DNA of 64,000 bases from Candidatus Planktophila limnetica (GTDB lineage Bacteria > Actinomycetota > Actinomycetes > Nanopelagicales > Nanopelagicaceae). The notes beneath the pieces were generated by a model. The model did no database searches. It was not told the origin of the DNA and saw nothing but the letters and a program-made list of their open reading frames with translations. The DNA lies in NCBI RefSeq assembly GCF_002288365.1, contig NZ_CP016782.1, forward strand, positions 930,001-994,000, read 5' to 3'. This document shows, in pieces, positions 1-64,000 of this stretch. The translations under genes and the position numbers were made by a program. Position 1 is the first letter of the stretch. Each line of letters begins with the position of its first letter.

Positions 1-212
1 GGAGCTTTTGCAACTTGCTTCATTACCCAATCAGGATCGAACTTAACGGTTTCACCAGAGACTTCTTGTCCAGCCTCGCGCAACATGTCCACTGCCCATG
101 GCGATGCGAATTCAATGCCAATTTCAGAGACGATACGACGCCAACCTGCGTGCAGCGTTGCCATGGATTCTTGACTCAATATGTCATAACGCGGCATTTT
201 GTTCTGGAACAC
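1..212 (-). CDS. MttB-family corrinoid methyltransferase, N-terminal part (runs off the left edge)
   Basis: Only about 70 N-terminal residues are visible. They read like the start of the trimethylamine methyltransferase family (PF06253/COG5598): a short lead, a helix ending in GIEFASPWAVDMLREAG and then the strand that carries VKFDPDWVM. Family members transfer a methyl group from a methylated amine (trimethylamine, or glycine betaine in MtgB-type members) to a corrinoid protein. I chose GTG at 212 because GAAAGG lies 8 bases upstream; ATG at 197 is an alternative start. The gene is divergent from the regulator and corrinoid-protein operon, which fits a substrate methyltransferase of the same system. 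The region where some members carry pyrrolysine is outside the window, so the substrate class cannot be settled. Confidence 0.8.
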   Translation of the reverse strand, partial: MFQNKMPRYDILSQESMATLHAGWRRIVSEIGIEFASPWAVDMLREAGQEVSGETVKFDPDWVMKQVAKA

Positions 213-274
213 GGTGGTGACCTTTCAGATCAGTAAATCTTTCATGGGTAATTCAACTCTATTGTGCGTGGCTC

Positions 275-328
275 TTGACCGAGTACACGCCACGAGAATA
301 CGCTAGGAACATGGAACAAGGGTTCCAT
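275..328 (+). promoter_or_regulatory. Promoter and IclR-type operator of the corrinoid operon
   Basis: A sigma70-like promoter is visible: TTGACC at 275-280, an 18-base spacer and TACGCT at 299-304, predicting a transcript start near 311. Exactly there lies a perfect 7-base inverted repeat, ATGGAAC-aagg-GTTCCAT at 311-328. The core TGGAA/TTCCA resembles known IclR-family operators, and the first gene downstream encodes an IclR protein. Autoregulation, and control of the divergent methyltransferase gene, is inferred from position. A repressor bound here would cover the transcript start. Confidence 0.6.
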
Positions 329-355
329 ATGGTGAAACAGTTTCGGGAGGGCGCA

Positions 356-1153
356 ATGGGCAAATCCGAATTAACAACTGGCACGCAAGCAATTGATCGC
401 GCCACTGCGCTGCTCTCTGATGTCTTGCAATCACAGACTCCACCACTTCTTGGTTCACTTGCACGTGCACATGACATTCCTAAATCAACAACATCTCGCA
501 TTCTTGGCGCCCTCGAACGCGCCGGACTTGTACAACGCGATCGAAACGGTGCTTTCTTAGCCGGACAAGTTCTTACATCTTTTGCACGCGAACAAAACCA
601 AGATTCTGTTCTAGTCACTCGTATGCGCGCAGTTCTTGAATCACTCTCTGAACAAACTGGTGAGACAGCAAATTTGGCAGTTCCGGGTAATGGTTTCATT
701 AATCTTCTTGACCAGGTTGATGGGCAATATCTATTAGGTGCCACGAACTGGATTGGCAAGCAAGTTCCTTATCACGCATCCGCACTCGGCAAAGTTTTGC
801 TCGCTTACTCTGCCGTGACTATCTCTGCGGGTCGACTAGAGCGCCTAACAGATAAGACAATTACTTCTCGCACACGTTTGCTAGAAGAGTTAGAAGAAGT
901 ACGTCGTCGTGGATTTGCAATTATTAGTGATGAATTAGAAGTTGGACTAGTTGCAGTTGCCGCCCCTATCCGCGAACAAGATGGTCGGGTTGTTGGAGCA
1001 ATATCTGTTTCAGGTCCATCTACTCGCCTGAACAATAAAGAACTTATTCGAATTGGAGATCTCATCGTCTCTGAAATCGATGCAGTACAAGCACGTAGTA
1101 AGAAAAAACCCCAGATGCCTAATCAAAAAATAGGAAAGGTCGGCGCAGCATGA
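356..1153 (+). CDS. IclR-family transcriptional regulator
   Basis: A 265-residue regulator. An N-terminal winged helix (about residues 10-75, with IPKSTTSRILGALERAGLV as recognition region) is followed by an IclR ligand-binding domain (about 80-250, containing YHASALGKVLLAY and the late VAAPIREQDGRVVGAISVSG motif). The reading frame is open further upstream, but ATG at 356 has GGGAGG five bases before it and gives the normal family length, so the upstream extension is rejected. The last four bases overlap the corrinoid-protein gene. The position between the methyltransferase genes suggests that it senses the methylated substrate or an intermediate. Family assignment is firm; ligand unknown. 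Confidence 0.9.
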   Translation: MGKSELTTGTQAIDRATALLSDVLQSQTPPLLGSLARAHDIPKSTTSRILGALERAGLVQRDRNGAFLAGQVLTSFAREQNQDSVLVTRMRAVLESLSEQTGETANLAVPGNGFINLLDQVDGQYLLGATNWIGKQVPYHASALGKVLLAYSAVTISAGRLERLTDKTITSRTRLLEELEEVRRRGFAIISDELEVGLVAVAAPIREQDGRVVGAISVSGPSTRLNNKELIRIGDLIVSEIDAVQARSKKKPQMPNQKIGKVGAA

Positions 1154-1815
1154 CACATGACGAGATCATCAAGGCTCTCTTTGATGAAACGATGATTGGC
1201 AATGCTCCAGCAGTACTCGAACTCACAAATAAGGCTCTTGCAGAAGGAATGGGACCAGACACCATTTTGTTCGAAGCTCTTATTCCATCTCTAGAAGAAG
1301 TTGGCGCACGCTTTGAGCGCGGCGATTACTTCGTTCCAGAAATGCTTATTGCAGGTAAAGCAATGTCAGGTGCATTAAATGTTTTGCGTCCTTTATTGGC
1401 AGAAACTGGCGCTGAAACAGTGGGCACATTCCTTATGGGAACAGTTAAAGGCGATGTTCACGATATCGGCAAGAACCTAGTAAATATCATGCTCGAAGGA
1501 GCCGGATTTAAGGTTATTGATATCGGCGTGCAGGTTGCTCCTGAGAAATTCATTGCAGCAATTAATGAGCACCAACCAGATATTTTGGGTATGTCAGCAT
1601 TTCTCACAACAACTATGCCTATGTTTAAAGTCAACATTCACGAGATTACCAAGGCCGGTCTACGCGACAAGGTAATCATCATGGTTGGTGGCGCACCTGT
1701 CACACAGGAATATGCCGATGCAGTTGGCGCTGATGGATTTGCATCCGATGCCTCAACAGCGGTTCGCGTTGCTAAGGATTTAATCCAGAAGAAGCGCGCA
1801 CTTGTAAATGCCTAA
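1150..1815 (+). CDS. Cognate corrinoid protein of the methyltransferase (MtbC/MtgC-type)
   Basis: A 221-residue cobalamin-binding methyl carrier. A helical cap domain (about 1-88) precedes a Rossmann-type B12 domain (about 90-215). The base-off signature D-x-H-x-x-G is present as D102, H104 and G107, where H104 would be the lower axial ligand; SAFLTTTM (about 149-156) and VGGAP (179-183) complete the B12 site. The protein would accept the methyl group from the MttB-family enzyme and pass it to tetrahydrofolate through the MtgA-like enzyme encoded downstream. It overlaps the regulator gene by four bases and the MetV-like gene by eight, so translation is probably coupled. The partner amine is not readable from this protein alone. 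Confidence 0.93.
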   Translation: MTHDEIIKALFDETMIGNAPAVLELTNKALAEGMGPDTILFEALIPSLEEVGARFERGDYFVPEMLIAGKAMSGALNVLRPLLAETGAETVGTFLMGTVKGDVHDIGKNLVNIMLEGAGFKVIDIGVQVAPEKFIAAINEHQPDILGMSAFLTTTMPMFKVNIHEITKAGLRDKVIIMVGGAPVTQEYADAVGADGFASDASTAVRVAKDLIQKKRALVNA

Positions 1816-2203
1816 ACTTTTAAACCTGTTGTTAACTGTTGAACACGGCATGAAAAAGCCCGTGTGGGATTGCACCATGTGCGGACAATGCGTTCTGCAC
1901 TCAACAGGTATGACGTGTCCTATGACATGTCCGAAAACGCTACGTAATGGTCCATGCGGTGGGGTCCGCGAAGATGGTCATTGCGAAGTTAAGCCAGAGA
2001 TGAGATGCGTCTGGGTAAAAGCATACGATCGTAAAGTTTCTCTTCCACTACCGACCGTGTGGAAAGAGCATTACAACGATCTGCGCCCGCCAGTTGATAT
2101 GCAACTCAAAGGCACATCTTCATGGGTTAATTTGATTACAAAGCGCGATCAACAAACGCCCGCGGGTTGGGCTAAGCGCCAAGAAGAAACGCATTCGCAC
2201 TAA
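1808..2203 (+). CDS. MetV-like methylene-THF reductase C-terminal domain protein
   Basis: A 131-residue cysteine-rich protein matching the methylene-tetrahydrofolate reductase C-terminal family (PF12225), called MetV in acetogens. Eight cysteines are visible (22, 25, 28, 37, 41, 50, 59, 67), arranged as CxxCxxC followed by CxxxC and CGG segments, which suggests a metal or Fe-S site. In MetVF enzymes this subunit binds MetF and takes part in methyl-THF/methylene-THF interconversion. The metF-like gene follows directly, with TAATG stop/start overlap. The start at 1808 lacks a strong ribosome site and overlaps the preceding gene; ATG at 1850, just before the first cysteine cluster, is the alternative. 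Confidence 0.85.
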   Translation: MPKLLNLLLTVEHGMKKPVWDCTMCGQCVLHSTGMTCPMTCPKTLRNGPCGGVREDGHCEVKPEMRCVWVKAYDRKVSLPLPTVWKEHYNDLRPPVDMQLKGTSSWVNLITKRDQQTPAGWAKRQEETHSH

Positions 2204-3105
2204 TGTCAAAGCTGCGCGATTTATTAACACAAACTAAGGACGTTGTTTATACCGCTGAGTTTCCTGTCATTGATGGCGGCGGTATGGATCAAGTTAAGAA
2301 AAATGTAGAACGCCTGGCTCCGTGGTTTGTGGCTGTTAACGCAACCGATAACACCGCAGCACATGCCCACGCCTCAAATGTCTCTGTGGCAATTGCGATG
2401 AAGCAACATGGCCTTGAACCAATCATGCAAATTGTCTGCCGCGATAAGAATCGTCTTGCAATTCAAGCCGACATGGCTGGTGCAAATCTGCACGGCATTG
2501 AAAACATTGCACTATTAACTGGCGATGACGTTACCGCCGGTGATGAACCAGAGACTCGTCGTGTCTTTGATCTCGATGGACCACAAGCAATTAATGTGGC
2601 TTCAATTCTTAATGCTGGTACCTATCTTTCAGGTCGCAAACTCAACCCTGCGCCTAATTTCTTTATCTGTTCCGTTGAAAACCCCTTTGCTCCCCCACAC
2701 GATTACCGCATCGAGCGCGCACTGAAAAAACACCGTGCGGGTGCTCAGATGATTCAGTTGCAAATCGGATATCACCCAGATCGTCTCGAAAAATTCTGCG
2801 CAGGTGTGGCAGCAACTGTTCCGGACTTAGCAATTATTCCTAGCGTTGTTCTGATTAAGAGTGCAAAGCCGCTTAGCTTTATGAACGATAAAGTTCCGGG
2901 CATCAGTGTTCCGCAAGATGTTATCGATCGCGTTGCGCAATCATCTGATCAAGCAGAGGCTGCATACCAACTTGCACTAGAACAAGCTCAGCACGCACTT
3001 ACGTTGCCCGGTGTGCGTGGATTACACATTACAGATTTCCGCCACGACGACACTCTTGAGCGGTTAATGCGCGACCTCGGCCGAACACCAAACCAATACA
3101 CATAA
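2203..3105 (+). CDS. metF: Methylenetetrahydrofolate reductase (MetF family)
   Basis: A 300-residue flavoprotein with the MetF TIM-barrel fold. The catalytic glutamate region (YTAEF, E19), ATDN (47-50), CRDKNR (79-84) and LLTGDD (104-109) are the usual folate and flavin landmarks. Adjacent to the MetV-like subunit and to methyl-THF:corrinoid methyltransferase, it would here oxidise methyl-THF to methylene-THF, the reverse of its biosynthetic role. The electron acceptor is not evident from the sequence. ATG overlaps the previous stop (TAATG), so translation is coupled. A second metF copy for methionine synthesis, if present, is outside the window. Confidence 0.9.
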   Translation: MSKLRDLLTQTKDVVYTAEFPVIDGGGMDQVKKNVERLAPWFVAVNATDNTAAHAHASNVSVAIAMKQHGLEPIMQIVCRDKNRLAIQADMAGANLHGIENIALLTGDDVTAGDEPETRRVFDLDGPQAINVASILNAGTYLSGRKLNPAPNFFICSVENPFAPPHDYRIERALKKHRAGAQMIQLQIGYHPDRLEKFCAGVAATVPDLAIIPSVVLIKSAKPLSFMNDKVPGISVPQDVIDRVAQSSDQAEAAYQLALEQAQHALTLPGVRGLHITDFRHDDTLERLMRDLGRTPNQYT

Positions 3106-3118
3106 CAGGAGCAATCAC

Positions 3119-3982
3119 ATGCATACAGTCGTTCAATCTGCGTCGAAGACCGTCACAATCGGCCACGACCAACCTTTCGTCATTATTGGTGAGCGCATCA
3201 ACCCAACTGGTCGAAAGAAGTTTCAAGAGTTACTTCGCGCAGGAGATCTCTCAACAATTGCCATAGATGTTGAAGCGCAAATCAAGGGTGGCGCTGACAT
3301 GCTCGATGTGAACATGGGTGTTCCACTAACAGATGAACCTGCACTTTTGTCTGCAGCAATCAAAATGATTCAAGGAATCACGGACATTCCAATTTGTATT
3401 GACTCATCCGTTATCGAAGCGCTTCAAGCAGGACTTGAGGCCTATGAAGGTAAAGCACTTGTTAACTCAATGACTGGCGAAGATGATCGCATGGAGTTAA
3501 TCCTTCCGCTGATTAAAAAGCACAACGCAGCAATTATTGCTCTGCCAAATGATGAAATTGGTATTCCAGCAACTGCTGCAGAGCGCATTGTTATTACAGA
3601 AAAGATTATCCGCGCGGTTGAAAAGCACGGAATTTCATTAGATAACTTAGTAATTGATCCACTTGCAATGACAGTGGGCGCAGATCCAGAAGCTGTAAAG
3701 ATCACACTTGAAACAATTCACCTCATTCGTGAAAAGTTTGGTTTGAATATGACACTGGGTGCATCAAATATCTCATTTGGTCTTCCAAATCGTCATGCGT
3801 TAAACGCCGCATTTCTACCAGCTGCTATGTCACATGGACTAACCTGTGCAGTCATGGATGCCCGCACACCAGCAATTAATGAAGCAGTTCGCGCTGCTGA
3901 TCTATTGCTTGGTATGGATCAATGGGGCGGAAATTGGATTTCACGCTTTCGTGCACAAGAAGCCGCAAAGGCTGAGGGGTAA
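3119..3982 (+). CDS. Methyltetrahydrofolate:corrinoid methyltransferase (MtgA/AcsE-like)
   Basis: A 287-residue pterin-binding TIM barrel. Diagnostic stretches are IGERINPTGR (23-32), DVNMG (63-67), IDSS (94-97), VNSMTGE (115-121), DPLAMTVG (180-187) and GASNISFGLPNR (214-225), which match the methyltransferase subgroup rather than dihydropteroate synthase. It moves methyl groups between a corrinoid protein and tetrahydrofolate; in this operon the direction would be corrinoid to THF. AGGAG sits 8 bases before the ATG. The product, methyl-THF, is the substrate of the MetV/MetF pair encoded just upstream. Confidence 0.9.
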   Translation: MHTVVQSASKTVTIGHDQPFVIIGERINPTGRKKFQELLRAGDLSTIAIDVEAQIKGGADMLDVNMGVPLTDEPALLSAAIKMIQGITDIPICIDSSVIEALQAGLEAYEGKALVNSMTGEDDRMELILPLIKKHNAAIIALPNDEIGIPATAAERIVITEKIIRAVEKHGISLDNLVIDPLAMTVGADPEAVKITLETIHLIREKFGLNMTLGASNISFGLPNRHALNAAFLPAAMSHGLTCAVMDARTPAINEAVRAADLLLGMDQWGGNWISRFRAQEAAKAEG

Positions 3983-3985
3983 ATC

Positions 3986-5890
3986 ATTAGCAAAAAAGCT
4001 CTCGACCCATCACTTATTCCGGCACATGATGGAACAGGTCGCATCAAGCTGACTTTTCGCGTGCTCGAAAAAGATGGATCAGTTGCTAATGAAAAAGGTT
4101 TTACTGTTCCAACAGGTGTGAGCGCATTTGATGCTGCGTCCTGGAACGGAATTGCAATTGATTCAACCTGCGGTGGATATGGCACATGTAAAAAGTGTCG
4201 CATTCAAGTTACGACAGGCGATGTAGAACCTTCAAAACTCGATTACAGAGCATTTAGCGAAAGTGAAATCAAAGCTGGATGGCGTCTTGCATGTCTTGTA
4301 CGCGCAGCAAAAGATGTCACGCTCGATGTTCCACCGCTGACCACTCGCCCAAAGGCTGCAACCGTAGGTGTTGGTCGCCAAGTAATTTTGCGCCCTGCAG
4401 TTCAAAAGCGTTACGTCGAATTAGAAGAACCAACACTTCATGATCAGCGCACCGATATCGTCCGTCTTTTCGATGCCATCGATGACATAGAAGCCACAGT
4501 CTCTCTGGCCGCTATTCGCAACCTGCCAAAGGTTTTGCGCTCATCGTATTTTAAAGTCACTGCAGTCTTTGTCGATCAGGAACTTATCGATATTGAAGCT
4601 GGCGACACAACCGATCTGCGTTATGGCATTGCATATGACTTAGGCACAACAACAGTTGTGGCCACACTTCTTGATCTAAATACCGGTACACCTGTTGCTG
4701 TTAAATCAATGCTTAATAAGCAACAACCATTTGGCGCAGATGTGATTACTCGAATTTCAGCCACAATGATGGATGCAACAGCACTTGATCGCTTGCGTGG
4801 ATTTGCACAACAAACTTTGGCAGAACTCAGCGCTGAAGTATGCGAAGAAGCAGGCGTTGATCCACTAAATGTTTATGAAGTAGCACTAGCTGGGAATGCA
4901 ACAATGACCCAATTAGCACTGGGTATTGATCCTGAACCACTGGGCGTTGCTCCATTTATTATGGTCAGCGCCTCTTTCCCAGATGTTCAAGCATCAGAAC
5001 TTGGTATCAATGTTCACCCACGCGCAAAGGCCGTAATCATGCCTTCACTCGGTGCATACGTTGGCGGCGACATTGTTGCTGGTGCGCTTGCATCCGGAAT
5101 GGATCGCGACAAGCGACTTCGTTTATTCATTGATGTGGGCACAAATTGCGAAATTATTTTAGGAGATGGCGACAAGATTCTTGCAACCGCAGCTCCTGCT
5201 GGCCCTGCATTTGAAGCAGCATCCATTAAATGTGGTGTGCGCGCAGCATCTGGCGCCATTGAAACTATCAAAGTAGTCGATGGCGACCTTGAAATAGGAA
5301 CAATTGAAAATACAAAAGCAATTGGTCTCTGTGGTTCAGGTCTTGTCGATGCGTGTGCATGTTTAGTGCAATTGGGATTACTTGATCACTCTGGTCGATT
5401 TGTCACAGCAGAAGCCGCAGCAATTGCCGCGCCAAAGGTTGCACACCGACTTGTTGAACGCGAAGGCGAGCGAGTATTTGTTTTGACATGGGGCGGCGCC
5501 GAAGGCGATCTCAATGATTGCGTCTTCTTAACTCAGCGCGATGTGCGCGAACTTCAATTTGCTAAGGCTGCAATTGCAACAGGGTGGGCGCTATTACTTG
5601 AAGAGTTCGGCGTAGCCGAAAGTGAAGTACAACAAGTTCTCTTGGCTGGTTCTTTCGGTTCTTATCTCTCTCCCGCATCGGCTGTAAAAATTGGCTTAGT
5701 ACCGATGCTTCCTGTGATGCGCATTGTTTCTGCAGGTAACGTTGCTGGCGAAGGCGCCAAGATGGTTTTACTTTCAGCACAAGAGCGCAATGGCGCAATG
5801 GCGCTACTTGATTCTATTGATTACATCGAATTATCAGATCGCTCGGACTTTAACGATAAATTCGTTGAACGCTTAAGTTTTCCCGCATAA
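3986..5890 (+). CDS. RACo-like reductive activator of the corrinoid protein (DUF4445/ASKHA)
   Basis: A 634-residue protein if it starts at ATT 3986. An N-terminal plant-type [2Fe-2S] domain has cysteines at about 62, 68, 71 and 103 (STCGGYGTCKKC, then WRLACLV). An ASKHA ATPase-like domain follows, with DLGTTT near 218 and later FIDVGTNCE, GSGLVDAC and LLAGSFG. RACo proteins use ATP to re-reduce cob(II)alamin to cob(I)alamin after accidental oxidation. Start choice: the first ATG/GTG/TTG-type codon is GTG 4061, but the frame is open back to the preceding stop, the upstream codons encode RIKLTFRV, expected for the first ferredoxin strand, and GAGGGG lies six bases before ATT 3986. A rare ATT start is therefore proposed; GTG 4061 is the conservative alternative. 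Confidence 0.88.
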   Translation: MSKKALDPSLIPAHDGTGRIKLTFRVLEKDGSVANEKGFTVPTGVSAFDAASWNGIAIDSTCGGYGTCKKCRIQVTTGDVEPSKLDYRAFSESEIKAGWRLACLVRAAKDVTLDVPPLTTRPKAATVGVGRQVILRPAVQKRYVELEEPTLHDQRTDIVRLFDAIDDIEATVSLAAIRNLPKVLRSSYFKVTAVFVDQELIDIEAGDTTDLRYGIAYDLGTTTVVATLLDLNTGTPVAVKSMLNKQQPFGADVITRISATMMDATALDRLRGFAQQTLAELSAEVCEEAGVDPLNVYEVALAGNATMTQLALGIDPEPLGVAPFIMVSASFPDVQASELGINVHPRAKAVIMPSLGAYVGGDIVAGALASGMDRDKRLRLFIDVGTNCEIILGDGDKILATAAPAGPAFEAASIKCGVRAASGAIETIKVVDGDLEIGTIENTKAIGLCGSGLVDACACLVQLGLLDHSGRFVTAEAAAIAAPKVAHRLVEREGERVFVLTWGGAEGDLNDCVFLTQRDVRELQFAKAAIATGWALLLEEFGVAESEVQQVLLAGSFGSYLSPASAVKIGLVPMLPVMRIVSAGNVAGEGAKMVLLSAQERNGAMALLDSIDYIELSDRSDFNDKFVERLSFPA

Positions 5891-5893
5891 GCC

Positions 5894-6475
5894 ATGTCCG
5901 TTGCAGTAATTGCCTGTGGTGCAATTGCTACGCATATTTCGCACATCACTACTTCACATGGTTTAGATGTCACCATCTATCCCCTGCCACCACTGCTGCA
6001 TAACCAACCAGCAAAAATAGCTGGCGAAGTCGAAAAAACTTATTTAGAAATTAAGGATAAACACTCTAAGTGCGCTGTTGCATACGCGGATTGTGGAACA
6101 TACGGGGCTCTGGATGCCGTCATTGAAAAACTTGGACTCAAACGCCTTGGTGGAAACCACTGCTATGACATCTTTGCTGGCAAGGAAAAGATTGCAGCGC
6201 TTATGGAATCCGATGCTGGCACATATTTTTTAACAGATTTTCTCGTTAAATCATTTCACCGAAGCGTTATCGTCGAACTTGGTTTAGATAAGCGTCCGGA
6301 TCTGCGTGATGATTACTTCAAGCATTACAACAAAATGATCTGGCTGGCTCAAAACCCGACTTCAGAGTTAACTGTCATGGCTCAGGCTGCAGCAGATTTA
6401 ATTGGTTTAGAACTTGAAATAGATGTTGTGGGCGAAGGCAGCTTGAAAGAGCAGATTCTAGAATTACTTAACTGA
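5894..6475 (+). CDS. DUF1638 protein of the corrinoid operon
   Basis: A 193-residue protein matching the DUF1638 family, whose biochemical role is unknown but which recurs beside corrinoid-dependent methyltransferases. Cysteines 8 (IACGA), 67 (YADCGTYG) and 90 (GNHCYD) lie in conserved-looking motifs, along with LLHNQP (34-39); they could form a metal or cofactor site. No signal peptide or membrane segment is seen, so it is probably cytosolic. It begins three bases after the RACo stop and closes the plus-strand operon; its last 12 bases overlap the 3' end of the convergent formate dehydrogenase gene. Confidence 0.8.
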   Translation: MSVAVIACGAIATHISHITTSHGLDVTIYPLPPLLHNQPAKIAGEVEKTYLEIKDKHSKCAVAYADCGTYGALDAVIEKLGLKRLGGNHCYDIFAGKEKIAALMESDAGTYFLTDFLVKSFHRSVIVELGLDKRPDLRDDYFKHYNKMIWLAQNPTSELTVMAQAAADLIGLELEIDVVGEGSLKEQILELLN

Positions 6476-9451
6476 TTCCAGTTCCATTGCTTTAAGAACA
6501 ATTGGATCCAATTTGCTGCGATCTACATCGCTATGTAAACGCTCGCGCATCTCAGGTGTCCAGAACTGCACAATATGGTGTGCCACTTCGATTTCAGGGG
6601 CACTAGCTTTTGGAACATTTGCAGCAATCTGATTGGCCATACGAATAATCGAATCTAATTGTGAATCCCCTGCAATATCGTGTGGATGAATAACGGCAGG
6701 TCCTTTTTCACTTGGTGAAATTTCAACTGCAGTTACTTTGTACTCAGGGCAGTTTGTGGCCCAATCTGAAATATCAGTTGTAATCACGTTTGCGCCAGAT
6801 TCTGGGAAGTGAAAGGTTGTATAGACAACGCCTGCAGGTACGGAATCAGTTATACGTGCATGCATAATTGTTTCGCCTACGCGAGAAGAAAGCTTGACCC
6901 AAGAACCATCTTTAATGCCACGCATTTCGGCATCTGATTCGTGAATATCTAAAATATCTTCGCTGTGCCAGATGTTATTTGCTGTACGACGAGTTTGTGC
7001 ACCCACGTTGTACTGGCTCAAGATGCGACCTGTTGTAAGCAGTAATGGGAATTTGCGTGTGGATTTTTCTTCGGTTGCAACATATGGCGTTGGCATGAAT
7101 TTACCTTCACCGCGAACGAATTCATTGATATGCATTGTTGGTGTGCCTTCAGGGGCTTTTTCATTAACTGGCCACTGCAATGAACCAACACGATCTAAAT
7201 GTTCAAATGAAACTCCGGCAAATGTCGGTGTGGTTGCGGCAATTTCATCCATGATTTCTGATGCTTGCGCATATGACATGTCATAACCCATGGCGCGAGA
7301 AAGATCGCACGTTACTTCAAATTCACTCTTGCCAGTCTTTGAGGCCATAACCGGGCGAACACGATTGATGCGACGCTCGGCATTTGTAAATGTTCCATCT
7401 TTTTCTAGAAAAGATGTACCTGGCAAGAAAACGTGGGCAAATTTAGAAGTTTCATTCAGGAACAAATCCTGCACAATGACCATATCCATAGAGCGAAGTG
7501 CAGCATGCACGTGTGTTGTGTTTGGATCTGATTGAGCAATATCTTCACCTTGTACGTAAAGACCGCGGAACTTATTACCGAGCGCCGAATCAAACATATT
7601 TGGAATACGTAATCCAGGTTCTGGGCGAAGTGTTACGCCCCATTTTTTGTTGAAAATTTCGCGAACATCATCGCGAGAAATATGACGATACCCCGGTAAT
7701 TCATGTGGAAATGATCCCATGTCACAAGAACCCTGCACATTGTTCTGTCCGCGAAGTGGATTAACTCCAACACCTTTGCGGCCAATGTTTCCGGTCGCCA
7801 TAGCAAGGTTTGCAATTCCCATCACCATTGTTGAACCTTGGCTGTGCTCTGTTACGCCAAGACCATAATAAATTGAGCCATTAGGAACTGATGCAAATAA
7901 ACGAGCTGCTTCGCGAATCTTTGCAGCCGGTACGCCAGATGCTGCTTCTAAAAACTCTGGGCTATTTTCTTCAAGGCAAATAAACTTTTCCCACGCAGCA
8001 AATGCTTCAAGATCACAACGAGCGTTAACGAATTCGCGATTAATCAATCCTTCTGTGGCAACTACGTGGGCCAATGCGTTAATTACTGCCACGTTTGTGC
8101 CCGGCAATAATTGCAGGTGGTAATCCGCTTCGGTGTGAGCAGATTTAACAGTTTCTGTCACACGTGGATCAACGACGATTAGTTTGGCACCGCGGCGAAG
8201 CGCTTGTTTCATACGAGAGTTAAATACTGGGTGGGCAGCCGCTGGGTTTGCGCCAATAACCATGATGACATCTGAGAACTCAACGGATTCAAAGTCTTGT
8301 GTGCCAGCCGATGTGCCAAAGGTTTGATTGAGTCCATAGCCTGTTGGTGAGTGACATACACGCGCGCAAGTGTCTACGTTGTTATTGCCAAATGCTGCGC
8401 GCACCATCTTTTGAACCACAAAAACTTCTTCATTTGTGCAACGAGATGAGGTGATGCCACCGATGGAGTCCACACCGCTTTCAGCCTGAATCTTCTTTAG
8501 ACCAGCTGCGGCAAATGCGATTGCTTCTTCATAAGAAACTTCTCGCCATTCGTCCGTTATCTTTTCGCGAATCAAAGGTTTTGTAATGCGATCATCGTGA
8601 GTGGCATAGCCCCAAGCAAAACGACCCTTCACGCATGAGTGACCAGCATTAGCGCCACCATCTTTGAGCGGAACCATGCGCACAACTTCATCGCCACGCA
8701 TCTCGGCTTTAAATGTGCATCCAACACCGCAATACGCGCATGTTGTAATGACAGATCGTGTTGGTGCACCGATAGTAAGTAAAGTTTTTTCAGTCAGAGC
8801 ACCGGTTGGACAAGCCTGAACACATGCACCGCATGAGACACACTCGCTATCAATGAAAGATGTGCCTGATGAAGACACGCGTGCTTCAAAGCCACGGTTC
8901 TCAATGGTTAGTGCGAACGTACCCTGCACTTCATCGCACGCACGAACGCATCGATTACAAACAATGCATTCGGTGGAATCAAAAGTGAAGTATGGATTTG
9001 TCTCATCTTTTACAAGTCCTAAGTGAGTTTTTCCTTCATAGCGAACCTCTGTTAGTCCAACTTCTTTCGCCATTGCATGCATCTTGCACTCATCGCCAGT
9101 TTCGCAATTGGCTGGGTGATCTGACATGTATAGCTCCATGACACCGCGGCGTATTTTCTCCACGCGATCTGTCTTGGTTGAAACCTTCATTCCATCTGCA
9201 ACTGGAGTAGTACACGATGATGGAGTTCCGTTACGTCCGTCGATTTCAACAACACACAGACGACATGAACCAAATGCTTTTAGGCGATCTGTTGCGCAAA
9301 GTTTTGGAATGTTATTGCCGAGCATCGCTGCGGCTCGCATAATTGAAGTCTCTGCAGGAACCGTGACAGATTTTCCATCAATTTCAACTGTTACGTTTTC
9401 ACTCTTTTTACTTGCAGGAGTACCAAAGTCGGGCTCGATGAGCATTGTCAT
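6464..9451 (-). CDS. fdsA: NAD-linked formate dehydrogenase, catalytic alpha subunit
   Basis: A 995-residue molybdenum (or tungsten) enzyme oxidising formate to CO2. In order: a [2Fe-2S] domain (C52, C63, C66, C80), a HxxxC-type cluster site (H112, C116, C122), two ferredoxin-type [4Fe-4S] sites (C162-C172 and C204-C214), the N-terminal cluster of the catalytic domain (C238, C241, C245, C273), then the bis-MGD domains. The likely metal ligand is C366 in ARVCHSPT, a cysteine rather than selenocysteine, followed by the catalytic histidine. The C-terminal dinucleotide-binding domain is complete. ATG overlaps the end of the beta-subunit gene by four bases. The FdsGBA layout indicates a cytosolic NAD+-reducing enzyme. 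Confidence 0.93.
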   Translation of the reverse strand: MTMLIEPDFGTPASKKSENVTVEIDGKSVTVPAETSIMRAAAMLGNNIPKLCATDRLKAFGSCRLCVVEIDGRNGTPSSCTTPVADGMKVSTKTDRVEKIRRGVMELYMSDHPANCETGDECKMHAMAKEVGLTEVRYEGKTHLGLVKDETNPYFTFDSTECIVCNRCVRACDEVQGTFALTIENRGFEARVSSSGTSFIDSECVSCGACVQACPTGALTEKTLLTIGAPTRSVITTCAYCGVGCTFKAEMRGDEVVRMVPLKDGGANAGHSCVKGRFAWGYATHDDRITKPLIREKITDEWREVSYEEAIAFAAAGLKKIQAESGVDSIGGITSSRCTNEEVFVVQKMVRAAFGNNNVDTCARVCHSPTGYGLNQTFGTSAGTQDFESVEFSDVIMVIGANPAAAHPVFNSRMKQALRRGAKLIVVDPRVTETVKSAHTEADYHLQLLPGTNVAVINALAHVVATEGLINREFVNARCDLEAFAAWEKFICLEENSPEFLEAASGVPAAKIREAARLFASVPNGSIYYGLGVTEHSQGSTMVMGIANLAMATGNIGRKGVGVNPLRGQNNVQGSCDMGSFPHELPGYRHISRDDVREIFNKKWGVTLRPEPGLRIPNMFDSALGNKFRGLYVQGEDIAQSDPNTTHVHAALRSMDMVIVQDLFLNETSKFAHVFLPGTSFLEKDGTFTNAERRINRVRPVMASKTGKSEFEVTCDLSRAMGYDMSYAQASEIMDEIAATTPTFAGVSFEHLDRVGSLQWPVNEKAPEGTPTMHINEFVRGEGKFMPTPYVATEEKSTRKFPLLLTTGRILSQYNVGAQTRRTANNIWHSEDILDIHESDAEMRGIKDGSWVKLSSRVGETIMHARITDSVPAGVVYTTFHFPESGANVITTDISDWATNCPEYKVTAVEISPSEKGPAVIHPHDIAGDSQLDSIIRMANQIAANVPKASAPEIEVAHHIVQFWTPEMRERLHSDVDRSKLDPIVLKAMELESVK

Positions 9452-10992
9452 TTCTTGGCACCTCCCGTGAAATCTTCTGGGAAATTATTCATGGCACTCT
9501 TTACAGGAAGCGGAGTAAGTCCGCCCATGGCGCAGAGAGATCCATCTGTCATTACTTCACATAAGTCTAAGAGCAATAACTTGTTAGCGGGAACATCTAC
9601 GCCTGAAATAATTTTTTCAATGGTTTCAGCGCCTCGTGTTGAGCCTAAACGACACGGTGTGCACTTGCCACAAGATTCAAGAGCGCAGAACTCCATTGCA
9701 AACTTTGCTTGCTGCGCAAGATCTACTGAATCATCAAAGAGAACTACTCCGCCGTGACCGAGCATTCCGCCAGCTGCGGCCAACGATTCGTAATCCATTG
9801 AGACACCCAGCTGTGATGGATTGAAATAAGCACCGAGTGGGCCACCAATTTGAATTGCACGCAGTGGCTTTCCGCTGAGTGTGCCAGAACCAAATGTGTT
9901 TACTAGCGTTTCTAATGTAATTCCGAATGCGGTTTCAATAATTCCACCACGAGCAATGTTTCCGGCTAATTGGAAAACCTGCGTACCAAGGGATCGACCT
10001 ATGCCACGTGCTGCATAAGCCGCAGCCCCTGATGCCATAATCTCTGGAACACTGGCAAGAGTTAAGACGTTATTAATGATTGTTGGTTTGCCGAATAAGC
10101 CTTCGATTGCAGGTAGTGGCGGCTTAGAGCGAACTACTCCACGCTTTCCTTCAAGGCTTTCAAGCATCGCTGTTTCTTCACCGCAGACATAAGAACCTGC
10201 GCCGACTCGAACTTCTAAATTAAATGCATGCGCACTTTTCAGAACTGATTTGCCTAGAACACCTGCTGCTTGTGCGATATCAATAGCATCACGTAAGCGC
10301 TTAATTGCTGTTGGGTATTCAGAGCGTAGATAAACAAATCCCTCTGTGGCACCCACGGCAACTGCTGCGATCGTCATTCCTTCAATTAATGTAAAAGGAT
10401 CTGCCTCAATTAAAATGCGATCTGCAAATGTTCCGCTATCTCCTTCATCTGCATTACAACAGATGTATTTTTGATCCGCTTTCGTATCAAGAACTGTCTT
10501 CCACTTAATACCAGCTGGAAATCCTGCTCCCCCGCGTCCGCGCAATCCTGATGCAGTAACTTCGGCAACAGTTTCACTTGCGCTCTGAGTTATTGCTCTA
10601 CGTAAGCCAACTAGGCCGCCATGAGATTCATAATCACTCAGCGATAGCGGATCAATTATTCCAACTCGCTTGTACGTAACGCGATCCTGCTTTGAAAACC
10701 ATTGAATTTCATCAGTTACACCGAGTGCCAGCGGGTGCGCGCCACCATGTAAGAAATCAGAATCAAAAAGTGATGCAACATCGTCGGGCTGCACGGGACC
10801 GTATGCAATGCGCCCTTGGGCAGTTACAACTTCTACAAGAGTTTCAAGCCAGAGGGCGCCACGCGTTCCATTTCGAATAATGGTTACGGCGAGTGAACGT
10901 TTGACTGCTTCTTTTGCAATCAGGGCTGCAACTTGATCGGCCCCAATTGATACAGCTGCGCTGTCATTTGGAACATAGACAATCGTGCTCAT
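9448..10992 (-). CDS. fdsB: Formate dehydrogenase beta subunit (NuoF-like, NADH/FMN)
   Basis: A 514-residue diaphorase subunit. An N-terminal thioredoxin-like part (about 1-110) precedes a NuoF core: RGRGGAGFPAG (151-161) for FMN/NAD, CNADEGD (179-185), and GSYVCGEETA near 266-275. The [4Fe-4S] ligands C441, C444, C447 (SCGKCTPC) and C487 are present. It passes electrons from the alpha subunit to NAD+. It overlaps the gamma gene (ATGA) and the alpha gene by four bases each, so the three subunits are translationally coupled. It is a complex I homologue, but no other nuo genes are nearby. Confidence 0.92.
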   Translation of the reverse strand: MSTIVYVPNDSAAVSIGADQVAALIAKEAVKRSLAVTIIRNGTRGALWLETLVEVVTAQGRIAYGPVQPDDVASLFDSDFLHGGAHPLALGVTDEIQWFSKQDRVTYKRVGIIDPLSLSDYESHGGLVGLRRAITQSASETVAEVTASGLRGRGGAGFPAGIKWKTVLDTKADQKYICCNADEGDSGTFADRILIEADPFTLIEGMTIAAVAVGATEGFVYLRSEYPTAIKRLRDAIDIAQAAGVLGKSVLKSAHAFNLEVRVGAGSYVCGEETAMLESLEGKRGVVRSKPPLPAIEGLFGKPTIINNVLTLASVPEIMASGAAAYAARGIGRSLGTQVFQLAGNIARGGIIETAFGITLETLVNTFGSGTLSGKPLRAIQIGGPLGAYFNPSQLGVSMDYESLAAAGGMLGHGGVVLFDDSVDLAQQAKFAMEFCALESCGKCTPCRLGSTRGAETIEKIISGVDVPANKLLLLDLCEVMTDGSLCAMGGLTPLPVKSAMNNFPEDFTGGAKK

Positions 10993-11432
10993 GCGGTGAC
11001 CTTCTCAACGCTTGCTCGACCAACTAATTCGCCATCGACCATTGCCGCTGGTCCAAGAGCGCAATTGCCAAAACAGTACGCCGATTTAATTTCCACATCG
11101 GTATACGTTTCATCGATTTTCTTGCCGAGTTTTTTCTCAACAGCTGCAACAAGTACGCGCGAACCAACTGCTTGGCACGCCTCCGCTACGCATATTTGAA
11201 TACAACGAGCAGGCGATGGAGTTGAGCGTAGGTCGTGATAATACGTAAGCACTCCGTGTACATCAGCCCGAGAAACGTTAAATGTTTCAGCAATTAGTGC
11301 AACTGCATCCTCATGGACGTATCCAAAACGCTCTTGAATAGATTGCAGCGCAATAAGCACTGGACCTTGAACGTTTTTCAAAGGTGACAACACAACTGTT
11401 GCTTCTTTGATACTCCACGTTGGATATGACAT
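10989..11432 (-). CDS. fdsG: Formate dehydrogenase gamma subunit (NuoE-like [2Fe-2S])
   Basis: A 147-residue NuoE/FdsG-type protein. An N-terminal helical bundle is followed by a thioredoxin-like [2Fe-2S] domain with C81, C86, C120 and C124 (CxxxxC and CxxxC spacing). It associates with the NuoF-like subunit as part of the electron path to NAD+. It begins one base after the formate-THF ligase stop and overlaps the beta-subunit start by four bases. The length is a little short for NuoE and typical for FdsG. Confidence 0.9.
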   Translation of the reverse strand: MSYPTWSIKEATVVLSPLKNVQGPVLIALQSIQERFGYVHEDAVALIAETFNVSRADVHGVLTYYHDLRSTPSPARCIQICVAEACQAVGSRVLVAAVEKKLGKKIDETYTDVEIKSAYCFGNCALGPAAMVDGELVGRASVEKVTA

Positions 11433-11433
11433 A

Positions 11434-13098
11434 TTAGAAAAGACCTACAACCTTGCCATCGACATAATCAATACGTTCAGCCGATGGAACCTTTGGTAAT
11501 CCAGGCATCGTCATTACTTCACCACAGACCAAGACAATGAATTCGGCTCCAGCGGATAAACGAACTTCGCGGATGTTAAGTGAGTGCCCACTTGGTGCTC
11601 CGCGAAGGGCCGCATCGGTTGAAAATGAGTACTGAGTCTTTGCGACACAGATTGGGAAGTGGCCATAGCCGCTCTCCTGTAGTTCTTTGATCTTGTTGCG
11701 AACCTTGGCATCTGCTGTGACATCTGCGGCTCCATAGATCTTTGTTGCAACTGCTGTGACTTTGTCCCACAGGGTTGCGCTGTCTTCATAGACAAATGTC
11801 ATCTTTGATGGCTTCTCGCAGAGTTCGACGACTGCGTGTGCAAGATCTGCAGCGCCTTTACCGCCATCTGCCCAGTGAGTTGCAAGAACAATCTTTACAC
11901 CCAGTGCTTCAACTTTTTTGCGAAGTAATTCCACTTCTGCCTTCGTATCACTTGTGAAGTGATTAATTGAAACAACTAGTGGCAAGTTATAGACAGTTGT
12001 GATGTTCTTGATATGGCGCTCAAGATTAATGATTCCCTTTTCGAGCGCATCAAGATTCTCATCTGTAATGGTTTTTAGGTCTGCACCACCGTGATACTTA
12101 AGCGCACGAATAGTCGCTACGAGGACACACGCAGATGGCGCAATACCAGCCTTGCGACACTTAATATCAATAAACTTTTCAGCTCCAAGGTCAGCGCCGA
12201 ATCCTGCTTCGGTGACAACGTAATCTGCCAACTTAAGAGCAGATGTTGTTGCAACTACTGAGTTGCAGCCGTGTGCAATATTTGCAAATGGGCCACCATG
12301 AACAAATGCTGGAGTATTTTCTAGCGTTTGTACCAAGTTTGGTTGGAAAGCATCTTTTAAAATTACAGTCATTGCGCCGTGTGCATTGAGATCACTAGCA
12401 AGAACAGGCTTCTTATCGCGTGTGTATGCCACAACGATTTTGCCCATACGCTCTTTTAGATCTTCAATAGATGTTGCAAGACAGAAAATTGCCATGATTT
12501 CGGAAGCAACAACGATGTCGAATCCGTCTTGGCGTGGCATACCGTTTCCAACTCCACCCAGGGATGCAACGATTTCACGGAGCGCACGATCATTCATGTC
12601 TACTACACGCTTCCATGTAATGCGACGAACATCTACATCTAAAGTATTTCCATGGTGAATATGGTTATCTAAAAGTGCTGCAAGTAAGTTATTTGCAAGT
12701 GCTATTGCACTGAAATCTCCAGTGAAGTGAAGATTGATATCTTCCATCGGAACAACTTGCGCGTACCCACCGCCAGCTGCTCCGCCCTTCATTCCAAAGA
12801 CAGGACCCAGTGATGGTTCGCGAAGAGCAATCAGTGCGTTCTTGCCAATGTGGCGAAGAGCATCTCCGAGACCAACTGTGGTCGTTGTTTTACCTTCTCC
12901 TGCTGGTGTTGGACTGATTGCAGTTACTAATACAAGTTTGCTATCACTCTTCTTTGGCAAAGCATCCAAGTACTTCAAAGAGATTTTTGCCTTGTAATGT
13001 CCATACGGCTCGAGATGCTCCGCGCCAATTCCTAGGGATGCACCGATTTCTAGAATCGGTTTCATTGTGGCTTTTTGAGCGATTTCGATGTCGGACAT
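11434..13098 (-). CDS. fhs: Formate-tetrahydrofolate ligase
   Basis: A 554-residue enzyme interconverting formate + THF + ATP and 10-formyl-THF + ADP + phosphate. The P-loop [10 protein letters not shown] (63-72), [14 protein letters not shown] (about 123-136) and [13 protein letters not shown] are family hallmarks, and the length is normal. Placed between electron-transfer flavoprotein and formate dehydrogenase genes in one operon, it most likely runs toward formate and ATP, giving substrate-level phosphorylation from methyl oxidation. The direction is inference. Gaps to neighbours are one to two bases. Confidence 0.95.
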
Positions 13099-13100
13099 GT

Positions 13101-14063
13101 TTATCCCTTTGCTGCTCGTACTGCGCTGGTTAATGCAGGAAGTACCTGATGCAGATCACCGATGATTGCGTAATCTGCATAGTTAAGAATTGGAGCTTCA
13201 GGATCGGTATTGATTACAACAATTGTTTTACTGTTCTTCATTCCAGCAATATGTTGCATTGCACCTGAAATTCCGCATGCAATATAAAGATCTGGAGCGA
13301 CCTTAGAGCCAGTCTGTCCAACTTGTTCTGCGTGTGGACGCCAACCAGATGCAGTCACAACACGTGAACAACCAACTGTTCCTTCCATTAAGGCTGCGAG
13401 CTCTTCTAACTTACTAAAGCCTTCTGGGCCACCAACACCGCGACCACCAGAAATAATTACCTTCGCATCGGTAAGCGTTACGCCGCCGCTCTTGGATTCA
13501 CCAGAATCGCGGCTGAGTATTCGAACAACCGTGTCACTTGCTTCAAGTGATGGTTGGAATTCAGCAACTGTTGCTGCGCCACCATTTGATGCTTCTGGTT
13601 CAACAGAGAATGGAAAGATTGTTGCAATCAGAACAGGGGCGTGAACATTTGCTTCTTCAATAAGGTTGCCCGCCCAACGTGCACGTTGCACAACGTGAGG
13701 TGTACCCAGTGTGATGGATGAACAATCAGATGCCATTGGAGCATCTAAAAATGCTGCAAGGTGAGCTAGCTGTTCGTTACCACGTGGGCTACCAGCTGCT
13801 AATACAGCGGCAGGATTTAGTTTGCCTACAAGATCTTTAAGTGCACGACCAGATGCTTGTGGGGTGTAATCAGATATGTCAGCGTGATCTGCAACGTGCA
13901 AAACTGTTGCGCCAAATTCGCCAACGACGCCAGCTAGGGCAGCGCCATCTTTACCAATGACAACTGCTTCAACGCCTTGTCCAAGGTTGCGTGCCGCAGT
14001 GAGTGCGCGCAATGACAATGGATCGAGCTCTCCGCGGTCGTGATCTACTAGTACCAAAATCAT
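13101..14063 (-). CDS. etfA: Electron transfer flavoprotein alpha subunit
   Basis: A 320-residue FAD-binding subunit. The C-terminal ETF FAD domain has [12 protein letters not shown] (about 208-219), [15 protein letters not shown] and [16 protein letters not shown], followed by NTDPEAP and DYAIIGDL. With EtfB it accepts electrons from primary flavoprotein dehydrogenases; the gene two upstream encodes such an enzyme. It overlaps etfB by four bases. No ETF:quinone oxidoreductase gene is visible, so the final acceptor is unknown. No feature pointing to a bifurcating type is evident by eye. Confidence 0.93.
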
Positions 14064-14818
14064 GAGAGTGCTCCGATCTTCTTTAGAACTTCTAATAAGG
14101 CAGGAACAGCGTCTGCTCCGTTGCCGAGAATTTCTGCTCCAGTTGATTTAGATGGAGCAATTGTTAGATTGAGTTTTTCTAACTTTGGAACACTGGGTGA
14201 TGCTTTCTTCATATCTACTGGCTTTTTGCGGGCCTGCATACGACCTGGCACAGATGGATAACGAGGAATGTTTAAGCCATCTCGCACAGTAACAATTGCT
14301 GGCAAAGGTGCTTCATAGTGTTCGCGTCCTGTTGCAACCACACGTTCACACGATGCGATTCCGTTTTCAATCTTCATCGCCTTTACATTTGTCACGATTG
14401 GACGATTGAGTGCATGTGCCACACGTACGTGAATTTGATATCCGGCGCTATCAACTGATTCGGCGCCAAAAATAATGAGATCAAACTTTGTCTCTTCAGC
14501 ATTGATTGCATCAACTAACGCTGCAGCAGTTGCCTGCGGATCCCACTCTTGTCCATCAGTTTCTAGAAGAACTGCGCGTGTTGCACCAATTGCTAATTGT
14601 GCACGCAACTGCTCTTCAGCATCTGATGGTCCAAGTGTGAGCAGAGTGAGCGAACCGCCCATTTGTTCTACGAGTTGAACACCAGCTTCCACGGCGTTTT
14701 CTTCGTGAGGACTGATTCCAAAGCCAAGGTGCTTTGTCTCAATATCTTTAGCATCCGGTGTAAGAATTAACTTTCCACCTGCAAGAGGAACTCGCTTTAA
14801 ACAAACTAAAACATCCAT
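14060..14818 (-). CDS. etfB: Electron transfer flavoprotein beta subunit
   Basis: A 252-residue EtfB with the N-terminal MDVLVCLKRVP strand, the central GAESVDSAGYQIHVRVAHAL nucleotide-binding region and the VTVRDGLNIPRYPS segment near 176-190. It forms the AMP- or FAD-binding half of ETF. The start ATG overlaps the stop of the dehydrogenase gene (TAATG), so this ETF is built as the dedicated acceptor of that enzyme. Confidence 0.93.
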   Translation of the reverse strand: MDVLVCLKRVPLAGGKLILTPDAKDIETKHLGFGISPHEENAVEAGVQLVEQMGGSLTLLTLGPSDAEEQLRAQLAIGATRAVLLETDGQEWDPQATAAALVDAINAEETKFDLIIFGAESVDSAGYQIHVRVAHALNRPIVTNVKAMKIENGIASCERVVATGREHYEAPLPAIVTVRDGLNIPRYPSVPGRMQARKKPVDMKKASPSVPKLEKLNLTIAPSKSTGAEILGNGADAVPALLEVLKKIGALS

Positions 14819-17337
14819 TACGCCAAAATCCTCTCATTTGATGAGTCAAATACAGATGTAGCGCCAACTTCAGCGATTGAACATGGATAGTGCTCACCGA
14901 GGTATTCCACGATGAATTTATTACCTGCAACTGCAAGTTCTGTAGGCAAGTAAGACATCAAGATGTGTTTTCCAAGTGATGGCGCAGAACCAGCACTTGT
15001 TACATATGAACGACGTCCATGTGAATCAGTAATTGGCTTCTTATCTAAAGTAAGAATTGGTTCGCTGCCCATCATGTATCGCTTTTCACCAGTTGATGAT
15101 GTGTGATCATCAACAAATAAAGTGCAGAGCATGACAGCTGGTTTTTCGCTGCGATGCTTTATGTGAGCTTGCTTGCCAATAAAGTCTGCTTCTTTTAGTT
15201 TTGGAGTCTGCATTCCTGCTTCGACCACTGTGTACTCAGTTTCAAGTTCTGGACCGTATGCGCGGTAGCACTTTTCTAAGCGACCAGTTGTTCCGTAGAC
15301 ACCAATGCCAACAGGAATCATTCCGTGATTCTTACCGGCTTCCCATAGTGCATCCCAGAGAGCAGGACCATCAGCCATTGGTACATAGAATTCCCAACCG
15401 AGATCTCCTACGTATGAAATACGAGAGGCAAGAACTTTTACGCCCTTGATATCGATTTCCTTACATGTGCTGAATTTAAATGCTTCATTGCTCATGTCAG
15501 CAGATGTAATTTCCTGCACAATCTTTCGAGCATTTGGTCCCCACACGCCAAGAGTTGTGTAATCAGAAGTAATGTCTTTAATCGATGCAGATCCATCGGC
15601 TGGCAATAAGTCTGCAAACCACTTCTTATCAGCCATACCGTGAGCACCACCTGTAACCACACGGAAGTGTGATTCGCCAAGGCGCATGATTGTTAAATCT
15701 GATTTGAATCCACCATTTGGACCAAGTACAGGCGTATAAACAACTCGACCAATGGCAACATCCATCTGTCGAAGTGCAGCCTTTTGCACAACAGCAAGTG
15801 CTGATGGTCCAGTGATATCAAAGTATGCAAAAGCAGTTAGATCAACGATGCCTGCTGTTTCGCGCATTTGTAAGTGCTCTGCATTGATAATTGGTGACCA
15901 CCAACGTGATTCCCATTCAGCTGTGCGCGGCATAACTTTGTCGCCAAACTTTGCAACAAGATCCTTGTTGCACTCATACCAAAATGGTCGTTCCCATCCT
16001 GCTGTCTCATAGAAGACTGCGCCAAGCTTTGCTTCGCGATCGTAATATGGAGAGAGGCGAACCTTACGATTTGATTCGTATTGCTCAAGTGGATGCACAA
16101 TTCCGTATGTCTTGTTAAATGACTCAGCAACGCGAGCTTTCACGTGCTTGTCATCTTTGTGATGCTCATGGAAGCGAGCGATGTTTGATGCGTGCAGATC
16201 AATCTGTGAATCACCTAAAACCATCCACTCTGCAACAGATTTTGCTGTTCCTGGACCTTCTTTAATCCACACAGCCGCAACTGACCACAATCCCTTAACT
16301 TCAGGAGTTTCACCCAGGACAGGCATTCCATCTGGTGTGTAAGAAAGGATTCCGTTGCAAGCATACTTTTCACGAACATTTTCATCGCCAACAATTGATG
16401 GCATCAATTCATATGAGTGCTCATCTTGGATATCAAAGTCAGCCTGTGTAAATGCAAACTCAGTTGGAGAAAGTGTTGCAGTTGCATTTGATGGCAAATC
16501 TTCTGCGTTATAAAGAATTGGTCGGTGTGCATACGAACCGATTTCAAGACCTGTGCCGTGTTGACGCTCATACATGAATGTGTCCATGTCGCGAACGATT
16601 GGCCATTCGATATCTCCCTTTGCATCAGCAAAGAATGGAACTGGTCCAATATCTTTCATCTGGTGCACAGCAGGAGTTAATGGAATATGCGCCCCAGCCA
16701 TGGCTGCAAGCTTTGGTGACCAACAGCCGCATGCGATAACAACGTATTCAGCTTCGATTGTTCCTTGATCTGTCACAACAGCTTTCACGCGACCATTTTC
16801 AACCTTGATGTCTTGAACTTCAACGTTTGCAAATGATTGCGCAGCGCCCATTTCAGCAGCCTTTTCGCGCATCAAAGTGCCTGTGCGAAGTGAGTCAACT
16901 ACGCCCACTGTAGGTTGGTAATAACCACCAAGGATTACCGTTTCATCAATGTATGGAACTAGTTTTTTCACTTCTTCTGGGGAAATAATTCGACCACCAT
17001 CGACGCCCCATGATTTTGCAGAAGTAATACGACGAGCAAGCTCTTGCATGCGCTCTGGAGTACGTGCTACTTCAATACCACCAGATTCAGTAAATGTCCC
17101 AAACTCTTTGTATTGACGCATGCTCTCTGCAGTAATTGCAGTCATTTCCTTTGAGTGATCAACAGGGAAAATAAAGTTAGATGCGTGACCAGTTGAACCA
17201 CCAGGGTTTGGCAGCGGTCCTTTATCAATCTGAACAATGTCTTTCCATCCAAGCTTTGCAAGGTGATAGACCATGCCGTTGCCGACGATTCCTGCGCCAA
17301 TAACAAGGCACTTTGCTTTACTAGGTAACTTGCTCAT
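14818..17337 (-). CDS. Dimethylglycine/sarcosine dehydrogenase-like flavoprotein with THF (GcvT) domain
   Basis: An 839-residue two-part enzyme. The N-terminal half is a DAO-type FAD domain with GAGIVG (14-19) and STGHASNF, where H51 aligns with the histidine that binds FAD covalently in mammalian dimethylglycine dehydrogenase. A linking FAO domain leads into a GcvT-like THF-binding domain (about 430-835). The family removes N-methyl groups oxidatively, transfers the formaldehyde unit to THF as 5,10-methylene-THF and reduces ETF, whose genes follow directly. Dimethylglycine or sarcosine is the likely substrate; other N-methyl amines cannot be excluded. The start has a CGAGGA ribosome site 8 bases upstream. 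Confidence 0.88.
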   Translation of the reverse strand: MSKLPSKAKCLVIGAGIVGNGMVYHLAKLGWKDIVQIDKGPLPNPGGSTGHASNFIFPVDHSKEMTAITAESMRQYKEFGTFTESGGIEVARTPERMQELARRITSAKSWGVDGGRIISPEEVKKLVPYIDETVILGGYYQPTVGVVDSLRTGTLMREKAAEMGAAQSFANVEVQDIKVENGRVKAVVTDQGTIEAEYVVIACGCWSPKLAAMAGAHIPLTPAVHQMKDIGPVPFFADAKGDIEWPIVRDMDTFMYERQHGTGLEIGSYAHRPILYNAEDLPSNATATLSPTEFAFTQADFDIQDEHSYELMPSIVGDENVREKYACNGILSYTPDGMPVLGETPEVKGLWSVAAVWIKEGPGTAKSVAEWMVLGDSQIDLHASNIARFHEHHKDDKHVKARVAESFNKTYGIVHPLEQYESNRKVRLSPYYDREAKLGAVFYETAGWERPFWYECNKDLVAKFGDKVMPRTAEWESRWWSPIINAEHLQMRETAGIVDLTAFAYFDITGPSALAVVQKAALRQMDVAIGRVVYTPVLGPNGGFKSDLTIMRLGESHFRVVTGGAHGMADKKWFADLLPADGSASIKDITSDYTTLGVWGPNARKIVQEITSADMSNEAFKFSTCKEIDIKGVKVLASRISYVGDLGWEFYVPMADGPALWDALWEAGKNHGMIPVGIGVYGTTGRLEKCYRAYGPELETEYTVVEAGMQTPKLKEADFIGKQAHIKHRSEKPAVMLCTLFVDDHTSSTGEKRYMMGSEPILTLDKKPITDSHGRRSYVTSAGSAPSLGKHILMSYLPTELAVAGNKFIVEYLGEHYPCSIAEVGATSVFDSSNERILA

Positions 17338-17375
17338 TCTTTTATCCTCGTTCTTTTCTTGATGGTGGTTGGTGG

Positions 17376-18050
17376 TTAGAGATTCTTTCGAATTGTTGTT
17401 TCGAAACCTTCGACGTGATCGCGCATGGCTTTGGCTGCCGCCTTGCCATCATTGGCCGCAATCGCTTCAAGCAGAGCGCGGTGCTCGATAATTGCATCCG
17501 ATAGCTCTTCTACTTGATCCAGTGCTAAAAACCAGATGCGAAGCGCGTGGGCGTAATAGTTATCAAGGGAAGTTGCCAAAAATTCGTTGTGCGTGCATTC
17601 ATAAATATGGTGGTGAATTCTCTGATCGAGTTGAATGAGCGTTCGCATCTCAGGTTTGCCCTTGATTGCATCAATTTCTTTTATTAATTCAAGAGTGATG
17701 GCGCGATCTGATTTTGTTGAACGAAGGGCTGCTAACTCGGCAGCCTTGATTTCAAGAACAGCGCGAACTTCAGAGACTGCAGCCAAGTTTTCAACATCAA
17801 CGTTGGAGACAAACATTCCACGGCGAGGAAATACTTCAACGAGTTTCTCATTAGCCAAAATACGAAGTGCTTCACGAATAGGTGTGCGCCCGAACTTTAA
17901 TTTAGCCATCAATGTGGCTTCAGAAATAAGTGAACCTGGTTCCAATTCCAGAGTAATAATTTTTGAGCGGATAACTGCGTAAGCTTCTTCGGCTAATGAC
18001 GTGCTTTCAGGACCTCGGGTAAGGATCTCTTGGGAGGCGACGCTGCTCAT
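17376..18050 (-). CDS. GntR-family (FCD/FadR-type) regulator of the demethylation operon
   Basis: A 224-residue regulator with an N-terminal winged helix (about 18-85, with LKFGRTPIREALRILANEKLV) and a C-terminal all-helical FCD ligand domain containing the metal-type histidines in RIHHHIYECTHN and a late EHRALLEAI. It is the first gene of the operon encoding the flavoprotein, ETF, Fhs and Fds, so it probably controls that operon and itself. No Shine-Dalgarno sequence precedes the ATG, and a possible -10 (TATACG) lies about nine bases upstream, so the mRNA may be leaderless. Ligand unknown. Confidence 0.88.
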   Translation of the reverse strand: MSSVASQEILTRGPESTSLAEEAYAVIRSKIITLELEPGSLISEATLMAKLKFGRTPIREALRILANEKLVEVFPRRGMFVSNVDVENLAAVSEVRAVLEIKAAELAALRSTKSDRAITLELIKEIDAIKGKPEMRTLIQLDQRIHHHIYECTHNEFLATSLDNYYAHALRIWFLALDQVEELSDAIIEHRALLEAIAANDGKAAAKAMRDHVEGFETTIRKNL

Positions 18051-18059
18051 GGAAGGGAT

Positions 18060-18081
18060 CGTATATCAGTTGTATACGAAT
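18060..18081 (-). promoter_or_regulatory. Candidate GntR operator upstream of the demethylation operon
   Basis: An imperfect palindrome contains CGTATA-N7-TATACG (18060-18078) and, shifted by a few bases, AGTTGTATACGAAT (18068-18081). The latter matches 11 of 14 bases of the perfect palindrome found at 31775-31788, and follows the TNGTNNNACNA pattern of FadR-type GntR sites. It starts ten bases from the start codon of the GntR gene, so autorepression is plausible. No clear -35 could be identified. Confidence 0.45.
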
Positions 18082-18091
18082 GAATAGCCTC

Positions 18092-18823
18092 CTAGAGCAG
18101 GTATTTGGCGAAGAGCCAGGCGCTGGCGCCTAGGCCGGTGACCAAAACCAGCCCCTTATAGAAATTTGGATTCATGCGGGTGGCCCCTCTTCCGCCCAGG
18201 GTTCCACCCACAGTTGATCCAGCCAATAGCGCGAGCACAAATGGCCAATGTACTAAGCCACTGAAGATGTAAATAACGTTGGAGACAATGCTGGTGCATC
18301 CAACGATCAAATTCTTGGCCGGATTTAAATCCAAAGTTGTGCGGCGAGCATCTCGCGCAAGGACTGCAATGACCATGACGCCTTGGCCGGGACCAAAATA
18401 GCCACAATAGAAACCACTGGCCGCAATTCCGATGTTCTCTTTTACTTGTAGGCGTGGGTCAATTTTTGGCTTGACCTTGATTAATAAGCTCAATGTTGCA
18501 AAGAGAAGTAAGAACGGAACTATTTTTTCGAAGAGCTCTGGTGGCACATTTATCAAGGCCACCGCTCCAAGAATTGTTGCAGTGATTGAGATCCAAATTA
18601 ATTTGGCATACTCGCGGGCAAGCTCTTTTATTCGATGTCGAATAGATATGAGTGCAAAGAAATTAGCTGGCGTAATACCTATTGAATTTGTCATCGCCGC
18701 ACTCACTGGTGAGATTCCTGTGGCAAGCAATACCGGAAATGAAATAACTGATGCTCCCCCAGCCATTCCGTTGATTACACCTACTAGCAAGCCAACGGCT
18801 GCAATAAGCAGGAACTCGAGCAT
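18092..18823 (-). CDS. TauE/SafE-type anion permease
   Basis: A 243-residue membrane protein of the TauE/SafE (DUF81) family, with about seven or eight hydrophobic segments. The duplicated family motif is visible as GVINGMAGGASVISFPVLLATGISPVSAAMTNS near the start (read in two parts) and GCTSIVSNVIYIFSGLVHW later. Members export sulfite, sulfoacetate or other organic anions. Lying between mobA and the demethylation operon, it might move an anion such as formate, but nothing in the sequence shows this. Its start is three bases after the mobA stop. Confidence 0.85.
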   Translation of the reverse strand: MLEFLLIAAVGLLVGVINGMAGGASVISFPVLLATGISPVSAAMTNSIGITPANFFALISIRHRIKELAREYAKLIWISITATILGAVALINVPPELFEKIVPFLLLFATLSLLIKVKPKIDPRLQVKENIGIAASGFYCGYFGPGQGVMVIAVLARDARRTTLDLNPAKNLIVGCTSIVSNVIYIFSGLVHWPFVLALLAGSTVGGTLGGRGATRMNPNFYKGLVLVTGLGASAWLFAKYLL

Positions 18824-18826
18824 GCT

Positions 18827-19351
18827 TTAGTTTAACTCGTGAGCAGTGATTAAATCCTCTGGTGTATCAATATCTACTAGCGCGGCGGCATCAACGCTGA
18901 CTTGATCAATAATGAGTAAATCGCAGAGAGCACGCATAGATTGACCGTGAACATCACCTAGTTTTGTCAGTGCAACGAGCAGTGCGTCTCGTCGATATAT
19001 TCCACAGAGCGGTTGCTTAAATCCTTGTGAATCAACTGGCATTGCCACATCGTTTTTAATTGCTTCAAGAAGTTGTGGAAACAAGGATGAGCTATACGGC
19101 ATATCAACTGCAGCAATTGCTACGTACTCGGTATTTACCTCCTGTAAGCCACGTGCAATACCTGCAACCGGCCCGCCCAATGAAGGTTGCTCAAATACAT
19201 CTTTGCCAACAATGACAGTCTTAATATCTGCAGGAATGAAACTAAGTACATGATCTAGAAGTGTTATCCCGTTTAGTAGCGCTTGTGATTTATCAGAGCC
19301 AAAACGTTTGTTCGTGCCACCAGATAAAACGATGACGCTCCACGTTTTCAT
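18827..19351 (-). CDS. mobA: Molybdenum cofactor guanylyltransferase
   Basis: A 174-residue nucleotidyltransferase. LSGGTNKRFGSDKSQALLNG near the N-terminus is the GTP-binding signature with the conserved lysine, and GGPVAGIARGL and AAVDMPY (for AVDMP) follow in the right places. MobA attaches GMP to molybdopterin to make the MGD cofactor that the formate dehydrogenase requires, so its co-location with fds genes is functional. The protein is slightly shorter than E. coli MobA. A short gap and a terminator separate it from the upstream sugar-regulon genes. Confidence 0.85.
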   Translation of the reverse strand: MKTWSVIVLSGGTNKRFGSDKSQALLNGITLLDHVLSFIPADIKTVIVGKDVFEQPSLGGPVAGIARGLQEVNTEYVAIAAVDMPYSSSLFPQLLEAIKNDVAMPVDSQGFKQPLCGIYRRDALLVALTKLGDVHGQSMRALCDLLIIDQVSVDAAALVDIDTPEDLITAHELN

Positions 19352-19380
19352 GTGTAAATAATAGGTCTATAAAAATCATT

Positions 19381-19423
19381 GCCCGCCGCACTCCTTAGAA
19401 CAGGTAAAAGGAGTGAAGCGGGC
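19381..19423 (-). terminator. Rho-independent terminator of the import/catabolic operon
   Basis: A strong hairpin has GCCCGC (19381-19386) pairing with GCGGGC (19418-19423) and CACTCCTT (19389-19396) pairing with AAGGAGTG (19408-19415), separated by a two-base internal mismatch. On the minus strand it is followed by a T-rich stretch (ATGATTTTTAT). It lies 18 bases past the stop of the TIM-barrel isomerase gene and before mobA, and so marks the end of that operon. Confidence 0.8.
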
Positions 19424-19441
19424 GTTGATTTGTTAACTAAA

Positions 19442-20449
19442 TTAGTTTCCTGAGGAGAAGGCAGCATCAAATGATGCAGCTGATGGTTCGATCGCACACA
19501 TCTTGCGAATGAACTCAAGTGATTCAGGTCCACCAATTAAACGATCCATTCCAGCGTCTTCCCACTCAACTGAAATTGGACCGTTATAACCGATTGCATT
19601 AAGCATGCGGAAACATGCTTCCCATGGAACATCTCCATGACCAACAGATACGAAGTCCCATCCGCGTCGTTGATCACCCCATGGAAGATGAGAACCTAAA
19701 CGACCATTGCGACCGTTTAGTTGTTTAACAGACTCTTTGCAGTCCACGTGATAAATGCGATCTCTGAAATCGGATAAGAATCCAACTGGATCAAGGTCTT
19801 GCCAAACAAAGTGACTTGGATCGAAGTTCAATCCAAATGCTGGACGATGCTTAATTGCTTCAAGTGTGCGAACTGTTGTCCAATAGTCGTAAGCAATTTC
19901 TGATGGATGAACTTCGTGTGCAAACTTCACGCCCACTTCATCAAAGACATCCAGAATTGGATTCCAGCGATCAGCAAAGTCCTTGTATCCAGCATCAATC
20001 ATTGCTGGTGGTACTGGTGGGAACATTGCAAGTGTGTGCCAAATTGATGAACCAGTGAAACCGATAACAACTTTAACGCCGAGCTTTGCAGCCGCGCGAG
20101 CAGTATCTTTCATTTCAGTTGCGCAACGTTGACGTACGCCTTCTGGATCTCCATCGCCCCATAGACGTGCAGGCAAAATTCCTTTGTGTCGCTCATCAAT
20201 AGGATGATCACATACTGACTGTCCTACAAGGTGATTAGAGATTGCATATACCTTGAGATTGTGCTTTTTTAATATTGCATGACGACCCTCGATATATCCA
20301 GGTTCGTTGAGTGCGCGATCAACTTCAAAGTGATCACCCCAACATGCAATTTCTAATCCGTCATATCCCCACGATGATGCAAGGCGGCACATTTCTTCAA
20401 ATGGCAGATCAGCCCATTGACCGGTGAATAGCGTTACTGGACGTGGCAT
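19442..20449 (-). CDS. Sugar phosphate isomerase/epimerase family TIM-barrel protein
   Basis: A 335-residue xylose-isomerase-like TIM barrel (PF01261). Metal-ligand candidates occur in order: FAHEVHPSE (about 175), [11 protein letters not shown] (about 213), IYHVDCKES (about 233) and [10 protein letters not shown] (about 295). Members isomerise or epimerise sugars, keto-sugars or inositol derivatives. It is the last gene of the import regulon, 12 bases after a Gfo/Idh dehydrogenase gene; such pairs commonly act on one oxidised sugar or polyol. The substrate is not identified. AGGAG lies six bases before the ATG. Confidence 0.85.
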
Positions 20450-20461
20450 TTTATTCTCCTT

Positions 20462-21628
20462 CTATTTCACGTTAGTGAGTTGTGATTTATTTTCTGCACT
20501 TGCTTCAACCGCATCAAGAACCTGCTGAACGTATAAACCGTCAGCAAACGAAGGAGATGGGTTTGAATTCTTATCAATTGCAACAACGAAGTCATATACC
20601 TCGTGGGTAAATGTGTGCTCATAACCAATGATGTGTCCCGGTGGCCACCACGCTGCAACATATGGCTGCGCACCATCTGTTGTCAGAATCTTTCTAAATC
20701 CTGCTTCAGATGAAGCTGTGGTGTGGTCGTGGAATAACAATTCGTTCATGTCTTCAAAGTTGAAGTACAAACTTCCCTTTGAGCCGTTAACTTCAATGGA
20801 CATTGCATTCTTACGACCGGCTGCAAAGCGCGTTGCTTCAAATGTTCCAATAGCGCCATTTTCAAAGTTGGCAGTAAATACTGCGGTGTCATCAACTGTT
20901 ACCTGCCCACGACCTGCAGATGTTCCAGCAGTTAAACCTGTGTAAGCCGCTGGTAACGGACGTTCCTTGATAAATGTTTTTAGTTGTCCGCTTACTGATG
21001 TGATCTTCGAACTTGTTAAGAAATAAGAAGCATCGATGATGTGAGCTGCGATATCACCGAGGGCTCCAGAACCTGCAGTCTTCTTATCTAAGCGCCACAC
21101 CAATGGGAATTCTGGATCAATAATCCAATCCTGTAAGTAGTTGGCACGAACATGGAAAATTGTCCCAAGTTTTCCACTATCAATAAATTGTTTAGCAACT
21201 GCTAAAGCAGGCACACGCCGATAATTAAAGGCAACCATAGATTTGGTTCCATTCTTTGCAGCATCTGCTGCGGCATCTGCCATCGCCTTTGCTTCTTTAC
21301 CATTGTTTGCAAGTGGCTTTTCGCAAATCACATGCTTTCCAGCTTTAAGAGCGGCAATTGCAATTTCTTCGTGTGTATCTCCAGCTGTGCAAATATCAAT
21401 AACATCAATATCGCTTCTGGCGATTACTTTCTTCCAATCAGTTTCTGCTTCGTTCCACCCAAATGTCACACGAGCGGCTTCAAGAGCATCTTTGCTTCGC
21501 CCGCAGATAACACTCATCTCAACTTGTGGAGCATCAGGGAAGAAGTGATTAACGCTCCTCCATGCATGTGAATGCACTTTTCCCATGAAGCCATAGCCAA
21601 TCATTGCAACACGCAAAGTCTTTGACAT
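20462..21628 (-). CDS. Gfo/Idh/MocA-family NAD(P)-dependent dehydrogenase
   Basis: A 388-residue oxidoreductase. The N-terminal Rossmann fold has GYGFMGKVHSHAW (11-23), and GKHVICEKPLANN carries the family EKP lysine. The C-terminal Gfo/Idh/MocA domain contains GDIAAHIIDAS with the usual D and H. It oxidises or reduces a sugar, polyol or inositol with NAD(P). It lies between the ABC importer and a TIM-barrel isomerase, as in inositol and keto-sugar pathways. GGAG lies 8 bases before ATG. Confidence 0.87.
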   Translation of the reverse strand: MSKTLRVAMIGYGFMGKVHSHAWRSVNHFFPDAPQVEMSVICGRSKDALEAARVTFGWNEAETDWKKVIARSDIDVIDICTAGDTHEEIAIAALKAGKHVICEKPLANNGKEAKAMADAAADAAKNGTKSMVAFNYRRVPALAVAKQFIDSGKLGTIFHVRANYLQDWIIDPEFPLVWRLDKKTAGSGALGDIAAHIIDASYFLTSSKITSVSGQLKTFIKERPLPAAYTGLTAGTSAGRGQVTVDDTAVFTANFENGAIGTFEATRFAAGRKNAMSIEVNGSKGSLYFNFEDMNELLFHDHTTASSEAGFRKILTTDGAQPYVAAWWPPGHIIGYEHTFTHEVYDFVVAIDKNSNPSPSFADGLYVQQVLDAVEASAENKSQLTNVK

Positions 21629-21649
21629 TTTCCTGACTCCTTTTTCTTT

Positions 21650-22345
21650 TTAAGCGACCCCGAGATATTTGTTTTGTAAATCTGCGCTAGAGCGCAATTC
21701 CTTTGATGAAACCGTTGCTTGTATTTCACCATTAGAAAGAATGACGATTTCATCGCACAGATTTGATGCAAACCTAAGGTTTTGCTCGATCAATAAAACT
21801 CGTTGACCTTGAGCAACCAAATCTCGTAGCGAGTTACCGAGGTGCTCAACGATTGCTGGTGCCAAACCTTCTGAAGGTTCATCCATCAATAGAAGTGTTG
21901 GGTTAGTCATCAATGCACGACCGATTGCAAGCATTTGTTGTTCTCCACCAGAGAGCATTGCTCCCCCATTTTTCTTGCGTTCTGCAAGACGTGGGAATAA
22001 TTCGTAAACTTTTTTCGCACTCCATTGGCCATTGCGTTTTTCAAGAATGCGCAAATGCTCATCAACTGTCAGTGATGGAAATACTCGACGGCCCTGTGGA
22101 ACATAACCAATTCCTGCATTGGCAATCTTTGTTGGAGATAAACCAGTTAGTGTGACATCTCCGTAAGTAATAGTGCCTGCAGTTGTTGCGTTTAATCCCA
22201 TGATTGCTTGAGCAAGAGTGGATTTGCCCATTCCATTTCTGCCCATGAGCGCAACGGGTTTATCTGAAACTTTTAGATTCACGCCATGAAGCACGCGCAC
22301 ATGACCATATCCAGCCTCAACGCCAGAAATAATGAGATCACTCAT
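21650..22345 (-). CDS. Liv-type ABC importer ATPase (LivF-like)
   Basis: A 231-residue ATPase: Walker A GRNGMGKSTL (35-44), ABC signature LSGGEQQM (about 134-141), Walker B LLLMDEPSEGLAP and an H-loop-like LIEQN segment. The shortness and the EQN motif are typical of LivF. It pairs with the LivG-like ATPase encoded upstream, which it overlaps by eight bases, to energise the importer. Substrate specificity sits in the binding protein. Confidence 0.92.
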   Translation of the reverse strand: MSDLIISGVEAGYGHVRVLHGVNLKVSDKPVALMGRNGMGKSTLAQAIMGLNATTAGTITYGDVTLTGLSPTKIANAGIGYVPQGRRVFPSLTVDEHLRILEKRNGQWSAKKVYELFPRLAERKKNGGAMLSGGEQQMLAIGRALMTNPTLLLMDEPSEGLAPAIVEHLGNSLRDLVAQGQRVLLIEQNLRFASNLCDEIVILSNGEIQATVSSKELRSSADLQNKYLGVA

Positions 22346-23111
22346 GATTGCTCCCTAGGTAAAGATCACGCACTGCAGAACTATTTCTAACTTCATCCGG
22401 TGAACCTTGCATAAACATTGTTCCATCGTGCATAACGATGACTTCATCGGCAACGGCCAGGGCCACAGCCATATCGTGTTCGATCAAAACTAGAGTCATT
22501 TCTTTATCTAAAGATTTAAGTAGATCTACAAGACGACCGCGCTCGGTTGGACTTATGCCAGCTGCTGGTTCATCGAGCATCAAAATCTTTGGGCGCATAG
22601 CTAGTGCCATTGCAACTTCAAGTTGGCGAGATTCACCGTGTGAAATATCTGAAACTAAAACATCTGATTTCTTGAGCAGATCAACTCTTTCGAGAATAGA
22701 AGTACTTTCGGTGCGTAATCGATCAGATTCTGAGGGATTTGCTAACCAGCTAATTTTCTTTTCTCCCAAAGCCTGTCGCAAAGAGGTGTACAGATTTTCA
22801 CGCACTGTTAGACCCTGGAATAACTTTGAAGTTTGAAAAGTACGCGCAATACCTAACTTAGCCCGGCTATAAGCAGGCTGTTTTGAAACATCTTGTCCGA
22901 AAACTGAAATAGATCCACTGCTCAAAGGGTAAACACCAGTAATTAAGTTAAAGAGTGTTGATTTACCAGCACCATTTGTTCCAATAATTGTTAATCGCTT
23001 TCCGTGGCTGACATCAAAGCTGATGTCAGCCACGGCGCGAATACCACCAAAGTTACGTGAAACAGCGCTCAGTGATAGAGCGTGTGTACCGGCTTTAGTG
23101 GTTGTTGACAT
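22338..23111 (-). CDS. Liv-type ABC importer ATPase (LivG-like)
   Basis: A 257-residue ATPase with Walker A GTNGAGKSTLF (44-54), signature DISHGESRQLEVA (about 157-169), Walker B ILMLDEPAAGISP and IEHDM. The ARTFQ motif (93-97, inside GIARTFQTSKLF) and the C-terminal LYLGSN are typical of LivG. It lies six bases after the binding-protein gene and overlaps the LivF-like gene. Confidence 0.92.
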   Translation of the reverse strand: MSTTTKAGTHALSLSAVSRNFGGIRAVADISFDVSHGKRLTIIGTNGAGKSTLFNLITGVYPLSSGSISVFGQDVSKQPAYSRAKLGIARTFQTSKLFQGLTVRENLYTSLRQALGEKKISWLANPSESDRLRTESTSILERVDLLKKSDVLVSDISHGESRQLEVAMALAMRPKILMLDEPAAGISPTERGRLVDLLKSLDKEMTLVLIEHDMAVALAVADEVIVMHDGTMFMQGSPDEVRNSSAVRDLYLGSNHE

Positions 23112-23117
23112 GTTTGT

Positions 23118-24350
23118 TTACTTCACGTCCGCACAAGAGTTAACGCGACCGAAGACCTTAGTTCCTTGAGCGACCTTATCTTGACGCTTAAGTGACTTAG
23201 TCTTGAATCCACCCTTGCCATCAGAAATAACCTGATAGATGAAGTTAGAAACAATTGCGTTGCGGTTCTTATCCATTGAAAGTGGACCTGTTGGTGTATT
23301 CCACTTTAATGTTGAAAGAACCTTGCGGTATGCAGCCTGGTTGTTTGAAAGGTCACCCTTTACTGCAACAAGACCTGCAAGCATTGACTTAGCTGATACA
23401 TATCCAAGAACACTGAAGATGTTTGGTCCAGTGCCAGCTGCAGTGAGCTGTGCCTTGAACTTGTCGTATTCAGGTGTTGAATATGAATCATCAGGAACTG
23501 GTCCGCCACCAATGGTGTTAAGTACTGCATCACCAATGTCAGCCTTGGATCCAAGAACTGTTCCATCAACGAGGATTGCTCCACCGATCAATGGCTTAGT
23601 AATACCGAACTGAACAGCTTGCTTCAAGAACTGAACAGCGTCAGCTCCACCAAGTCCTGCGTAAATTGCATCAATATCTTTTGGAAGTGCTGCAATTTGT
23701 GATGAGTAATCTTTTGTACCAAGTGCTGGCCATTGTGCTGCAACAATTACTCCGCCTGACTTACAGAAACCAGTAGCAAAGCCACCAGCGTTTGCGTAAG
23801 GGAATGAGTAGTCATCAGCAATGATTGCCACGCGCTTGTAACCAAGTGTCTTGTAAGCGATTTCACCTACACCACCTGACCACTGAGCAGCATCTCCGTG
23901 GAAACGGAAGAAGTTCTTTGATGGTTGCTCATTTGTAGCTTCTGATGCTGAGCCAGTTGTGTTGATGAAAGTTACCTTTGGATACTTCTTTGACAGACGC
24001 GCAATTGCAACGCCTTCGTCACCTGAAAGTGGTCCAAAGAGAATGTCTACTTTGTCCTTCTCGATAAGCTTCTTAGCTTTTTCAAGAGCTAGTTGTGGAG
24101 TTGCATCCGTTGCTTCTTCAAGAATAACGATCTTCTTTCCGGCAACTGTGCTTTTGATTTCCTTCAGTGCAATGTTCAGACCAATTGTGATCTGAGGTGC
24201 TCCACCAGCGAATGGCCCAATGGTTGCATTGAGGTATCCGATTTTGATGGTACCAGCGGCTTGGCTTGAGGGTGCTGTTACTAAGCCAGCTGCAAGTACA
24301 CCTGCTACAACGCCAACAATGGCGGTGCGGCTTATACGTTGTGCCTTCAT
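23118..24350 (-). CDS. Liv-type periplasmic/lipid-free substrate-binding protein
   Basis: A 410-residue extracytoplasmic solute receptor of the branched-chain amino acid type (peripla_BP_6). A Sec signal peptide with basic n-region and hydrophobic core ends near AAG after SSQA (about residue 32); no lipobox cysteine is seen. The mature part has two alternating domains, with NTTGSASE near 134-141 and a VAIIADDYSFPYANAG segment. Despite the family name, these proteins also bind amides, sugars acids and aromatics, and the gene context here argues against amino acids. Strong GGGGAG ribosome site. Confidence 0.9.
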   Translation of the reverse strand: MKAQRISRTAIVGVVAGVLAAGLVTAPSSQAAGTIKIGYLNATIGPFAGGAPQITIGLNIALKEIKSTVAGKKIVILEEATDATPQLALEKAKKLIEKDKVDILFGPLSGDEGVAIARLSKKYPKVTFINTTGSASEATNEQPSKNFFRFHGDAAQWSGGVGEIAYKTLGYKRVAIIADDYSFPYANAGGFATGFCKSGGVIVAAQWPALGTKDYSSQIAALPKDIDAIYAGLGGADAVQFLKQAVQFGITKPLIGGAILVDGTVLGSKADIGDAVLNTIGGGPVPDDSYSTPEYDKFKAQLTAAGTGPNIFSVLGYVSAKSMLAGLVAVKGDLSNNQAAYRKVLSTLKWNTPTGPLSMDKNRNAIVSNFIYQVISDGKGGFKTKSLKRQDKVAQGTKVFGRVNSCADVK

Positions 24351-24373
24351 GTATCTCCCCTGTTCGGTTTGTA

Positions 24374-24392
24374 GTTGAAGATTTTCTTCAAC
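24374..24392 (-). promoter_or_regulatory. Perfect hairpin in the leader of the binding-protein gene
   Basis: GTTGAAGA (24374-24381) and TCTTCAAC (24385-24392) form an 8-base perfect inverted repeat with a three-base loop, ending 23 bases upstream of the binding-protein start codon. It may be an RNA stem in the leader (stability or attenuation) or a protein site. There is no direct evidence of function. Confidence 0.35.
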
Positions 24393-24430
24393 CGTTGTGT
24401 CGGAACTGCCTGACGCTAGTTCTGAACAAA

Positions 24431-24452
24431 TCTGTCTTCACTAGAAGACAGA
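24431..24452 (-). terminator. Intercistronic hairpin between permease and binding-protein genes
   Basis: TCTGTCTTC (24431-24439) and GAAGACAGA (24444-24452) form a 9-base perfect stem with the four-base loop ACTA; on the minus strand a T-rich TTTGTTC follows. Its position between the LivM-like and LivK-like genes suggests partial termination, or mRNA end protection that sets binding protein and permease levels apart. Confidence 0.55.
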
Positions 24453-24467
24453 AACTTAGATGTGCAT

Positions 24468-25427
24468 TCATGCTGATGCACCAGCTTTTTTCCCACGTCG
24501 TGCACGTACCTGTGCAGAAATTCCCATTAGTCCCTGAGGTGCAAGCATGAGGACCACAATGAAAAGAATTCCTGTTGCGCCCACGTAGTACTGAGTAAAG
24601 TCTTGAATAATTGCTTCAAATACGGCGATCAGAGCTGCACCAACAAATGCACCCCCGAGATACGTTGCGCCACCCACTACAACAATTACGAGCAAGTCGA
24701 TGGAACGAATTAATCCGACGCTATCTGGTGAAATATTGGTGACGTAGAAAACGCCCATGACCCCAGCAATGGATGCAATAAAGGATGAGAATACAAATGC
24801 AATCATCTTTAGTGGCATAGTGCGATAACCCATTGAAATCATTCGATCTTCATTGTCGCGAACACCTTTGAGTGCAATTCCAAATGAAGTTTTCTCCAGG
24901 AATTTACAGAGGGCAAAGAGAACTACGGCAATTCCAAGGAATAAGTAATAGAGCGGCTTTACATAAGCAAAATCCATGCCAAAAATAATTGGGGCTGGAA
25001 TGCTGTTGATACCTGTGTGGCCACGTGTTATTTCTTGCGCTTGATTAGCAAATGAATAGAGTCCAAGTGTCACGGCAAGAGTGAGCATTAAGAAATACAC
25101 GCCTTTTGTTTTGAGCGCAATCCATCCAATTAACACGCCTGAAAGTGTTCCGGCCAAAATTGCTAAAGGAACGGATGTTCCGAATTTAACATTGTGTGTA
25201 ACTGAACTAATCGCAACGATGTATCCGGCAACACCTGAGAAGAAGAGTTGGCCGAGTGACATCAGTCCAAGATTGCGATTAAGAAATGACATACTCAAAG
25301 CCGTTACGCCGAGCCACAGTGCGCGAGCTCCACCACTTGATACCCAGAAATCTGGATCTGGTGTGATGAACGGAAATGCCAAGGCCAGTATTAAAACAAC
25401 GGCGTACATGATGCGTTTTCTGTTCAT
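24468..25427 (-). CDS. Liv-type ABC importer permease (LivM-like)
   Basis: A 319-residue membrane protein with about eight to ten hydrophobic segments and the family stretch GHTGINSIPAP near 133-143, followed by GIALKGVRDNEDRMISMG, the coupling-helix (EAA-like) loop that contacts the ATPases. It overlaps the LivH-like gene by four bases. The C-terminus is basic and cytoplasmic. Confidence 0.9.
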   Translation of the reverse strand: MNRKRIMYAVVLILALAFPFITPDPDFWVSSGGARALWLGVTALSMSFLNRNLGLMSLGQLFFSGVAGYIVAISSVTHNVKFGTSVPLAILAGTLSGVLIGWIALKTKGVYFLMLTLAVTLGLYSFANQAQEITRGHTGINSIPAPIIFGMDFAYVKPLYYLFLGIAVVLFALCKFLEKTSFGIALKGVRDNEDRMISMGYRTMPLKMIAFVFSSFIASIAGVMGVFYVTNISPDSVGLIRSIDLLVIVVVGGATYLGGAFVGAALIAVFEAIIQDFTQYYVGATGILFIVVLMLAPQGLMGISAQVRARRGKKAGASA

Positions 25428-26287
25428 TGTTTCTTCCCCAAGATTCCCTGTGGTCGAAACGCCAAAATCAGAATAAGCATTGCGAATGTGATAATTCCGG
25501 CAAATGTTGGGAAATAGCCAGTCGCAAATTGACCAATAACTCCAACTAAAAATGAACCAATTGCTACACCACCGATGGAACCAAGTCCGCCAATGATGAC
25601 TACTTGAAGTGAGAAGAGTAAATAGTCACCATCTGTGCCCATACCAAATGAGTTTGTGGTTCCACCTACGGATCCAGCAAAGCCAACCAGTAAGGATCCT
25701 AGGAAGAAGATCCAGATAAACACTGCCTTCACGTTGATGCCAAGGGCTGAGACCATCGTTGTGTCATCTACGCCTGCGCGAATTATTGCGCCGTAGCGAG
25801 TCTTTGAAATGAAGACCCATAAGCCGATTGCAACAAGGATTGCAAGCATCAGTACGAAAATTCTAAAGAATGGATATGAAAGACCAAGACCTGGAACCGG
25901 CACCGAGAATGAAACACTCTCGGGAATATTTGTTTGGTAATAATCGCCGCCAAATATTGCAAGCATTGCTTGAGCAAGTACAAGTGAGACGCCCAGCGTG
26001 ATCAGAGCAACGCGGAGCTCTTCATATTGAAACTTGCGAAGCAATAAAACATAAACAAGCGTGCCGAAAACACCTAAAGTGAGGGCGCCTGCAACAGCTC
26101 CATAGAACCAATTATCGGTTTTATCTGCGACGGTCCATGAGACATAACCTGCTAATAAATAGAAAGCGCCGTGCGCCAAGTTAATAACGCGCATCAAACC
26201 AAAGATCAGTGTTAATCCACTTGCAACAAGAAAATACAACCCAGCAAGGGTGAGTCCATTGAGAAAAGTAAAAATGAATTGCGTCAT
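25424..26287 (-). CDS. Liv-type ABC importer permease (LivH-like)
   Basis: A 287-residue integral membrane subunit with eight or so hydrophobic stretches. LTLIFGLMRVINLAHGAFYLL near the N-terminus is the LivH signature, and TRYGAIIRAGVDDTTMVSALG is the coupling loop. The frame is open upstream, but ATG at 26287 has AGAGGAG at the right distance and gives the usual start, so 26287 is used. It is the first importer gene and lies directly behind an operator-promoter element. Confidence 0.9.
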   Translation of the reverse strand: MTQFIFTFLNGLTLAGLYFLVASGLTLIFGLMRVINLAHGAFYLLAGYVSWTVADKTDNWFYGAVAGALTLGVFGTLVYVLLLRKFQYEELRVALITLGVSLVLAQAMLAIFGGDYYQTNIPESVSFSVPVPGLGLSYPFFRIFVLMLAILVAIGLWVFISKTRYGAIIRAGVDDTTMVSALGINVKAVFIWIFFLGSLLVGFAGSVGGTTNSFGMGTDGDYLLFSLQVVIIGGLGSIGGVAIGSFLVGVIGQFATGYFPTFAGIITFAMLILILAFRPQGILGKKQ

Positions 26288-26325
26288 CGATACTCCTCTC
26301 TCGGGGTACTCCACCTTGTATCTAC

Positions 26326-26361
26326 ACCTGTATACAAGTGGAGAGGCTGGGGGCAAGTCAA
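26326..26361 (-). promoter_or_regulatory. Promoter with GntR operator of the importer block
   Basis: On the minus strand TTGACT (26356-26361) is spaced 18 bases from TTGTAT (26332-26337), a plausible -35/-10 pair. Over the -10 lies ACCTGTATACAAGT (26326-26339), identical in 13 of 14 positions to the perfect palindrome at 31775-31788. A second degenerate copy of the half-site (CTTGTAT) lies a few bases closer to the gene. Binding would block polymerase. The GntR gene immediately upstream is the obvious candidate regulator. Confidence 0.6.
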
Positions 26362-26401
26362 TGGAATTTGCCACAAATTTCGGGCGTTATTCATTCGTTA
26401 T

Positions 26402-27106
26402 TCAGCCTTGATTCCCAAAAAACGGCGCCATCGAAGCAACAATCTCGTGCATGTTTCCCCGCAGGTGGCCGAGGTGGCCTTCCACTGATTTGTTGATGGC
26501 GTTCATGTCTTTCCCGATAATTCCTTGTGCGATTTCTTTGTGCTCATCTGAACATGTCACAAGATCGCGCGCACCAGAAACAGAGCGCGCCCAGAAACGT
26601 TGAATACGTTGGCGAGTTACTCGTGAAACTTCAGCAATCATTTCATTGTTAGCTGCTCGCATAATTGTTTCATGGAAAATTTTATCGTGAGCAATCCAGC
26701 CATCACGATCTCCTTTTGCTGCAGATTGAGACATGCTTGCGGCAGCCTCTTTAAGAATCTGGGCTCCTGCATTATCAATATTCTTGGCTGCACGTTGGAA
26801 CATGTATGTATCACACAAGATCAAAAGATCTATCGCTTCATCAACATCTTTTGCTGTCAACATTGCGACAGTGAAGCGACCTGCTTCACCGCGCTTAACA
26901 ATTCCTTCGGTTTCTAAACGCTTGAGTGCTTCGCGAACTGGTGTTCGACTGACACCCAATTCTGCTGCTAATTTGTTCTCTGAAATTTGAGAGTTAGTTG
27001 GAATCCGAAACGATGTAATGGCAGCAATAAGCCACTCGTAAGCGTCAGCACCAAGGGACTCCGAAGTTTTCGGATCCAACTTAGCTATGACTTTCTTTAC
27101 TGCCAT
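26402..27106 (-). CDS. GntR-family (FCD/FadR-type) regulator of the import regulon
   Basis: A 234-residue regulator: winged helix (about 25-90, with LGVSRTPVREALKRLETEGIV) and a helical FCD domain with D and H residues suited to metal and ligand binding (about 105-225). It sits between the catabolic genes and the importer genes, with matching palindromes on both promoters, so it probably controls both blocks. AGAGGAG lies eight bases before the ATG. Ligand unknown; likely the imported acid or a breakdown product. Confidence 0.9.
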   Translation of the reverse strand: MAVKKVIAKLDPKTSESLGADAYEWLIAAITSFRIPTNSQISENKLAAELGVSRTPVREALKRLETEGIVKRGEAGRFTVAMLTAKDVDEAIDLLILCDTYMFQRAAKNIDNAGAQILKEAAASMSQSAAKGDRDGWIAHDKIFHETIMRAANNEMIAEVSRVTRQRIQRFWARSVSGARDLVTCSDEHKEIAQGIIGKDMNAINKSVEGHLGHLRGNMHEIVASMAPFFGNQG

Positions 27107-27130
27107 TACTTTTCTCCTCTGTTATTAAAC

Positions 27131-27154
27131 TTATTAATCAGACGCGATTAATAA
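27131..27154. repeat. AT-rich inverted repeat at the end of the creatininase-family gene
   Basis: TTATTAAT (27131-27138) and ATTAATAA (27147-27154) form a perfect 8-base inverted repeat around an 8-base GC-richer centre. It spans the stop codon region of the upstream gene and precedes the GntR gene by about 25 bases. It could be a weak terminator stem or a protein-binding site; no T-tract follows. Confidence 0.35.
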
Positions 27155-28058
27155 ATTCTCTGTTTTTGACATTAACTGGAACCTTCATTAGTTCAAGTAC
27201 ACCCTTTGAAACGTGAGAGCTAAAGCGATGAAATGCTTCTTCTCCCTTTGCTTTTGTCGCGCGCATTGGGTTACCGATGATTCCGTTATCAACAAACTCG
27301 TGGTGATCCATAGGGAATTGGAAGTACTGATAACCCTCAAACTCCACATCTGGCATACCGTCATCTTTTGAAAATGATTTAGGCAAGAACGCTGGCGTAT
27401 GTGCGCGTGTATCTACTGCGCGTTCCATACGAACTAACCCATCATTCCAGGCCATATCTTGTGAAGTTTCGAGCTCACTGGAGTGCCAACCTGGTGTCTC
27501 TTCAGGCGGGTTTTCCATGAGACCAGCAAGTACGCCTGTATAACGCTCCATGTAAGGCTTTACGAAACCTATGAGTGCATTGGTTTCATAACGCAATTTA
27601 CGAAGTACAGGATCAACAACTTTGATGTTCGAGCCATGACCATTAACAAAGATGATTCGGTTGAATCCATGGTGAATCAATGAACGTGCAACGTCATACA
27701 TCAAGTTATTGAGGGTCTCGGCACGAACTGTGATTGTTCCGCGACCTTGACCTGGTCCATACATGTGTTGTGGTGAATAACCAGTCCAAATTGGTGGTGT
27801 GTGCAAAATACCAATTTGTTCAGATACGCGAGCAGAAACTTCTACTGCTGTGATTGTGTCTGTGTACAACGGCAAGTGCGGTCCATGTTGTTCTGTACTA
27901 GCCATTGGAACAAGCACGACATCTTTTTCTGCTAAATACTCATTGATGTCTACATAAGAGAGATCGGCAATATTCCATGAACGGAACTTATTGCGGAAGA
28001 CGTCATCCCCCGTTGTGATGTGTGGAACTTTTCTTGGGGGCGTTATGTAACTGGTCAT
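27138..28058 (-). CDS. Creatininase-family metal-dependent hydrolase
   Basis: A 306-residue protein of the creatininase family (PF02633). Metal-ligand motifs are visible: STEQHGPHLPLYTD (about 54-67, supplying E, H and D), FVNGHGSN (about 137-144) and HSSELETS (about 193-200, supplying E). The family includes creatinine amidohydrolase, MftE-type peptidases and the ring-opening hydrolase IolN for keto-inositol. No creatinase gene lies nearby, so creatinine is unlikely; a cyclic sugar or polyol intermediate fits the context better. The start has a poor ribosome site 5 to 10 bases upstream (AGGAGC). Confidence 0.85.
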   Translation of the reverse strand: MTSYITPPRKVPHITTGDDVFRNKFRSWNIADLSYVDINEYLAEKDVVLVPMASTEQHGPHLPLYTDTITAVEVSARVSEQIGILHTPPIWTGYSPQHMYGPGQGRGTITVRAETLNNLMYDVARSLIHHGFNRIIFVNGHGSNIKVVDPVLRKLRYETNALIGFVKPYMERYTGVLAGLMENPPEETPGWHSSELETSQDMAWNDGLVRMERAVDTRAHTPAFLPKSFSKDDGMPDVEFEGYQYFQFPMDHHEFVDNGIIGNPMRATKAKGEEAFHRFSSHVSKGVLELMKVPVNVKNREFINRV

Positions 28059-28073
28059 CTGGGCTCCTTTGGC

Positions 28074-29306
28074 TTATTTTTCTCGTACGCTGATTAGTGC
28101 TAGAAAACGTTGTGCAACTGCAATACCAAACTCATCAGAGTTAGCATGCAAAGGTAACTTCTCAACTGATATGTCTGAGTTGAGGTTCTTCATAAGCTCT
28201 GTTTCAAATGTTGCATCTGCATCTCTATCCCAGAAAACACCGCCAGGAATATTTGGAATTGAATAACCTTCGCCAGGAATAACAATTTCAATTGGACCTT
28301 TAGCCGTATTGGCACATTCAGCAAAATATGCACCTATCTTGCCCATCTCTTCTCTGGTACAACGAGCAAGCGCGAACTCTGGATTGTGATCATAAATTGG
28401 GCGGTTCTTAAACTCATTTGTTATCGATGTTGTGTGATGCACAGAAAAATCAACACATGCAGGAACAAGTATTTGTGGGATACCAAGTGGGCCTACGCGC
28501 TTCATGCGACGTGGCCCGCCATAGTGAATTCCACCAACGAGAGTTCCAACGATTTCAGATGGCGTGAAATCAATAACGCCTACAAATTGGCCAGCTTCTG
28601 CAAGTTCTTCCATCGCAGGTCCGCCCACGCCATTTGCATGAAATGTGACAACTTCAAATCCTGATTTTTCTAACTCTTTTTGTAGCGCCATCACAGCTGT
28701 TGTTGTGTTACCCAACATGGTGACTGCGACGTACTTACTGCCTTCTGGTGGCACTGTTAATTCGTGACCGTGATTTACAAGTCCTGCCATCGCTGCAACC
28801 GCGTTGTCATAAATTGTCTTTGAAATATGGTTCAAACCTAAAATGTCGATCACTGTATGCATCACCAACATGTCACTTGTTCCAACGAGTGGACCAAATT
28901 CGTGACGACCAGATGCAATTGGAGATAGAACTAATTTTGGAACACCAATGGGCAAACTCATTAGTGCACCGGCTCCCATAACGGAGCCCTCAGCGCCACC
29001 GATACCGATGGCGCCGAGGACCTGTCCCTTGGAATGAAGTTCCGTTACTTTTTTGATTACAAAAGTTCTCATTCGTTCCACTGCGCGCCCGCGAGTTCCA
29101 GAATTCTGTAACTCGTGCAGAGTGATTCCACCAAAGATTGCTAAGTCCTCGTGAGAAATATCAGGAGTAATTCCGAGTGGTTCACCCAGAATTCCCGTAT
29201 CAATCACAGTCGTCTTAATTCCGAGACGGTTTAAGCCATCTCGAATATAAGCCGCTTCAGGACCTTTAGTATCTAAAGTGGCGATGATGAGAACTGATTT
29301 GCTCAC
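28074..29306 (-). CDS. UPF0261 (Tm-1-like ATP-binding) protein
   Basis: A 410-residue protein that matches UPF0261: the start SVLIIATLDTKGPEAAYIRDGL, GIGGAEGSVMGAGALMSLPIG (about 101-121), TSDMLVMHTVIDILGLN and GNTTTAVMAL with a glycine-rich ATP region, then FHANGVGGPAMEEL. Biochemical function is not established; the plant Tm-1 resistance protein carries this domain fused to a TIM-barrel PEP-hydrolase-like domain, and bacteria often encode that partner next door. Here no such partner is seen; instead a creatininase-family gene and a sugar isomerase flank it by 15 and 5 bases. Confidence 0.82.
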   Translation of the reverse strand: MSKSVLIIATLDTKGPEAAYIRDGLNRLGIKTTVIDTGILGEPLGITPDISHEDLAIFGGITLHELQNSGTRGRAVERMRTFVIKKVTELHSKGQVLGAIGIGGAEGSVMGAGALMSLPIGVPKLVLSPIASGRHEFGPLVGTSDMLVMHTVIDILGLNHISKTIYDNAVAAMAGLVNHGHELTVPPEGSKYVAVTMLGNTTTAVMALQKELEKSGFEVVTFHANGVGGPAMEELAEAGQFVGVIDFTPSEIVGTLVGGIHYGGPRRMKRVGPLGIPQILVPACVDFSVHHTTSITNEFKNRPIYDHNPEFALARCTREEMGKIGAYFAECANTAKGPIEIVIPGEGYSIPNIPGGVFWDRDADATFETELMKNLNSDISVEKLPLHANSDEFGIAVAQRFLALISVREK

Positions 29307-29311
29307 GATGA

Positions 29312-30211
29312 TTAAATCAAAGGAAGCAAATGCTTAGCGTTCTCTTCAACCAGCCAGTCATAGAACGATTCTGTAAGAATGTTTGAACCGTGGTCGATGA
29401 TGAACTTAAGTTGTTCTGGACTGATATCCACGTTATCGAAGTTTGTTTCCAAAGCATTCTTATAGTGGTTAGCAGGAGTGCGATCGATTGGAGCAACGAA
29501 CTCTGCTGTGAGTGCGCCGTCATAACCGATGCTCTTGAGTGTTGAAATTACTTTCTTCCAGTCATAATCACCGTGACCTGCAGGCATACGATTGTTATCA
29601 GCAACGTGGAAGTCGGTCAGGCGACCCTTTGTGCTGCGAATTGCTTCGTATAGATCTGCTTCTTCGATGTTGATGTGGAATGCATCAAGACACACACCAC
29701 AATTTGGACCAGTCGCCTCAGCCAGAGCCATTGCTTGTTCAGCTCGGTTAATGAAGTACGTTTCAAAGCGATTAAGTGGCTCAATTGCTAAACGAACTCC
29801 AGCTTTTTCTGAGTGCTCATAAATTTCTTTCATGGACTCAACGGCCCACTTCCACTCTTCGTCGGCAGTCGCATCGGCAACAATCTTTCCAACTGTTGCA
29901 GGCACGATTGTCATTTCATATCCATCGAGTTCTTTAACCATAGTGATGCAGTCTTTTGTGTACTGCACTGACTTGGCGCGCTGTCCGGAATCTGCTGCAA
30001 CGAGATTTCGCTCGCCGAGCATGAGAGTTACAGAACCCCAGCACTTAAGACCATGGTCATCAAGTAATTTCTTGGTGTCCTTACTTCCATTCTGTCCGAA
30101 TTGCTCTGGTTCACCGCTGATCTCGATGCTCTTATAGCCATACTTGGCTAGACGCGCGATTGTCACCTTAATAGGTTCTGCGCGCATCCAGTTATGCATT
30201 GATAGATGCAT
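29312..30211 (-). CDS. Sugar phosphate isomerase/epimerase family TIM-barrel protein (second copy)
   Basis: A 299-residue xylose-isomerase-like TIM barrel. Metal and substrate motifs: RLAIEPLNRFE (about 148-158), GVCLDAFHINIEE (about 180-192), DFHVADNNR (about 211-219) and GALTAEF (about 245-251), the pattern of tagatose/psicose 3-epimerases and hydroxypyruvate isomerase. The open frame extends upstream, but ATG 30211 has GAAAGGAG at five bases and is chosen. It is not a close duplicate of the protein at 19442-20449. Confidence 0.85.
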   Translation of the reverse strand: MHLSMHNWMRAEPIKVTIARLAKYGYKSIEISGEPEQFGQNGSKDTKKLLDDHGLKCWGSVTLMLGERNLVAADSGQRAKSVQYTKDCITMVKELDGYEMTIVPATVGKIVADATADEEWKWAVESMKEIYEHSEKAGVRLAIEPLNRFETYFINRAEQAMALAEATGPNCGVCLDAFHINIEEADLYEAIRSTKGRLTDFHVADNNRMPAGHGDYDWKKVISTLKSIGYDGALTAEFVAPIDRTPANHYKNALETNFDNVDISPEQLKFIIDHGSNILTESFYDWLVEENAKHLLPLI

Positions 30212-30242
30212 GATTCTCCTTTCAAAAAGAATCAGAGGGTTT

Positions 30243-31730
30243 CTAGTAACGCCCGTTCTTCGGAGGTCCGAATCCAAGTTTTCCTGGATTCAGGATTCCG
30301 TCCGGATCCCACGCGTCTTTTACTCCAAGGAGTAAATCAAATGCGGCGCCATGCTGTACTCGCATGAAGCGCCCGAGCTTTAACCCAACACCGTGGTGTT
30401 CATTAAGTGAACCCCCGTTATCGAGGCTGGCCTTAATCGCAGCATCCCAAACTCGGTCGTGAAGAGCAATAGCTTCTTGAGGATCTTCTGGTCCATTATC
30501 AATATAAAAACGATCGTAAATCATTCCGCCCCATGGGAACCAGTGTGAAAAATGTGCGGTGTAGCGCGCTTTGTATTCAGAGAAGCCTTCTTCAATAACT
30601 TTTTTCTTCGCCCAATAAATCTTTTCTAGATCTTCAAAGCGAGCACATGTATCTGTCGTGCCAAAGACCTGCGGTGGCGCAGGAATATTGCCGTGCTTAA
30701 ATGGTTCGTACTTACCGTCCCACCACATCTTGCCGATTTCAGGACCATATGACTTTCCACCAACTGCTTCGCAGAGTTTTGCAATCTCAGAACTTTCAAG
30801 TGCTGTGAGTGCTTTTTTACCATCGCACATGATGATGAGTAATACACCTTCTACGCCCAAGTTAAGCCATGATGAAAGTTTCGCGCTATCTGCTTCATCG
30901 TATAAGCGAATAACTGCTGGACGCCAACGATCTGTCATGATGCGACGGGCAGCTTCGATTCCTTCAGAAATATTTTTAAATCCGTAGGATAAGAACTCCA
31001 TTGACTCTGGGATTCTTTCAATCCGCATAGATGCCTTGGTAATAATTCCAAGTGTTCCTTCAGAGCCAACAATTGCTTGCATAATGCCAGGACCAGATGC
31101 ATGGTTTGGAACTTTCATCGTTTCCACAAGTTTTCCTGGTGGGACGGCTGCTTCTAATTGCAAAACTAGATCTTCTGCTTTTCCATATTTTGTTGAAACA
31201 ACGCCAGATCCGCGAGCTGCTAAATAACCACCGAGTGTTGCACCGAAGTGAAAAGAGCCTGGGTAGTGCGGCATTGTTAAACCTTTAGCGTTAAGAATTT
31301 TCTCAAGCTCTGGTCCTTCAATTCCTGCTTCAGCAGTAACAATCATTGAAACTTCATCAATGTGCAAAACTTTATTGAGTCGGCGAAGATCCATTGCGAT
31401 ACCCCCGTAGATCGCAAATGTTCCACCTTGTGTACCTGAACCACCTCCGCGGGGCACAACTGGAATTTTGTATTCGCATGCAATACGCAAAACTTCTGCG
31501 ACTTCTTCTGCAGTTCCTGGACGAACATAAATATCTGCAGTTGGTACAGGCAAAGACTTGTACTTGAGGTATTGCGAAATCCAAGACCAATCAGCAGATT
31601 GTTCGTGTAACAATGTTTCATCTGTATTTACATTCTCTGGTCCCACAACTGATGCAATCTCACGTTGAACCTGCGCAATTAAATACTGATCACGAATAGT
31701 GCTCTGGTCTAAGTCTCGCTTTTGGTACAC
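30243..31730 (-). CDS. FAD-linked oxidase (GlcD/alkyl-DHAP-synthase-like)
   Basis: A 495-residue flavoprotein with an N-terminal PCMH-type FAD domain (VPRGGGSGTQGG about 86-97; PGSFHFGATLGGYLAARGSGVVS split over 160-182) and a C-terminal FAD-oxidase domain ending in LNEHHGVGLKLGRFM and DPDGILNPGKLG. The family oxidises hydroxy acids or forms ether lipids; the catabolic context supports oxidation of a sugar-derived hydroxy acid. The frame can start at TTG 31775, but that codon is inside the operator, and GTG 31730 has AGGGGG seven bases upstream, so GTG is preferred. First gene of the catabolic block. Confidence 0.82.
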   Translation of the reverse strand: MYQKRDLDQSTIRDQYLIAQVQREIASVVGPENVNTDETLLHEQSADWSWISQYLKYKSLPVPTADIYVRPGTAEEVAEVLRIACEYKIPVVPRGGGSGTQGGTFAIYGGIAMDLRRLNKVLHIDEVSMIVTAEAGIEGPELEKILNAKGLTMPHYPGSFHFGATLGGYLAARGSGVVSTKYGKAEDLVLQLEAAVPPGKLVETMKVPNHASGPGIMQAIVGSEGTLGIITKASMRIERIPESMEFLSYGFKNISEGIEAARRIMTDRWRPAVIRLYDEADSAKLSSWLNLGVEGVLLIIMCDGKKALTALESSEIAKLCEAVGGKSYGPEIGKMWWDGKYEPFKHGNIPAPPQVFGTTDTCARFEDLEKIYWAKKKVIEEGFSEYKARYTAHFSHWFPWGGMIYDRFYIDNGPEDPQEAIALHDRVWDAAIKASLDNGGSLNEHHGVGLKLGRFMRVQHGAAFDLLLGVKDAWDPDGILNPGKLGFGPPKNGRY

Positions 31731-31774
31731 CCGACGCCCCCTTGTTCCCTCATCTACCCTGTCTTCGTATTCCA

Positions 31775-31821
31775 ACTTGTATACAAGTAAGGATGTTATG
31801 TGCCTCTTCCACCCCCGTCAA
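31775..31821 (-). promoter_or_regulatory. Promoter with perfect palindromic GntR operator of the catabolic block
   Basis: On the minus strand TTGACG (31816-31821), a 17-base spacer and TAACAT (31793-31798) make a strong sigma70-type promoter whose transcript start should fall near 31786. ACTTGTATACAAGT (31775-31788), a perfect 14-base palindrome, covers that position. It matches the FadR-type GntR pattern and the elements at 26326-26339 (13 of 14) and 18068-18081 (11 of 14). Confidence 0.68.
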
Positions 31822-31851
31822 GGGTGTGGGCCAGAGTATTTTCAGGCGTTC

Positions 31852-33237
31852 TTAGGCGAAAATTTTGCCCGGATTTAAGATGCCTTTGGGATCTAAGGCC
31901 TTTTTGATCGAAAGCATGACTGCCATTGAGCCTGGGCCAGCCTCTTTTTCAAGGGATGAAATCTTGCCCGCGCCAATTCCATGCTCGCCCGTGCACGTTC
32001 CACCCATATCAATAATCGCATCAGTCATGTGGTGGGTGAGATCTCTAACTGCAGGTAACTCTTCGGGTTTATTCGGATCAGTAATTATGAAGGCGTGAAA
32101 ATTCCCATCTGCCACGTGACCAAGAATCGAAAATGGAAATGCAGATTGGCTCAGAATTTTCTCAGTGAGCGCAACGGCTTCAGCTAATTTAGATAGCGGC
32201 ACTGCAGCATCTGTACTTATCGCGCGCTTACCTGGATGCGCCGAAATTCCTGCCCAATATGCATTGTGACGTGCTTGCCATAATTTGCGACGAGCGCCTT
32301 CTTCAGATGTCCATTCAAAGTTTGTTCCGCCAAACTCTGCAGCAATTTCTTGAACGACGTGTGCATCCTCCTCAACGCTACGTGGGCTTCCATGAAATTC
32401 AAAGAGCAGCGTTGGAGCTTCTTCTAAATTAAGGCCATCATGGGCATTAACATTTTTTATGCATTGTGCGTCTAGAAATTCGCAGCGAGCAATTGCAACT
32501 CCTGAGCGCACAACTGCAATTGCTGCTTGGACGCCATCTGCCAAAGTTGGAAAGCGTGAGACTGCTGCAGCCATTTTTTCAGGAATGCCAAATACACGAA
32601 GAGTTATCTCCGTAACTATTGCCAAGGTTCCTTCTGATCCAACAATTAAACGTGTGAGGTCATACCCAGCAGATAACTTACGTGTTTCGCGCCCTGTTTC
32701 AATAATTGTTCCATCGGCTAACACCGCGGTTAATTTGAGAACATTTTCTCGCATTGAACCGTAGCGCACAGTTGTAGTGCCTGCTGCACCTGTTGAAGTC
32801 ATTCCACCAATAGTTGCATCAGCGCCAGGATCAACAGAGAAAAACAAACCATCTGATGAAATCTTTTTATTCAGCGCCATGCGCTTTACACCTGCTTGCA
32901 CACGAACAGTTAAATCATCTGGACTTATCTCAAGGATTTTGTCCATAGCGCTGAGATCTAATGAAATGCCACCAAAGAGTGGAAGAACATGGCCTTCCAG
33001 AGATGTTCCTGCGCCAAATGCCACAACTGGAATATCGTGGGAGTTGCAGTACTTTAAAACATCAGAGACTTCTTGCGTTGTGTGAACAGTAATAACTGCA
33101 GATGGCTTCACTGGTGGAAATGCTGATTCATCTCTGCCATGTAAATCTAGAACCGAATCATTTGTTGATATGCGACCATCAACGAGGGCGCCAAGTGCTG
33201 CTATTTGGTCAGTGGTTAGCTCTATACGTGTGCGCAT
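31852..33237 (-). CDS. FAD-linked glycolate/D-lactate dehydrogenase (GlcD-like)
   Basis: A 461-residue two-domain flavoprotein: an FAD-binding PCMH domain (VAFGAGTSLEGHVLP about 72-86; GGMTSTGAAGTTTVRYG about 142-158) and an FAD-oxidase C domain with the metal histidines in ILGHVADGNFHAF (about 370-382) and the catalytic CTGEHGIGAGK (about 415-425). It would oxidise glycolate or D-lactate to the keto acid. No glcE/glcF partners are encoded nearby, so it is a stand-alone type. It is four bases downstream of the SDR gene, i.e. the last gene of the sugar-acid block. Substrate choice is inference. Confidence 0.87.
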   Translation of the reverse strand: MRTRIELTTDQIAALGALVDGRISTNDSVLDLHGRDESAFPPVKPSAVITVHTTQEVSDVLKYCNSHDIPVVAFGAGTSLEGHVLPLFGGISLDLSAMDKILEISPDDLTVRVQAGVKRMALNKKISSDGLFFSVDPGADATIGGMTSTGAAGTTTVRYGSMRENVLKLTAVLADGTIIETGRETRKLSAGYDLTRLIVGSEGTLAIVTEITLRVFGIPEKMAAAVSRFPTLADGVQAAIAVVRSGVAIARCEFLDAQCIKNVNAHDGLNLEEAPTLLFEFHGSPRSVEEDAHVVQEIAAEFGGTNFEWTSEEGARRKLWQARHNAYWAGISAHPGKRAISTDAAVPLSKLAEAVALTEKILSQSAFPFSILGHVADGNFHAFIITDPNKPEELPAVRDLTHHMTDAIIDMGGTCTGEHGIGAGKISSLEKEAGPGSMAVMLSIKKALDPKGILNPGKIFA

Positions 33238-33241
33238 TTTT

Positions 33242-33991
33242 TTACTTAGGCAGGTTCAAACTATGTAGTCCGCCATCAACAGCGAGGACGGTGCCAGTAG
33301 TTGATTTCTGTCCCGGATGCGCTAAATAAATAATTGCATTGGCTACTTCATCTGCGCTAACGAGTCTGCCCATTGGTTGACGCGCTTCAAGTGCTGCACG
33401 TTCTTTTGCAGGATCAGCTGCTTGCGATAACAAGCGACCTATCCATGGAGTTTCAGCTGTTCCAGGATTAACACAATTCACTCTGATTTTTTCTGGAAGC
33501 AAGTCTGCGGCCATTGCAAGGGTGAGTGACAAGATGGCACCTTTGCTTGCGCTATAGATTGCGCGCTTAGGCAGGCCCACAGTTGCAACAACTGAACATG
33601 TATTAACTATTGCTGCATCCGTGCTCTTGCGAAGTAAAGGAAGTGCAGCCGCGCTTACTCGAGATGTGCCAATCACATTTATGTTCAAAACTTTGTTCCA
33701 CTCTTCAGTGGTTGCAGCTTCTACCCCGCCTTGTGCGCCAATACCTGCGTTATTAATGAGCACGTCAATCTTTGAAACTTTGCCTGCAATACTTGCAAAG
33801 GCTTTAGTCACTGATTCATCGCTTCCGATGTCGCACTCAATCCACGTGCCAACACCATCTAACTCCCCGGCGTTTAGATCTAATCCAAAAACTTGCGCGC
33901 CTAGTGCTTTTAGCTTCTTAGCAACGGCCAAACCAATTCCCGAGCCTGCACCTGTAATAACAACGTTAAATCCTTGAAAATCTGTACTCAT
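33242..33991 (-). CDS. Short-chain dehydrogenase/reductase of the sugar-acid cluster
   Basis: A 249-residue classical SDR: TGAGSGIGLAVA cofactor loop (13-24), NNAGIGAQG (about 85-93), catalytic S near 132 and YSASKGA (about 149-155), then PGTAETPW. Complete length. It starts one base from the end of the FAH-family gene. By position it could be the 2-keto-3-deoxy-sugar-acid dehydrogenase that makes the 2,4-diketo acid cut by the FAH-family enzyme; that role is inferred from known L-fucose/L-rhamnose oxidative pathways. Confidence 0.88.
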   Translation of the reverse strand: MSTDFQGFNVVITGAGSGIGLAVAKKLKALGAQVFGLDLNAGELDGVGTWIECDIGSDESVTKAFASIAGKVSKIDVLINNAGIGAQGGVEAATTEEWNKVLNINVIGTSRVSAAALPLLRKSTDAAIVNTCSVVATVGLPKRAIYSASKGAILSLTLAMAADLLPEKIRVNCVNPGTAETPWIGRLLSQAADPAKERAALEARQPMGRLVSADEVANAIIYLAHPGQKSTTGTVLAVDGGLHSLNLPK

Positions 33992-34849
33992 TTACTTTCC
34001 GCCTTTCGAGTAAGCAACGAGCCTAGATTCAATTTCGCCAATTCCTTCGATGCCGGTGCGTAGAACATTTCCCGCACACAGATATTTTGGCGGCTTATAG
34101 CCAAGTCCTACGCCAAAGGGTGTTCCAGTATTAATAATATCTCCTGGGCATAGCTCCATGAATTGGCTGATGTACCAAATAATATGGTTGATTCCAAAGA
34201 GTAGATCATTTGTATTTGAATCTTGACGCATTTGACCATCTACGCTGCACCACAAACGAAGATTAGATCCATTAATTTCATCAGCAGTAACAACACATGG
34301 GCCAATCGGATTAAAAGTTGGGAATGATTTTCCTTTAACCCATTGTCCGGAACGCTCTAATTGCCAATGACGTTCGCTGACATCTTGGCTAATGGAATAA
34401 CCCAAGATATGTTCTGGGGCTTGATCTGGTGACTCCAAATACAGAGCCTTCTTGCCAATCACAATAGCGAGTTCAACTTCATAATCTGTTGCTTCGCTAT
34501 TTGGTGGAATAACAATGTCATCATTTGGACCAACCACACTGTCCGGTGCCTTCATAAAAATAATTGGCTCTTTAGGAGTCTCTGCGTTGGCTTCTTTAAT
34601 ATGTCCCAAATAATTAAGTCCAACGCAAATAACCTTCGTTGGATTTTGAATTGGCGCACCGATTCGACTCTTACCGAGTGGCTCAGAGGCAAGAGCAGAT
34701 AAATCGGCAGCCGCTACCTTGCTGAGGGCACCATTTTCTAATTCACTACGTGACCAATCAGAGATGATTGAATCCACAAAAATTACAGTTTCACCAGAAA
34801 TCACGGCAGCACGTTCTTTTCCAACTGCTCCGATGCGCGCGATTTTCAA
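33992..34849 (-). CDS. FAH-family hydrolase, 2,4-diketo-3-deoxy-sugar-acid hydrolase-like
   Basis: A 285-residue fumarylacetoacetate hydrolase-fold enzyme. The metal site is readable as EVELAIVIG (about 124-132) with D on the YSISQDVSERHWQLE segment (about 152-166), and GQWVKGKSFPTFNPIGP matches the subgroup that cleaves 2,4-diketo-3-deoxy-L-fuconate or L-rhamnonate. Products would be pyruvate plus lactate, or glycolate for a pentose. The neighbours supply lactonase, dehydratase, dehydrogenases and lactate oxidases, consistent with this. Other acylpyruvate substrates remain possible. Confidence 0.85.
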   Translation of the reverse strand: MKIARIGAVGKERAAVISGETVIFVDSIISDWSRSELENGALSKVAAADLSALASEPLGKSRIGAPIQNPTKVICVGLNYLGHIKEANAETPKEPIIFMKAPDSVVGPNDDIVIPPNSEATDYEVELAIVIGKKALYLESPDQAPEHILGYSISQDVSERHWQLERSGQWVKGKSFPTFNPIGPCVVTADEINGSNLRLWCSVDGQMRQDSNTNDLLFGINHIIWYISQFMELCPGDIINTGTPFGVGLGYKPPKYLCAGNVLRTGIEGIGEIESRLVAYSKGGK

Positions 34850-34882
34850 CGATTCAACTCTCTCTTGAAATAACTGATGAAC

Positions 34883-35734
34883 TTAACCATATCGATGTGC
34901 GGGTAGTCCACTTAATCCCGTGCCAGTAACGGCAAGGATTTTTCCTGCTAACCCTTCTTTACTGCGATCAATACCCTGGCTAGCGCTTGTAACAATGAGA
35001 ACATTTCCATCTGTTCCACCAAATGTGCATGATGTTGGCCTGCTTACTCCCAATTCAATCTCTGTTGCTTTTGTGCCATCAGGTTCATAAATTTCGACAC
35101 GTCCACCATCCCACAACGCAACAACAATTTTTCCATCGGAGCTAACTGACATTCCATCTGGAATTCCTTTTGAAGTATCAAAGGTAATTAACTCGATTGG
35201 ATTACTAATACGGCCCTGTACCGAATCAAAATCAAATCTCTTTAGTACTCCTGGAATGCTATCGATGTAATAAAAATAATGAGCATCTGGGCTCCAGCCC
35301 ATTCCATTTGAAAGTGTGCATTTATCTAAAACACTTCTGTAAGAACCATCTTTTTCTAATACGTATAAAGATCCGCGTTCGGCTTCAAATGAAAGTGCGA
35401 GACTGCCTGCCCAGAAACGTCCAACAGGATCAACTTTTCCATCATTCATGCGCATGTCATCTGCAAGAAAAGAGTGCAACTGTGAGAATTTTCCATCGAT
35501 ACCAACAAAGGCAAAACCCTCTTGATTTGCTGCTACGTAATCTCCACCACGGGTGTGAGCAATAGCCCCAACCATTGATGGTGCGCTAAAACTCTGTGTT
35601 GCTCCAGTTTCTATATCTGCGGTGTGAAAAATATTTTGCGTGATATCTGTCCACGTTACGCAATTAGTTTGAGGACTCCAGATTGGGCCTTCACCCAAAT
35701 CAGAAACCACTTCTGAAATCGCTCGAATATTCAT
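34883..35734 (-). CDS. SMP-30/gluconolactonase-family lactonase
   Basis: A 283-residue six-bladed beta-propeller of the SMP-30/regucalcin family. LGEGPIW (12-18) holds the metal glutamate, MNDGKVDPVGRFWAGS the central asparagine region, and LSNGMGWSPD and IPDGMSVSSDGKIVVALWDGG the remaining ligands. Such enzymes hydrolyse sugar lactones made by sugar dehydrogenases. It begins two bases after the stop of the Zn-alcohol dehydrogenase gene, which may supply the lactone. Confidence 0.88.
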   Translation of the reverse strand: MNIRAISEVVSDLGEGPIWSPQTNCVTWTDITQNIFHTADIETGATQSFSAPSMVGAIAHTRGGDYVAANQEGFAFVGIDGKFSQLHSFLADDMRMNDGKVDPVGRFWAGSLALSFEAERGSLYVLEKDGSYRSVLDKCTLSNGMGWSPDAHYFYYIDSIPGVLKRFDFDSVQGRISNPIELITFDTSKGIPDGMSVSSDGKIVVALWDGGRVEIYEPDGTKATEIELGVSRPTSCTFGGTDGNVLIVTSASQGIDRSKEGLAGKILAVTGTGLSGLPAHRYG

Positions 35735-35736
35735 GG

Positions 35737-36753
35737 CTACATAATTCGTGGATCTATATGAACTTTCGGGCCAACTCCAGCACCTTCAATTTTCTTGCCT
35801 GATAGAACATCAGAACTCTTTGATAAACCAACTGTTGCAGCAACGATTGGACGTGGATCAATTTCACCACGTGAATAGAAATCAATGGTTCCTTTTAAAC
35901 CAGGCGATGCTGAGAGAATTCCAACTGCCGTGACATCTTTAAGTACAAGAGATCGACTATCTAGTGTGCTTGGTTCACCTGAAACTCCAATATAAACAAC
36001 ACGTCCGCCCGGTTCTACGCGGGCAAGTGCTTCCGCTGGAATCGCCGCGCTATTTGTGGCATCAATAATGGCATCAAAGCCACCATCTACTTCTTCAAAC
36101 TCTTGTGTAGAAAAATGCACACCTAAATCTTTAGCTAAAGACAGGGTCGCGGGATTGCGACCAACCATATGCACTTCGGCTCCCATTGCTAGAGCAAATT
36201 GCGCGGTAAGCAATCCAATAGTTCCGCTTCCCCACACTAAAACTTTTTTGCCAGGTGCTGCGTGAGCTGCTTGGGCTGATCGCAAAGAGTTCCCGCCAGG
36301 TTCGATGAGTGCGCCAATGGTGTCATCAATGGAATCAGGTAGTTCGTGAAGTGCAAACTCAGGAACTAATAATTGTTCAGCAAGTGCTCCTGGCCATCCA
36401 TTTCTAATTCCGATTTCAAATCTATCGGCACATACATGTTGTAATCCAGATTTGCATCTCTTGCACTTTTGGCATCCCAGCATCGTGTCACCTGTAACAC
36501 GTTTGCCAATCCATTTTTTATCCACACCATCGCCAACAGTTGAAACTGTGCCACACCATTCGTGACCAAGTCGCATCGGATATTTAGCTTCACCTGTTTG
36601 AAAATAAGCCATGTCGCCATTGAAAAATTCAACATCGGTTCCGCATACGCCCGCACGTGCAATATCAATGACAACATGACCTGGCTGTGCAACAGGTGCA
36701 TCAACTTCTTCAATACTTGATTGACCTGGTGAATGAACTACGAATGCCTTCAT
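35737..36753 (-). CDS. Zinc-dependent sugar/polyol alcohol dehydrogenase
   Basis: A 338-residue medium-chain dehydrogenase. The catalytic zinc ligand is in AGVCGTDVEF, GHEWCGTV follows, and the structural zinc loop has four cysteines in CQKCKRCKSGLQHVC (about 98-112). NAD(P)-binding GSGTIGLLTAQ lies near 173-183. The open frame runs upstream into the divergent dehydratase gene, so ATG 36753, which gives the standard MKAFVVHSPG start, is used. It could oxidise L-fucose, a related sugar or a polyol; the specificity is not readable. Confidence 0.87.
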   Translation of the reverse strand: MKAFVVHSPGQSSIEEVDAPVAQPGHVVIDIARAGVCGTDVEFFNGDMAYFQTGEAKYPMRLGHEWCGTVSTVGDGVDKKWIGKRVTGDTMLGCQKCKRCKSGLQHVCADRFEIGIRNGWPGALAEQLLVPEFALHELPDSIDDTIGALIEPGGNSLRSAQAAHAAPGKKVLVWGSGTIGLLTAQFALAMGAEVHMVGRNPATLSLAKDLGVHFSTQEFEEVDGGFDAIIDATNSAAIPAEALARVEPGGRVVYIGVSGEPSTLDSRSLVLKDVTAVGILSASPGLKGTIDFYSRGEIDPRPIVAATVGLSKSSDVLSGKKIEGAGVGPKVHIDPRIM

Positions 36754-36767
36754 AAGAACGCCAATGC

Positions 36768-36803
36768 TAGACGAAGTATTCACAGCACGGCTATGCTCTT
36801 TGA
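36768..36803 (+). promoter_or_regulatory. Promoter giving a probable leaderless dehydratase transcript
   Basis: TAGACG (36768-36773), an 18-base spacer and TATGCT (36792-36797) precede the dehydratase GTG by only six bases, so transcription should begin at or next to the start codon. No Shine-Dalgarno sequence is present. The 50-base divergent region leaves room for little else. The -35 is weak, so this is a reasoned prediction only. Confidence 0.45.
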
Positions 36804-38510
36804 GTGAGAAGTTCGCATTGGTACGCCGGCGACGGTAGAGATGCCTACATTCATCGCGCATGGATGCGCCGCGGTAATCCAGATTCGGCATTCGATGGAC
36901 GTCCGCAGATCGCAATTGTTAATACCGCATCAGACCTTGCACCCTGCAATACGCACTTAGATGAAATTGCGCAGAGTGTGAAAAATGGAATTTGGGAAGC
37001 AGGCGGAGTTCCACTGAACTTGCCAATGATTTCTCTGGGCGAAACACAAGTACGACCAACTGCAATGTTGTGGCGCAACATGGCTGCCATGGCTACAGAA
37101 GAAATGATGCGTGCAAATCCAATTGACGGTGCAGTTTTATTAGGTGGTTGCGACAAAACAATTCCTGCATTGTTGATGGGCGCATCATCAGTTGATCTTC
37201 CTTCAATTGTTGTTCCAGGCGGTCCAATGTTGACCGGAACTTTTAGAGGTTCTCCACTTGGTTGTGGAACTGATGTGTGGCGCATGAGTGAAGAAGTTCG
37301 CGCAGGACTATTAAGTAAAGCTAAATTCTTAGACTCTGAATCAGCAATGATTCGCTCCCGCGGACACTGCAACACAATGGGAACCGCATCCACCATGGGA
37401 ATTATGGCTGAAGCACTCGGAATGACTCTCCCGGGAGTTGCAGGAACACCGGCTGCAGATAGTCGATTACTACAAGCGGCCCATAACACTGGTCGTCGAA
37501 TTGTTGAGATGGTTACAAGTGATCTCAAACCAAGTGATGTTATGACTAAGGCTTCTTTTGAAAATGCAATCCTGGCCCTTGCTGCAATTGGTGGGTCAAC
37601 AAATGCTGTTGTGCATCTGCTAGCAATCGCAGGTCGACTCGGCATAAAACTCAGCCTCGATGATTTTGATCGCATTGGCTCACGAATTCCGCTACTCGTA
37701 AACCTTCAGCCTTCTGGAAAGTTCTTGATGGAAGATTTTTATCGTGCTGGCGGCTTAAGCGCAGTATTTAAACAACTTGAAAAACTTCTCAACCCACAAG
37801 CCATAACGGTTACTGGAAAATCCATCACATCAACAATTGGCGATGGCGAGATTTTTGACTCTGAAGTTATTAAAAGCATTGATGCTCCCCTACAAAAAGA
37901 AGCTGGCATCGCAGTTCTTCGCGGAAATATTGCACCACTTGGTGCGGTCATTAAACCTGCAGCGGCTAGCCCAGCACTACTGAAGCACTCAGGACCTGCA
38001 CTTGTTTTTGAAAGTATCGAAGATTTTCATGCACGTATTGACTCTGACGATTTAGATGTCACCGCAGATTCTGTTTTGGTTCTGCGCGGTTGCGGACCCA
38101 AGGGTTATCCAGGAATGCCAGAAGTTGCCAACATGAAAATTCCAGGAAAATTAGTGGCTCACGGAGTTACTGACATGGTTCGAATTTGCGATGGACGCAT
38201 GAGTGGCACCGCGTATGGAACAGTTATTTTGCACGTTGCACCCGAATCTGCAGCAGGTGGTCCACTTTCAAAGATTCTATCTGGTGACATCATCGAATTA
38301 GATGTTGCAGCTCGCACATTAAATGTGAAGGTTTCAGAATCTGAGCTTGCCGCTCGTAAAGCGTCTGTAGCCACTGAAAATGCATATGCGAATCCAGATC
38401 GCGGATGGCAGAGAATGTATATCGATCACGTCATGCAAGCAGATACAGGTGCAGACCTAGATTTCTTAATTGGTTCTAGCGGCTCTGACGTGACGCGCGA
38501 ATCGCACTAA
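36804..38510 (+). CDS. IlvD/Edd-family sugar-acid dehydratase
   Basis: A 568-residue Fe-S dehydratase. The cluster ligands C48 (LAPCNTH), C116 (GGCDKTIP) and C189 (RGHCNTMG) are present, with K118 as the lysine that is carbamylated in relatives. The start RSSHWYAGD and the length match the L-arabinonate/D-xylonate dehydratase branch better than biosynthetic IlvD. It would convert a sugar acid (fuconate, arabinonate or similar) to the 2-keto-3-deoxy acid. GTG 36804 is the first start codon after an in-frame stop. Its 3' end overlaps the convergent permease gene by 35 bases. Confidence 0.87.
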   Translation: MRSSHWYAGDGRDAYIHRAWMRRGNPDSAFDGRPQIAIVNTASDLAPCNTHLDEIAQSVKNGIWEAGGVPLNLPMISLGETQVRPTAMLWRNMAAMATEEMMRANPIDGAVLLGGCDKTIPALLMGASSVDLPSIVVPGGPMLTGTFRGSPLGCGTDVWRMSEEVRAGLLSKAKFLDSESAMIRSRGHCNTMGTASTMGIMAEALGMTLPGVAGTPAADSRLLQAAHNTGRRIVEMVTSDLKPSDVMTKASFENAILALAAIGGSTNAVVHLLAIAGRLGIKLSLDDFDRIGSRIPLLVNLQPSGKFLMEDFYRAGGLSAVFKQLEKLLNPQAITVTGKSITSTIGDGEIFDSEVIKSIDAPLQKEAGIAVLRGNIAPLGAVIKPAAASPALLKHSGPALVFESIEDFHARIDSDDLDVTADSVLVLRGCGPKGYPGMPEVANMKIPGKLVAHGVTDMVRICDGRMSGTAYGTVILHVAPESAAGGPLSKILSGDIIELDVAARTLNVKVSESELAARKASVATENAYANPDRGWQRMYIDHVMQADTGADLDFLIGSSGSDVTRESH

Positions 38511-39717
38511 ATTTGTGCACTGCAATACCAGCAATTAATCCCCAGAATGGTGAGCCAATGCCCCACCCTGAAACACCAGAAATTGTTACTAAGAAAGTTA
38601 CAACTGCAGAATCTCTAAAGTCTTTTTCCTCAAGTGCATCAGTAAGTGCGGCTGTAATAACTGGCAAGAGTGCAAGGCCAGCAAGAATTGCTGTGAGTTC
38701 AACTGGAAATGCACCGAATAGAGCTGAAAAGATTCCAGCAAAGAGCGCAGCGACACAATAGGCAACACCAGATACAACACCTGCGAAGTAGCGAGTCTTT
38801 GGATTTGGATCACTGTCCGGTGAAATAGCAATTGTTGCTGTCATCGCAGATAAATTAACTCCAGCACCACCGAAGCCAGCGCCTAATAACGACAATGTGC
38901 CACCGAAGTGAACGATTTGATTAACAGGAGCTTTGTAGTGAACCGCCTTGAGCAGGGCAATACCTGGCGCGTTTTGAGTTGTCATCACCACTAAGAAAAT
39001 TGGAATTGTTAGTGTGAATAAAGATCCTAATGAAAATGTTGGGTTTGTCCAGACAGGTGTAACGACTTCAAAATCAAGGGGTGGTACATCAATTTTTGAT
39101 TGTGCAATCACAGTTATTAAACCAACGGCAAATGAAGCCAATACCGGTGCTCGCCACTTAAGAGTCCGTCCAAGGAAGAAAACAGCGAGCATTAACAATC
39201 CCATTAATGGATTAATACGAGTGGATGTAAAGATGCGCGTTCCAAAGGTCAGTAACACACCTGCAAGCATCGCCATAATGATTGCGTGGGGAATAGATTG
39301 CATTAATTTATTGAAAATTCCTGTATACCCGACGATCATCAACAGAATTGAAGCCCCAAAATACGCACCGATAACTTCTGAAAACGGGTGATCTACTAAA
39401 CCTGTAACTAGCAGAGCCGTGGTCGTTGATGCCCAAGAGCCGATAATTGGAATTCCAAAACGAAGAGTGAGCAATAAACCGAAGAGACCAGAACCTAAGA
39501 AAACAGCAAAGAGCCACGAGTTCGTTAACTCAATGGGCAATTTTCCAGCAGCTGCTGCTTGATACAAAATAGCAATAGGCCCAGTGGTAGATACAAAGAC
39601 AACTAGAAATCCAGATAGTAAAGCTGTCCATGATGCTGCTTTAGGTAGATTGCGAAGATTATGTGCGAGTGCTTTAAATAGTGGGAGATCTGTCGTTCCA
39701 GATTCGACCTCAGACAT
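38476..39717 (-). CDS. BenE-type benzoate/anion symporter family permease
   Basis: A 413-residue membrane protein with about 12 hydrophobic segments, matching the BenE family of the nucleobase-type transporter fold: TTGPIAILYQAAAAG (about 44-58), ASTTTALL and TTQNAPGIALLKA with GAGFGGAGVNLSAMTATIA in the middle half. Characterised members move benzoate with protons, but no aromatic catabolism genes are present here. In this cluster it may take up lactate, glycolate or a sugar acid, which is inference. It overlaps the lldD-like start by one base and the convergent dehydratase gene at the 3' end. Confidence 0.83.
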   Translation of the reverse strand: MSEVESGTTDLPLFKALAHNLRNLPKAASWTALLSGFLVVFVSTTGPIAILYQAAAAGKLPIELTNSWLFAVFLGSGLFGLLLTLRFGIPIIGSWASTTTALLVTGLVDHPFSEVIGAYFGASILLMIVGYTGIFNKLMQSIPHAIIMAMLAGVLLTFGTRIFTSTRINPLMGLLMLAVFFLGRTLKWRAPVLASFAVGLITVIAQSKIDVPPLDFEVVTPVWTNPTFSLGSLFTLTIPIFLVVMTTQNAPGIALLKAVHYKAPVNQIVHFGGTLSLLGAGFGGAGVNLSAMTATIAISPDSDPNPKTRYFAGVVSGVAYCVAALFAGIFSALFGAFPVELTAILAGLALLPVITAALTDALEEKDFRDSAVVTFLVTISGVSGWGIGSPFWGLIAGIAVHKFSAIRASRQSR

Positions 39718-40973
39718 TACTTCGCGAATCTATTGATCGTACGAACGTGAGAAGGATTAAGTTCGGATACTGATTTAACACCGAGTAATTTCATAGTGCG
39801 GTAAACCTGAGAACTCAAAATTTCAATTGAGCGATCAACGCCATCTCGTCCACCAGCCATCAAGCCGTACAAATACGCACGACCAATCCATGTGAAGTTT
39901 GCACCATTTGCAAGGGCGGCAACGATGTCGGCACCATGCATGATTCCTGTGTCCATATGAAGTTCGGCTTTCTTACCAATCTTTTTGCGAACCTCTGGAA
40001 GTAATAAAAATGGAACAGGTGCGCGATCTAATTGGCGACCGCCATGGTTAGACAAGATTATTGCGTCGGCTCCGGCGCTAACAGATTTGACTGCATCATC
40101 GACGTTTTGAATTCCCTTAACAACGAGCTTGCCCTTCCAGTTTTTGCGAATCCACTTCAAATCTTCAAAGGTCACTGTTGGATCAAACATTGAATCGAGA
40201 AGTTCTGCCACGGTGCCATTCCATGCGTCCATAGATGCAAACTTCAATGGATCTGTAGTGAGAAAATTAAGCCACCAGGCCGGTCGTGGGATTGCATTTA
40301 AAATTGTCTTAGATGTCAGTGAGGGTGGGATTGTCATTCCGTTTCGCACATCGCGAAGTCGAGCACCAGCAACTGGTACATCTACAGTTAAAACAAGAGT
40401 GTCAAAGCCTGCAGCTTTTGCACGATCGACTAGTGCCATTGAACGATCGCGGTCTTTCCACATATATAACTGGAACCAATTACGCCCATGGGGTGCTGCA
40501 GCAGCAACATCTTCAATTGAACGCGTACCCATAGTTGAAAGCGTGTAAGGAATCCCGGCATCGGCAGCAGCTGTACACCCTGCGATTTCGCCTTCGGTCT
40601 GCATCATGCGAGTAAATCCTGTTGGAGCGATTCCAAATGGTAATGAGTGCTTGCGACCGAGCATCGTTACGGATGCATCAACCTTTGAAACATCGCGCAA
40701 TACATTTGGAATAAATTCGATCTCTTCAAAAGTTTTACGTGCACGAGTCAAACTAATCTCTTGATCTGCAGATCCATCGGTGTAATCAAATGGGGCTTGT
40801 GGAGTGCGGCGTTTAGCAATCGCTCGAAGATCATAAATTGTGAGCGCGCGAGTGAGTCTGCGCTTTTTTGCACTAAAGATTGGCTTTCTAAACTTTAGGA
40901 GTGCTGCAAGATCGCCGATATGAGGAATGCGGCGCTTAACTTTTACTCTAGTTCTAGAACCAGATTGAGCCAT
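39717..40973 (-). CDS. lldD: FMN-dependent L-lactate/alpha-hydroxy-acid dehydrogenase
   Basis: A 418-residue FMN TIM barrel. [14 protein letters not shown], the histidine/arginine pair in [14 protein letters not shown] (about 299-312, catalytic histidine) and [18 protein letters not shown] (about 341-358) are the family signature. LldD oxidises L-lactate to pyruvate with electrons to the respiratory chain; glycolate or another hydroxy acid is possible. It would finish the lactate formed by the diketo-acid hydrolase encoded upstream. AAGGAGAGG lies eight bases before the ATG. It overlaps the permease gene. Confidence 0.88.
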
Positions 40974-41017
40974 CGCTTACCTCTCCTTTTTCTTTACGAA
41001 AAAAACAACAACGTTCG

Positions 41018-41090
41018 TAGCCCCGAAGGGATTCGAACCCTCGTAGCTGGCTTGAGAAGCCAGAGTCCTAGGCCGCTAGACGACGGGGCC
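41018..41090 (-). tRNA. tRNA-Glu (anticodon CUC)
   Basis: A full cloverleaf can be folded: acceptor GGCCCCG pairing with CGGGGCT (one G-U), D arm around GTCTAGCGGCCTAGGAC, anticodon stem CTGGC/GCCAG with loop TTCTCAA (anticodon CTC) and T arm GAGGGTTCGAATCCCTT. CCA is not encoded; the discriminator is A. The glutamyl-tRNA synthetase gene is next but one upstream. Confidence 0.95.
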
Positions 41091-41120
41091 CTAGTTTTTT
41101 CTTCTTTAAAACTTAGTTCG

Positions 41121-41192
41121 CTGGGGTACCAGGACTCGAACCTAGACTTACTGAACCAGAATCAGCAGGGCTGCCAATTACCCCATACCCCA
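41121..41192 (-). tRNA. tRNA-Gln (anticodon CUG)
   Basis: Acceptor TGGGGTA pairs with TACCCCA, the anticodon loop TTCTGGT gives CTG, and the T arm CTAGGTTCGAGTCCTGG is intact. CCA is not encoded. It sits 30 bases upstream of tRNA-Glu on the same strand and just behind gltX, probably as one transcript. Confidence 0.95.
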
Positions 41193-41222
41193 AAATAGGC
41201 AGTGCAAAGAATACCGCACCAA

Positions 41223-42686
41223 TTAGAGCGTTAACGACGCTGCAATACGCGCCAGCGATACCTCTTTACCAAGTAACTCCATTGATTCAAATAGCGGTGG
41301 AGAAATTGTGCTGCCAGTAGTTGCAATACGAATTGCGGTAAATGCAATGCGTGGCTTGAGTCCCATCTCTTCGATCAAGCTTGCACGAAGTGCTGCTTCG
41401 ATGCTGTCATGGTTCCACGTTGCTAGTGGCTCTAATTCTTTCAGTGAGCGCTTAAGAACATCTTTTGAAACTTGATCGGCGATTTTTGAAACGCTCTCTG
41501 CTTCCACCTCAAATTTTTTCACAAATAGAAATTTCAGCATCTGCGGAACTTCATCGAGTTTAACGATGCGCTCTTGAATAATTGGAAGGGCAGCCTTTAC
41601 TAATGCGACTTCGCTATCGGTGCCTGTAATGATGCCTGCTTTTGTTAAAAATGGAAGTGACCACTTCAAAAACTCATCCAGTGTCAAGGCACGGATCTTG
41701 TCTCCATTGATTGCTTCGAGTTTTTTCATATCAAAGCGAGCAGGTGAAGAGTGAACCTTTTCAACTGTGAATAGTTCGCACAGCTCTTTCATCGTGATGT
41801 TTTCACGATCATCTCCCGGTGACCAACCCAACAGTGCTAAATAATTACAGATTGCCTCAGGCAAATAACCTTGCTCGCGATACCACGCGATTGAAACTTC
41901 GCCGTTTCGCTTAGATAGCTTTGCGTTGTCTTGTCCCATGACAAATGGCAAGTGAGCAAAGACTGGATAATCATCGGTCTTAACACCCATCGCTTGATAC
42001 ACGCGAATCTGACGTGGTGTCGATGAGAGTAAGTCTTCCCCACGTAATACGTGTGTGACCTTCATCAAAACATCATCGACTGCAACTGCAAGTGTGTAGA
42101 GCGGTGAACCATCTGCGCGAACTAAAACAAAGTCAGGGACAAACTTGTGATCAAAGGCTACTTCACCGCGAATTTCATCAACAAAAGTTGTTGATCCATC
42201 TGGCATGCGCATACGCACGACAGCTTCGCGACCTTCAGCCTTGTAAGCAGCTACTTGTTCTGCAGTTAAATCGCGGCACTTTCCGTCATAACCAGGTGCA
42301 ACATTGGCAGCGCGTTGTGCTTCACGAGTCGCTTCTAACTCAGCGGGTGTGCAATAGCAGTGATAGGCATCTTTTTGATCTAGAAATGTTTGTGCCCACT
42401 TCGCATAAATATCTAAACGTTGTGATTGCAGGTATGGGCCGTTGTCTCCACCAACTTCTGGACCCTCATCCCAATTGAGTCCAAGCCACTTGAGCGTATC
42501 TATCGCTGCTTGAATATATTCATCTGTTACGCGAGTGGTATCTGTATCTTCAATGCGAAAAAGAAATGTTCCGCCTGTATGACGTGCATATGCCCAATCA
42601 AATAAAGCAGTGCGAATATTTCCAACGTGTAGATCACCAGTTGGCGACGGTGCGAAACGTACCTTTACTTTTTTAGCCACGCGCAC
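41223..42686 (-). CDS. gltX: Glutamyl-tRNA synthetase
   Basis: A 487-residue class I synthetase. The HIGH-type motif is in APSPTGDLHVGN (12-23), the KMSKS-type motif in NAKLSKRNG (about 247-255), and FRIEDTDTTR binds the tRNA end. It charges tRNA-Glu and, in actinobacteria without a glutaminyl enzyme, usually also tRNA-Gln for later amidation by GatCAB; both tRNA genes follow. It starts at GTG 42686, overlapping the FAH-family gene by 14 bases; a second GTG two codons later is possible. Confidence 0.95.
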   Translation of the reverse strand: MRVAKKVKVRFAPSPTGDLHVGNIRTALFDWAYARHTGGTFLFRIEDTDTTRVTDEYIQAAIDTLKWLGLNWDEGPEVGGDNGPYLQSQRLDIYAKWAQTFLDQKDAYHCYCTPAELEATREAQRAANVAPGYDGKCRDLTAEQVAAYKAEGREAVVRMRMPDGSTTFVDEIRGEVAFDHKFVPDFVLVRADGSPLYTLAVAVDDVLMKVTHVLRGEDLLSSTPRQIRVYQAMGVKTDDYPVFAHLPFVMGQDNAKLSKRNGEVSIAWYREQGYLPEAICNYLALLGWSPGDDRENITMKELCELFTVEKVHSSPARFDMKKLEAINGDKIRALTLDEFLKWSLPFLTKAGIITGTDSEVALVKAALPIIQERIVKLDEVPQMLKFLFVKKFEVEAESVSKIADQVSKDVLKRSLKELEPLATWNHDSIEAALRASLIEEMGLKPRIAFTAIRIATTGSTISPPLFESMELLGKEVSLARIAASLTL

Positions 42687-43464
42687 TCACTCGATTCGTT
42701 AACTCGCCTAAACCTTCGATGGCAACAGTAACGCTTCCTTGAGGTTGTATTGGTCCAATGCCCGCTGGCGTTCCGGTAAGAATTACATCGCCAGGTAACA
42801 GAGTCATTACTTGAGAAACAAATTGCACAATTTCGGCAACTCCAAAGATCATCTGATTCAAATGCGCGTCCTGCTTTAATTCATTATTCACCGTTGCCGT
42901 AATTCGTTGTGTGCCCGGGATGAAATCTGTGTCAATCCAAGGGCCAAGTGGACAGAATGTGTCAAAGCCTTTTGCACGGCTCCACTGACCATCTTTTTTC
43001 TGCAAATCACGAGCAGTTACATCATTAGCAACTGTGTAACCAAAAATAACATCGTTAACTCGCTCGCGTGGAACATCTTTACAAATTCGACCAATAACAA
43101 TTGCTAATTCAGCTTCATGATCTACTCGTTCTGACATGGCTGGCCAGACGATTGTGTCGTTAGGTCCGATGACAGATGTATTTGGTTTTAGGAAAATTAT
43201 CGGTTCACTTGGAACTTCTGAACCCATCTCGGCTGCATGGTCTGCATAATTCTTTCCAATGCAGACAACTTTGCTCCGTGGGATAACTGGGGCGAGCAAG
43301 CGAACATCAGATAACTGTGTGACTGCTCCAGTTTTGCTCACGCCAGCATAAATAGGATCTCCAGCGATTACTGAGATATTTGTTCCGTCTTCTTCGAGCA
43401 GACCAAAGAGAGGATCAGTACCTAATCCAGAGTTTGGTCCAGGAGAAAAACGAACAATTCGCAT
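42673..43464 (-). CDS. FAH-family hydrolase/isomerase beside gltX
   Basis: A 263-residue fumarylacetoacetate hydrolase-fold protein with VCIGKNYADHAAEMG (about 68-82), DHEAELAIVIG (about 117-127) with metal glutamates, GYTVANDVTARDLQ and GDVILTGTPAGIGP. Actinobacteria, including mycobacteria, commonly carry this gene directly upstream of gltX, and its in vivo substrate is not clear. Only distantly similar to the FAH protein at 33992-34849. Confidence 0.87.
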   Translation of the reverse strand: MRIVRFSPGPNSGLGTDPLFGLLEEDGTNISVIAGDPIYAGVSKTGAVTQLSDVRLLAPVIPRSKVVCIGKNYADHAAEMGSEVPSEPIIFLKPNTSVIGPNDTIVWPAMSERVDHEAELAIVIGRICKDVPRERVNDVIFGYTVANDVTARDLQKKDGQWSRAKGFDTFCPLGPWIDTDFIPGTQRITATVNNELKQDAHLNQMIFGVAEIVQFVSQVMTLLPGDVILTGTPAGIGPIQPQGSVTVAIEGLGELTNRVSARG

Positions 43465-43496
43465 TGCTAAATTGTATCGGGGGTATTAGCCAATGG

Positions 43497-43817
43497 CTAA
43501 AGCGTAGAAATTTCCCCGTTATCTGCGCAATAAAAGAGAGTCGCGCTTGCAGAAAAATCACGAAGCACACCAGCACCGGATGGCTTTTGACCAACAACTA
43601 CAACGCTTTCAATTCCAGCGATTCCAGATGCCGTTGCTACTGTAAATACTGAATCGCATGCATCAAGGGTTAATGATGGTGTTGCAATGTTTACAGCAAC
43701 ATATGTGCGTCCTGTGTTATCTCGAAGCGCGGCTGCTTGCGCAGCACCGGTGCGCTTAAGAGTTGCTGAGGCAAGAGTTAACAACTTCTGGTCTTCGGGA
43801 TTACTAAAGCTTGTCAT
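43497..43817 (-). CDS. Cytidine-deaminase-like protein without the catalytic motifs
   Basis: A 106-residue protein aligning with the cytidine deaminase fold: RTGAAQAAALRDNTGRTYVAVNI corresponds to the first strands, and SGIAGIESVVVVG to the following helix and strand. The zinc site is lost: the expected C/H-A-E is replaced by ACDS (about 53-56), and the PCxxC by PSGAG (about 80-84). Actinobacteria often encode such a short protein between the CorC-like gene and era, and the context is the same here, although era is absent. Probably not a deaminase. ATG 43817 is chosen; GTG 43826 is possible. It overlaps the preceding gene by 14 bases. Confidence 0.7.
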   Translation of the reverse strand: MTSFSNPEDQKLLTLASATLKRTGAAQAAALRDNTGRTYVAVNIATPSLTLDACDSVFTVATASGIAGIESVVVVGQKPSGAGVLRDFSASATLFYCADNGEISTL

Positions 43818-45081
43818 TTCCAGCACTTTCTATCTTCTCAATTAATACGCTACTAATTCTACGACGTCTTCCTACTGGTCGCTCGGAGGTAATTAAGTAA
43901 TCCCCCACAGTAATTGTGCTTCCAGCAATTGGAACACGTCCAAGTTTTTGCGCCATCAGTCCACCAATGGTGTCCACATCTTCAAAATCAACTTCAGCTA
44001 TTTCAATACCTAATTCATCAGCCAAATCTTCAATATGTAGTGTCGCCTTTGCACGTGCCTTGCCTTCAGAAACCCATGTAAATGCTTCAACACCATCGTC
44101 GAATTCATCAGCAATTTCGCCAACAATTTCTTCGAGAATATCTTCAATAGTGATAATTCCTGCGGTGCCACCATATTCATCAACCACAATGGCTAAGTGA
44201 ATCTGATCGCGCTGCATCTCTTTCAGTAAATCTGCTGCAATTTTGCTCTCAGGAACAAAGGTTGCGGGGCGCATGTGTTGTTCAACGCGTTCGTTTGTTT
44301 CTGCTTCATGATGATCAAGGGTGCGTCGTGCTAAGTCTTTTACATATGCAATACCAATGATTTTATCGATGCTGTCACCGACAACTGGAACGCGTGAGAA
44401 GCCCGAACGAAGTGCAAGAGATAAGGCTTGACGCAGAGATTTATCTTTTTCAATCCAGACCATGTCTGTGCGAGGAACCATCAATTCACGAACTAACGTG
44501 TCACCTAATTCAAATACTGAGTGAATCATTTCGTGTTCATCTGATTCAACGAGCCCACGTTCATGTGCTTGATCCACTAAATCGCGAAGTTCTGCTTCAT
44601 TTGTAAAGGGACCAGTTCTAAATCCAACACCTGGTGTAATCGCGTTACCAATTGCAATAAGTAACTTCGTCACTGGTCCCAAAATAAATGCTAGAAAGAA
44701 AGCAACGCCAATTCCTGCTCGCGCCCACGTATGAGGGTGTTGCTTACCTAATGTACGAGGCCCAACGCCAACTACAACGTAGGAAATAATGACCATAATC
44801 AAAACTGTGAGCGCCATTGCTTGTGCAGATGGATAATTTCGAAGCAAAATGGAGGCAAGCAAGACAGTTGCTGTTAATTCGCATGTTTTACGAACAAGCA
44901 AAATTACGTTGAGGTATTTAGCTGGTTGCTTGCTAAATTTTTTAAGTAACTCTCCCCCACGCTTACTCTCAAGGGCCTCAATGAGCACACGTGATATCGA
45001 TGTCAGTGCTGATTCAGTTGCGGCTAAGAAACCTGCAAAACTCAATAGAAGAATGATTGCAACAATTGCATAGGGACTCAT
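43804..45081 (-). CDS. CNNM/CBS/CorC-domain membrane protein (hemolysin-C family)
   Basis: A 425-residue protein: an N-terminal DUF21/CNNM membrane domain with four hydrophobic segments (about 1-160), a CBS-domain pair (about 195-310, with RELMVPRTDMVWI and LAIVVDEYGGTAGIITIEDILEEIVG) and a C-terminal CorC_HlyC domain (about 330-415, FEDVDTIGGLMAQKLGRVP). Relatives take part in Mg2+/Co2+ transport. ATG 45081 has GGGAGGAG at seven bases and overlaps the ybeY stop as ATGA; an in-frame upstream ATG is rejected because it would lie on top of that ribosome site. Confidence 0.9.
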   Translation of the reverse strand: MSPYAIVAIILLLSFAGFLAATESALTSISRVLIEALESKRGGELLKKFSKQPAKYLNVILLVRKTCELTATVLLASILLRNYPSAQAMALTVLIMVIISYVVVGVGPRTLGKQHPHTWARAGIGVAFFLAFILGPVTKLLIAIGNAITPGVGFRTGPFTNEAELRDLVDQAHERGLVESDEHEMIHSVFELGDTLVRELMVPRTDMVWIEKDKSLRQALSLALRSGFSRVPVVGDSIDKIIGIAYVKDLARRTLDHHEAETNERVEQHMRPATFVPESKIAADLLKEMQRDQIHLAIVVDEYGGTAGIITIEDILEEIVGEIADEFDDGVEAFTWVSEGKARAKATLHIEDLADELGIEIAEVDFEDVDTIGGLMAQKLGRVPIAGSTITVGDYLITSERPVGRRRRISSVLIEKIESAGNDKL

Positions 45082-45515
45082 TGCATCTCCTCCCATTCAC
45101 TCACAATCGTTTCTTGCAGAGCAAACATCACGCCTTCATCTTCAATATCTTCGTGGTCATAACCAAGTATGTGCAGCAAGCCATGTGTAGCCAAGATAAA
45201 AATCTCGTGGTTAATGCTGTGACCAGCTTTTGTTGCCTGATCTTCGGCAAATCGTGGTGAGATAACAATGTCACCAAGAGTTACAGGATCATCTCCGCTT
45301 TCTGGCATATCCATAGGAAATGAAAGAACATCGGTACTTCCAGGTAAATCCATCCATTTAATGTGAAGCTCTTGCATCTCTTTGTCATCAATGAAAGTTA
45401 AGTTCAGATCGCAATCAGGGTGCAGTTCTAATTTTCCATACGCATAAGTGAGCAGGGAGAGACATTTATCGCTAGGGACTAATTGTCCAGAGCGATTAGT
45501 AATTTCTATTGTCAT
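45078..45515 (-). CDS. ybeY: Endoribonuclease YbeY
   Basis: A 145-residue zinc metalloprotein involved in 16S rRNA maturation and ribosome quality control. The zinc signature HGLLHILGYDHEDIED (about 115-130) contains the three histidines, and LSFPMD (about 65-70) is conserved. It overlaps phoH by four bases and the CorC-like gene by four, as in most actinobacteria. Confidence 0.95.
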   Translation of the reverse strand: MTIEITNRSGQLVPSDKCLSLLTYAYGKLELHPDCDLNLTFIDDKEMQELHIKWMDLPGSTDVLSFPMDMPESGDDPVTLGDIVISPRFAEDQATKAGHSINHEIFILATHGLLHILGYDHEDIEDEGVMFALQETIVSEWEEMQ

Positions 45516-46495
45516 GTGTTTCGAATAGGCCTTGGGACTTGCTTATTTTCATCAAAAGTATCGTATGCCTTCACAATGTCACCGATAAGTCGGTGGCGAA
45601 CAACATCTTCTGCAGTTAGCTCCAAGAATGCGATGTCATCAATGTTATTAAGGATATTGCGAACCACGCGCAATCCAGAGTGCTGAAGATTTGGAAGATC
45701 TACCTGGGTCACATCGCCTGTGATAACCATCTTGGAACCGAATCCCAGACGAGTTAAAAACATCTTCATCTGTTCTGGAGTTGTGTTCTGCGCTTCATCC
45801 AAAATAACAAAAGCATCATTGAGGGTGCGACCGCGCATATAGGCAAGAGGTGCTACTTCAATTACTCCTGATTGCATCAAACGTGGAATTGAATCCGGAT
45901 CGATCATGTCGTGTAGCGCATCAAAGAGGGGGCGAAGGTATGGATCAATTTTATCGCTTAGTGTGCCTGGTAAGAATCCTAAGTGTTCGCCGGCTTCAAC
46001 TGCTGGACGCGTAAGAACAATTCTGTTTACCTTTTTATTTTGAAGCGCAGATACTGCCTTGGCCATTGCAAGATAAGTCTTTCCTGTTCCGGCTGGACCA
46101 ATTCCAAAAGTAATTGTGTTCTCTTCAATAGCTTCTACGTAACGCTTTTGATTGGCAGTCTTTGGACGAATAGTACGTCCGCGGTTGCTAACAATGTTAA
46201 GAGATAAAACTTCGGCTGGATGCTCTTGTGGCTCTTGTGCAAGCATTGCGATGGAGCGCGTGATGGCATCGGTTGTAACAATTTGTCCTGAGCGGATCAC
46301 AACTAGAAGTTCTGAGAAGAGCTTTTCTACAGCGGCGCATTCTGCATGCGGACCGCGCAATGTAATTTCATTTCCACGCACTGTTATTGCAACGGAAGGA
46401 AAGGCTGCTTCAACAATTCGTAGGTTGTCATCGTGGGTGCCAATGAGTGAAACCATTGAAATGGCTGGCGGAACCGTGACTAGAGTGCGCTGCAT
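45512..46495 (-). CDS. phoH: PhoH-like ATPase
   Basis: A 327-residue P-loop protein with Walker A GPAGTGKTYLA (about 133-143) and Walker B AFVILDEAQN (about 230-239), and an N-terminal KH-like part. The role is RNA-related in association with YbeY. The open frame extends upstream into the HIT gene; ATG 46495 avoids that overlap. No Shine-Dalgarno is visible, and TAGTAT ten bases before the ATG could be a -10 of a near-leaderless transcript. Confidence 0.92.
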   Translation of the reverse strand: MQRTLVTVPPAISMVSLIGTHDDNLRIVEAAFPSVAITVRGNEITLRGPHAECAAVEKLFSELLVVIRSGQIVTTDAITRSIAMLAQEPQEHPAEVLSLNIVSNRGRTIRPKTANQKRYVEAIEENTITFGIGPAGTGKTYLAMAKAVSALQNKKVNRIVLTRPAVEAGEHLGFLPGTLSDKIDPYLRPLFDALHDMIDPDSIPRLMQSGVIEVAPLAYMRGRTLNDAFVILDEAQNTTPEQMKMFLTRLGFGSKMVITGDVTQVDLPNLQHSGLRVVRNILNNIDDIAFLELTAEDVVRHRLIGDIVKAYDTFDENKQVPRPIRNT

Positions 46496-46514
46496 ATTGA
46501 GCGAAATACTACTT

Positions 46515-46862
46515 TTAACCTGGCGGCCAGGCGAGTCCACGCCCGCCTATGAGATGCATGTGAGCGTGAAAAACACTCTGACCGGCTGCTTCGCCAGTGT
46601 TAAAAACGGTGCGATAACCAGTGAGTCCGCGTTGTTCGGCAATCTCTGCAGCGGCAGTAAACAAAGCAGCCGTGATGGTGCCAGAAATCTTTGCGAGACC
46701 AGCGATATTTTCTGTGTGAACCGTAGGAATTAATAACACATGAGTTGGCGCTTGCGGATTAATGTCATTAAATGCGACGACGTTTTCATTTCGAAAAACT
46801 ATGTCGGCAGGAATCTCTCCTTCGATGATCTTGCAAAACAAGCAATTTGGATCTAGCGCCAT
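46515..46862 (-). CDS. HIT-family nucleotide hydrolase/phosphoramidase
   Basis: A 115-residue histidine triad protein: CLFCKIIEGEIPA at the start with a possible zinc CxxC, and the triad HAHMHLIGG (about 100-108). It belongs to the Hint group that hydrolyses adenosine phosphoramidates. It is four bases downstream of rsmE in the conserved dnaJ-phoH block. Confidence 0.92.
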   Translation of the reverse strand: MALDPNCLFCKIIEGEIPADIVFRNENVVAFNDINPQAPTHVLLIPTVHTENIAGLAKISGTITAALFTAAAEIAEQRGLTGYRTVFNTGEAAGQSVFHAHMHLIGGRGLAWPPG

Positions 46863-46866
46863 ATCG

Positions 46867-47592
46867 TCACCATACTTTAAGGAGGGCGTTTACAGCGCTC
46901 ATTGCTGCAAGACCCGCATGCGCACTTCGCAAAATTGGGCGCCCCATCAATGCAACCTTGGCTCCAGCAGAGGTGAAGAGTTCGTGCTCCTCATTTGTGA
47001 TTCCACCTTCTGGGCCAATAATTATCATGACTTTTGCAGACTCTGAGTATTTTTTAGTGATAATTTCTGAAACTTTACTCGTCGCGCTCTCATGGAAAAC
47101 CAAAACGAGATCGTGTTCGGCAATTAGTTCAACCACCTTGGAAGTATTTGCCACATCAGTAACTTCTGGAATAAACAGACGGCGAGATTGCTTACTTGCT
47201 TCACGAGCAGTTACTTGTAGTTTTTCAATCCCTTTTTCCGCTTTACCAATAGAGCGCTGCGCTGACCACGGAATAATTGTGTCAACGCCACCTTCGGTGA
47301 GCAGCTCAATACACTCTTTTAAACGATCACCTTTGGGAAGAGCCTGAACCACAGTAAATGAAATTTCCAGAGGGTCTTGCATACCAGTTTCGATTACTTC
47401 TACTTCAAGTGACTTCTTTTTAACTGCATATATTTTTACCTTCGACCAAGCACCTAGTCCATCTGAGAGCATAAATGTCTCGCCAGCACTCATTCGTAAT
47501 ACGCGAATTGCGTGTTGGGCGTCATCTGAATCAAATTCATAGCTAGAGCCCACCTTGCGTGGAAGATCGTCAACAAAAAATAGAGTCAACAT
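46867..47592 (-). CDS. rsmE: 16S rRNA (uracil-1498-N3)-methyltransferase RsmE
   Basis: A 241-residue SPOUT methyltransferase. The knot motif IIIGPEGGITNEEHELF (about 190-206) and LMGRPILRSAHAGLAAMSAVNALL bind SAM; the N-terminal PUA-like part carries HAIRVLRM. It modifies U1498 of 16S rRNA. It lies two bases after dnaJ. Confidence 0.94.
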   Translation of the reverse strand: MLTLFFVDDLPRKVGSSYEFDSDDAQHAIRVLRMSAGETFMLSDGLGAWSKVKIYAVKKKSLEVEVIETGMQDPLEISFTVVQALPKGDRLKECIELLTEGGVDTIIPWSAQRSIGKAEKGIEKLQVTAREASKQSRRLFIPEVTDVANTSKVVELIAEHDLVLVFHESATSKVSEIITKKYSESAKVMIIIGPEGGITNEEHELFTSAGAKVALMGRPILRSAHAGLAAMSAVNALLKVW

Positions 47593-47594
47593 AA

Positions 47595-48695
47595 TTAGCG
47601 GTGAAACGCTCCCCTGAGTTTTCCAAATAATCCACCCTCGCGATTACTCAAATGCACATCGCCTTGCTTTTCACCACGTGCATCGGCAAATTTTTGCAAC
47701 AGCTCTTCTTGCTCACGATTAAGTTTTAGAGGTGTTTGAACTTCAACATGGACAATCAGATCACCACGTGAGGAAGTACGCAGGTGTGTCACACCTTTCC
47801 CCTTAAGTACGATAGGTGAACCACTTTGAATACCCGGCTTAATTTCAACATCAATGGTTCCGTCCAGGCCTTCTACTTGAACATGAGTACCAAGTGCTGC
47901 ATGTGCCATTGAAATTCCGATTTGAAGATGTAAATCATCGCCATCTCGAACTAAAAATTCGTGAGGGCGTTCAACTATTTCTACGTATAAATCACCGGCT
48001 GGTCCACCACCAGGTCCAACTTCACCGCGACCAGACATTTGAATTCGATTACCCGTTTCAACTCCTGCTGGAATCTTGATGTTAATTGTTTGACGAGCAC
48101 GCACACGACCATCACCAGCACACTCGCGACAAGGACGGGAAATAACAGAACCGAAACCATTACACGTATTACATGGACGAGATGTCATCACCTGTCCGAG
48201 AATTGAACGCGTTACTTGTTGAGTTTCACCACGTCCTTTACAGACCACACACATTTCAGGGTGAGTGTTATCTGCGCATCCAGTTGCTTGGCACTCTTCA
48301 CATGCAACAGCGCTTTCTAAAGTGATATCTCTTTCTGTTCCAAAGGCTGCTTCATATAAATCAACTTCGACTCGGATCAGTGCATCTTGTCCTGCGCGTA
48401 CTCGCGGACGTGGTCCGCGACTTCCGCCGCCACCAAAGAATGCATCCATGATGTCGCCAAAGCCACTGCCACCACCAAAGCCACCAAATCCGCTACCACC
48501 TGAGTCATACATCTGACGTTTTTGTGGATCACTTAAAGTTTCATATGCAGCAGTTACTTCTTTGAATTTTTCTTGTGTGTGCGGATCAGGATTTACATCA
48601 GGATGTAATTCGCGAGCTAACTTTCGATATGCACGTTTAATCTCATCTGCTGATGAATCGCGCGATACTCCTAAAACGTCGTAATGATCTGCCAC
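47595..48695 (-). CDS. dnaJ: Chaperone DnaJ
   Basis: A 366-residue type I J-protein: J domain 1-70 with HPD (ELHPDVNP), Gly/Phe-rich linker (about 78-103), a zinc domain with four CxxCxGxG-type repeats (CEECQATG, CVVCKGRG, CNTCNGFG, CRECAGDG; about 131-198), then the substrate-binding C-terminal domains. It starts directly after hrcA, so it is the DnaJ2-type copy co-transcribed with hrcA; dnaK is not in the window. Confidence 0.96.
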   Translation of the reverse strand: MADHYDVLGVSRDSSADEIKRAYRKLARELHPDVNPDPHTQEKFKEVTAAYETLSDPQKRQMYDSGGSGFGGFGGGSGFGDIMDAFFGGGGSRGPRPRVRAGQDALIRVEVDLYEAAFGTERDITLESAVACEECQATGCADNTHPEMCVVCKGRGETQQVTRSILGQVMTSRPCNTCNGFGSVISRPCRECAGDGRVRARQTINIKIPAGVETGNRIQMSGRGEVGPGGGPAGDLYVEIVERPHEFLVRDGDDLHLQIGISMAHAALGTHVQVEGLDGTIDVEIKPGIQSGSPIVLKGKGVTHLRTSSRGDLIVHVEVQTPLKLNREQEELLQKFADARGEKQGDVHLSNREGGLFGKLRGAFHR

Positions 48696-49709
48696 TTACG
48701 CACCCTCATTGAGATAGCGACCGACGTAACGAGCAACGGCTGAAACTGCTGCAATAGAACCCGCGTAATCCATACGTGTAGGCCCCAAAACCCCAAGTGC
48801 ACCTAGAGGTGAATCCGTTGCGCCATATCCGACTGTGACAAGGGAAGTTGTTCTCAAATTTCGCTCACTCTGTTCTGTGCCAATTCGAACCTGAACATTT
48901 TCTCCAGCATCTCCAAGTAAACGTAACAAAACAACTTGTTCTTCGAGTGCTTCTAATACTGGATGAATATTTGTTGAGAAATCTTCACTAAAGCGCGCAA
49001 GGTTTGCAGTTCCGGCCAATACAACTTTTTCTTCTGGGCGCTCCATTGCCATTTCAATCAGAGCTGAAATCACAACTGCAACGTTTTTTCTATCGGCTGC
49101 GCTGTAGCTCTCTAAAATGCCTGAGATTCGATCTGCGACATCTGGTAAACGCTGTCCCATCACTGCATTATTTAATTGATTGCGCAGAGTAGACAAGAAC
49201 AGATCCGAAACATCGCCTGCGAGCTCAAGCACACGTTGTTCGACGCGACCTGAATCAGTAATCAAAATCATCATCAATCGAGAAGGTGTCAGCGCAACGA
49301 GTTCCACGTGGCGCACACGTGATTTCACCATTGATGGGTATTGAACAACTGCAACCTGCTTTGTGACATCTGCAAGCAGACGAACCGTGCGCAGTACAAC
49401 ATCGTCTAGATCAAGTGCGCCTTCTAAAAATGTTTCGATAGCGCGGCGTTCGGCGCTAGATAAAGGTTTGACTGTCGCTAACTTATCTACGAATACGCGG
49501 TAACCAAGATCTGTTGGAATACGTCCAGCACTTGTATGCGGATGAGTAATCAAGCCTTCATCTTCTAGTACAGCCATTTCATTTCGAATAGTTGCCGGTG
49601 AAATTCCTAGGCCACTGCGCGCAGCAATAGATTTTGAACCTACGGGTTCTTGTGTCAAGACGTATTCATCGACAATTGCGCGCAGAATTTCTAAACGGCG
49701 TACTGACAC
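48696..49709 (-). CDS. hrcA: Heat-inducible repressor HrcA
   Basis: A 337-residue HrcA: an N-terminal winged helix (RRLEILRAIVDEYV, then SGLGISPATIRNEMAVLEDEGLITHPHTSAGRIPTD in pieces to about 67) and a GAF-like dimer domain ending in LGVLGPTRMDYAGSIAAV. HrcA represses chaperone genes through CIRCE elements; none is visible upstream of it in this window. The gene is directly followed by dnaJ. Confidence 0.95.
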   Translation of the reverse strand: MSVRRLEILRAIVDEYVLTQEPVGSKSIAARSGLGISPATIRNEMAVLEDEGLITHPHTSAGRIPTDLGYRVFVDKLATVKPLSSAERRAIETFLEGALDLDDVVLRTVRLLADVTKQVAVVQYPSMVKSRVRHVELVALTPSRLMMILITDSGRVEQRVLELAGDVSDLFLSTLRNQLNNAVMGQRLPDVADRISGILESYSAADRKNVAVVISALIEMAMERPEEKVVLAGTANLARFSEDFSTNIHPVLEALEEQVVLLRLLGDAGENVQVRIGTEQSERNLRTTSLVTVGYGATDSPLGALGVLGPTRMDYAGSIAAVSAVARYVGRYLNEGA

Positions 49710-49719
49710 GAGCGTCTTC

Positions 49720-50046
49720 CTAGATTGTTACGAGTGCAATAGAGATAAGCGTCAGTAAGAAAAATGCAGGAAAAGATGTCTTTGCTTTATCAGCGCGAAA
49801 ATGAAAATAAATTGCGCCAGCCATGAGCGCCCACAACGTCATCAGCGGAACCCATAACAACCATGAATACTTCAACCCAATAAGCAATCCGAGTGCTGCG
49901 GCTGTTTCAACGACACCAACGAGTCGAGCCAAAAGATCTGGGACATTGACATCGCGTGTACCTGAAAGGCCCTTTGCGTTTCCGCTTGCCTTAGACAGAC
50001 CGGAAACAACAAATACAACTGCTAGAGCGATTACTAAAATGTCCAT
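49720..50046 (-). CDS. DoxX-like small membrane protein
   Basis: A 108-residue protein with about four hydrophobic segments: N-terminal ILVIALAVVFVVSGLSK, a helix around VGVVETAAALGLLIG, WLLWVPLMTLWALMAGAI and a C-terminal FFLLTLISIALVTI. It resembles the DoxX-like family. Its role in the hemW-hrcA interval is not known. Confidence 0.75.
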   Translation of the reverse strand: MDILVIALAVVFVVSGLSKASGNAKGLSGTRDVNVPDLLARLVGVVETAAALGLLIGLKYSWLLWVPLMTLWALMAGAIYFHFRADKAKTSFPAFFLLTLISIALVTI

Positions 50047-50058
50047 GGGTTAAAGGTA

Positions 50059-51183
50059 CTACATAACTAATTCGCGCACGATTCGATCAGCGATAAGACG
50101 CCCAACAGGGGTCAACGTAACGCGATCTTCGTGCAGTGATACATAGCCATTGTCTTTATAAATAGCTAAGCGCTCAAGATGTTGTGGTGCAAGTTCTTCA
50201 AAAGAAATTCCTTCACGCATGCGAATAGATAACATAATTTTTTCATCCTGAATTTGCTCTGCCGTAAGTTTTTCACGTTCGAGAATTGGGCTATCTCCTG
50301 CAAATACTCGAGTCTTATATGCAGATGGATGTTTTACATTCCAAAAACGCTCGCCTTTGATATGTGAATGCGCGCCGGGTCCAAGTCCCCACCACTCGGC
50401 ATTATGCCAATACGCAACGTTGTGTTTGCACTCGTGTCCTGGTTTTGACCAATTACTTAATTCATACCAACTCATACCGTGTGCTTCACACATCGAATCA
50501 ACAAGTAAATACATATCTGCCATCACGTCATCATCTGGCATTGATATGTCTCCACGTTTAATTTGTGCTGCAAGTTTTGTTCCTGTTTCAACAATTAGTG
50601 CATATGCACTTATGTGATCAATATCTAGAGCTAGTGCGCTTTCAACCGTGATGCGCCAGTCATCAAGTGACTCACCTGGGGTTCCGTAAATTAAGTCAAC
50701 GCTAATGCTTCCAAAGCCAGCTGCTCGCGCGGCATCAACTGCCTTCTTAACATTTTCTGGGTTATGTGTGCGATCAAGTGTGGCAAGTACGTGTGGAACA
50801 AAAGATTGTGCGCCGAAGGAAATACGATTAAATCCAACGCTGATGTATTCGGCCAATTTTTCTGGCGTTACAGAATCTGGGTTTGCTTCCAATGTAATTT
50901 CAGCGCCATCTCGCAAACCATTGTGCTCTCGAATTGCAGTAATCACTCGACCGAGATCCTTTGCAGGCAATAGCGATGGTGTTCCGCCACCAAAGAAAAT
51001 TGTTGAAACTGGTGTGCTTGGCGCACTCTGTAACTCCTGAACAACAGCGTCTATGTAATCTGCTGAAACGATTTCAAGAGTTGCACCATCTTGAAGCTCT
51101 GACGGTGTGTAGGTATTAAAGTCACAGTAACCGCAGCGTTTTATGCAATAAGGAATATGAACATAAATTGAAAGGTCACCCAT
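50059..51183 (-). CDS. hemW: Radical SAM heme chaperone HemW
   Basis: A 374-residue radical SAM protein. The cluster motif is YCIKRCGYCDFNTY (about 12-25, CxxxCxxC), followed by FFGGGTPSLL and EANPDS, with a HemN_C domain at the end. HemW delivers or handles heme rather than being an oxygen-independent coproporphyrinogen oxidase. Typical gene order hemW-hrcA-dnaJ. It starts nine bases after lepA. Confidence 0.93.
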   Translation of the reverse strand: MGDLSIYVHIPYCIKRCGYCDFNTYTPSELQDGATLEIVSADYIDAVVQELQSAPSTPVSTIFFGGGTPSLLPAKDLGRVITAIREHNGLRDGAEITLEANPDSVTPEKLAEYISVGFNRISFGAQSFVPHVLATLDRTHNPENVKKAVDAARAAGFGSISVDLIYGTPGESLDDWRITVESALALDIDHISAYALIVETGTKLAAQIKRGDISMPDDDVMADMYLLVDSMCEAHGMSWYELSNWSKPGHECKHNVAYWHNAEWWGLGPGAHSHIKGERFWNVKHPSAYKTRVFAGDSPILEREKLTAEQIQDEKIMLSIRMREGISFEELAPQHLERLAIYKDNGYVSLHEDRVTLTPVGRLIADRIVRELVM

Positions 51184-51192
51184 TGTTTGTTC

Positions 51193-53064
51193 CTACTTAC
51201 GCGCGGCTTTCACCTTTTCAATATCAGCATCCGTTGCAAGGGCTGCCACGAATGCTTCTTGTGGAACTTCTACACGTCCCACCATCTTCATGCGCTTCTT
51301 GCCCTCCTTCTGCTTTTCAAGGAGTTTGCGTTTACGTGAAATATCTCCGCCGTAACACTTTGCAAGAACGTCCTTACGAATCGCGCGAATGTTTTCTCGA
51401 GCAATAATGCGTGCGCCAATGGCAGCCTGAATCGGAACTTCGAATTGTTGGCGCGGGATAAGTTCGCGCAATTTACTTGTCATCATCACGCCATAGGCAT
51501 ATGCCTTATCGCGGTGAACAACTGCGCTAAAGGCATCAACTGCCTCACCCTGTAACAAAATATCTACCTTTACCAGGTTGCCTTCTTCATCGCCTTTTTC
51601 TTCATAATCTAAGGATGCATAACCACGTGTACGAGATTTCAACTGATCAAAGAAGTCAAAGACAATTTCGGCAAGAGGCAATGTGTAGCGAATTTCAACA
51701 CGATCTTCAGATAAGTAATCCATGCCGAGCAATAAACCGCGACGCTCTTGGCAGAGTTCCATAATTGTTCCGATGAACTCAGAAGGCGCAAGAATCGTGG
51801 CTCTTACGATCGGTTCGCGAACCATTGCAATCTTTCCATCTGGAAACTCTGATGGGTTAGTAACTCGTACTTCTTTTCCATCATCAAGAGTTACTTGATA
51901 CACAACATTTGGCGCAGTAGAAATCAGATTAAGTTTGGATTCACGTTCTAATCTTTCGCGCACGATTTCCATGTGAAGCAAACCTAAGAAGCCACAGCGA
52001 AAGCCAAAGCCAAGGGCCGCAGAAGATTCTGGTTCATAAACCAGTGCAGCATCGTTTAGTTGTAACTTATCGAGTGCTTCACGAAGTGCAGGATAATCAG
52101 CGCCATCTAATGGATAAAGACCTGAGAAAACCATTGGCTTGGGATCTTTATATCCTGCCAACGCCTGTTTAGTTGGATTGTTATAGGTGGTAACTGTGTC
52201 ACCCACACGTGATTGGCGAACATCTTTTACACCTGTAATTAAGTAACCTACTTCGCCAACACCAAGACCTTTACTTGGCATTGGTTCTGGCGAAATTACA
52301 CCGACTTCTAGCATTTCATGGCGCACACCAGTTGAAAACATTTGGATTTGATCACGTGGTGATAAGTGCCCGTCAATGACACGAACGTAGGTAACTACAC
52401 CGCGATATGAGTCATAGACAGAGTCAAAAATTAGTGCACGTGCAGGAGCGCTGGCATCTCCTACTGGCGCCGGAATTTGAGAAATAATTTGATCTAATAA
52501 CTCTGCAACGCCTTCACCAGTTTTTCCAGATACTCGCAAACAATCTTCAGGTTCGCAGCCAATAAGTTTTGCTAACTCTGCTGCGAATTTTTCTGGTTGT
52601 GCATTTGGCAAATCGATTTTATTGAGTACAGGAATAATCGTGAGGTTGTTTTCCATCGCCAAATAAAGGTTGGCTAGCGTTTGGGCTTCAATTCCTTGTG
52701 CGCAATCAACTAGTAGCACGGCGCCTTCACACGCAGCCAGTGAGCGCGATACTTCATACGTAAAGTCCACGTGCCCTGGTGTGTCGATCATGTTCAGGAT
52801 GTATTCCTGGCCATCGATGCCGCTTCGCCATGGAAGACGCACAGCTTGAGATTTAATTGTGATTCCGCGTTCGCGCTCAATATCCATGCGGTCTAGATAT
52901 TGCGCACGCATATTTCGCGCTTCCACAACTTCGGTGATTCCGAGCATGCGATCGGCAAGTGTTGATTTACCGTGATCGATGTGAGCGATGATGCAAAAGT
53001 TACGAATCTGCTCAGGTTTTGTAGCAGCAGGTTGCGGTGCTTTTGCTAGGGATATCGCAGGCAT
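51193..53064 (-). CDS. lepA: Elongation factor 4 (LepA)
   Basis: A 623-residue translational GTPase: [10 protein letters not shown] (28-37), DTPGHVDF (about 92-99) and NKIDLPN (about 146-152) are the G motifs, and the LepA-specific C-terminal domain ending in [16 protein letters not shown] is present. It acts on stalled or back-translocated ribosomes. Full length. GCGAGG precedes the ATG. Confidence 0.96.
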
Positions 53065-53101
53065 CTAAATTAGCCTCGCAGTTAAGTTGTGTAAGTAAGA
53101 A

Positions 53102-53371
53102 TTAACGAACGCCGGCTTTATTAGCCGCACTCGCCATTGAAGACTTCTTGTTTGCAGCTGTGTTCTTATGTAGAACGCCCTTGGCAACTGCAATATCTAG
53201 CGCCTTAGAAGCTGTGCGAAGTTCAGATGTGATTACAGCCTTGTCACCAGCAGTTACTGCATCGCGGAATTTACGAACAGCGGTCTTGAGTGATGAGCTA
53301 ACAGCCTTATTGCGAAGGCGTGCCTTCTCATTGGTCTTGATGCGCTTAATCTGCGACTTGATATTTGCCAC
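53102..53371 (-). CDS. rpsT: 30S ribosomal protein S20
   Basis: An 89-residue, lysine-rich helical protein: [18 protein letters not shown] and [20 protein letters not shown] are S20 signatures. It binds the 5' domain of 16S rRNA. Located between holA and lepA. The upstream region holds an AT-rich inverted repeat (53402-53420), which may be part of its promoter or leader. Confidence 0.96.
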
Positions 53372-53401
53372 GTGAAAAACTCACTTCTCTGTGTACTTCG
53401 A

Positions 53402-53420
53402 ATTAATAAGGGTTATTAAT
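53402..53420 (-). promoter_or_regulatory. AT-rich inverted repeat upstream of rpsT
   Basis: ATTAATAA (53402-53409), GGG and TTATTAAT (53413-53420) form an 8-base perfect repeat with a three-base centre, 30-50 bases before the S20 start. TATTAA within it could be a -10 hexamer, but no convincing -35 is present. The same octamer pair occurs in the opposite order at 27131-27154. Confidence 0.35.
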
Positions 53421-53454
53421 AGATGCGTAGGCTACCAGCGCGTGCCCCTTACGC

Positions 53455-54417
53455 TCAAACTGAGATCGGGCGCCCATTTCGAGCGGTAGCTATCTCTGAA
53501 ATCGCCTTTTCGAGTGCGTAAATCGGGTCACTCGCTGCCCCCTTCACATCAGCATCGGCCTGTGCAACGGCTGAGACTGCGGCAATTAGTCCCTTCGGAG
53601 TCCAGCCGGCAAGTTGTCTGCGAGCTTTATCAATCTGCCATGGCGCCATTGCAAGTGAACCTGCTAATTCAAAAGATTTAACATTTCTATTTGCACCAGA
53701 GACCTTTGCTAATCCACGTATGGCAGATGCAAGTGCACTAGTAATCATGACGGGATCTGTGCCCGTTGCAATTGCACTGCGCAAAGTAATCAGTGCTTGT
53801 GCAAGATTTCCATCGAGTGCGATATCTGCAACATCAAATCCCGTTGTTTCAATTCGACCCTGATGAAATTTTTCAACGTGTGCTTCATCAATTGTTCCAG
53901 CTGGAGCATCTGAAACTATTTGCGAGCACGCAGCACTGAGTTCTCGTAGGTCGCCACCAACAGCATTGACTAATGCACTTACTGCCGCAGGAGATGCTTT
54001 GCGGCCAAGATCTAAAAAGAGATTGCGGACGAACTCTTGTTTTTCACTCTCTTTTTTCAGTGGCTCACAGGCAATAATTGTGGCTTTTGCTTTCTTAATT
54101 GCATCGAGCAACGCTTTACCTTTAACGCCACCTTTATGAATGAAAATAACCGTGGTTGTGGGATCCGTGTTATCTAAGTAGCGAGTAATTTCATCTCGTG
54201 ATTCTTCGGGCAAATCTTGTAACTCTTTAATGACAAGTGCTCGGCGCTCAGAAAACAAGGATGGGGCGAGGGCGTCAGCTATATCTCCAACGATTACTTC
54301 AGATGCCGATAACGTCGTTAGCTCAGCGTTTTCATCTTTGAGTTGAGTGGTTAATTTCAGTAATGCGCTATCTGCCAATGCACCTTCGGAGCCAAGGATG
54401 AGATACAAGCTATCCAT
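53455..54417 (-). CDS. holA: DNA polymerase III delta subunit
   Basis: A 320-residue clamp-loader delta subunit: N-terminal SLYLILGSEGALADSA, a domain II region FIHKGGVKGKALLDAIKK (about 97-114) and a C-terminal collar domain with PWQIDKARRQLAGW. It opens the beta clamp. Located after comEC, as in many actinobacteria. Sequence conservation of HolA is low; the context supports it. Confidence 0.92.
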   Translation of the reverse strand: MDSLYLILGSEGALADSALLKLTTQLKDENAELTTLSASEVIVGDIADALAPSLFSERRALVIKELQDLPEESRDEITRYLDNTDPTTTVIFIHKGGVKGKALLDAIKKAKATIIACEPLKKESEKQEFVRNLFLDLGRKASPAAVSALVNAVGGDLRELSAACSQIVSDAPAGTIDEAHVEKFHQGRIETTGFDVADIALDGNLAQALITLRSAIATGTDPVMITSALASAIRGLAKVSGANRNVKSFELAGSLAMAPWQIDKARRQLAGWTPKGLIAAVSAVAQADADVKGAASDPIYALEKAISEIATARNGRPISV

Positions 54418-54425
54418 CAGTGCTC

Positions 54426-56627
54426 CTATCCCAATCGGAAGATATGTATTCCTGATCGCGCTAACTTTATTGATAGAAGATGGTTTTTTGCTTTAATTGC
54501 AATCGCGCCATCTGTATCTGTTCGCACAACCCGTGCGCCGAGTCTAGTCAGAGCCCTCACGGTTTGTGGAGCAGGATGCCCGTAGGTATTGCCTTCTCCC
54601 ACGCTAATCATCGCAATTGCAGGTGACAAAAGAGCCATGAATTCTGGGTCCTGATACTTCGAACCATGATGACAGACTTTATAAATATCAACGTGGCCCA
54701 CATCGGCGCGCAGTAGTTCTTGCACAGGCGGCTCGAGATCTCCTGCTGCAAAGAGTGAAAAATCAGGTGAAGTAATCATCGCTGCAATGCTTGAATTATT
54801 AATAGATGAACCATCACCGGGATTAGATGCAAATTGCTGCGTTGTTGCCTGTGGCCATAGAACATTAATTGCAATATTTGAAATCGTGCTCTGCATTCCA
54901 CGGGTTGCAGTAATAATTTGAACTCCTTTGAGCCAACTCTGCACGCGAATACTTTCAAATATTGGATCTGTGTTACTACTAACCCAGACCTGGCCAACCT
55001 TTCGCCTCTTTAATAATCCCGGTAGACCTTCAACGTGATCTGCGTGAAAGTGGGTCAATATCAATAGTGGAATCTCGCGTATGCCTAGCGCCTTTAAACA
55101 CGCATCTTCAAGGGCGGCATCTGGTCCAACATCGATAACGATTGCCCGATGATTTCCTAAATTAATAACAGATGAATCTCCTTGACCAATATCGCAATTA
55201 GCAACGTTCCAATCTCCACCTGGCCACCGACTGATCCATGTAAAGAGGAGAAGAAAGCACAGAGCGATAGCAACGTATTTCTTCCAGTGTTCTCGCAGGA
55301 GTGTGCGTGTAAACCAGAGTGCAACAAGCAATAGAAGTAATACCGCGCTGCTCATTTGTAGGACAGGAAACTGCGCCGCCCAATGCGCGCTCCATGTAAT
55401 AAATGCTGCAGGAAAGTGAATAACCCAAATCAATATCCGAGTGACAAATGGAGCAATCGGTGAGATCAGCGCTGCAATAAAACCAATAATTGTTATAGGA
55501 GCAACTGCAGGGGCTGCAAATAAGTTAGCAATCACACTCATGGGAGCTAAATACCCTGAAAGTGCAATTAACACTGGAGAGCAAAAAACAGTTGCAGCAA
55601 TTGGTAGTGCCAAAGCTTGACTCATCAGTGCCGGCAAATACTTAGATAACCAATCAACAATTCGCGGTGCAAAGAGTAATAGCCCAGCGGTTGCAAGCAC
55701 GGATAAAGCAAAGCCAGCATCTCGTGCTTGAAATGGATCACCAATAACAACAGCTGCAATTGCAAAACCGAGTGCAGGCAGTGAATCACTTGGTCGGCGT
55801 GAACCCTTTGCAACTAATAACACTGCTGCCATTGCAGCTGCTCTCAGCACAGATGGAGATGGACGAACCAAGGCGATAAAGGATGCTAAAAATATTGCAG
55901 TAGCCCCTAGCCTCCATCTAAGAGAGCGAATAAAAAATTGCATTGCCCACAAAACAAAGGCTGAAACAATGGCAAAATTTGCACCACTGACTGCAACTAA
56001 ATGAGTTAACCCGGAGCGCTTCATATCTGCTTTAAATTCCACGCTCTGTTTGGATGTATCGCCAAGCACCATTCCTGGAATTAATGCACCCGCATCACCA
56101 GTTCCACTATTTACGCACAAGCCATTTCTGATGGCGGCAAGGGATCGCGCCCAACGTGATGCCTGCGTGCGAATCTCAATGTCACCTTTTACAAAAACCA
56201 GAGCTGCAACTCGTGCTTCTTTACTTAAGACAGCAGTACCCCGAAAATGTATCTGTTGTCCTGGTAGCAAATCTGCAACGATTTTATTGGGTGTAACAAT
56301 TCGAATTGGCACCCGTAATTCAAAGTTCTTGCCGCCAGCACTGACAAATATGGCACGGGCTAAGAATGTGTAATTTCGAATCGCAAAATAGGAGCCACTT
56401 ACTTTAGGAGCACTCAATGTTGGATCAGTTGAAACTTGAGCCGTAATATCAATCGGCTGATCCATGAAGGATCTAATAGCGTTATTAGCCAATGATTGTT
56501 GACGAAGTGACATCACAGTTGAACCAAGAAGCAGTGCTGCAATAAATATAAGCACACGAACTTTTTTGCCAGCCAAGGAAATAAAGAAAATAGCCACTGC
56601 GACGAGGCAAACTCGCCAAGGCGCCAA
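54426..56627 (-). CDS. comEC: ComEC/Rec2 DNA-uptake channel with metallo-beta-lactamase domain
   Basis: A membrane protein of at least 733 residues. An N-terminal soluble domain is followed by the Competence domain (about 190-450, many membrane segments, start near HLVAVSGANFAIVSAF) and a C-terminal metallo-beta-lactamase-like domain with THFHADHVEGLP (about 528-539) and CHHGSKYQDP. It imports single-stranded DNA. The first ATG/GTG/TTG-type codon is TTG 56627, but the frame is open back to 56690 right behind comEA, and the extra residues (VDFRAIALGSAIWIGAL) look like the usual actinobacterial ComEC start. The true start may therefore be a non-standard codon near 56690. Confidence 0.9.
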   Translation of the reverse strand: MAPWRVCLVAVAIFFISLAGKKVRVLIFIAALLLGSTVMSLRQQSLANNAIRSFMDQPIDITAQVSTDPTLSAPKVSGSYFAIRNYTFLARAIFVSAGGKNFELRVPIRIVTPNKIVADLLPGQQIHFRGTAVLSKEARVAALVFVKGDIEIRTQASRWARSLAAIRNGLCVNSGTGDAGALIPGMVLGDTSKQSVEFKADMKRSGLTHLVAVSGANFAIVSAFVLWAMQFFIRSLRWRLGATAIFLASFIALVRPSPSVLRAAAMAAVLLVAKGSRRPSDSLPALGFAIAAVVIGDPFQARDAGFALSVLATAGLLLFAPRIVDWLSKYLPALMSQALALPIAATVFCSPVLIALSGYLAPMSVIANLFAAPAVAPITIIGFIAALISPIAPFVTRILIWVIHFPAAFITWSAHWAAQFPVLQMSSAVLLLLLVALWFTRTLLREHWKKYVAIALCFLLLFTWISRWPGGDWNVANCDIGQGDSSVINLGNHRAIVIDVGPDAALEDACLKALGIREIPLLILTHFHADHVEGLPGLLKRRKVGQVWVSSNTDPIFESIRVQSWLKGVQIITATRGMQSTISNIAINVLWPQATTQQFASNPGDGSSINNSSIAAMITSPDFSLFAAGDLEPPVQELLRADVGHVDIYKVCHHGSKYQDPEFMALLSPAIAMISVGEGNTYGHPAPQTVRALTRLGARVVRTDTDGAIAIKAKNHLLSIKLARSGIHIFRLG

Positions 56628-56689
56628 TGCGCTCTGTGTCAGTGCGCCAATCCAGATTGCAGATCCCAGAGCAATCGCTCTGAAATCAA

Positions 56690-57304
56690 CTAAACGCGAA
56701 TCTTCTCTTTGAACTGCGCTAATTTGGCATCGCCTATTCCAGAGACTTTAAGTAAATCTTCTATTGCAAGAAATGCCCCATTAGTTGTTCTGTAAGCAAT
56801 GATTCGCTTTGCAATTACTGGACCAATGCCATCGAGTGAATCTAACTCTGAAGCGCTAGCGCGATTTATATTGATAGGTCCCCGTGGCACCGCAGCTTTT
56901 GATCCTGCTCGAATGGATGCACCTGCTTTATAAATCGGATCAACATAAATTTGTTCACCATCTTTTATAATTCGTGCCAGATTTAAATCAGATAGTGCGG
57001 CCTTTGGTCGCGCTCCCCCTGCAGCTTTTATTGCATCAATCACACGCGAGCCAGCAGGTAATTCATAGACTCCTGGTGAAACCACTTCGCCCGTAACATC
57101 GATTATTAGCGCCGGTGCAATCATCTGTGTGGGCACAATCGCCTCCACAACAACTTCTTCTGATTTTCCGCTTGCGACTACGAAGAGTGAGAGCGCAATA
57201 AGTACTGCCGCAATTACCCCTAGCGTGCGCCTTTGTATGGTGGTGAAATGTAAATCAACCCACCATTGCGTGAGGCGATCCCATTGTTGCTGTAATTGAT
57301 CCAT
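56690..57304 (-). CDS. comEA: ComEA-like DNA receptor
   Basis: A 204-residue protein: a membrane anchor (about 25-46), a SLBB domain (about 67-125, with VTGEVVSPGVYELPAGSRV read in pieces) and a C-terminal helix-hairpin-helix DNA-binding domain (INRASASELDSLDGIGPVIAKRII, about 141-165, and VSGIGDAKLAQFKEKI). It binds double-stranded DNA for uptake. The comEC frame begins at its stop codon. Confidence 0.92.
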   Translation of the reverse strand: MDQLQQQWDRLTQWWVDLHFTTIQRRTLGVIAAVLIALSLFVVASGKSEEVVVEAIVPTQMIAPALIIDVTGEVVSPGVYELPAGSRVIDAIKAAGGARPKAALSDLNLARIIKDGEQIYVDPIYKAGASIRAGSKAAVPRGPININRASASELDSLDGIGPVIAKRIIAYRTTNGAFLAIEDLLKVSGIGDAKLAQFKEKIRV

Positions 57305-57306
57305 GA

Positions 57307-57356
57307 GCGAAGTATTTTCACTTCGCGCCCTGCCTACTTACAAATAGAGGCAGGGC
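57307..57356 (-). promoter_or_regulatory. Two tandem hairpins between the cysteine-synthase-like gene and comEA
   Basis: On the minus strand the first hairpin has GCCCTGCCT pairing with AGGCAGGGC (57327-57335 with 57348-57356, 12-base loop) and directly follows the upstream gene stop. The second has GCGAAGT pairing with ACTTCGC (57307-57313 with 57320-57326, 6-base loop) and ends three bases before the comEA ATG. The first may terminate transcription, though no T-tract follows; the second could hide the comEA ribosome site. Confidence 0.5.
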
Positions 57357-57366
57357 TGTTGATAAC

Positions 57367-58251
57367 TTACTTTTTGATCCAATAATCGTTGATGTATTTT
57401 TCACCCTCATCGCAGAAGAAAGTCACAACGTTTTCGACTTTGTACTGCTCTTTTAAGCGCTTAGCTGCAAGTAAATGCGCACCAGATGATGGCCCAACAA
57501 AGATTCCGTGAACGCGTGCAATGCGGCGCATCTCCTCGATTGCAACATCTGAGTGCACATCGATGATTCCATCTAATTCGTGGTGGTGGCGAGTAACGAT
57601 TCCCGGCACAAATCCATCTGCAATACCTTCAATAAGGTGCTTAGAAACTTCGCCACACAAGATTGTGCAGGATTCAGATGGCTCTAGAGCAATAACTTTG
57701 CAATCTGGGTTAACGGCTTTAAATGCTTTGCCAACACCAATAATTGTTCCGCCTGTGCCGACTCCGCCAATGACGAGATCTGGTTTTCCGGGAAGTTGAT
57801 CAAGAATTTCCTGGCCTAGCCAATCGCGGTTTTCATCTACGTTTTGCTCATTATCAAATTGTTGTGGAGAGAAATATCCTGGTAATTCGCCTAAGCGCTT
57901 TGCTTCGGCCAGCGCATCATTAACGTGAAAGTCGCCCATCTTATGAACTTCGGCGCCGAATGCCTCTGAAATTGCTGTGCGCTCTAAACTCATTCCATCA
58001 GGCATGATCACAAGCATTTTGTAACCTTTTACGGCTGCAACCATGCTCATTGCATTTCCTGTGTTACCAGAACTTGCTTCAACAATTGTGTCACCCGGTT
58101 TTAATAACCCGTCTTGTTCAGCTTTTTCAATTATGTATTTAGCAATGCGCGCTTTAATGGAACCAGATGGATTTAAATACTCCATCTTCACCCAGATACC
58201 TTCGATATTAATAAGTGGTGTGTTTCCGATTGCATCCAAAATAGTCTTCAT
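57367..58251 (-). CDS. PLP-dependent cysteine synthase-family enzyme
   Basis: A 294-residue fold-type II PLP enzyme with the PLP lysine in NPSGSIKARIA (about 32-42), the substrate loop EASSGNTGNA and the phosphate loop GVGTGGTIIG. It probably makes cysteine from O-acetyl- or O-phospho-serine. The residue after the PLP lysine is A in place of the usual D. ATG 58251 has AGAGG at eight bases; the upstream in-frame codon is rejected. Cystathionine beta-synthase or a siderophore-type homologue remains possible. Confidence 0.85.
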   Translation of the reverse strand: MKTILDAIGNTPLINIEGIWVKMEYLNPSGSIKARIAKYIIEKAEQDGLLKPGDTIVEASSGNTGNAMSMVAAVKGYKMLVIMPDGMSLERTAISEAFGAEVHKMGDFHVNDALAEAKRLGELPGYFSPQQFDNEQNVDENRDWLGQEILDQLPGKPDLVIGGVGTGGTIIGVGKAFKAVNPDCKVIALEPSESCTILCGEVSKHLIEGIADGFVPGIVTRHHHELDGIIDVHSDVAIEEMRRIARVHGIFVGPSSGAHLLAAKRLKEQYKVENVVTFFCDEGEKYINDYWIKK

Positions 58252-58289
58252 CTCAACACCTCTCACAATATGGAACGCGCGTAACTTGG

Positions 58290-60770
58290 TTAAGCGACGA
58301 TATTAACTAATTTTGGCGCGCGCGCAATAACCTTCTTAGGCGTGCTTCCTGCGAGTTCGGCAACAATAGTTGGGTGGGCAAGGGCTAATGCTTCGATTTC
58401 TGCATCAGTAATAGTTGGTGAAACTTCAATGCGTTCTTTGATCTTTCCATTAATTTGAATAACTGCCTCGACAACATCTGCCACCAAAAGTGATGGATCA
58501 ACTTCTGGCCACCCAGCAAGTGCAACTGCTGGCGTGTGACCCAAACGTTCCCACATTTCCTCGGCAGTAAATGGTGCGACTAATGAGAGCATGATCGCAA
58601 TTGCCTCTGTTGCTTCACGCACTGCAGGATCACCGGCGCCACAACCACTATCAATTGCTTTACGAGTTGCATTTACCAGTTCCATCACACGAGCAACTGC
58701 CACGTTAAATCTAAATGATTCCACTGCAAAGCTGGCATCATGTAGCGCTTTGTGAGTTGCTTTACGTAGTGAAATCTCACCTGATTTAAAGTCAACACCA
58801 GGTGCGCTTGTGACATCTCCCGATAAACGCCAAGCACGAGATAAAAACTTTACAGAGCCAGAGGGTGAAACATCTGACCAATCCACATCATCTTCTGGTG
58901 GGCCTGAGAAAACCATAGATAAACGAATCGCATCGACGCCGTGATGTGAAAGCTCATCAGATAAGCGCACAAGATTTCCGCGGCTCTTGCTCATCGCAGA
59001 TCCATCCATCAAAACCATTCCTTGATTTAAAAGGCGCGTAAATGGTTCGTTGAAATCGAGCATGCCCATGTCATTAAGGACCTTGGTGAAAAAGCGTGAA
59101 TACAACAAGTGCAGGATTGCGTGTGTTACGCCGCCGACATATTGATCTACTGGCAACCACGTATCAATATCTTTACGTGAAAATGGTTCGAAGTGATTTG
59201 TAGAACTTGGATAGCGAAGGAAATACCACGATGAATCAACGAATGTATCCATGGTGTCGGTATCGCGCTTTGCAGCTCCCGCACACTTTGGACAAGCAAC
59301 GTTTACCCAATCAGTTGCAGCGCCAAGTGGTGATGTTCCCTTTGGCTTTAAATCTAATCCTTCTGCAGCGGGTAATTGCAGTGGTAGATCTTTTTCTTCC
59401 ACACCAACTTCGCCGCACTTATCGCAGTGCACGATAGGAATAGGAGTGCCCCAATAGCGTTGGCGCGAAACAAGCCAATCGCGAAGTCGGTAATTACGTG
59501 ATGCTTTTCCAAGCCCATCTTTTTCAAGTTGGGCAATAATTTTTATGATTGCTTCTTCTTTTTTCAAGCCATTAAGGGATTCAGAGTTAACTAGAACTCC
59601 ATCGCCACCTGTTGCAATACCTGTGGAATGTGGATCTTCTTCGCCAGTTTCAACAACGACTCGTACCGGCAATTTCATTGCGCGTGCGAAATCTAAGTCT
59701 CTTTGGTCATGGGCAGGCACAGCCATGATTGCGCCAGTTCCGTAATCAGCTAATACATAATCACTTGCCCAGATAGGTAACTTCTCACCGTTAACTGGAT
59801 TAATTGCATAGCGTTCTAAGAAGACGCCACTCTTAGGACGATCTGTTGCAAGGCGATCAATATCCGATGCTGCCTTAATCTTTTCTAAGTAATCCTTAAA
59901 CTCTTTTTCAACTTTTGTTCCTGCGGCTAACTTTGCTGCAAGTTCGCTATCTGCTGCAACAACGAAAAATGTTGCACCGTATAAAGTATCTGGACGCGTT
60001 GTGTAAATCGTTACCGGCTCTGGCATACCTTCGATTACAAACTTCACATTGGCACCCATTGAGCGACCAATCCAGTTGCGCTGCATCATCAAGACTTTTT
60101 CTGGCCATTTACCCTCTAGTTGGGCCATGTCATCGAGCAAGCGATCTGCGTAATCTGTGATTTTAAAATACCATTGGTTAAGTTTTTTCTTTGTCACAGC
60201 AGTATCGCAACGCTCGCATAAACCTGCGACTACTTGTTCATTGGCCAGAACTGTTTGACACCCGGGACACCAGTTAACTGCTGAATCTTTTCGGTATGCA
60301 AGACCGCGCTTGTGTAATTGCAAGAACAACCATTGGTTCCAGCGGTAATACTCAGGGTCACATGTGTTAAAAACACGATCCCAATCAAATGAACATGCGA
60401 AGCGACGCATGGATGCTTTTTGTGTAGCAATATTTTCATATGTCCAAATACGTGGATCTTCATTGCGTTTAATCGCAGCGTTTTCTGCTGGTAATCCAAA
60501 TGCGTCCCAACCAATTGGGTGCATGACATTAAAACCTTTTTGTACCCAGTAACGAGCAATTACATCGCCGAGTGCATACGCCTCTGCGTGACCCATATGT
60601 AAATCACCAGATGGGTAAGGAAACATATCCAATACATATTTCTTTGGACGAGTGTCATCAGGGCGACCAGATTTAAATGGTTCTAATTGATCCCAAACAG
60701 GTAACCATTTTTCTTGCACATGGGCGAAGTCATATGCCGCGTGTTCGCGATCATTAGCCTCTGTGCTCAT
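58290..60770 (-). CDS. leuS: Leucyl-tRNA synthetase
   Basis: An 826-residue class I synthetase: HIGH-type HMGHAEAY (about 59-66), an editing domain with [12 protein letters not shown] (about 257-268), zinc-type CxxC pairs near 172 and 489-520, and the KMSKS-type SAMSKSRGN (about 606-614). Full length. It lies 38 bases upstream of the cysteine-synthase-like gene on the same strand. Confidence 0.97.
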
Positions 60771-60789
60771 CAGGCAAGTTTATCGGGCT

Positions 60790-61722
60790 TTATGCCCAAG
60801 AGATGCCAGTTAATTCCTCGCTGATACTCCATAAATTACTTGCTAACTCTTGGTCATACGAAAGAGAAGAACCACGGGTCAATTTTGGATATCCGCGCAT
60901 CTCCATAAATCCATCTGGCCCAATATAAGAACCACCCAAAAGTGGTGAATATGTAGCAGCTGCCAATACTGGCAAGCAACCGCGATATGCACTCTGTGCA
61001 AATACATCATTCATCGCACTAGTAATACGAGCCTCTGCATTTGCTTCTCGCATCTGCGGACTGACGTTTTGTAGATTTGTATTTGACCAGCCAGGGTGGG
61101 CAGCCATCGCATCGATGCCCCAATTGTTTTTAACACTTAATCGTTGCAATTCGTGAGTAAACAAAAGATTTGCAAGTTTTGTGGCGCCATATGCACTCCA
61201 CGGTTTGTATTCGCCTTGACCTAAACACTTGGCGCGCACTTCTTCTTTGCTTCCATTGCCAAAATTGCCGAGTCGGTGTGCCTGGCTTGCAACACTAACG
61301 ATTCGAGTTGTTACTTGCTTGCGTAGCAATCCGGCAAGTGCGAAGTGTCCAAGGTGGTTAGTACCCATCTGTAATTCAAACTTATCTTTAGTTAGTAAAA
61401 ACGGAGTTGCCATCACACCAGCATTAAGAATCAAAACATCAATTTCACCTGTTACTCCTGCAGCACAGGCTTTCACTGATGCTAGGTCAGTCAGATCTAA
61501 GATTGAGTAATCAATATTTTTTCCACCAAGTTCGGCCACCATGGCCGCACCTTTGTCTGCACTGCGCGCAGTAATTGTTACGTGTGCACCACGACGAATT
61601 AGGGCCGCAGCACTTTCTTTACCAAGACCACTTGTGCCGCCGGTAATAAAAAATTTCTTTCCTTCAACGCCAGAAATATCAACATCGCTCCAACGTCGTG
61701 GAATTAATGGAACATCACTCAT
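60790..61722 (-). CDS. Short-chain dehydrogenase (retinol-dehydrogenase-like)
   Basis: A 310-residue SDR: ITGGTSGLGKESAAAL (about 26-41), NAGVM (about 101-105), catalytic serine in VSVASQAHR and YGATKLAN (about 176-183). It resembles the RDH/WWOX-type branch with long C-terminal part. Substrate unknown. Located between leuS and tRNA-Ala without a pathway partner. Confidence 0.85.
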   Translation of the reverse strand: MSDVPLIPRRWSDVDISGVEGKKFFITGGTSGLGKESAAALIRRGAHVTITARSADKGAAMVAELGGKNIDYSILDLTDLASVKACAAGVTGEIDVLILNAGVMATPFLLTKDKFELQMGTNHLGHFALAGLLRKQVTTRIVSVASQAHRLGNFGNGSKEEVRAKCLGQGEYKPWSAYGATKLANLLFTHELQRLSVKNNWGIDAMAAHPGWSNTNLQNVSPQMREANAEARITSAMNDVFAQSAYRGCLPVLAAATYSPLLGGSYIGPDGFMEMRGYPKLTRGSSLSYDQELASNLWSISEELTGISWA

Positions 61723-61723
61723 G

Positions 61724-61796
61724 TGGAGCTAAGGGGATTTGAACCCCTGACCCCCTGCATGCCATGCAGGTGCGCTACCAGCTGCGCTATAGCCCC
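61724..61796 (-). tRNA. tRNA-Ala (anticodon GGC)
   Basis: Acceptor GGGGCTA pairs with TAGCTCC (one G-U), anticodon stem CCTGC/GCAGG with loop ATGGCAT gives GGC, the T arm is AGGGGTTCAAATCCCCT, and the discriminator is A. The G3-U70 pair required for alanine identity is present. CCA is not encoded. It is two bases from the SDR start. Confidence 0.95.
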
Positions 61797-61808
61797 GTAT
61801 GCCGAACC

Positions 61809-62471
61809 TTACTTCACCCAGTCGGGCACTGCAGGCGCCCCAGATTCTTCGCCAAATACAGGTTCAGGAATTGATCCTGCGTTGTGTTCTACTAAATGCC
61901 AACCTCGTGGATTTGTTTGAACAATTGACCACGACGCATTTGATAGTCCGCCGATAACACCCCAATGTGAAATAGGTAATTGCAATAATTTTCCAAGGAC
62001 GCAGCGCGCTGTTCCACCATGTGTGGTCACAACTAATAGCTGGTCATCTTTGCCTGCAAGTGCTTCGTTAATTGCTTTTATTGCACGATCAGCCACTTCG
62101 CTTCGGCGCTCACCTGTTGTGCCAGCAGGATGATCCTCACCATCGATCCAGCGCACAAAGTTTTCAAAATCATCGGCGCGATTTTGCGCACCTGTTTTGC
62201 CTTCCCATTGCCCGCCATTTGTTTCGCGCAACAACTGCGTCGAACTGACTTCAAGGTTTACTAAATCTGCAAGTGCTTTGGCTGTAAAGCGAGCACGTTC
62301 TAGATCACTAGAGATGATCAGTGTTGGTTTCATTCCTGCTAATACTTGAGCTGCGTGCTGGGCTTGTGCTTTTCCTACCTCATTAAGTGGGATATCTGAG
62401 TGCCCCTGAAAACGGTTTGCAACGTTCCAATCTGTCTGGCCGTGACGCCACAGCAGTACGCGATTACTCAT
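61809..62471 (-). CDS. Histidine phosphatase (phosphoglycerate-mutase family)
   Basis: A 220-residue phosphatase: phosphohistidine motif LWRHGQTDWN (7-16), SSDLERARFTA (about 54-64), and the second histidine in VVTTHGGTARCVLGKLL (about 147-163). In mycobacteria the gene beside rsfS-nadD encodes glucosyl-3-phosphoglycerate phosphatase, so that is a possible role, but I cannot read it from the sequence. It overlaps rsfS by one base. Confidence 0.87.
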   Translation of the reverse strand: MSNRVLLWRHGQTDWNVANRFQGHSDIPLNEVGKAQAQHAAQVLAGMKPTLIISSDLERARFTAKALADLVNLEVSSTQLLRETNGGQWEGKTGAQNRADDFENFVRWIDGEDHPAGTTGERRSEVADRAIKAINEALAGKDDQLLVVTTHGGTARCVLGKLLQLPISHWGVIGGLSNASWSIVQTNPRGWHLVEHNAGSIPEPVFGEESGAPAVPDWVK

Positions 62472-62842
62472 TACTTAGCAATCTCTTCGCGGACTATGTC
62501 TAATTCAATTCGTGGGCAGTCATTCCATAGGCGATCTAGCATGTAGTAATTACGTAATGTGGTGCTTTGAATGTGCACGACTAAATCTGAGTAATCAAGT
62601 AATACCCACTCTTCGGTTCCTTCTCGGCGAGCAGGTTTTTCACCAATCTCGCGGAGTTTTTCTTCTACAAAATCTGCGATTGAATCTACTTGGCGAACGT
62701 TTCCACCTGTTGCAATTAAAAAGACTTCACTGAGAACCATTTGATCAGAGAGATCTAGTGCAATCATGTCTGTGCCAAGTTTTTCGGCAACAGCTCGCGC
62801 AGCTACTTGGGTTAGCGCTGTGACGCTCTTACTTGCTGGCAT
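62471..62842 (-). CDS. rsfS: Ribosomal silencing factor RsfS
   Basis: A 123-residue protein: DMIALDLSDQMVLSEVFLIATG (about 25-46), EWVLLDYSDLVVHI (about 82-95) and YYMLDRLWND are typical RsfS. It binds ribosomal protein L14 and blocks subunit joining in starvation. It overlaps nadD by 14 bases. Confidence 0.94.
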   Translation of the reverse strand: MPASKSVTALTQVAARAVAEKLGTDMIALDLSDQMVLSEVFLIATGGNVRQVDSIADFVEEKLREIGEKPARREGTEEWVLLDYSDLVVHIQSTTLRNYYMLDRLWNDCPRIELDIVREEIAK

Positions 62843-63383
62843 ATAGGCCGCTCTCTTTTATATAGGTTGCAACTGCATCTGGTACTAATTCTGTCTGGCC
62901 ACTTCGCACAGCAGTTGCTGAAACGTTTAAGGCACCGATATCAAGAGTTGATGCTCCCGGAAATTCGGGACGATCAATCACCATTATCTCCACTAACTTA
63001 GCCAATTCTTCAGCGCGATGCCATTTATCAAATTGTGCATATGCATCGGTGCCAACAATGAGCACAAGTGCATCATCTGGATGTGCTTTCTTAATTTCTA
63101 GAACAGTATCGATTGTGTATGTAGGCCCTGATCGCTTGATTTCAGAATCACTTACTTCAACGTGTGCACCGATTGAATCTGGTAATTCAGACAGTGCTAA
63201 TTCACACATTGCCAAACGATTTAGACCTGGTGCAAGAGGTGCACTTTCGCGAAGCCATGGCGAACCTGCTGGAATAAGAATTAATTGATCAACGAGAGAG
63301 CGTGTAATTAATTGGGAGATGACGTGCAGATGACCGTTATGGATCGGATCAAAAGTTCCGCCGTAAATGCCAATCCGTCTCAA
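62829..63383 (-). CDS. nadD: Nicotinate-nucleotide adenylyltransferase
   Basis: A 184-residue enzyme of NAD synthesis: GGTFDPIHNGHLHV (9-22) with the HxGH site, GTDAYAQFDKW (about 110-120), and SATAVRSG (about 154-161) as the ISSTxxR-type motif. It adenylates nicotinate mononucleotide. It begins one base after a small membrane-protein gene. Confidence 0.94.
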   Translation of the reverse strand: MRRIGIYGGTFDPIHNGHLHVISQLITRSLVDQLILIPAGSPWLRESAPLAPGLNRLAMCELALSELPDSIGAHVEVSDSEIKRSGPTYTIDTVLEIKKAHPDDALVLIVGTDAYAQFDKWHRAEELAKLVEIMVIDRPEFPGASTLDIGALNVSATAVRSGQTELVPDAVATYIKESGLYASK

Positions 63384-63384
63384 A

Positions 63385-63507
63385 TTAGTCTCTGTCGAGG
63401 CGTAGTACTAAATAGAGCAACAAGCCAAATACTGTGAATGCAAAAAGTCCAAAGAAAATTGGAGGAGCAGGTAGTTCGCGGAGTACTTCAGATGCACGTG
63501 AAATCAT
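63385..63507 (-). CDS. Small single-span membrane protein (40 residues)
   Basis: An ORF of 40 residues between ligA and nadD, found by reading the gap. It starts MISRASEVLRELPAPP, continues with a roughly 20-residue hydrophobic stretch and ends basic/acidic in LVLRLDRD, an arrangement typical of one membrane helix with a charged C-terminus. It is spaced one base from nadD and two from ligA, which supports real translation in the same operon. No Shine-Dalgarno sequence is strong. Family and function unknown. Confidence 0.6.
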   Translation of the reverse strand: MISRASEVLRELPAPPIFFGLFAFTVFGLLLYLVLRLDRD

Positions 63508-63509
63508 GG

Positions 63510-64000
<491 letters not shown>

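Follow-up and report, generated by a model that had tools for sequence, protein, structure and literature searches.

A putative route III aldose cassette beside a UPF0261/Liv-transporter island in Candidatus Planktophila limnetica

Closest described pathways

A non-phosphorylative route III for D-xylose in Herbaspirillum seropedicae was reportedly presented by Malan in 2021. In H. huttiense, route III for pentoses was described to combine an SDR 4-dehydrogenase with a FAH-type hydrolase, which together lead to pyruvate and glycolate, while IlvD/Edd dehydratases serve both D-xylonate and L-arabinonate (PMC6336799). A related non-phosphorylative pathway, composed of FucA, B, C, F and G, has been described for L-fucose (PMC11199699).

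The window analysed here is a stretch of 64,000 nucleotides from Candidatus Planktophila limnetica, a lake bacterium with a small genome, and the gene set at positions 31852-38510 is of this known kind. On balance, we consider it probable that the cassette encodes the oxidative, non-phosphorylative route III for an aldose, with the D-xylo/D-gluco configuration more likely, and that it has been inserted in a separate island. Like the H. huttiense route (PMC6336799), it carries a 4-dehydrogenase-type SDR together with a FAH-type enzyme, whereas its first enzyme is Zn-dependent, its genes form a single cassette and its SDR is type-2-like (R-T-W-R). Drawing on protein families, motifs, FAH and IlvD trees and synteny, we infer all reactions described below, as well as the sugar, the products and the direction of insertion. 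In streamlined freshwater actinobacteria, gene lists often serve as the basis for assigning carbohydrate genes. In the present case, comparison with relatives that have or lack each part indicates that what looks like one pathway consists of two units, and that a pathway tail can be common to fucose-type and aldonate-type heads; the focal question is the C2/C3 configuration accepted by the dehydratase.

Gene content and proposed reactions

A Zn-dependent medium-chain dehydrogenase (35737 to about 36753, minus strand; PF08240/PF00107), the start of which is set at MKAFVVHSPGQ although the mechanical ORF extends to 36915, is a putative aldose 1-dehydrogenase that would convert the aldose to its aldonolactone, and an SMP-30 family sugar lactonase (34883-35734, minus strand; PF08450, 234.9 bits; best solved relative, regucalcin) would open the lactone. 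The IlvD/Edd sugar-acid dehydratase (36804-38510, plus strand; NF004784, 843 bits, cut-off 539) would turn the aldonate into a 2-keto-3-deoxy acid, whose 4-hydroxyl group would be oxidised by an SDR (33242-33991, minus strand; best solved structure 4DQX), a putative 2-keto-3-deoxy-sugar-acid 4-dehydrogenase by its residue pattern. Subsequently, a FAH-family enzyme carrying His83 and Glu86 (33992-34849, minus strand), for which the best solved structure is the L-2,4-diketo-3-deoxyrhamnonate hydrolase 8GSR, may act as 2,4-diketo-3-deoxy acid hydrolase and release pyruvate and a 2-hydroxy acid. With D-xylose as first choice, D-xylonate would yield pyruvate and glycolate, the latter passing to the GlcD-like FAD-linked oxidase (31852-33237, minus strand; PF02913/PF01565 in the profile search). 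The five enzymes, from Zn-dehydrogenase to FAH protein, support the non-phosphorylative pathway type that an earlier note had proposed for this DNA, and open reading frames and profile searches recovered every gene which that note had named, at its position and in its family. Its gene list was nevertheless incomplete, as a BenE-family transporter (38476-39717, minus strand; TIGR00843, 326 bits, cut-off 203.4; PF03594) had been missed.

The claim that gene order agrees with the pathway was overstated, because the dehydratase is encoded on the other strand, which makes gene order depart from reaction order, and because FAH is transcribed before the SDR. The Zn-dehydrogenase and the dehydratase are separated by a divergent intergenic region of 50 bp (36754-36803), and the dehydratase starts with GTG, immediately 5' of which stands an in-frame TGA. 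This divergent pairing recurs in several genomes of the family, and among the 80 best IlvD loci of a GTDB contig scan the Zn-dehydrogenase is present in 43 and FAH in 23. In the Streptomyces locus L132 the two are paired about 0.9 kb apart, and locus L133 has no other reference gene near its IlvD match; both loci are unannotated.

Both product oxidases of the cluster had been taken as users of the cleavage products, and this holds plausibly for one of them. The GlcD-like oxidase scores 331.7 bits against TIGR00387 (GlcD), under the cut-off of 567.9. Its homologues at 81-84% identity directly adjoin gltX in nine loci examined, all lacking the cassette, and no match at E 1e-120 was found in the cassette-bearing genome G138. 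Despite this cassette-free occurrence, it lies about 4 kb from the Zn-dehydrogenase or IlvD in three other genomes and therefore stays a plausible partner, as candidate consumer of glycolate or D-lactate from the hydrolase. The LldD-like FMN-dependent 2-hydroxy-acid dehydrogenase (39717-40973, minus strand; PF01070, 433 bits) meets the FMN_dh family, scores 268.4 bits against NF033901 (LldD; cut-off 550) and is the sole match in its genome; the argument that its presence reflects use of the product is not supported, since the island to which it seems to belong also occurs where the sugar genes are absent.

The UPF0261/Liv-transporter island

The minus-strand run extends beyond the interval as far as 19442, and profile searches place at 19442-31775, all on the minus strand, a TIM barrel, Gfo/Idh, a LivFGKMH ABC transporter, GntR, a creatininase-like protein, UPF0261, a second TIM barrel and an FAD oxidase (FADox2). 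The Liv substrate-binding protein lies at 23118-24350. LldD and BenE seem to belong with these genes in a separate 14-gene island and not to the cassette, because the island stands without sugar genes in G043, a genome of another genus; in locus L260 BenE adjoins FADox2 and LldD and the cassette is absent. The cassette sits between FADox2 and BenE in the window, in G177 (L053) and in G138 (L056), and it would have been inserted into the island, the alternative being its loss from G043. A relative of FADox2 (44.6% identity) is found in Mesorhizobium near a xylulokinase gene.

It is also conceivable, although we regard it as quite unlikely, that cassette and island form one pathway, in which a sugar conjugate would enter through the Liv-type transporter, its aldose would be freed or converted by the UPF0261, creatininase-like, TIM-barrel and Gfo/Idh proteins and then degraded by the cassette, and LldD or GlcD would oxidise the hydroxy acid. 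This is favoured by the position of a route III cassette beside a rare island (UPF0261 at at least 77% identity in 9/296 family genomes) in two arrangements with different dehydratases, one in the window's own genome (G000), G177 and G138 and the other in G150, and it is disfavoured by the island standing alone in G043. If it were true, bacterial UPF0261 proteins would gain a pathway role; a literature search on UPF0261, covering titles and abstract openings, returned nothing on a bacterial function. Annotated plasmid neighbourhoods were also considered for the function of the island, UPF0261 adjoining a Liv-type transporter in Thermomicrobium and a sugar transporter with a beta-L-arabinofuranosidase-domain gene in Qingshengfaniella, and were dropped, as no single substrate emerges. 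An inositol route (IolM/IolN/IolO), drawn from the Zn-dehydrogenase, creatininase and TIM-barrel matches, was abandoned because all of these fall far below the cut-offs.

Dehydratase type and the likely sugar

The dehydratase is supported as a sugar-acid enzyme and not a biosynthetic IlvD. It scores 440 bits against TIGR00110 (biosynthetic IlvD; cut-off 618), a separate ilvD exists in the same genome, and its solved relatives are 8EJ0, 5J83 and 9EVV. By the earlier note's own criterion, a grouping with biosynthetic IlvD in a genome lacking any other ilvD would have spoken against its reading, and this is not what is observed. Its C-terminus reads TRESH, with the final histidine kept in 91 of 93 aligned rows, whereas the second IlvD, which exceeds the TIGR00110 cut-off, ends in G and has no C-terminal histidine. 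According to PMC11316719, this histidine enters the active site of the neighbouring subunit in IlvD/Edd sugar-acid dehydratases. The window enzyme resembles the L-arabinonate dehydratase of Rhizobium leguminosarum (5J84/9EVV, PMC11316719) in family, C-terminal histidine and a match of about 690 bits, but falls below the L-arabinonate dehydratase model PRK13016 (793.1 bits, cut-off 882). Three matches of 94-95% identity to the window IlvD were found, one named Planktophila and one labelled acI-Phila.

The sugar is more likely D-xylo/D-gluco configured, with D-xylose as first choice, than L-fucose or D-arabinose, as such acids would best fit both the C2/C3 substrates of IlvD/Edd enzymes and the putative 4(S) type of the SDR. 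The assignment to L-fucose or D-arabinose in the earlier note is not supported, given the dehydratase family with its reported substrates, a lactonase that is SMP-30 and not COG3618, and the lack of an enolase-type dehydratase match. The IlvD/Edd enzyme RlArDHT is reported to act on L-arabinonate, D-fuconate, D-galactonate, D-gluconate and D-xylonate (PMC11316719), and the IlvD/Edd activities considered here are on acids whose C2/C3 configuration is opposite to that of L-fuconate and D-arabinonate. The SDR carries R143-T178-W183-R204 with S133-Y146-K150. Set beside the R-T-Y-R carboxylate-ligand pattern (with Ser-Tyr-Lys) of type 2 L-KDF dehydrogenases (PMC11199699), R, T and the last R are present, and the third putative ligand is W, not Y, as in 34/36 aligned rows selected for an identity of about 50% and above. 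The described L-KDF dehydrogenase favours acids with a 4(S)-hydroxyl group, namely L-KDF, L-KDGal, D-KDP and D-KDGlu (PMC11199699 Table 1), though it is just 17-fold better on D-KDP than on 4(R) L-KDP, and just 2-fold on D-KDGlu. The preferred D-xylo/D-gluco substrate is judged from relatives, and besides these modest ratios and the W ligand, two points count against it: the C4 configuration favoured by RlArDHT is the opposite one (kcat/Km 19 for D-xylonate, 68 for D-gluconate, 570 for L-arabinonate and 4400 for D-fuconate; PMC11316719), and the genome holds an actinobacterial xylose isomerase scoring over its cut-off, so that a D-xylose cassette would be redundant.

An unlikely rival is route III for L-fucose or D-arabinose, with an IlvD/Edd enzyme of altered C2/C3 specificity, products pyruvate and L-lactate, and LldD oxidising the lactate. 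The window FAH falls in a 44-row clade (support 100/99) together with fucose-type and LldD loci, and the SDR is 63-71% identical to SDRs of loci with an enolase dehydratase, an AKR and a COG3618-like lactonase, some also with LldD. On the preferred reading too, FAH is of the same lineage as the L-fucose-type loci of the family, as its tree shows, and judging from its identity the SDR probably is as well. LldD lies near FAH in 24/43 rows of this clade against 1/55 outside, which suggests an L-lactate product, and it is in the same neighbourhood here; as many of these genomes are incomplete and related, Fisher values for such co-occurrence and neighbour counts overstate significance. LldD is also present in all five other cassette or island genomes covered to that end (G177, G138, G129, G175, G150), and the enolase dehydratase is found in none of six window-type genomes (hand-compiled; G171 known from a 3.1-kb contig only). 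Against this, LldD and BenE are accounted for by the island, and the IlvD/Edd activities considered include none on L-fuconate or D-arabinonate. Compared with the described L-fucose pathway (PMC11199699), SMP-30 here replaces the COG3618 FucB and the Zn-dehydrogenase replaces FucA, and the genome has no FucC match, in that the enolase-type dehydratase (query, L057 protein) gave none at E 1e-120, a threshold passed in 88/296 family genomes. That protein is called fuconate dehydratase by its 53-56% identity to a Martelella CDS so annotated; among NCBIfam models it matches different ones, with scores far below cut-off. Moreover, by hand-compiled genome lists with the FAH group set by motif or 68% identity, a close IlvD is retained in 17 of the 26 genomes that carry both the enolase dehydratase and a group-1 FAH, and a simple replacement of one dehydratase by the other was dropped because many genomes hold both.

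About as improbable are other aldonates, namely 6-deoxy-D-gluco acids (giving D-lactate), D-gluconate (giving D-glycerate) or, if the SDR were lax at C4, L-arabinonate, D-galactonate and D-fuconate. These lie within the range reported for RlArDHT or share its C2/C3 configuration (PMC11316719), an IlvD of 73% identity adjoins a KDPGal aldolase-like gene (c25) in L164 and L186, and another of 59.5% lies in an annotated Ruegeria galactonate cluster. However, with 4(R) L-KDP the L-KDF dehydrogenase performs about 200-fold worse than with L-KDF, if just 17-fold worse than with D-KDP (PMC11199699), and TIGR00045, which represents one glycerate kinase family, has no match in the genome and matches in 5/14 controls, which disfavours glycerate; a hexonate route III ending in glycerate was demoted to a rival on this ground.

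Very improbable is a Weimberg-like route II with FAH as 2-keto-3-deoxy acid dehydratase, for although an MhpD-type FAH protein is a KDP dehydratase in H. huttiense (PMC6336799) and a KGSADH-like aldehyde dehydrogenase lies near 24/55 FAH rows outside the window's clade, it lies near none of 43 rows within it, and a 4-dehydrogenase-type SDR adjoins FAH here. The diketo-deoxy-acid hydrolase pattern noted earlier is present, the His83/Glu86 pair being the same as in C785_RS20550 (PMC6336799), yet HxxE occurs in all 100 aligned FAH rows, including those beside aldehyde dehydrogenases, and therefore does not separate hydrolase from dehydratase. Against its best NCBIfam model, NF053535 (2,4-diketo-3-deoxy-L-rhamnonate hydrolase), FAH scores 260.9 bits, under the cut-off of 500. 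Among the 80 best IlvD loci, 6 have GH78-like genes (assigned by eye) in their vicinity, which would fit L-rhamnose and counts against the preferred sugar.

Gene inventory and the dehydratase

The window (bases 930001-994000 of a one-contig genome of 1.33 Mb, completeness 99.76%) contains every enzyme named in the earlier note, as open reading frames with family profile matches; the genes are real and apparently intact, and the pathway is of an already known kind. The cassette (31852-38510) carries, on the minus strand, a GlcD-like oxidase, an SDR, an FAH-family hydrolase, an SMP-30 lactonase and a Zn-dehydrogenase, from which a plus-strand IlvD/Edd dehydratase diverges with about 50 bp between them. 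The proposed agreement between gene order and reaction order was overstated, since the FAH gene is upstream of the SDR gene on the transcribed strand and the dehydratase lies on the opposite one. A BenE-family transporter gene (38476-39717, minus strand), inside the interval, had not been listed, and the minus-strand run extends on to 19442. As well, genes at 1150-17337, named by eye from translations, encode corrinoid-protein, MetF-like, pterin-binding methyltransferase, ASKHA activator, DUF1638, formate dehydrogenase, FTHFS, ETF and dimethylglycine-dehydrogenase-like products, a set resembling a C1 module for methylated amines, which would be unusual in a 1.3 Mb genome.

The dehydratase scores 843 bits with the PRK06131 model (cut-off 539), 440 bits with the biosynthetic ilvD model (below its cut-off of 618) and 793 bits with the L-arabinonate dehydratase model, whose cut-off of 882 it does not reach. 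Its C-terminal residue is His, described in the excerpted text of PMC11316719 as fully conserved across the sugar-acid dehydratase subfamily and found in 91 of 93 aligned IlvD rows (90 different). The second IlvD of this genome, one of the two rows without it, passes TIGR00110 (691.8 bits against 618.15 for the stretch given). Therefore, the dehydratase does not group with biosynthetic IlvD in a genome devoid of another ilvD, a case named beforehand as refuting the pathway.

A composite cluster

The cassette adjoins an island of fourteen UPF0261, creatininase-like, TIM-barrel, Gfo/Idh, Liv-transporter, FAD-oxidase, BenE and LldD genes (19442-31775 and 38476-40973; also L260), whose UPF0261 gene (at least 77% identity) occurs in 9 of 296 family genomes. 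In G043, a genome of another genus, the order is unbroken: TIM barrel, Gfo/Idh, LivF-G-K-M-H, GntR, creatininase-like, UPF0261, TIM barrel, FAD oxidase, BenE and LldD, with no sugar genes within the island and no FAH, Zn-dehydrogenase or IlvD match in the genome (81% complete) at the limits used. The cassette lies between FAD oxidase and BenE in the window genome, G177 (L053) and G138 (L056), while in G150 a cassette stands at the other island end, adjoining the first TIM barrel, with a different IlvD (54%), SMP-30 (32%) and FAH subclade, and with the Liv genes absent between Gfo/Idh and GntR. The islands of G042, G022, G129 and G175 are visible in part, up to contig ends. We conclude that the cluster is composite, with LldD and BenE as island members; alternatively, G043 may have lost the cassette. 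The match between pathway products and oxidases that the earlier note pointed out is thus partly better explained by neighbourhood. What stands of that reading is a known kind of pathway with its enzymes present, while neither the particular sugar nor the fit of the products is established.

Of 135 genomes of the genus, 30 have a match to the GlcD-like gene, with none in the cassette-bearing G138 (76% complete; both E 1e-120). At nine fetched loci that lack the cassette, this gene directly adjoins gltX, and it lies about 4 kb from Zn-dehydrogenase or IlvD in G210, G230 and G236.

Proposed hydrolase and dehydrogenase, and candidate sugar

The window FAH carries His83 and Glu86, the numbers given to the His/Glu pair of the Herbaspirillum hydrolase in the excerpt of PMC6336799, and the pair is not decisive because it is present in all 100 aligned FAH rows. 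At E 1e-50, 131 of 296 family genomes have an FAH match, a few of them via weaker paralogues alone, and gene order was examined at 99 of the matched places (stretches up to 19.9 kb). In the tree, the window FAH belongs to a 44-row clade (support 100/99). Within eight genes, LldD accompanies 24 of 43 other clade rows vs 1 of 55 outside, and a KGSADH-like aldehyde dehydrogenase 0 of 43 vs 24 of 55, counts that leave out the second window FAH and whose p values are overstated by relatedness of rows; IlvD is equally near in three of the 43 (L053, L056, L095). That second FAH-family gene (42673-43464), outside the cassette, is at best 39% identical to the tree rows and adjoins gltX, as in its relatives. 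In other genus members (L042, L043, L104, L116 and similar), a group-2 FAH lies beside glycerate kinase (L042: TIGR00045, 383 bits), at some loci beside GlcD-like, which could be a non-phosphorylative route (route III) ending in pyruvate and glycerate.

By sugar stereochemistry, D-xylonate, D-gluconate, L-arabinonate, D-galactonate and D-fuconate have the same configuration at C2/C3, and L-fuconate and D-arabinonate have the opposite one. According to the excerpted PMC11316719, a Rhizobium enzyme acts on these five aldonates, with kcat/Km of 570, 930 and 4400 for L-arabinonate, D-galactonate and D-fuconate and poor values for D-xylonate (19) and D-gluconate (68). The best solved relative of the window SDR is 4DQX, placed by the available part of PMC11199699 near type 2 L-KDF dehydrogenases with the pattern R-T-Y-R; the window SDR has R143-T178-W183-R204, plus S133-Y146-K150. 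The W recurs in 34 of 36 SDR rows, including L-fucose-type and actinobacterial IlvD loci; the other two are L107, with F, and the truncated L139. Some rows are one gene fetched twice, and the conservation is partly expected as rows were picked by identity. For L-KDF dehydrogenase, the same paper reports a preference for 4(S) substrates (kcat/Km: L-KDF 7900, L-KDGal 1480, D-KDP 641, D-KDGlu 75) over 4(R) L-KDP (37).

The cassette probably encodes a non-phosphorylative pathway with a 4-dehydrogenase and a diketo-acid hydrolase (route III). D-xylo- or D-gluco-configured acids would be the simplest fit, because the C2/C3 configuration accepted by the dehydratase relative and the 4(S) preference of the SDR relative intersect there. 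However, a second D-xylose route would duplicate the actinobacterial xylose isomerase of this genome (658.5 bits vs 447), the lineage of the FAH gene suggests L-lactate, and near 6 of the best 80 of 585 IlvD loci there are GH78-like genes (identified by eye and afterwards sought with phmmer), which would fit rhamnose; a D-xylo-type sugar is therefore suggested tentatively, and route and sugar taken together are favoured with modest confidence.

Related loci in and beyond the family

One locus type (L057, L062, L068, L085, L093) combines an enolase dehydratase, an aldo/keto reductase, a COG3618-like lactonase (NF052480, 143.8 bits, below 400), an SDR and FAH, with LldD in addition at L057 and L062. 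We named it L-fucose-type because its dehydratase shares 53-56% identity with a CDS labelled L-fuconate dehydratase; this CDS belongs to an annotated cluster of Martelella, whose FAH gene is 49.6% identical to that of the cassette. The enolase dehydratase occurs in 88 of 296 family genomes, with no match in the window genome (both E 1e-120). Among 41 non-window-type genomes that share the FAH group of the cassette, 17 combine the enolase dehydratase with a close IlvD, 9 have the enolase type only, 6 the IlvD only and 9 neither; therefore, a close IlvD does not in general replace the enolase dehydratase. L035 (554-10651), L129, L173 and L208 carry enolase-type and IlvD-type dehydratases with an FAH protein that by eye is COG3970-like, and L035 and L173 an aldehyde dehydrogenase as well, which reads as two adjacent sugar-acid routes.

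A GTDB contig scan with the dehydratase alignment gave 585 relatives, of which the best 80, mostly Actinomycetota by record title, include four loci of the window's type. Clustering of open reading frames at these best 80 found at least 43 Zn-dehydrogenases, 25 IclR-like regulators, 23 FAH and 19 SMP-30 genes (plus 4 in a second cluster), many loci ending at contig ends, and the module is thus widespread among Actinomycetota. Where an oxidase was seen beside it, a long GlcD-type one (at least 14) was more frequent than LldD (at least 5, four of them window-type), and this speaks for glycolate or a D-hydroxy acid as product. Five MAG records titled Bifidobacterium breve (L143, L144, L145, L165, L170) have IlvD grouping with freshwater actinobacterial ones, and their titles look wrong.
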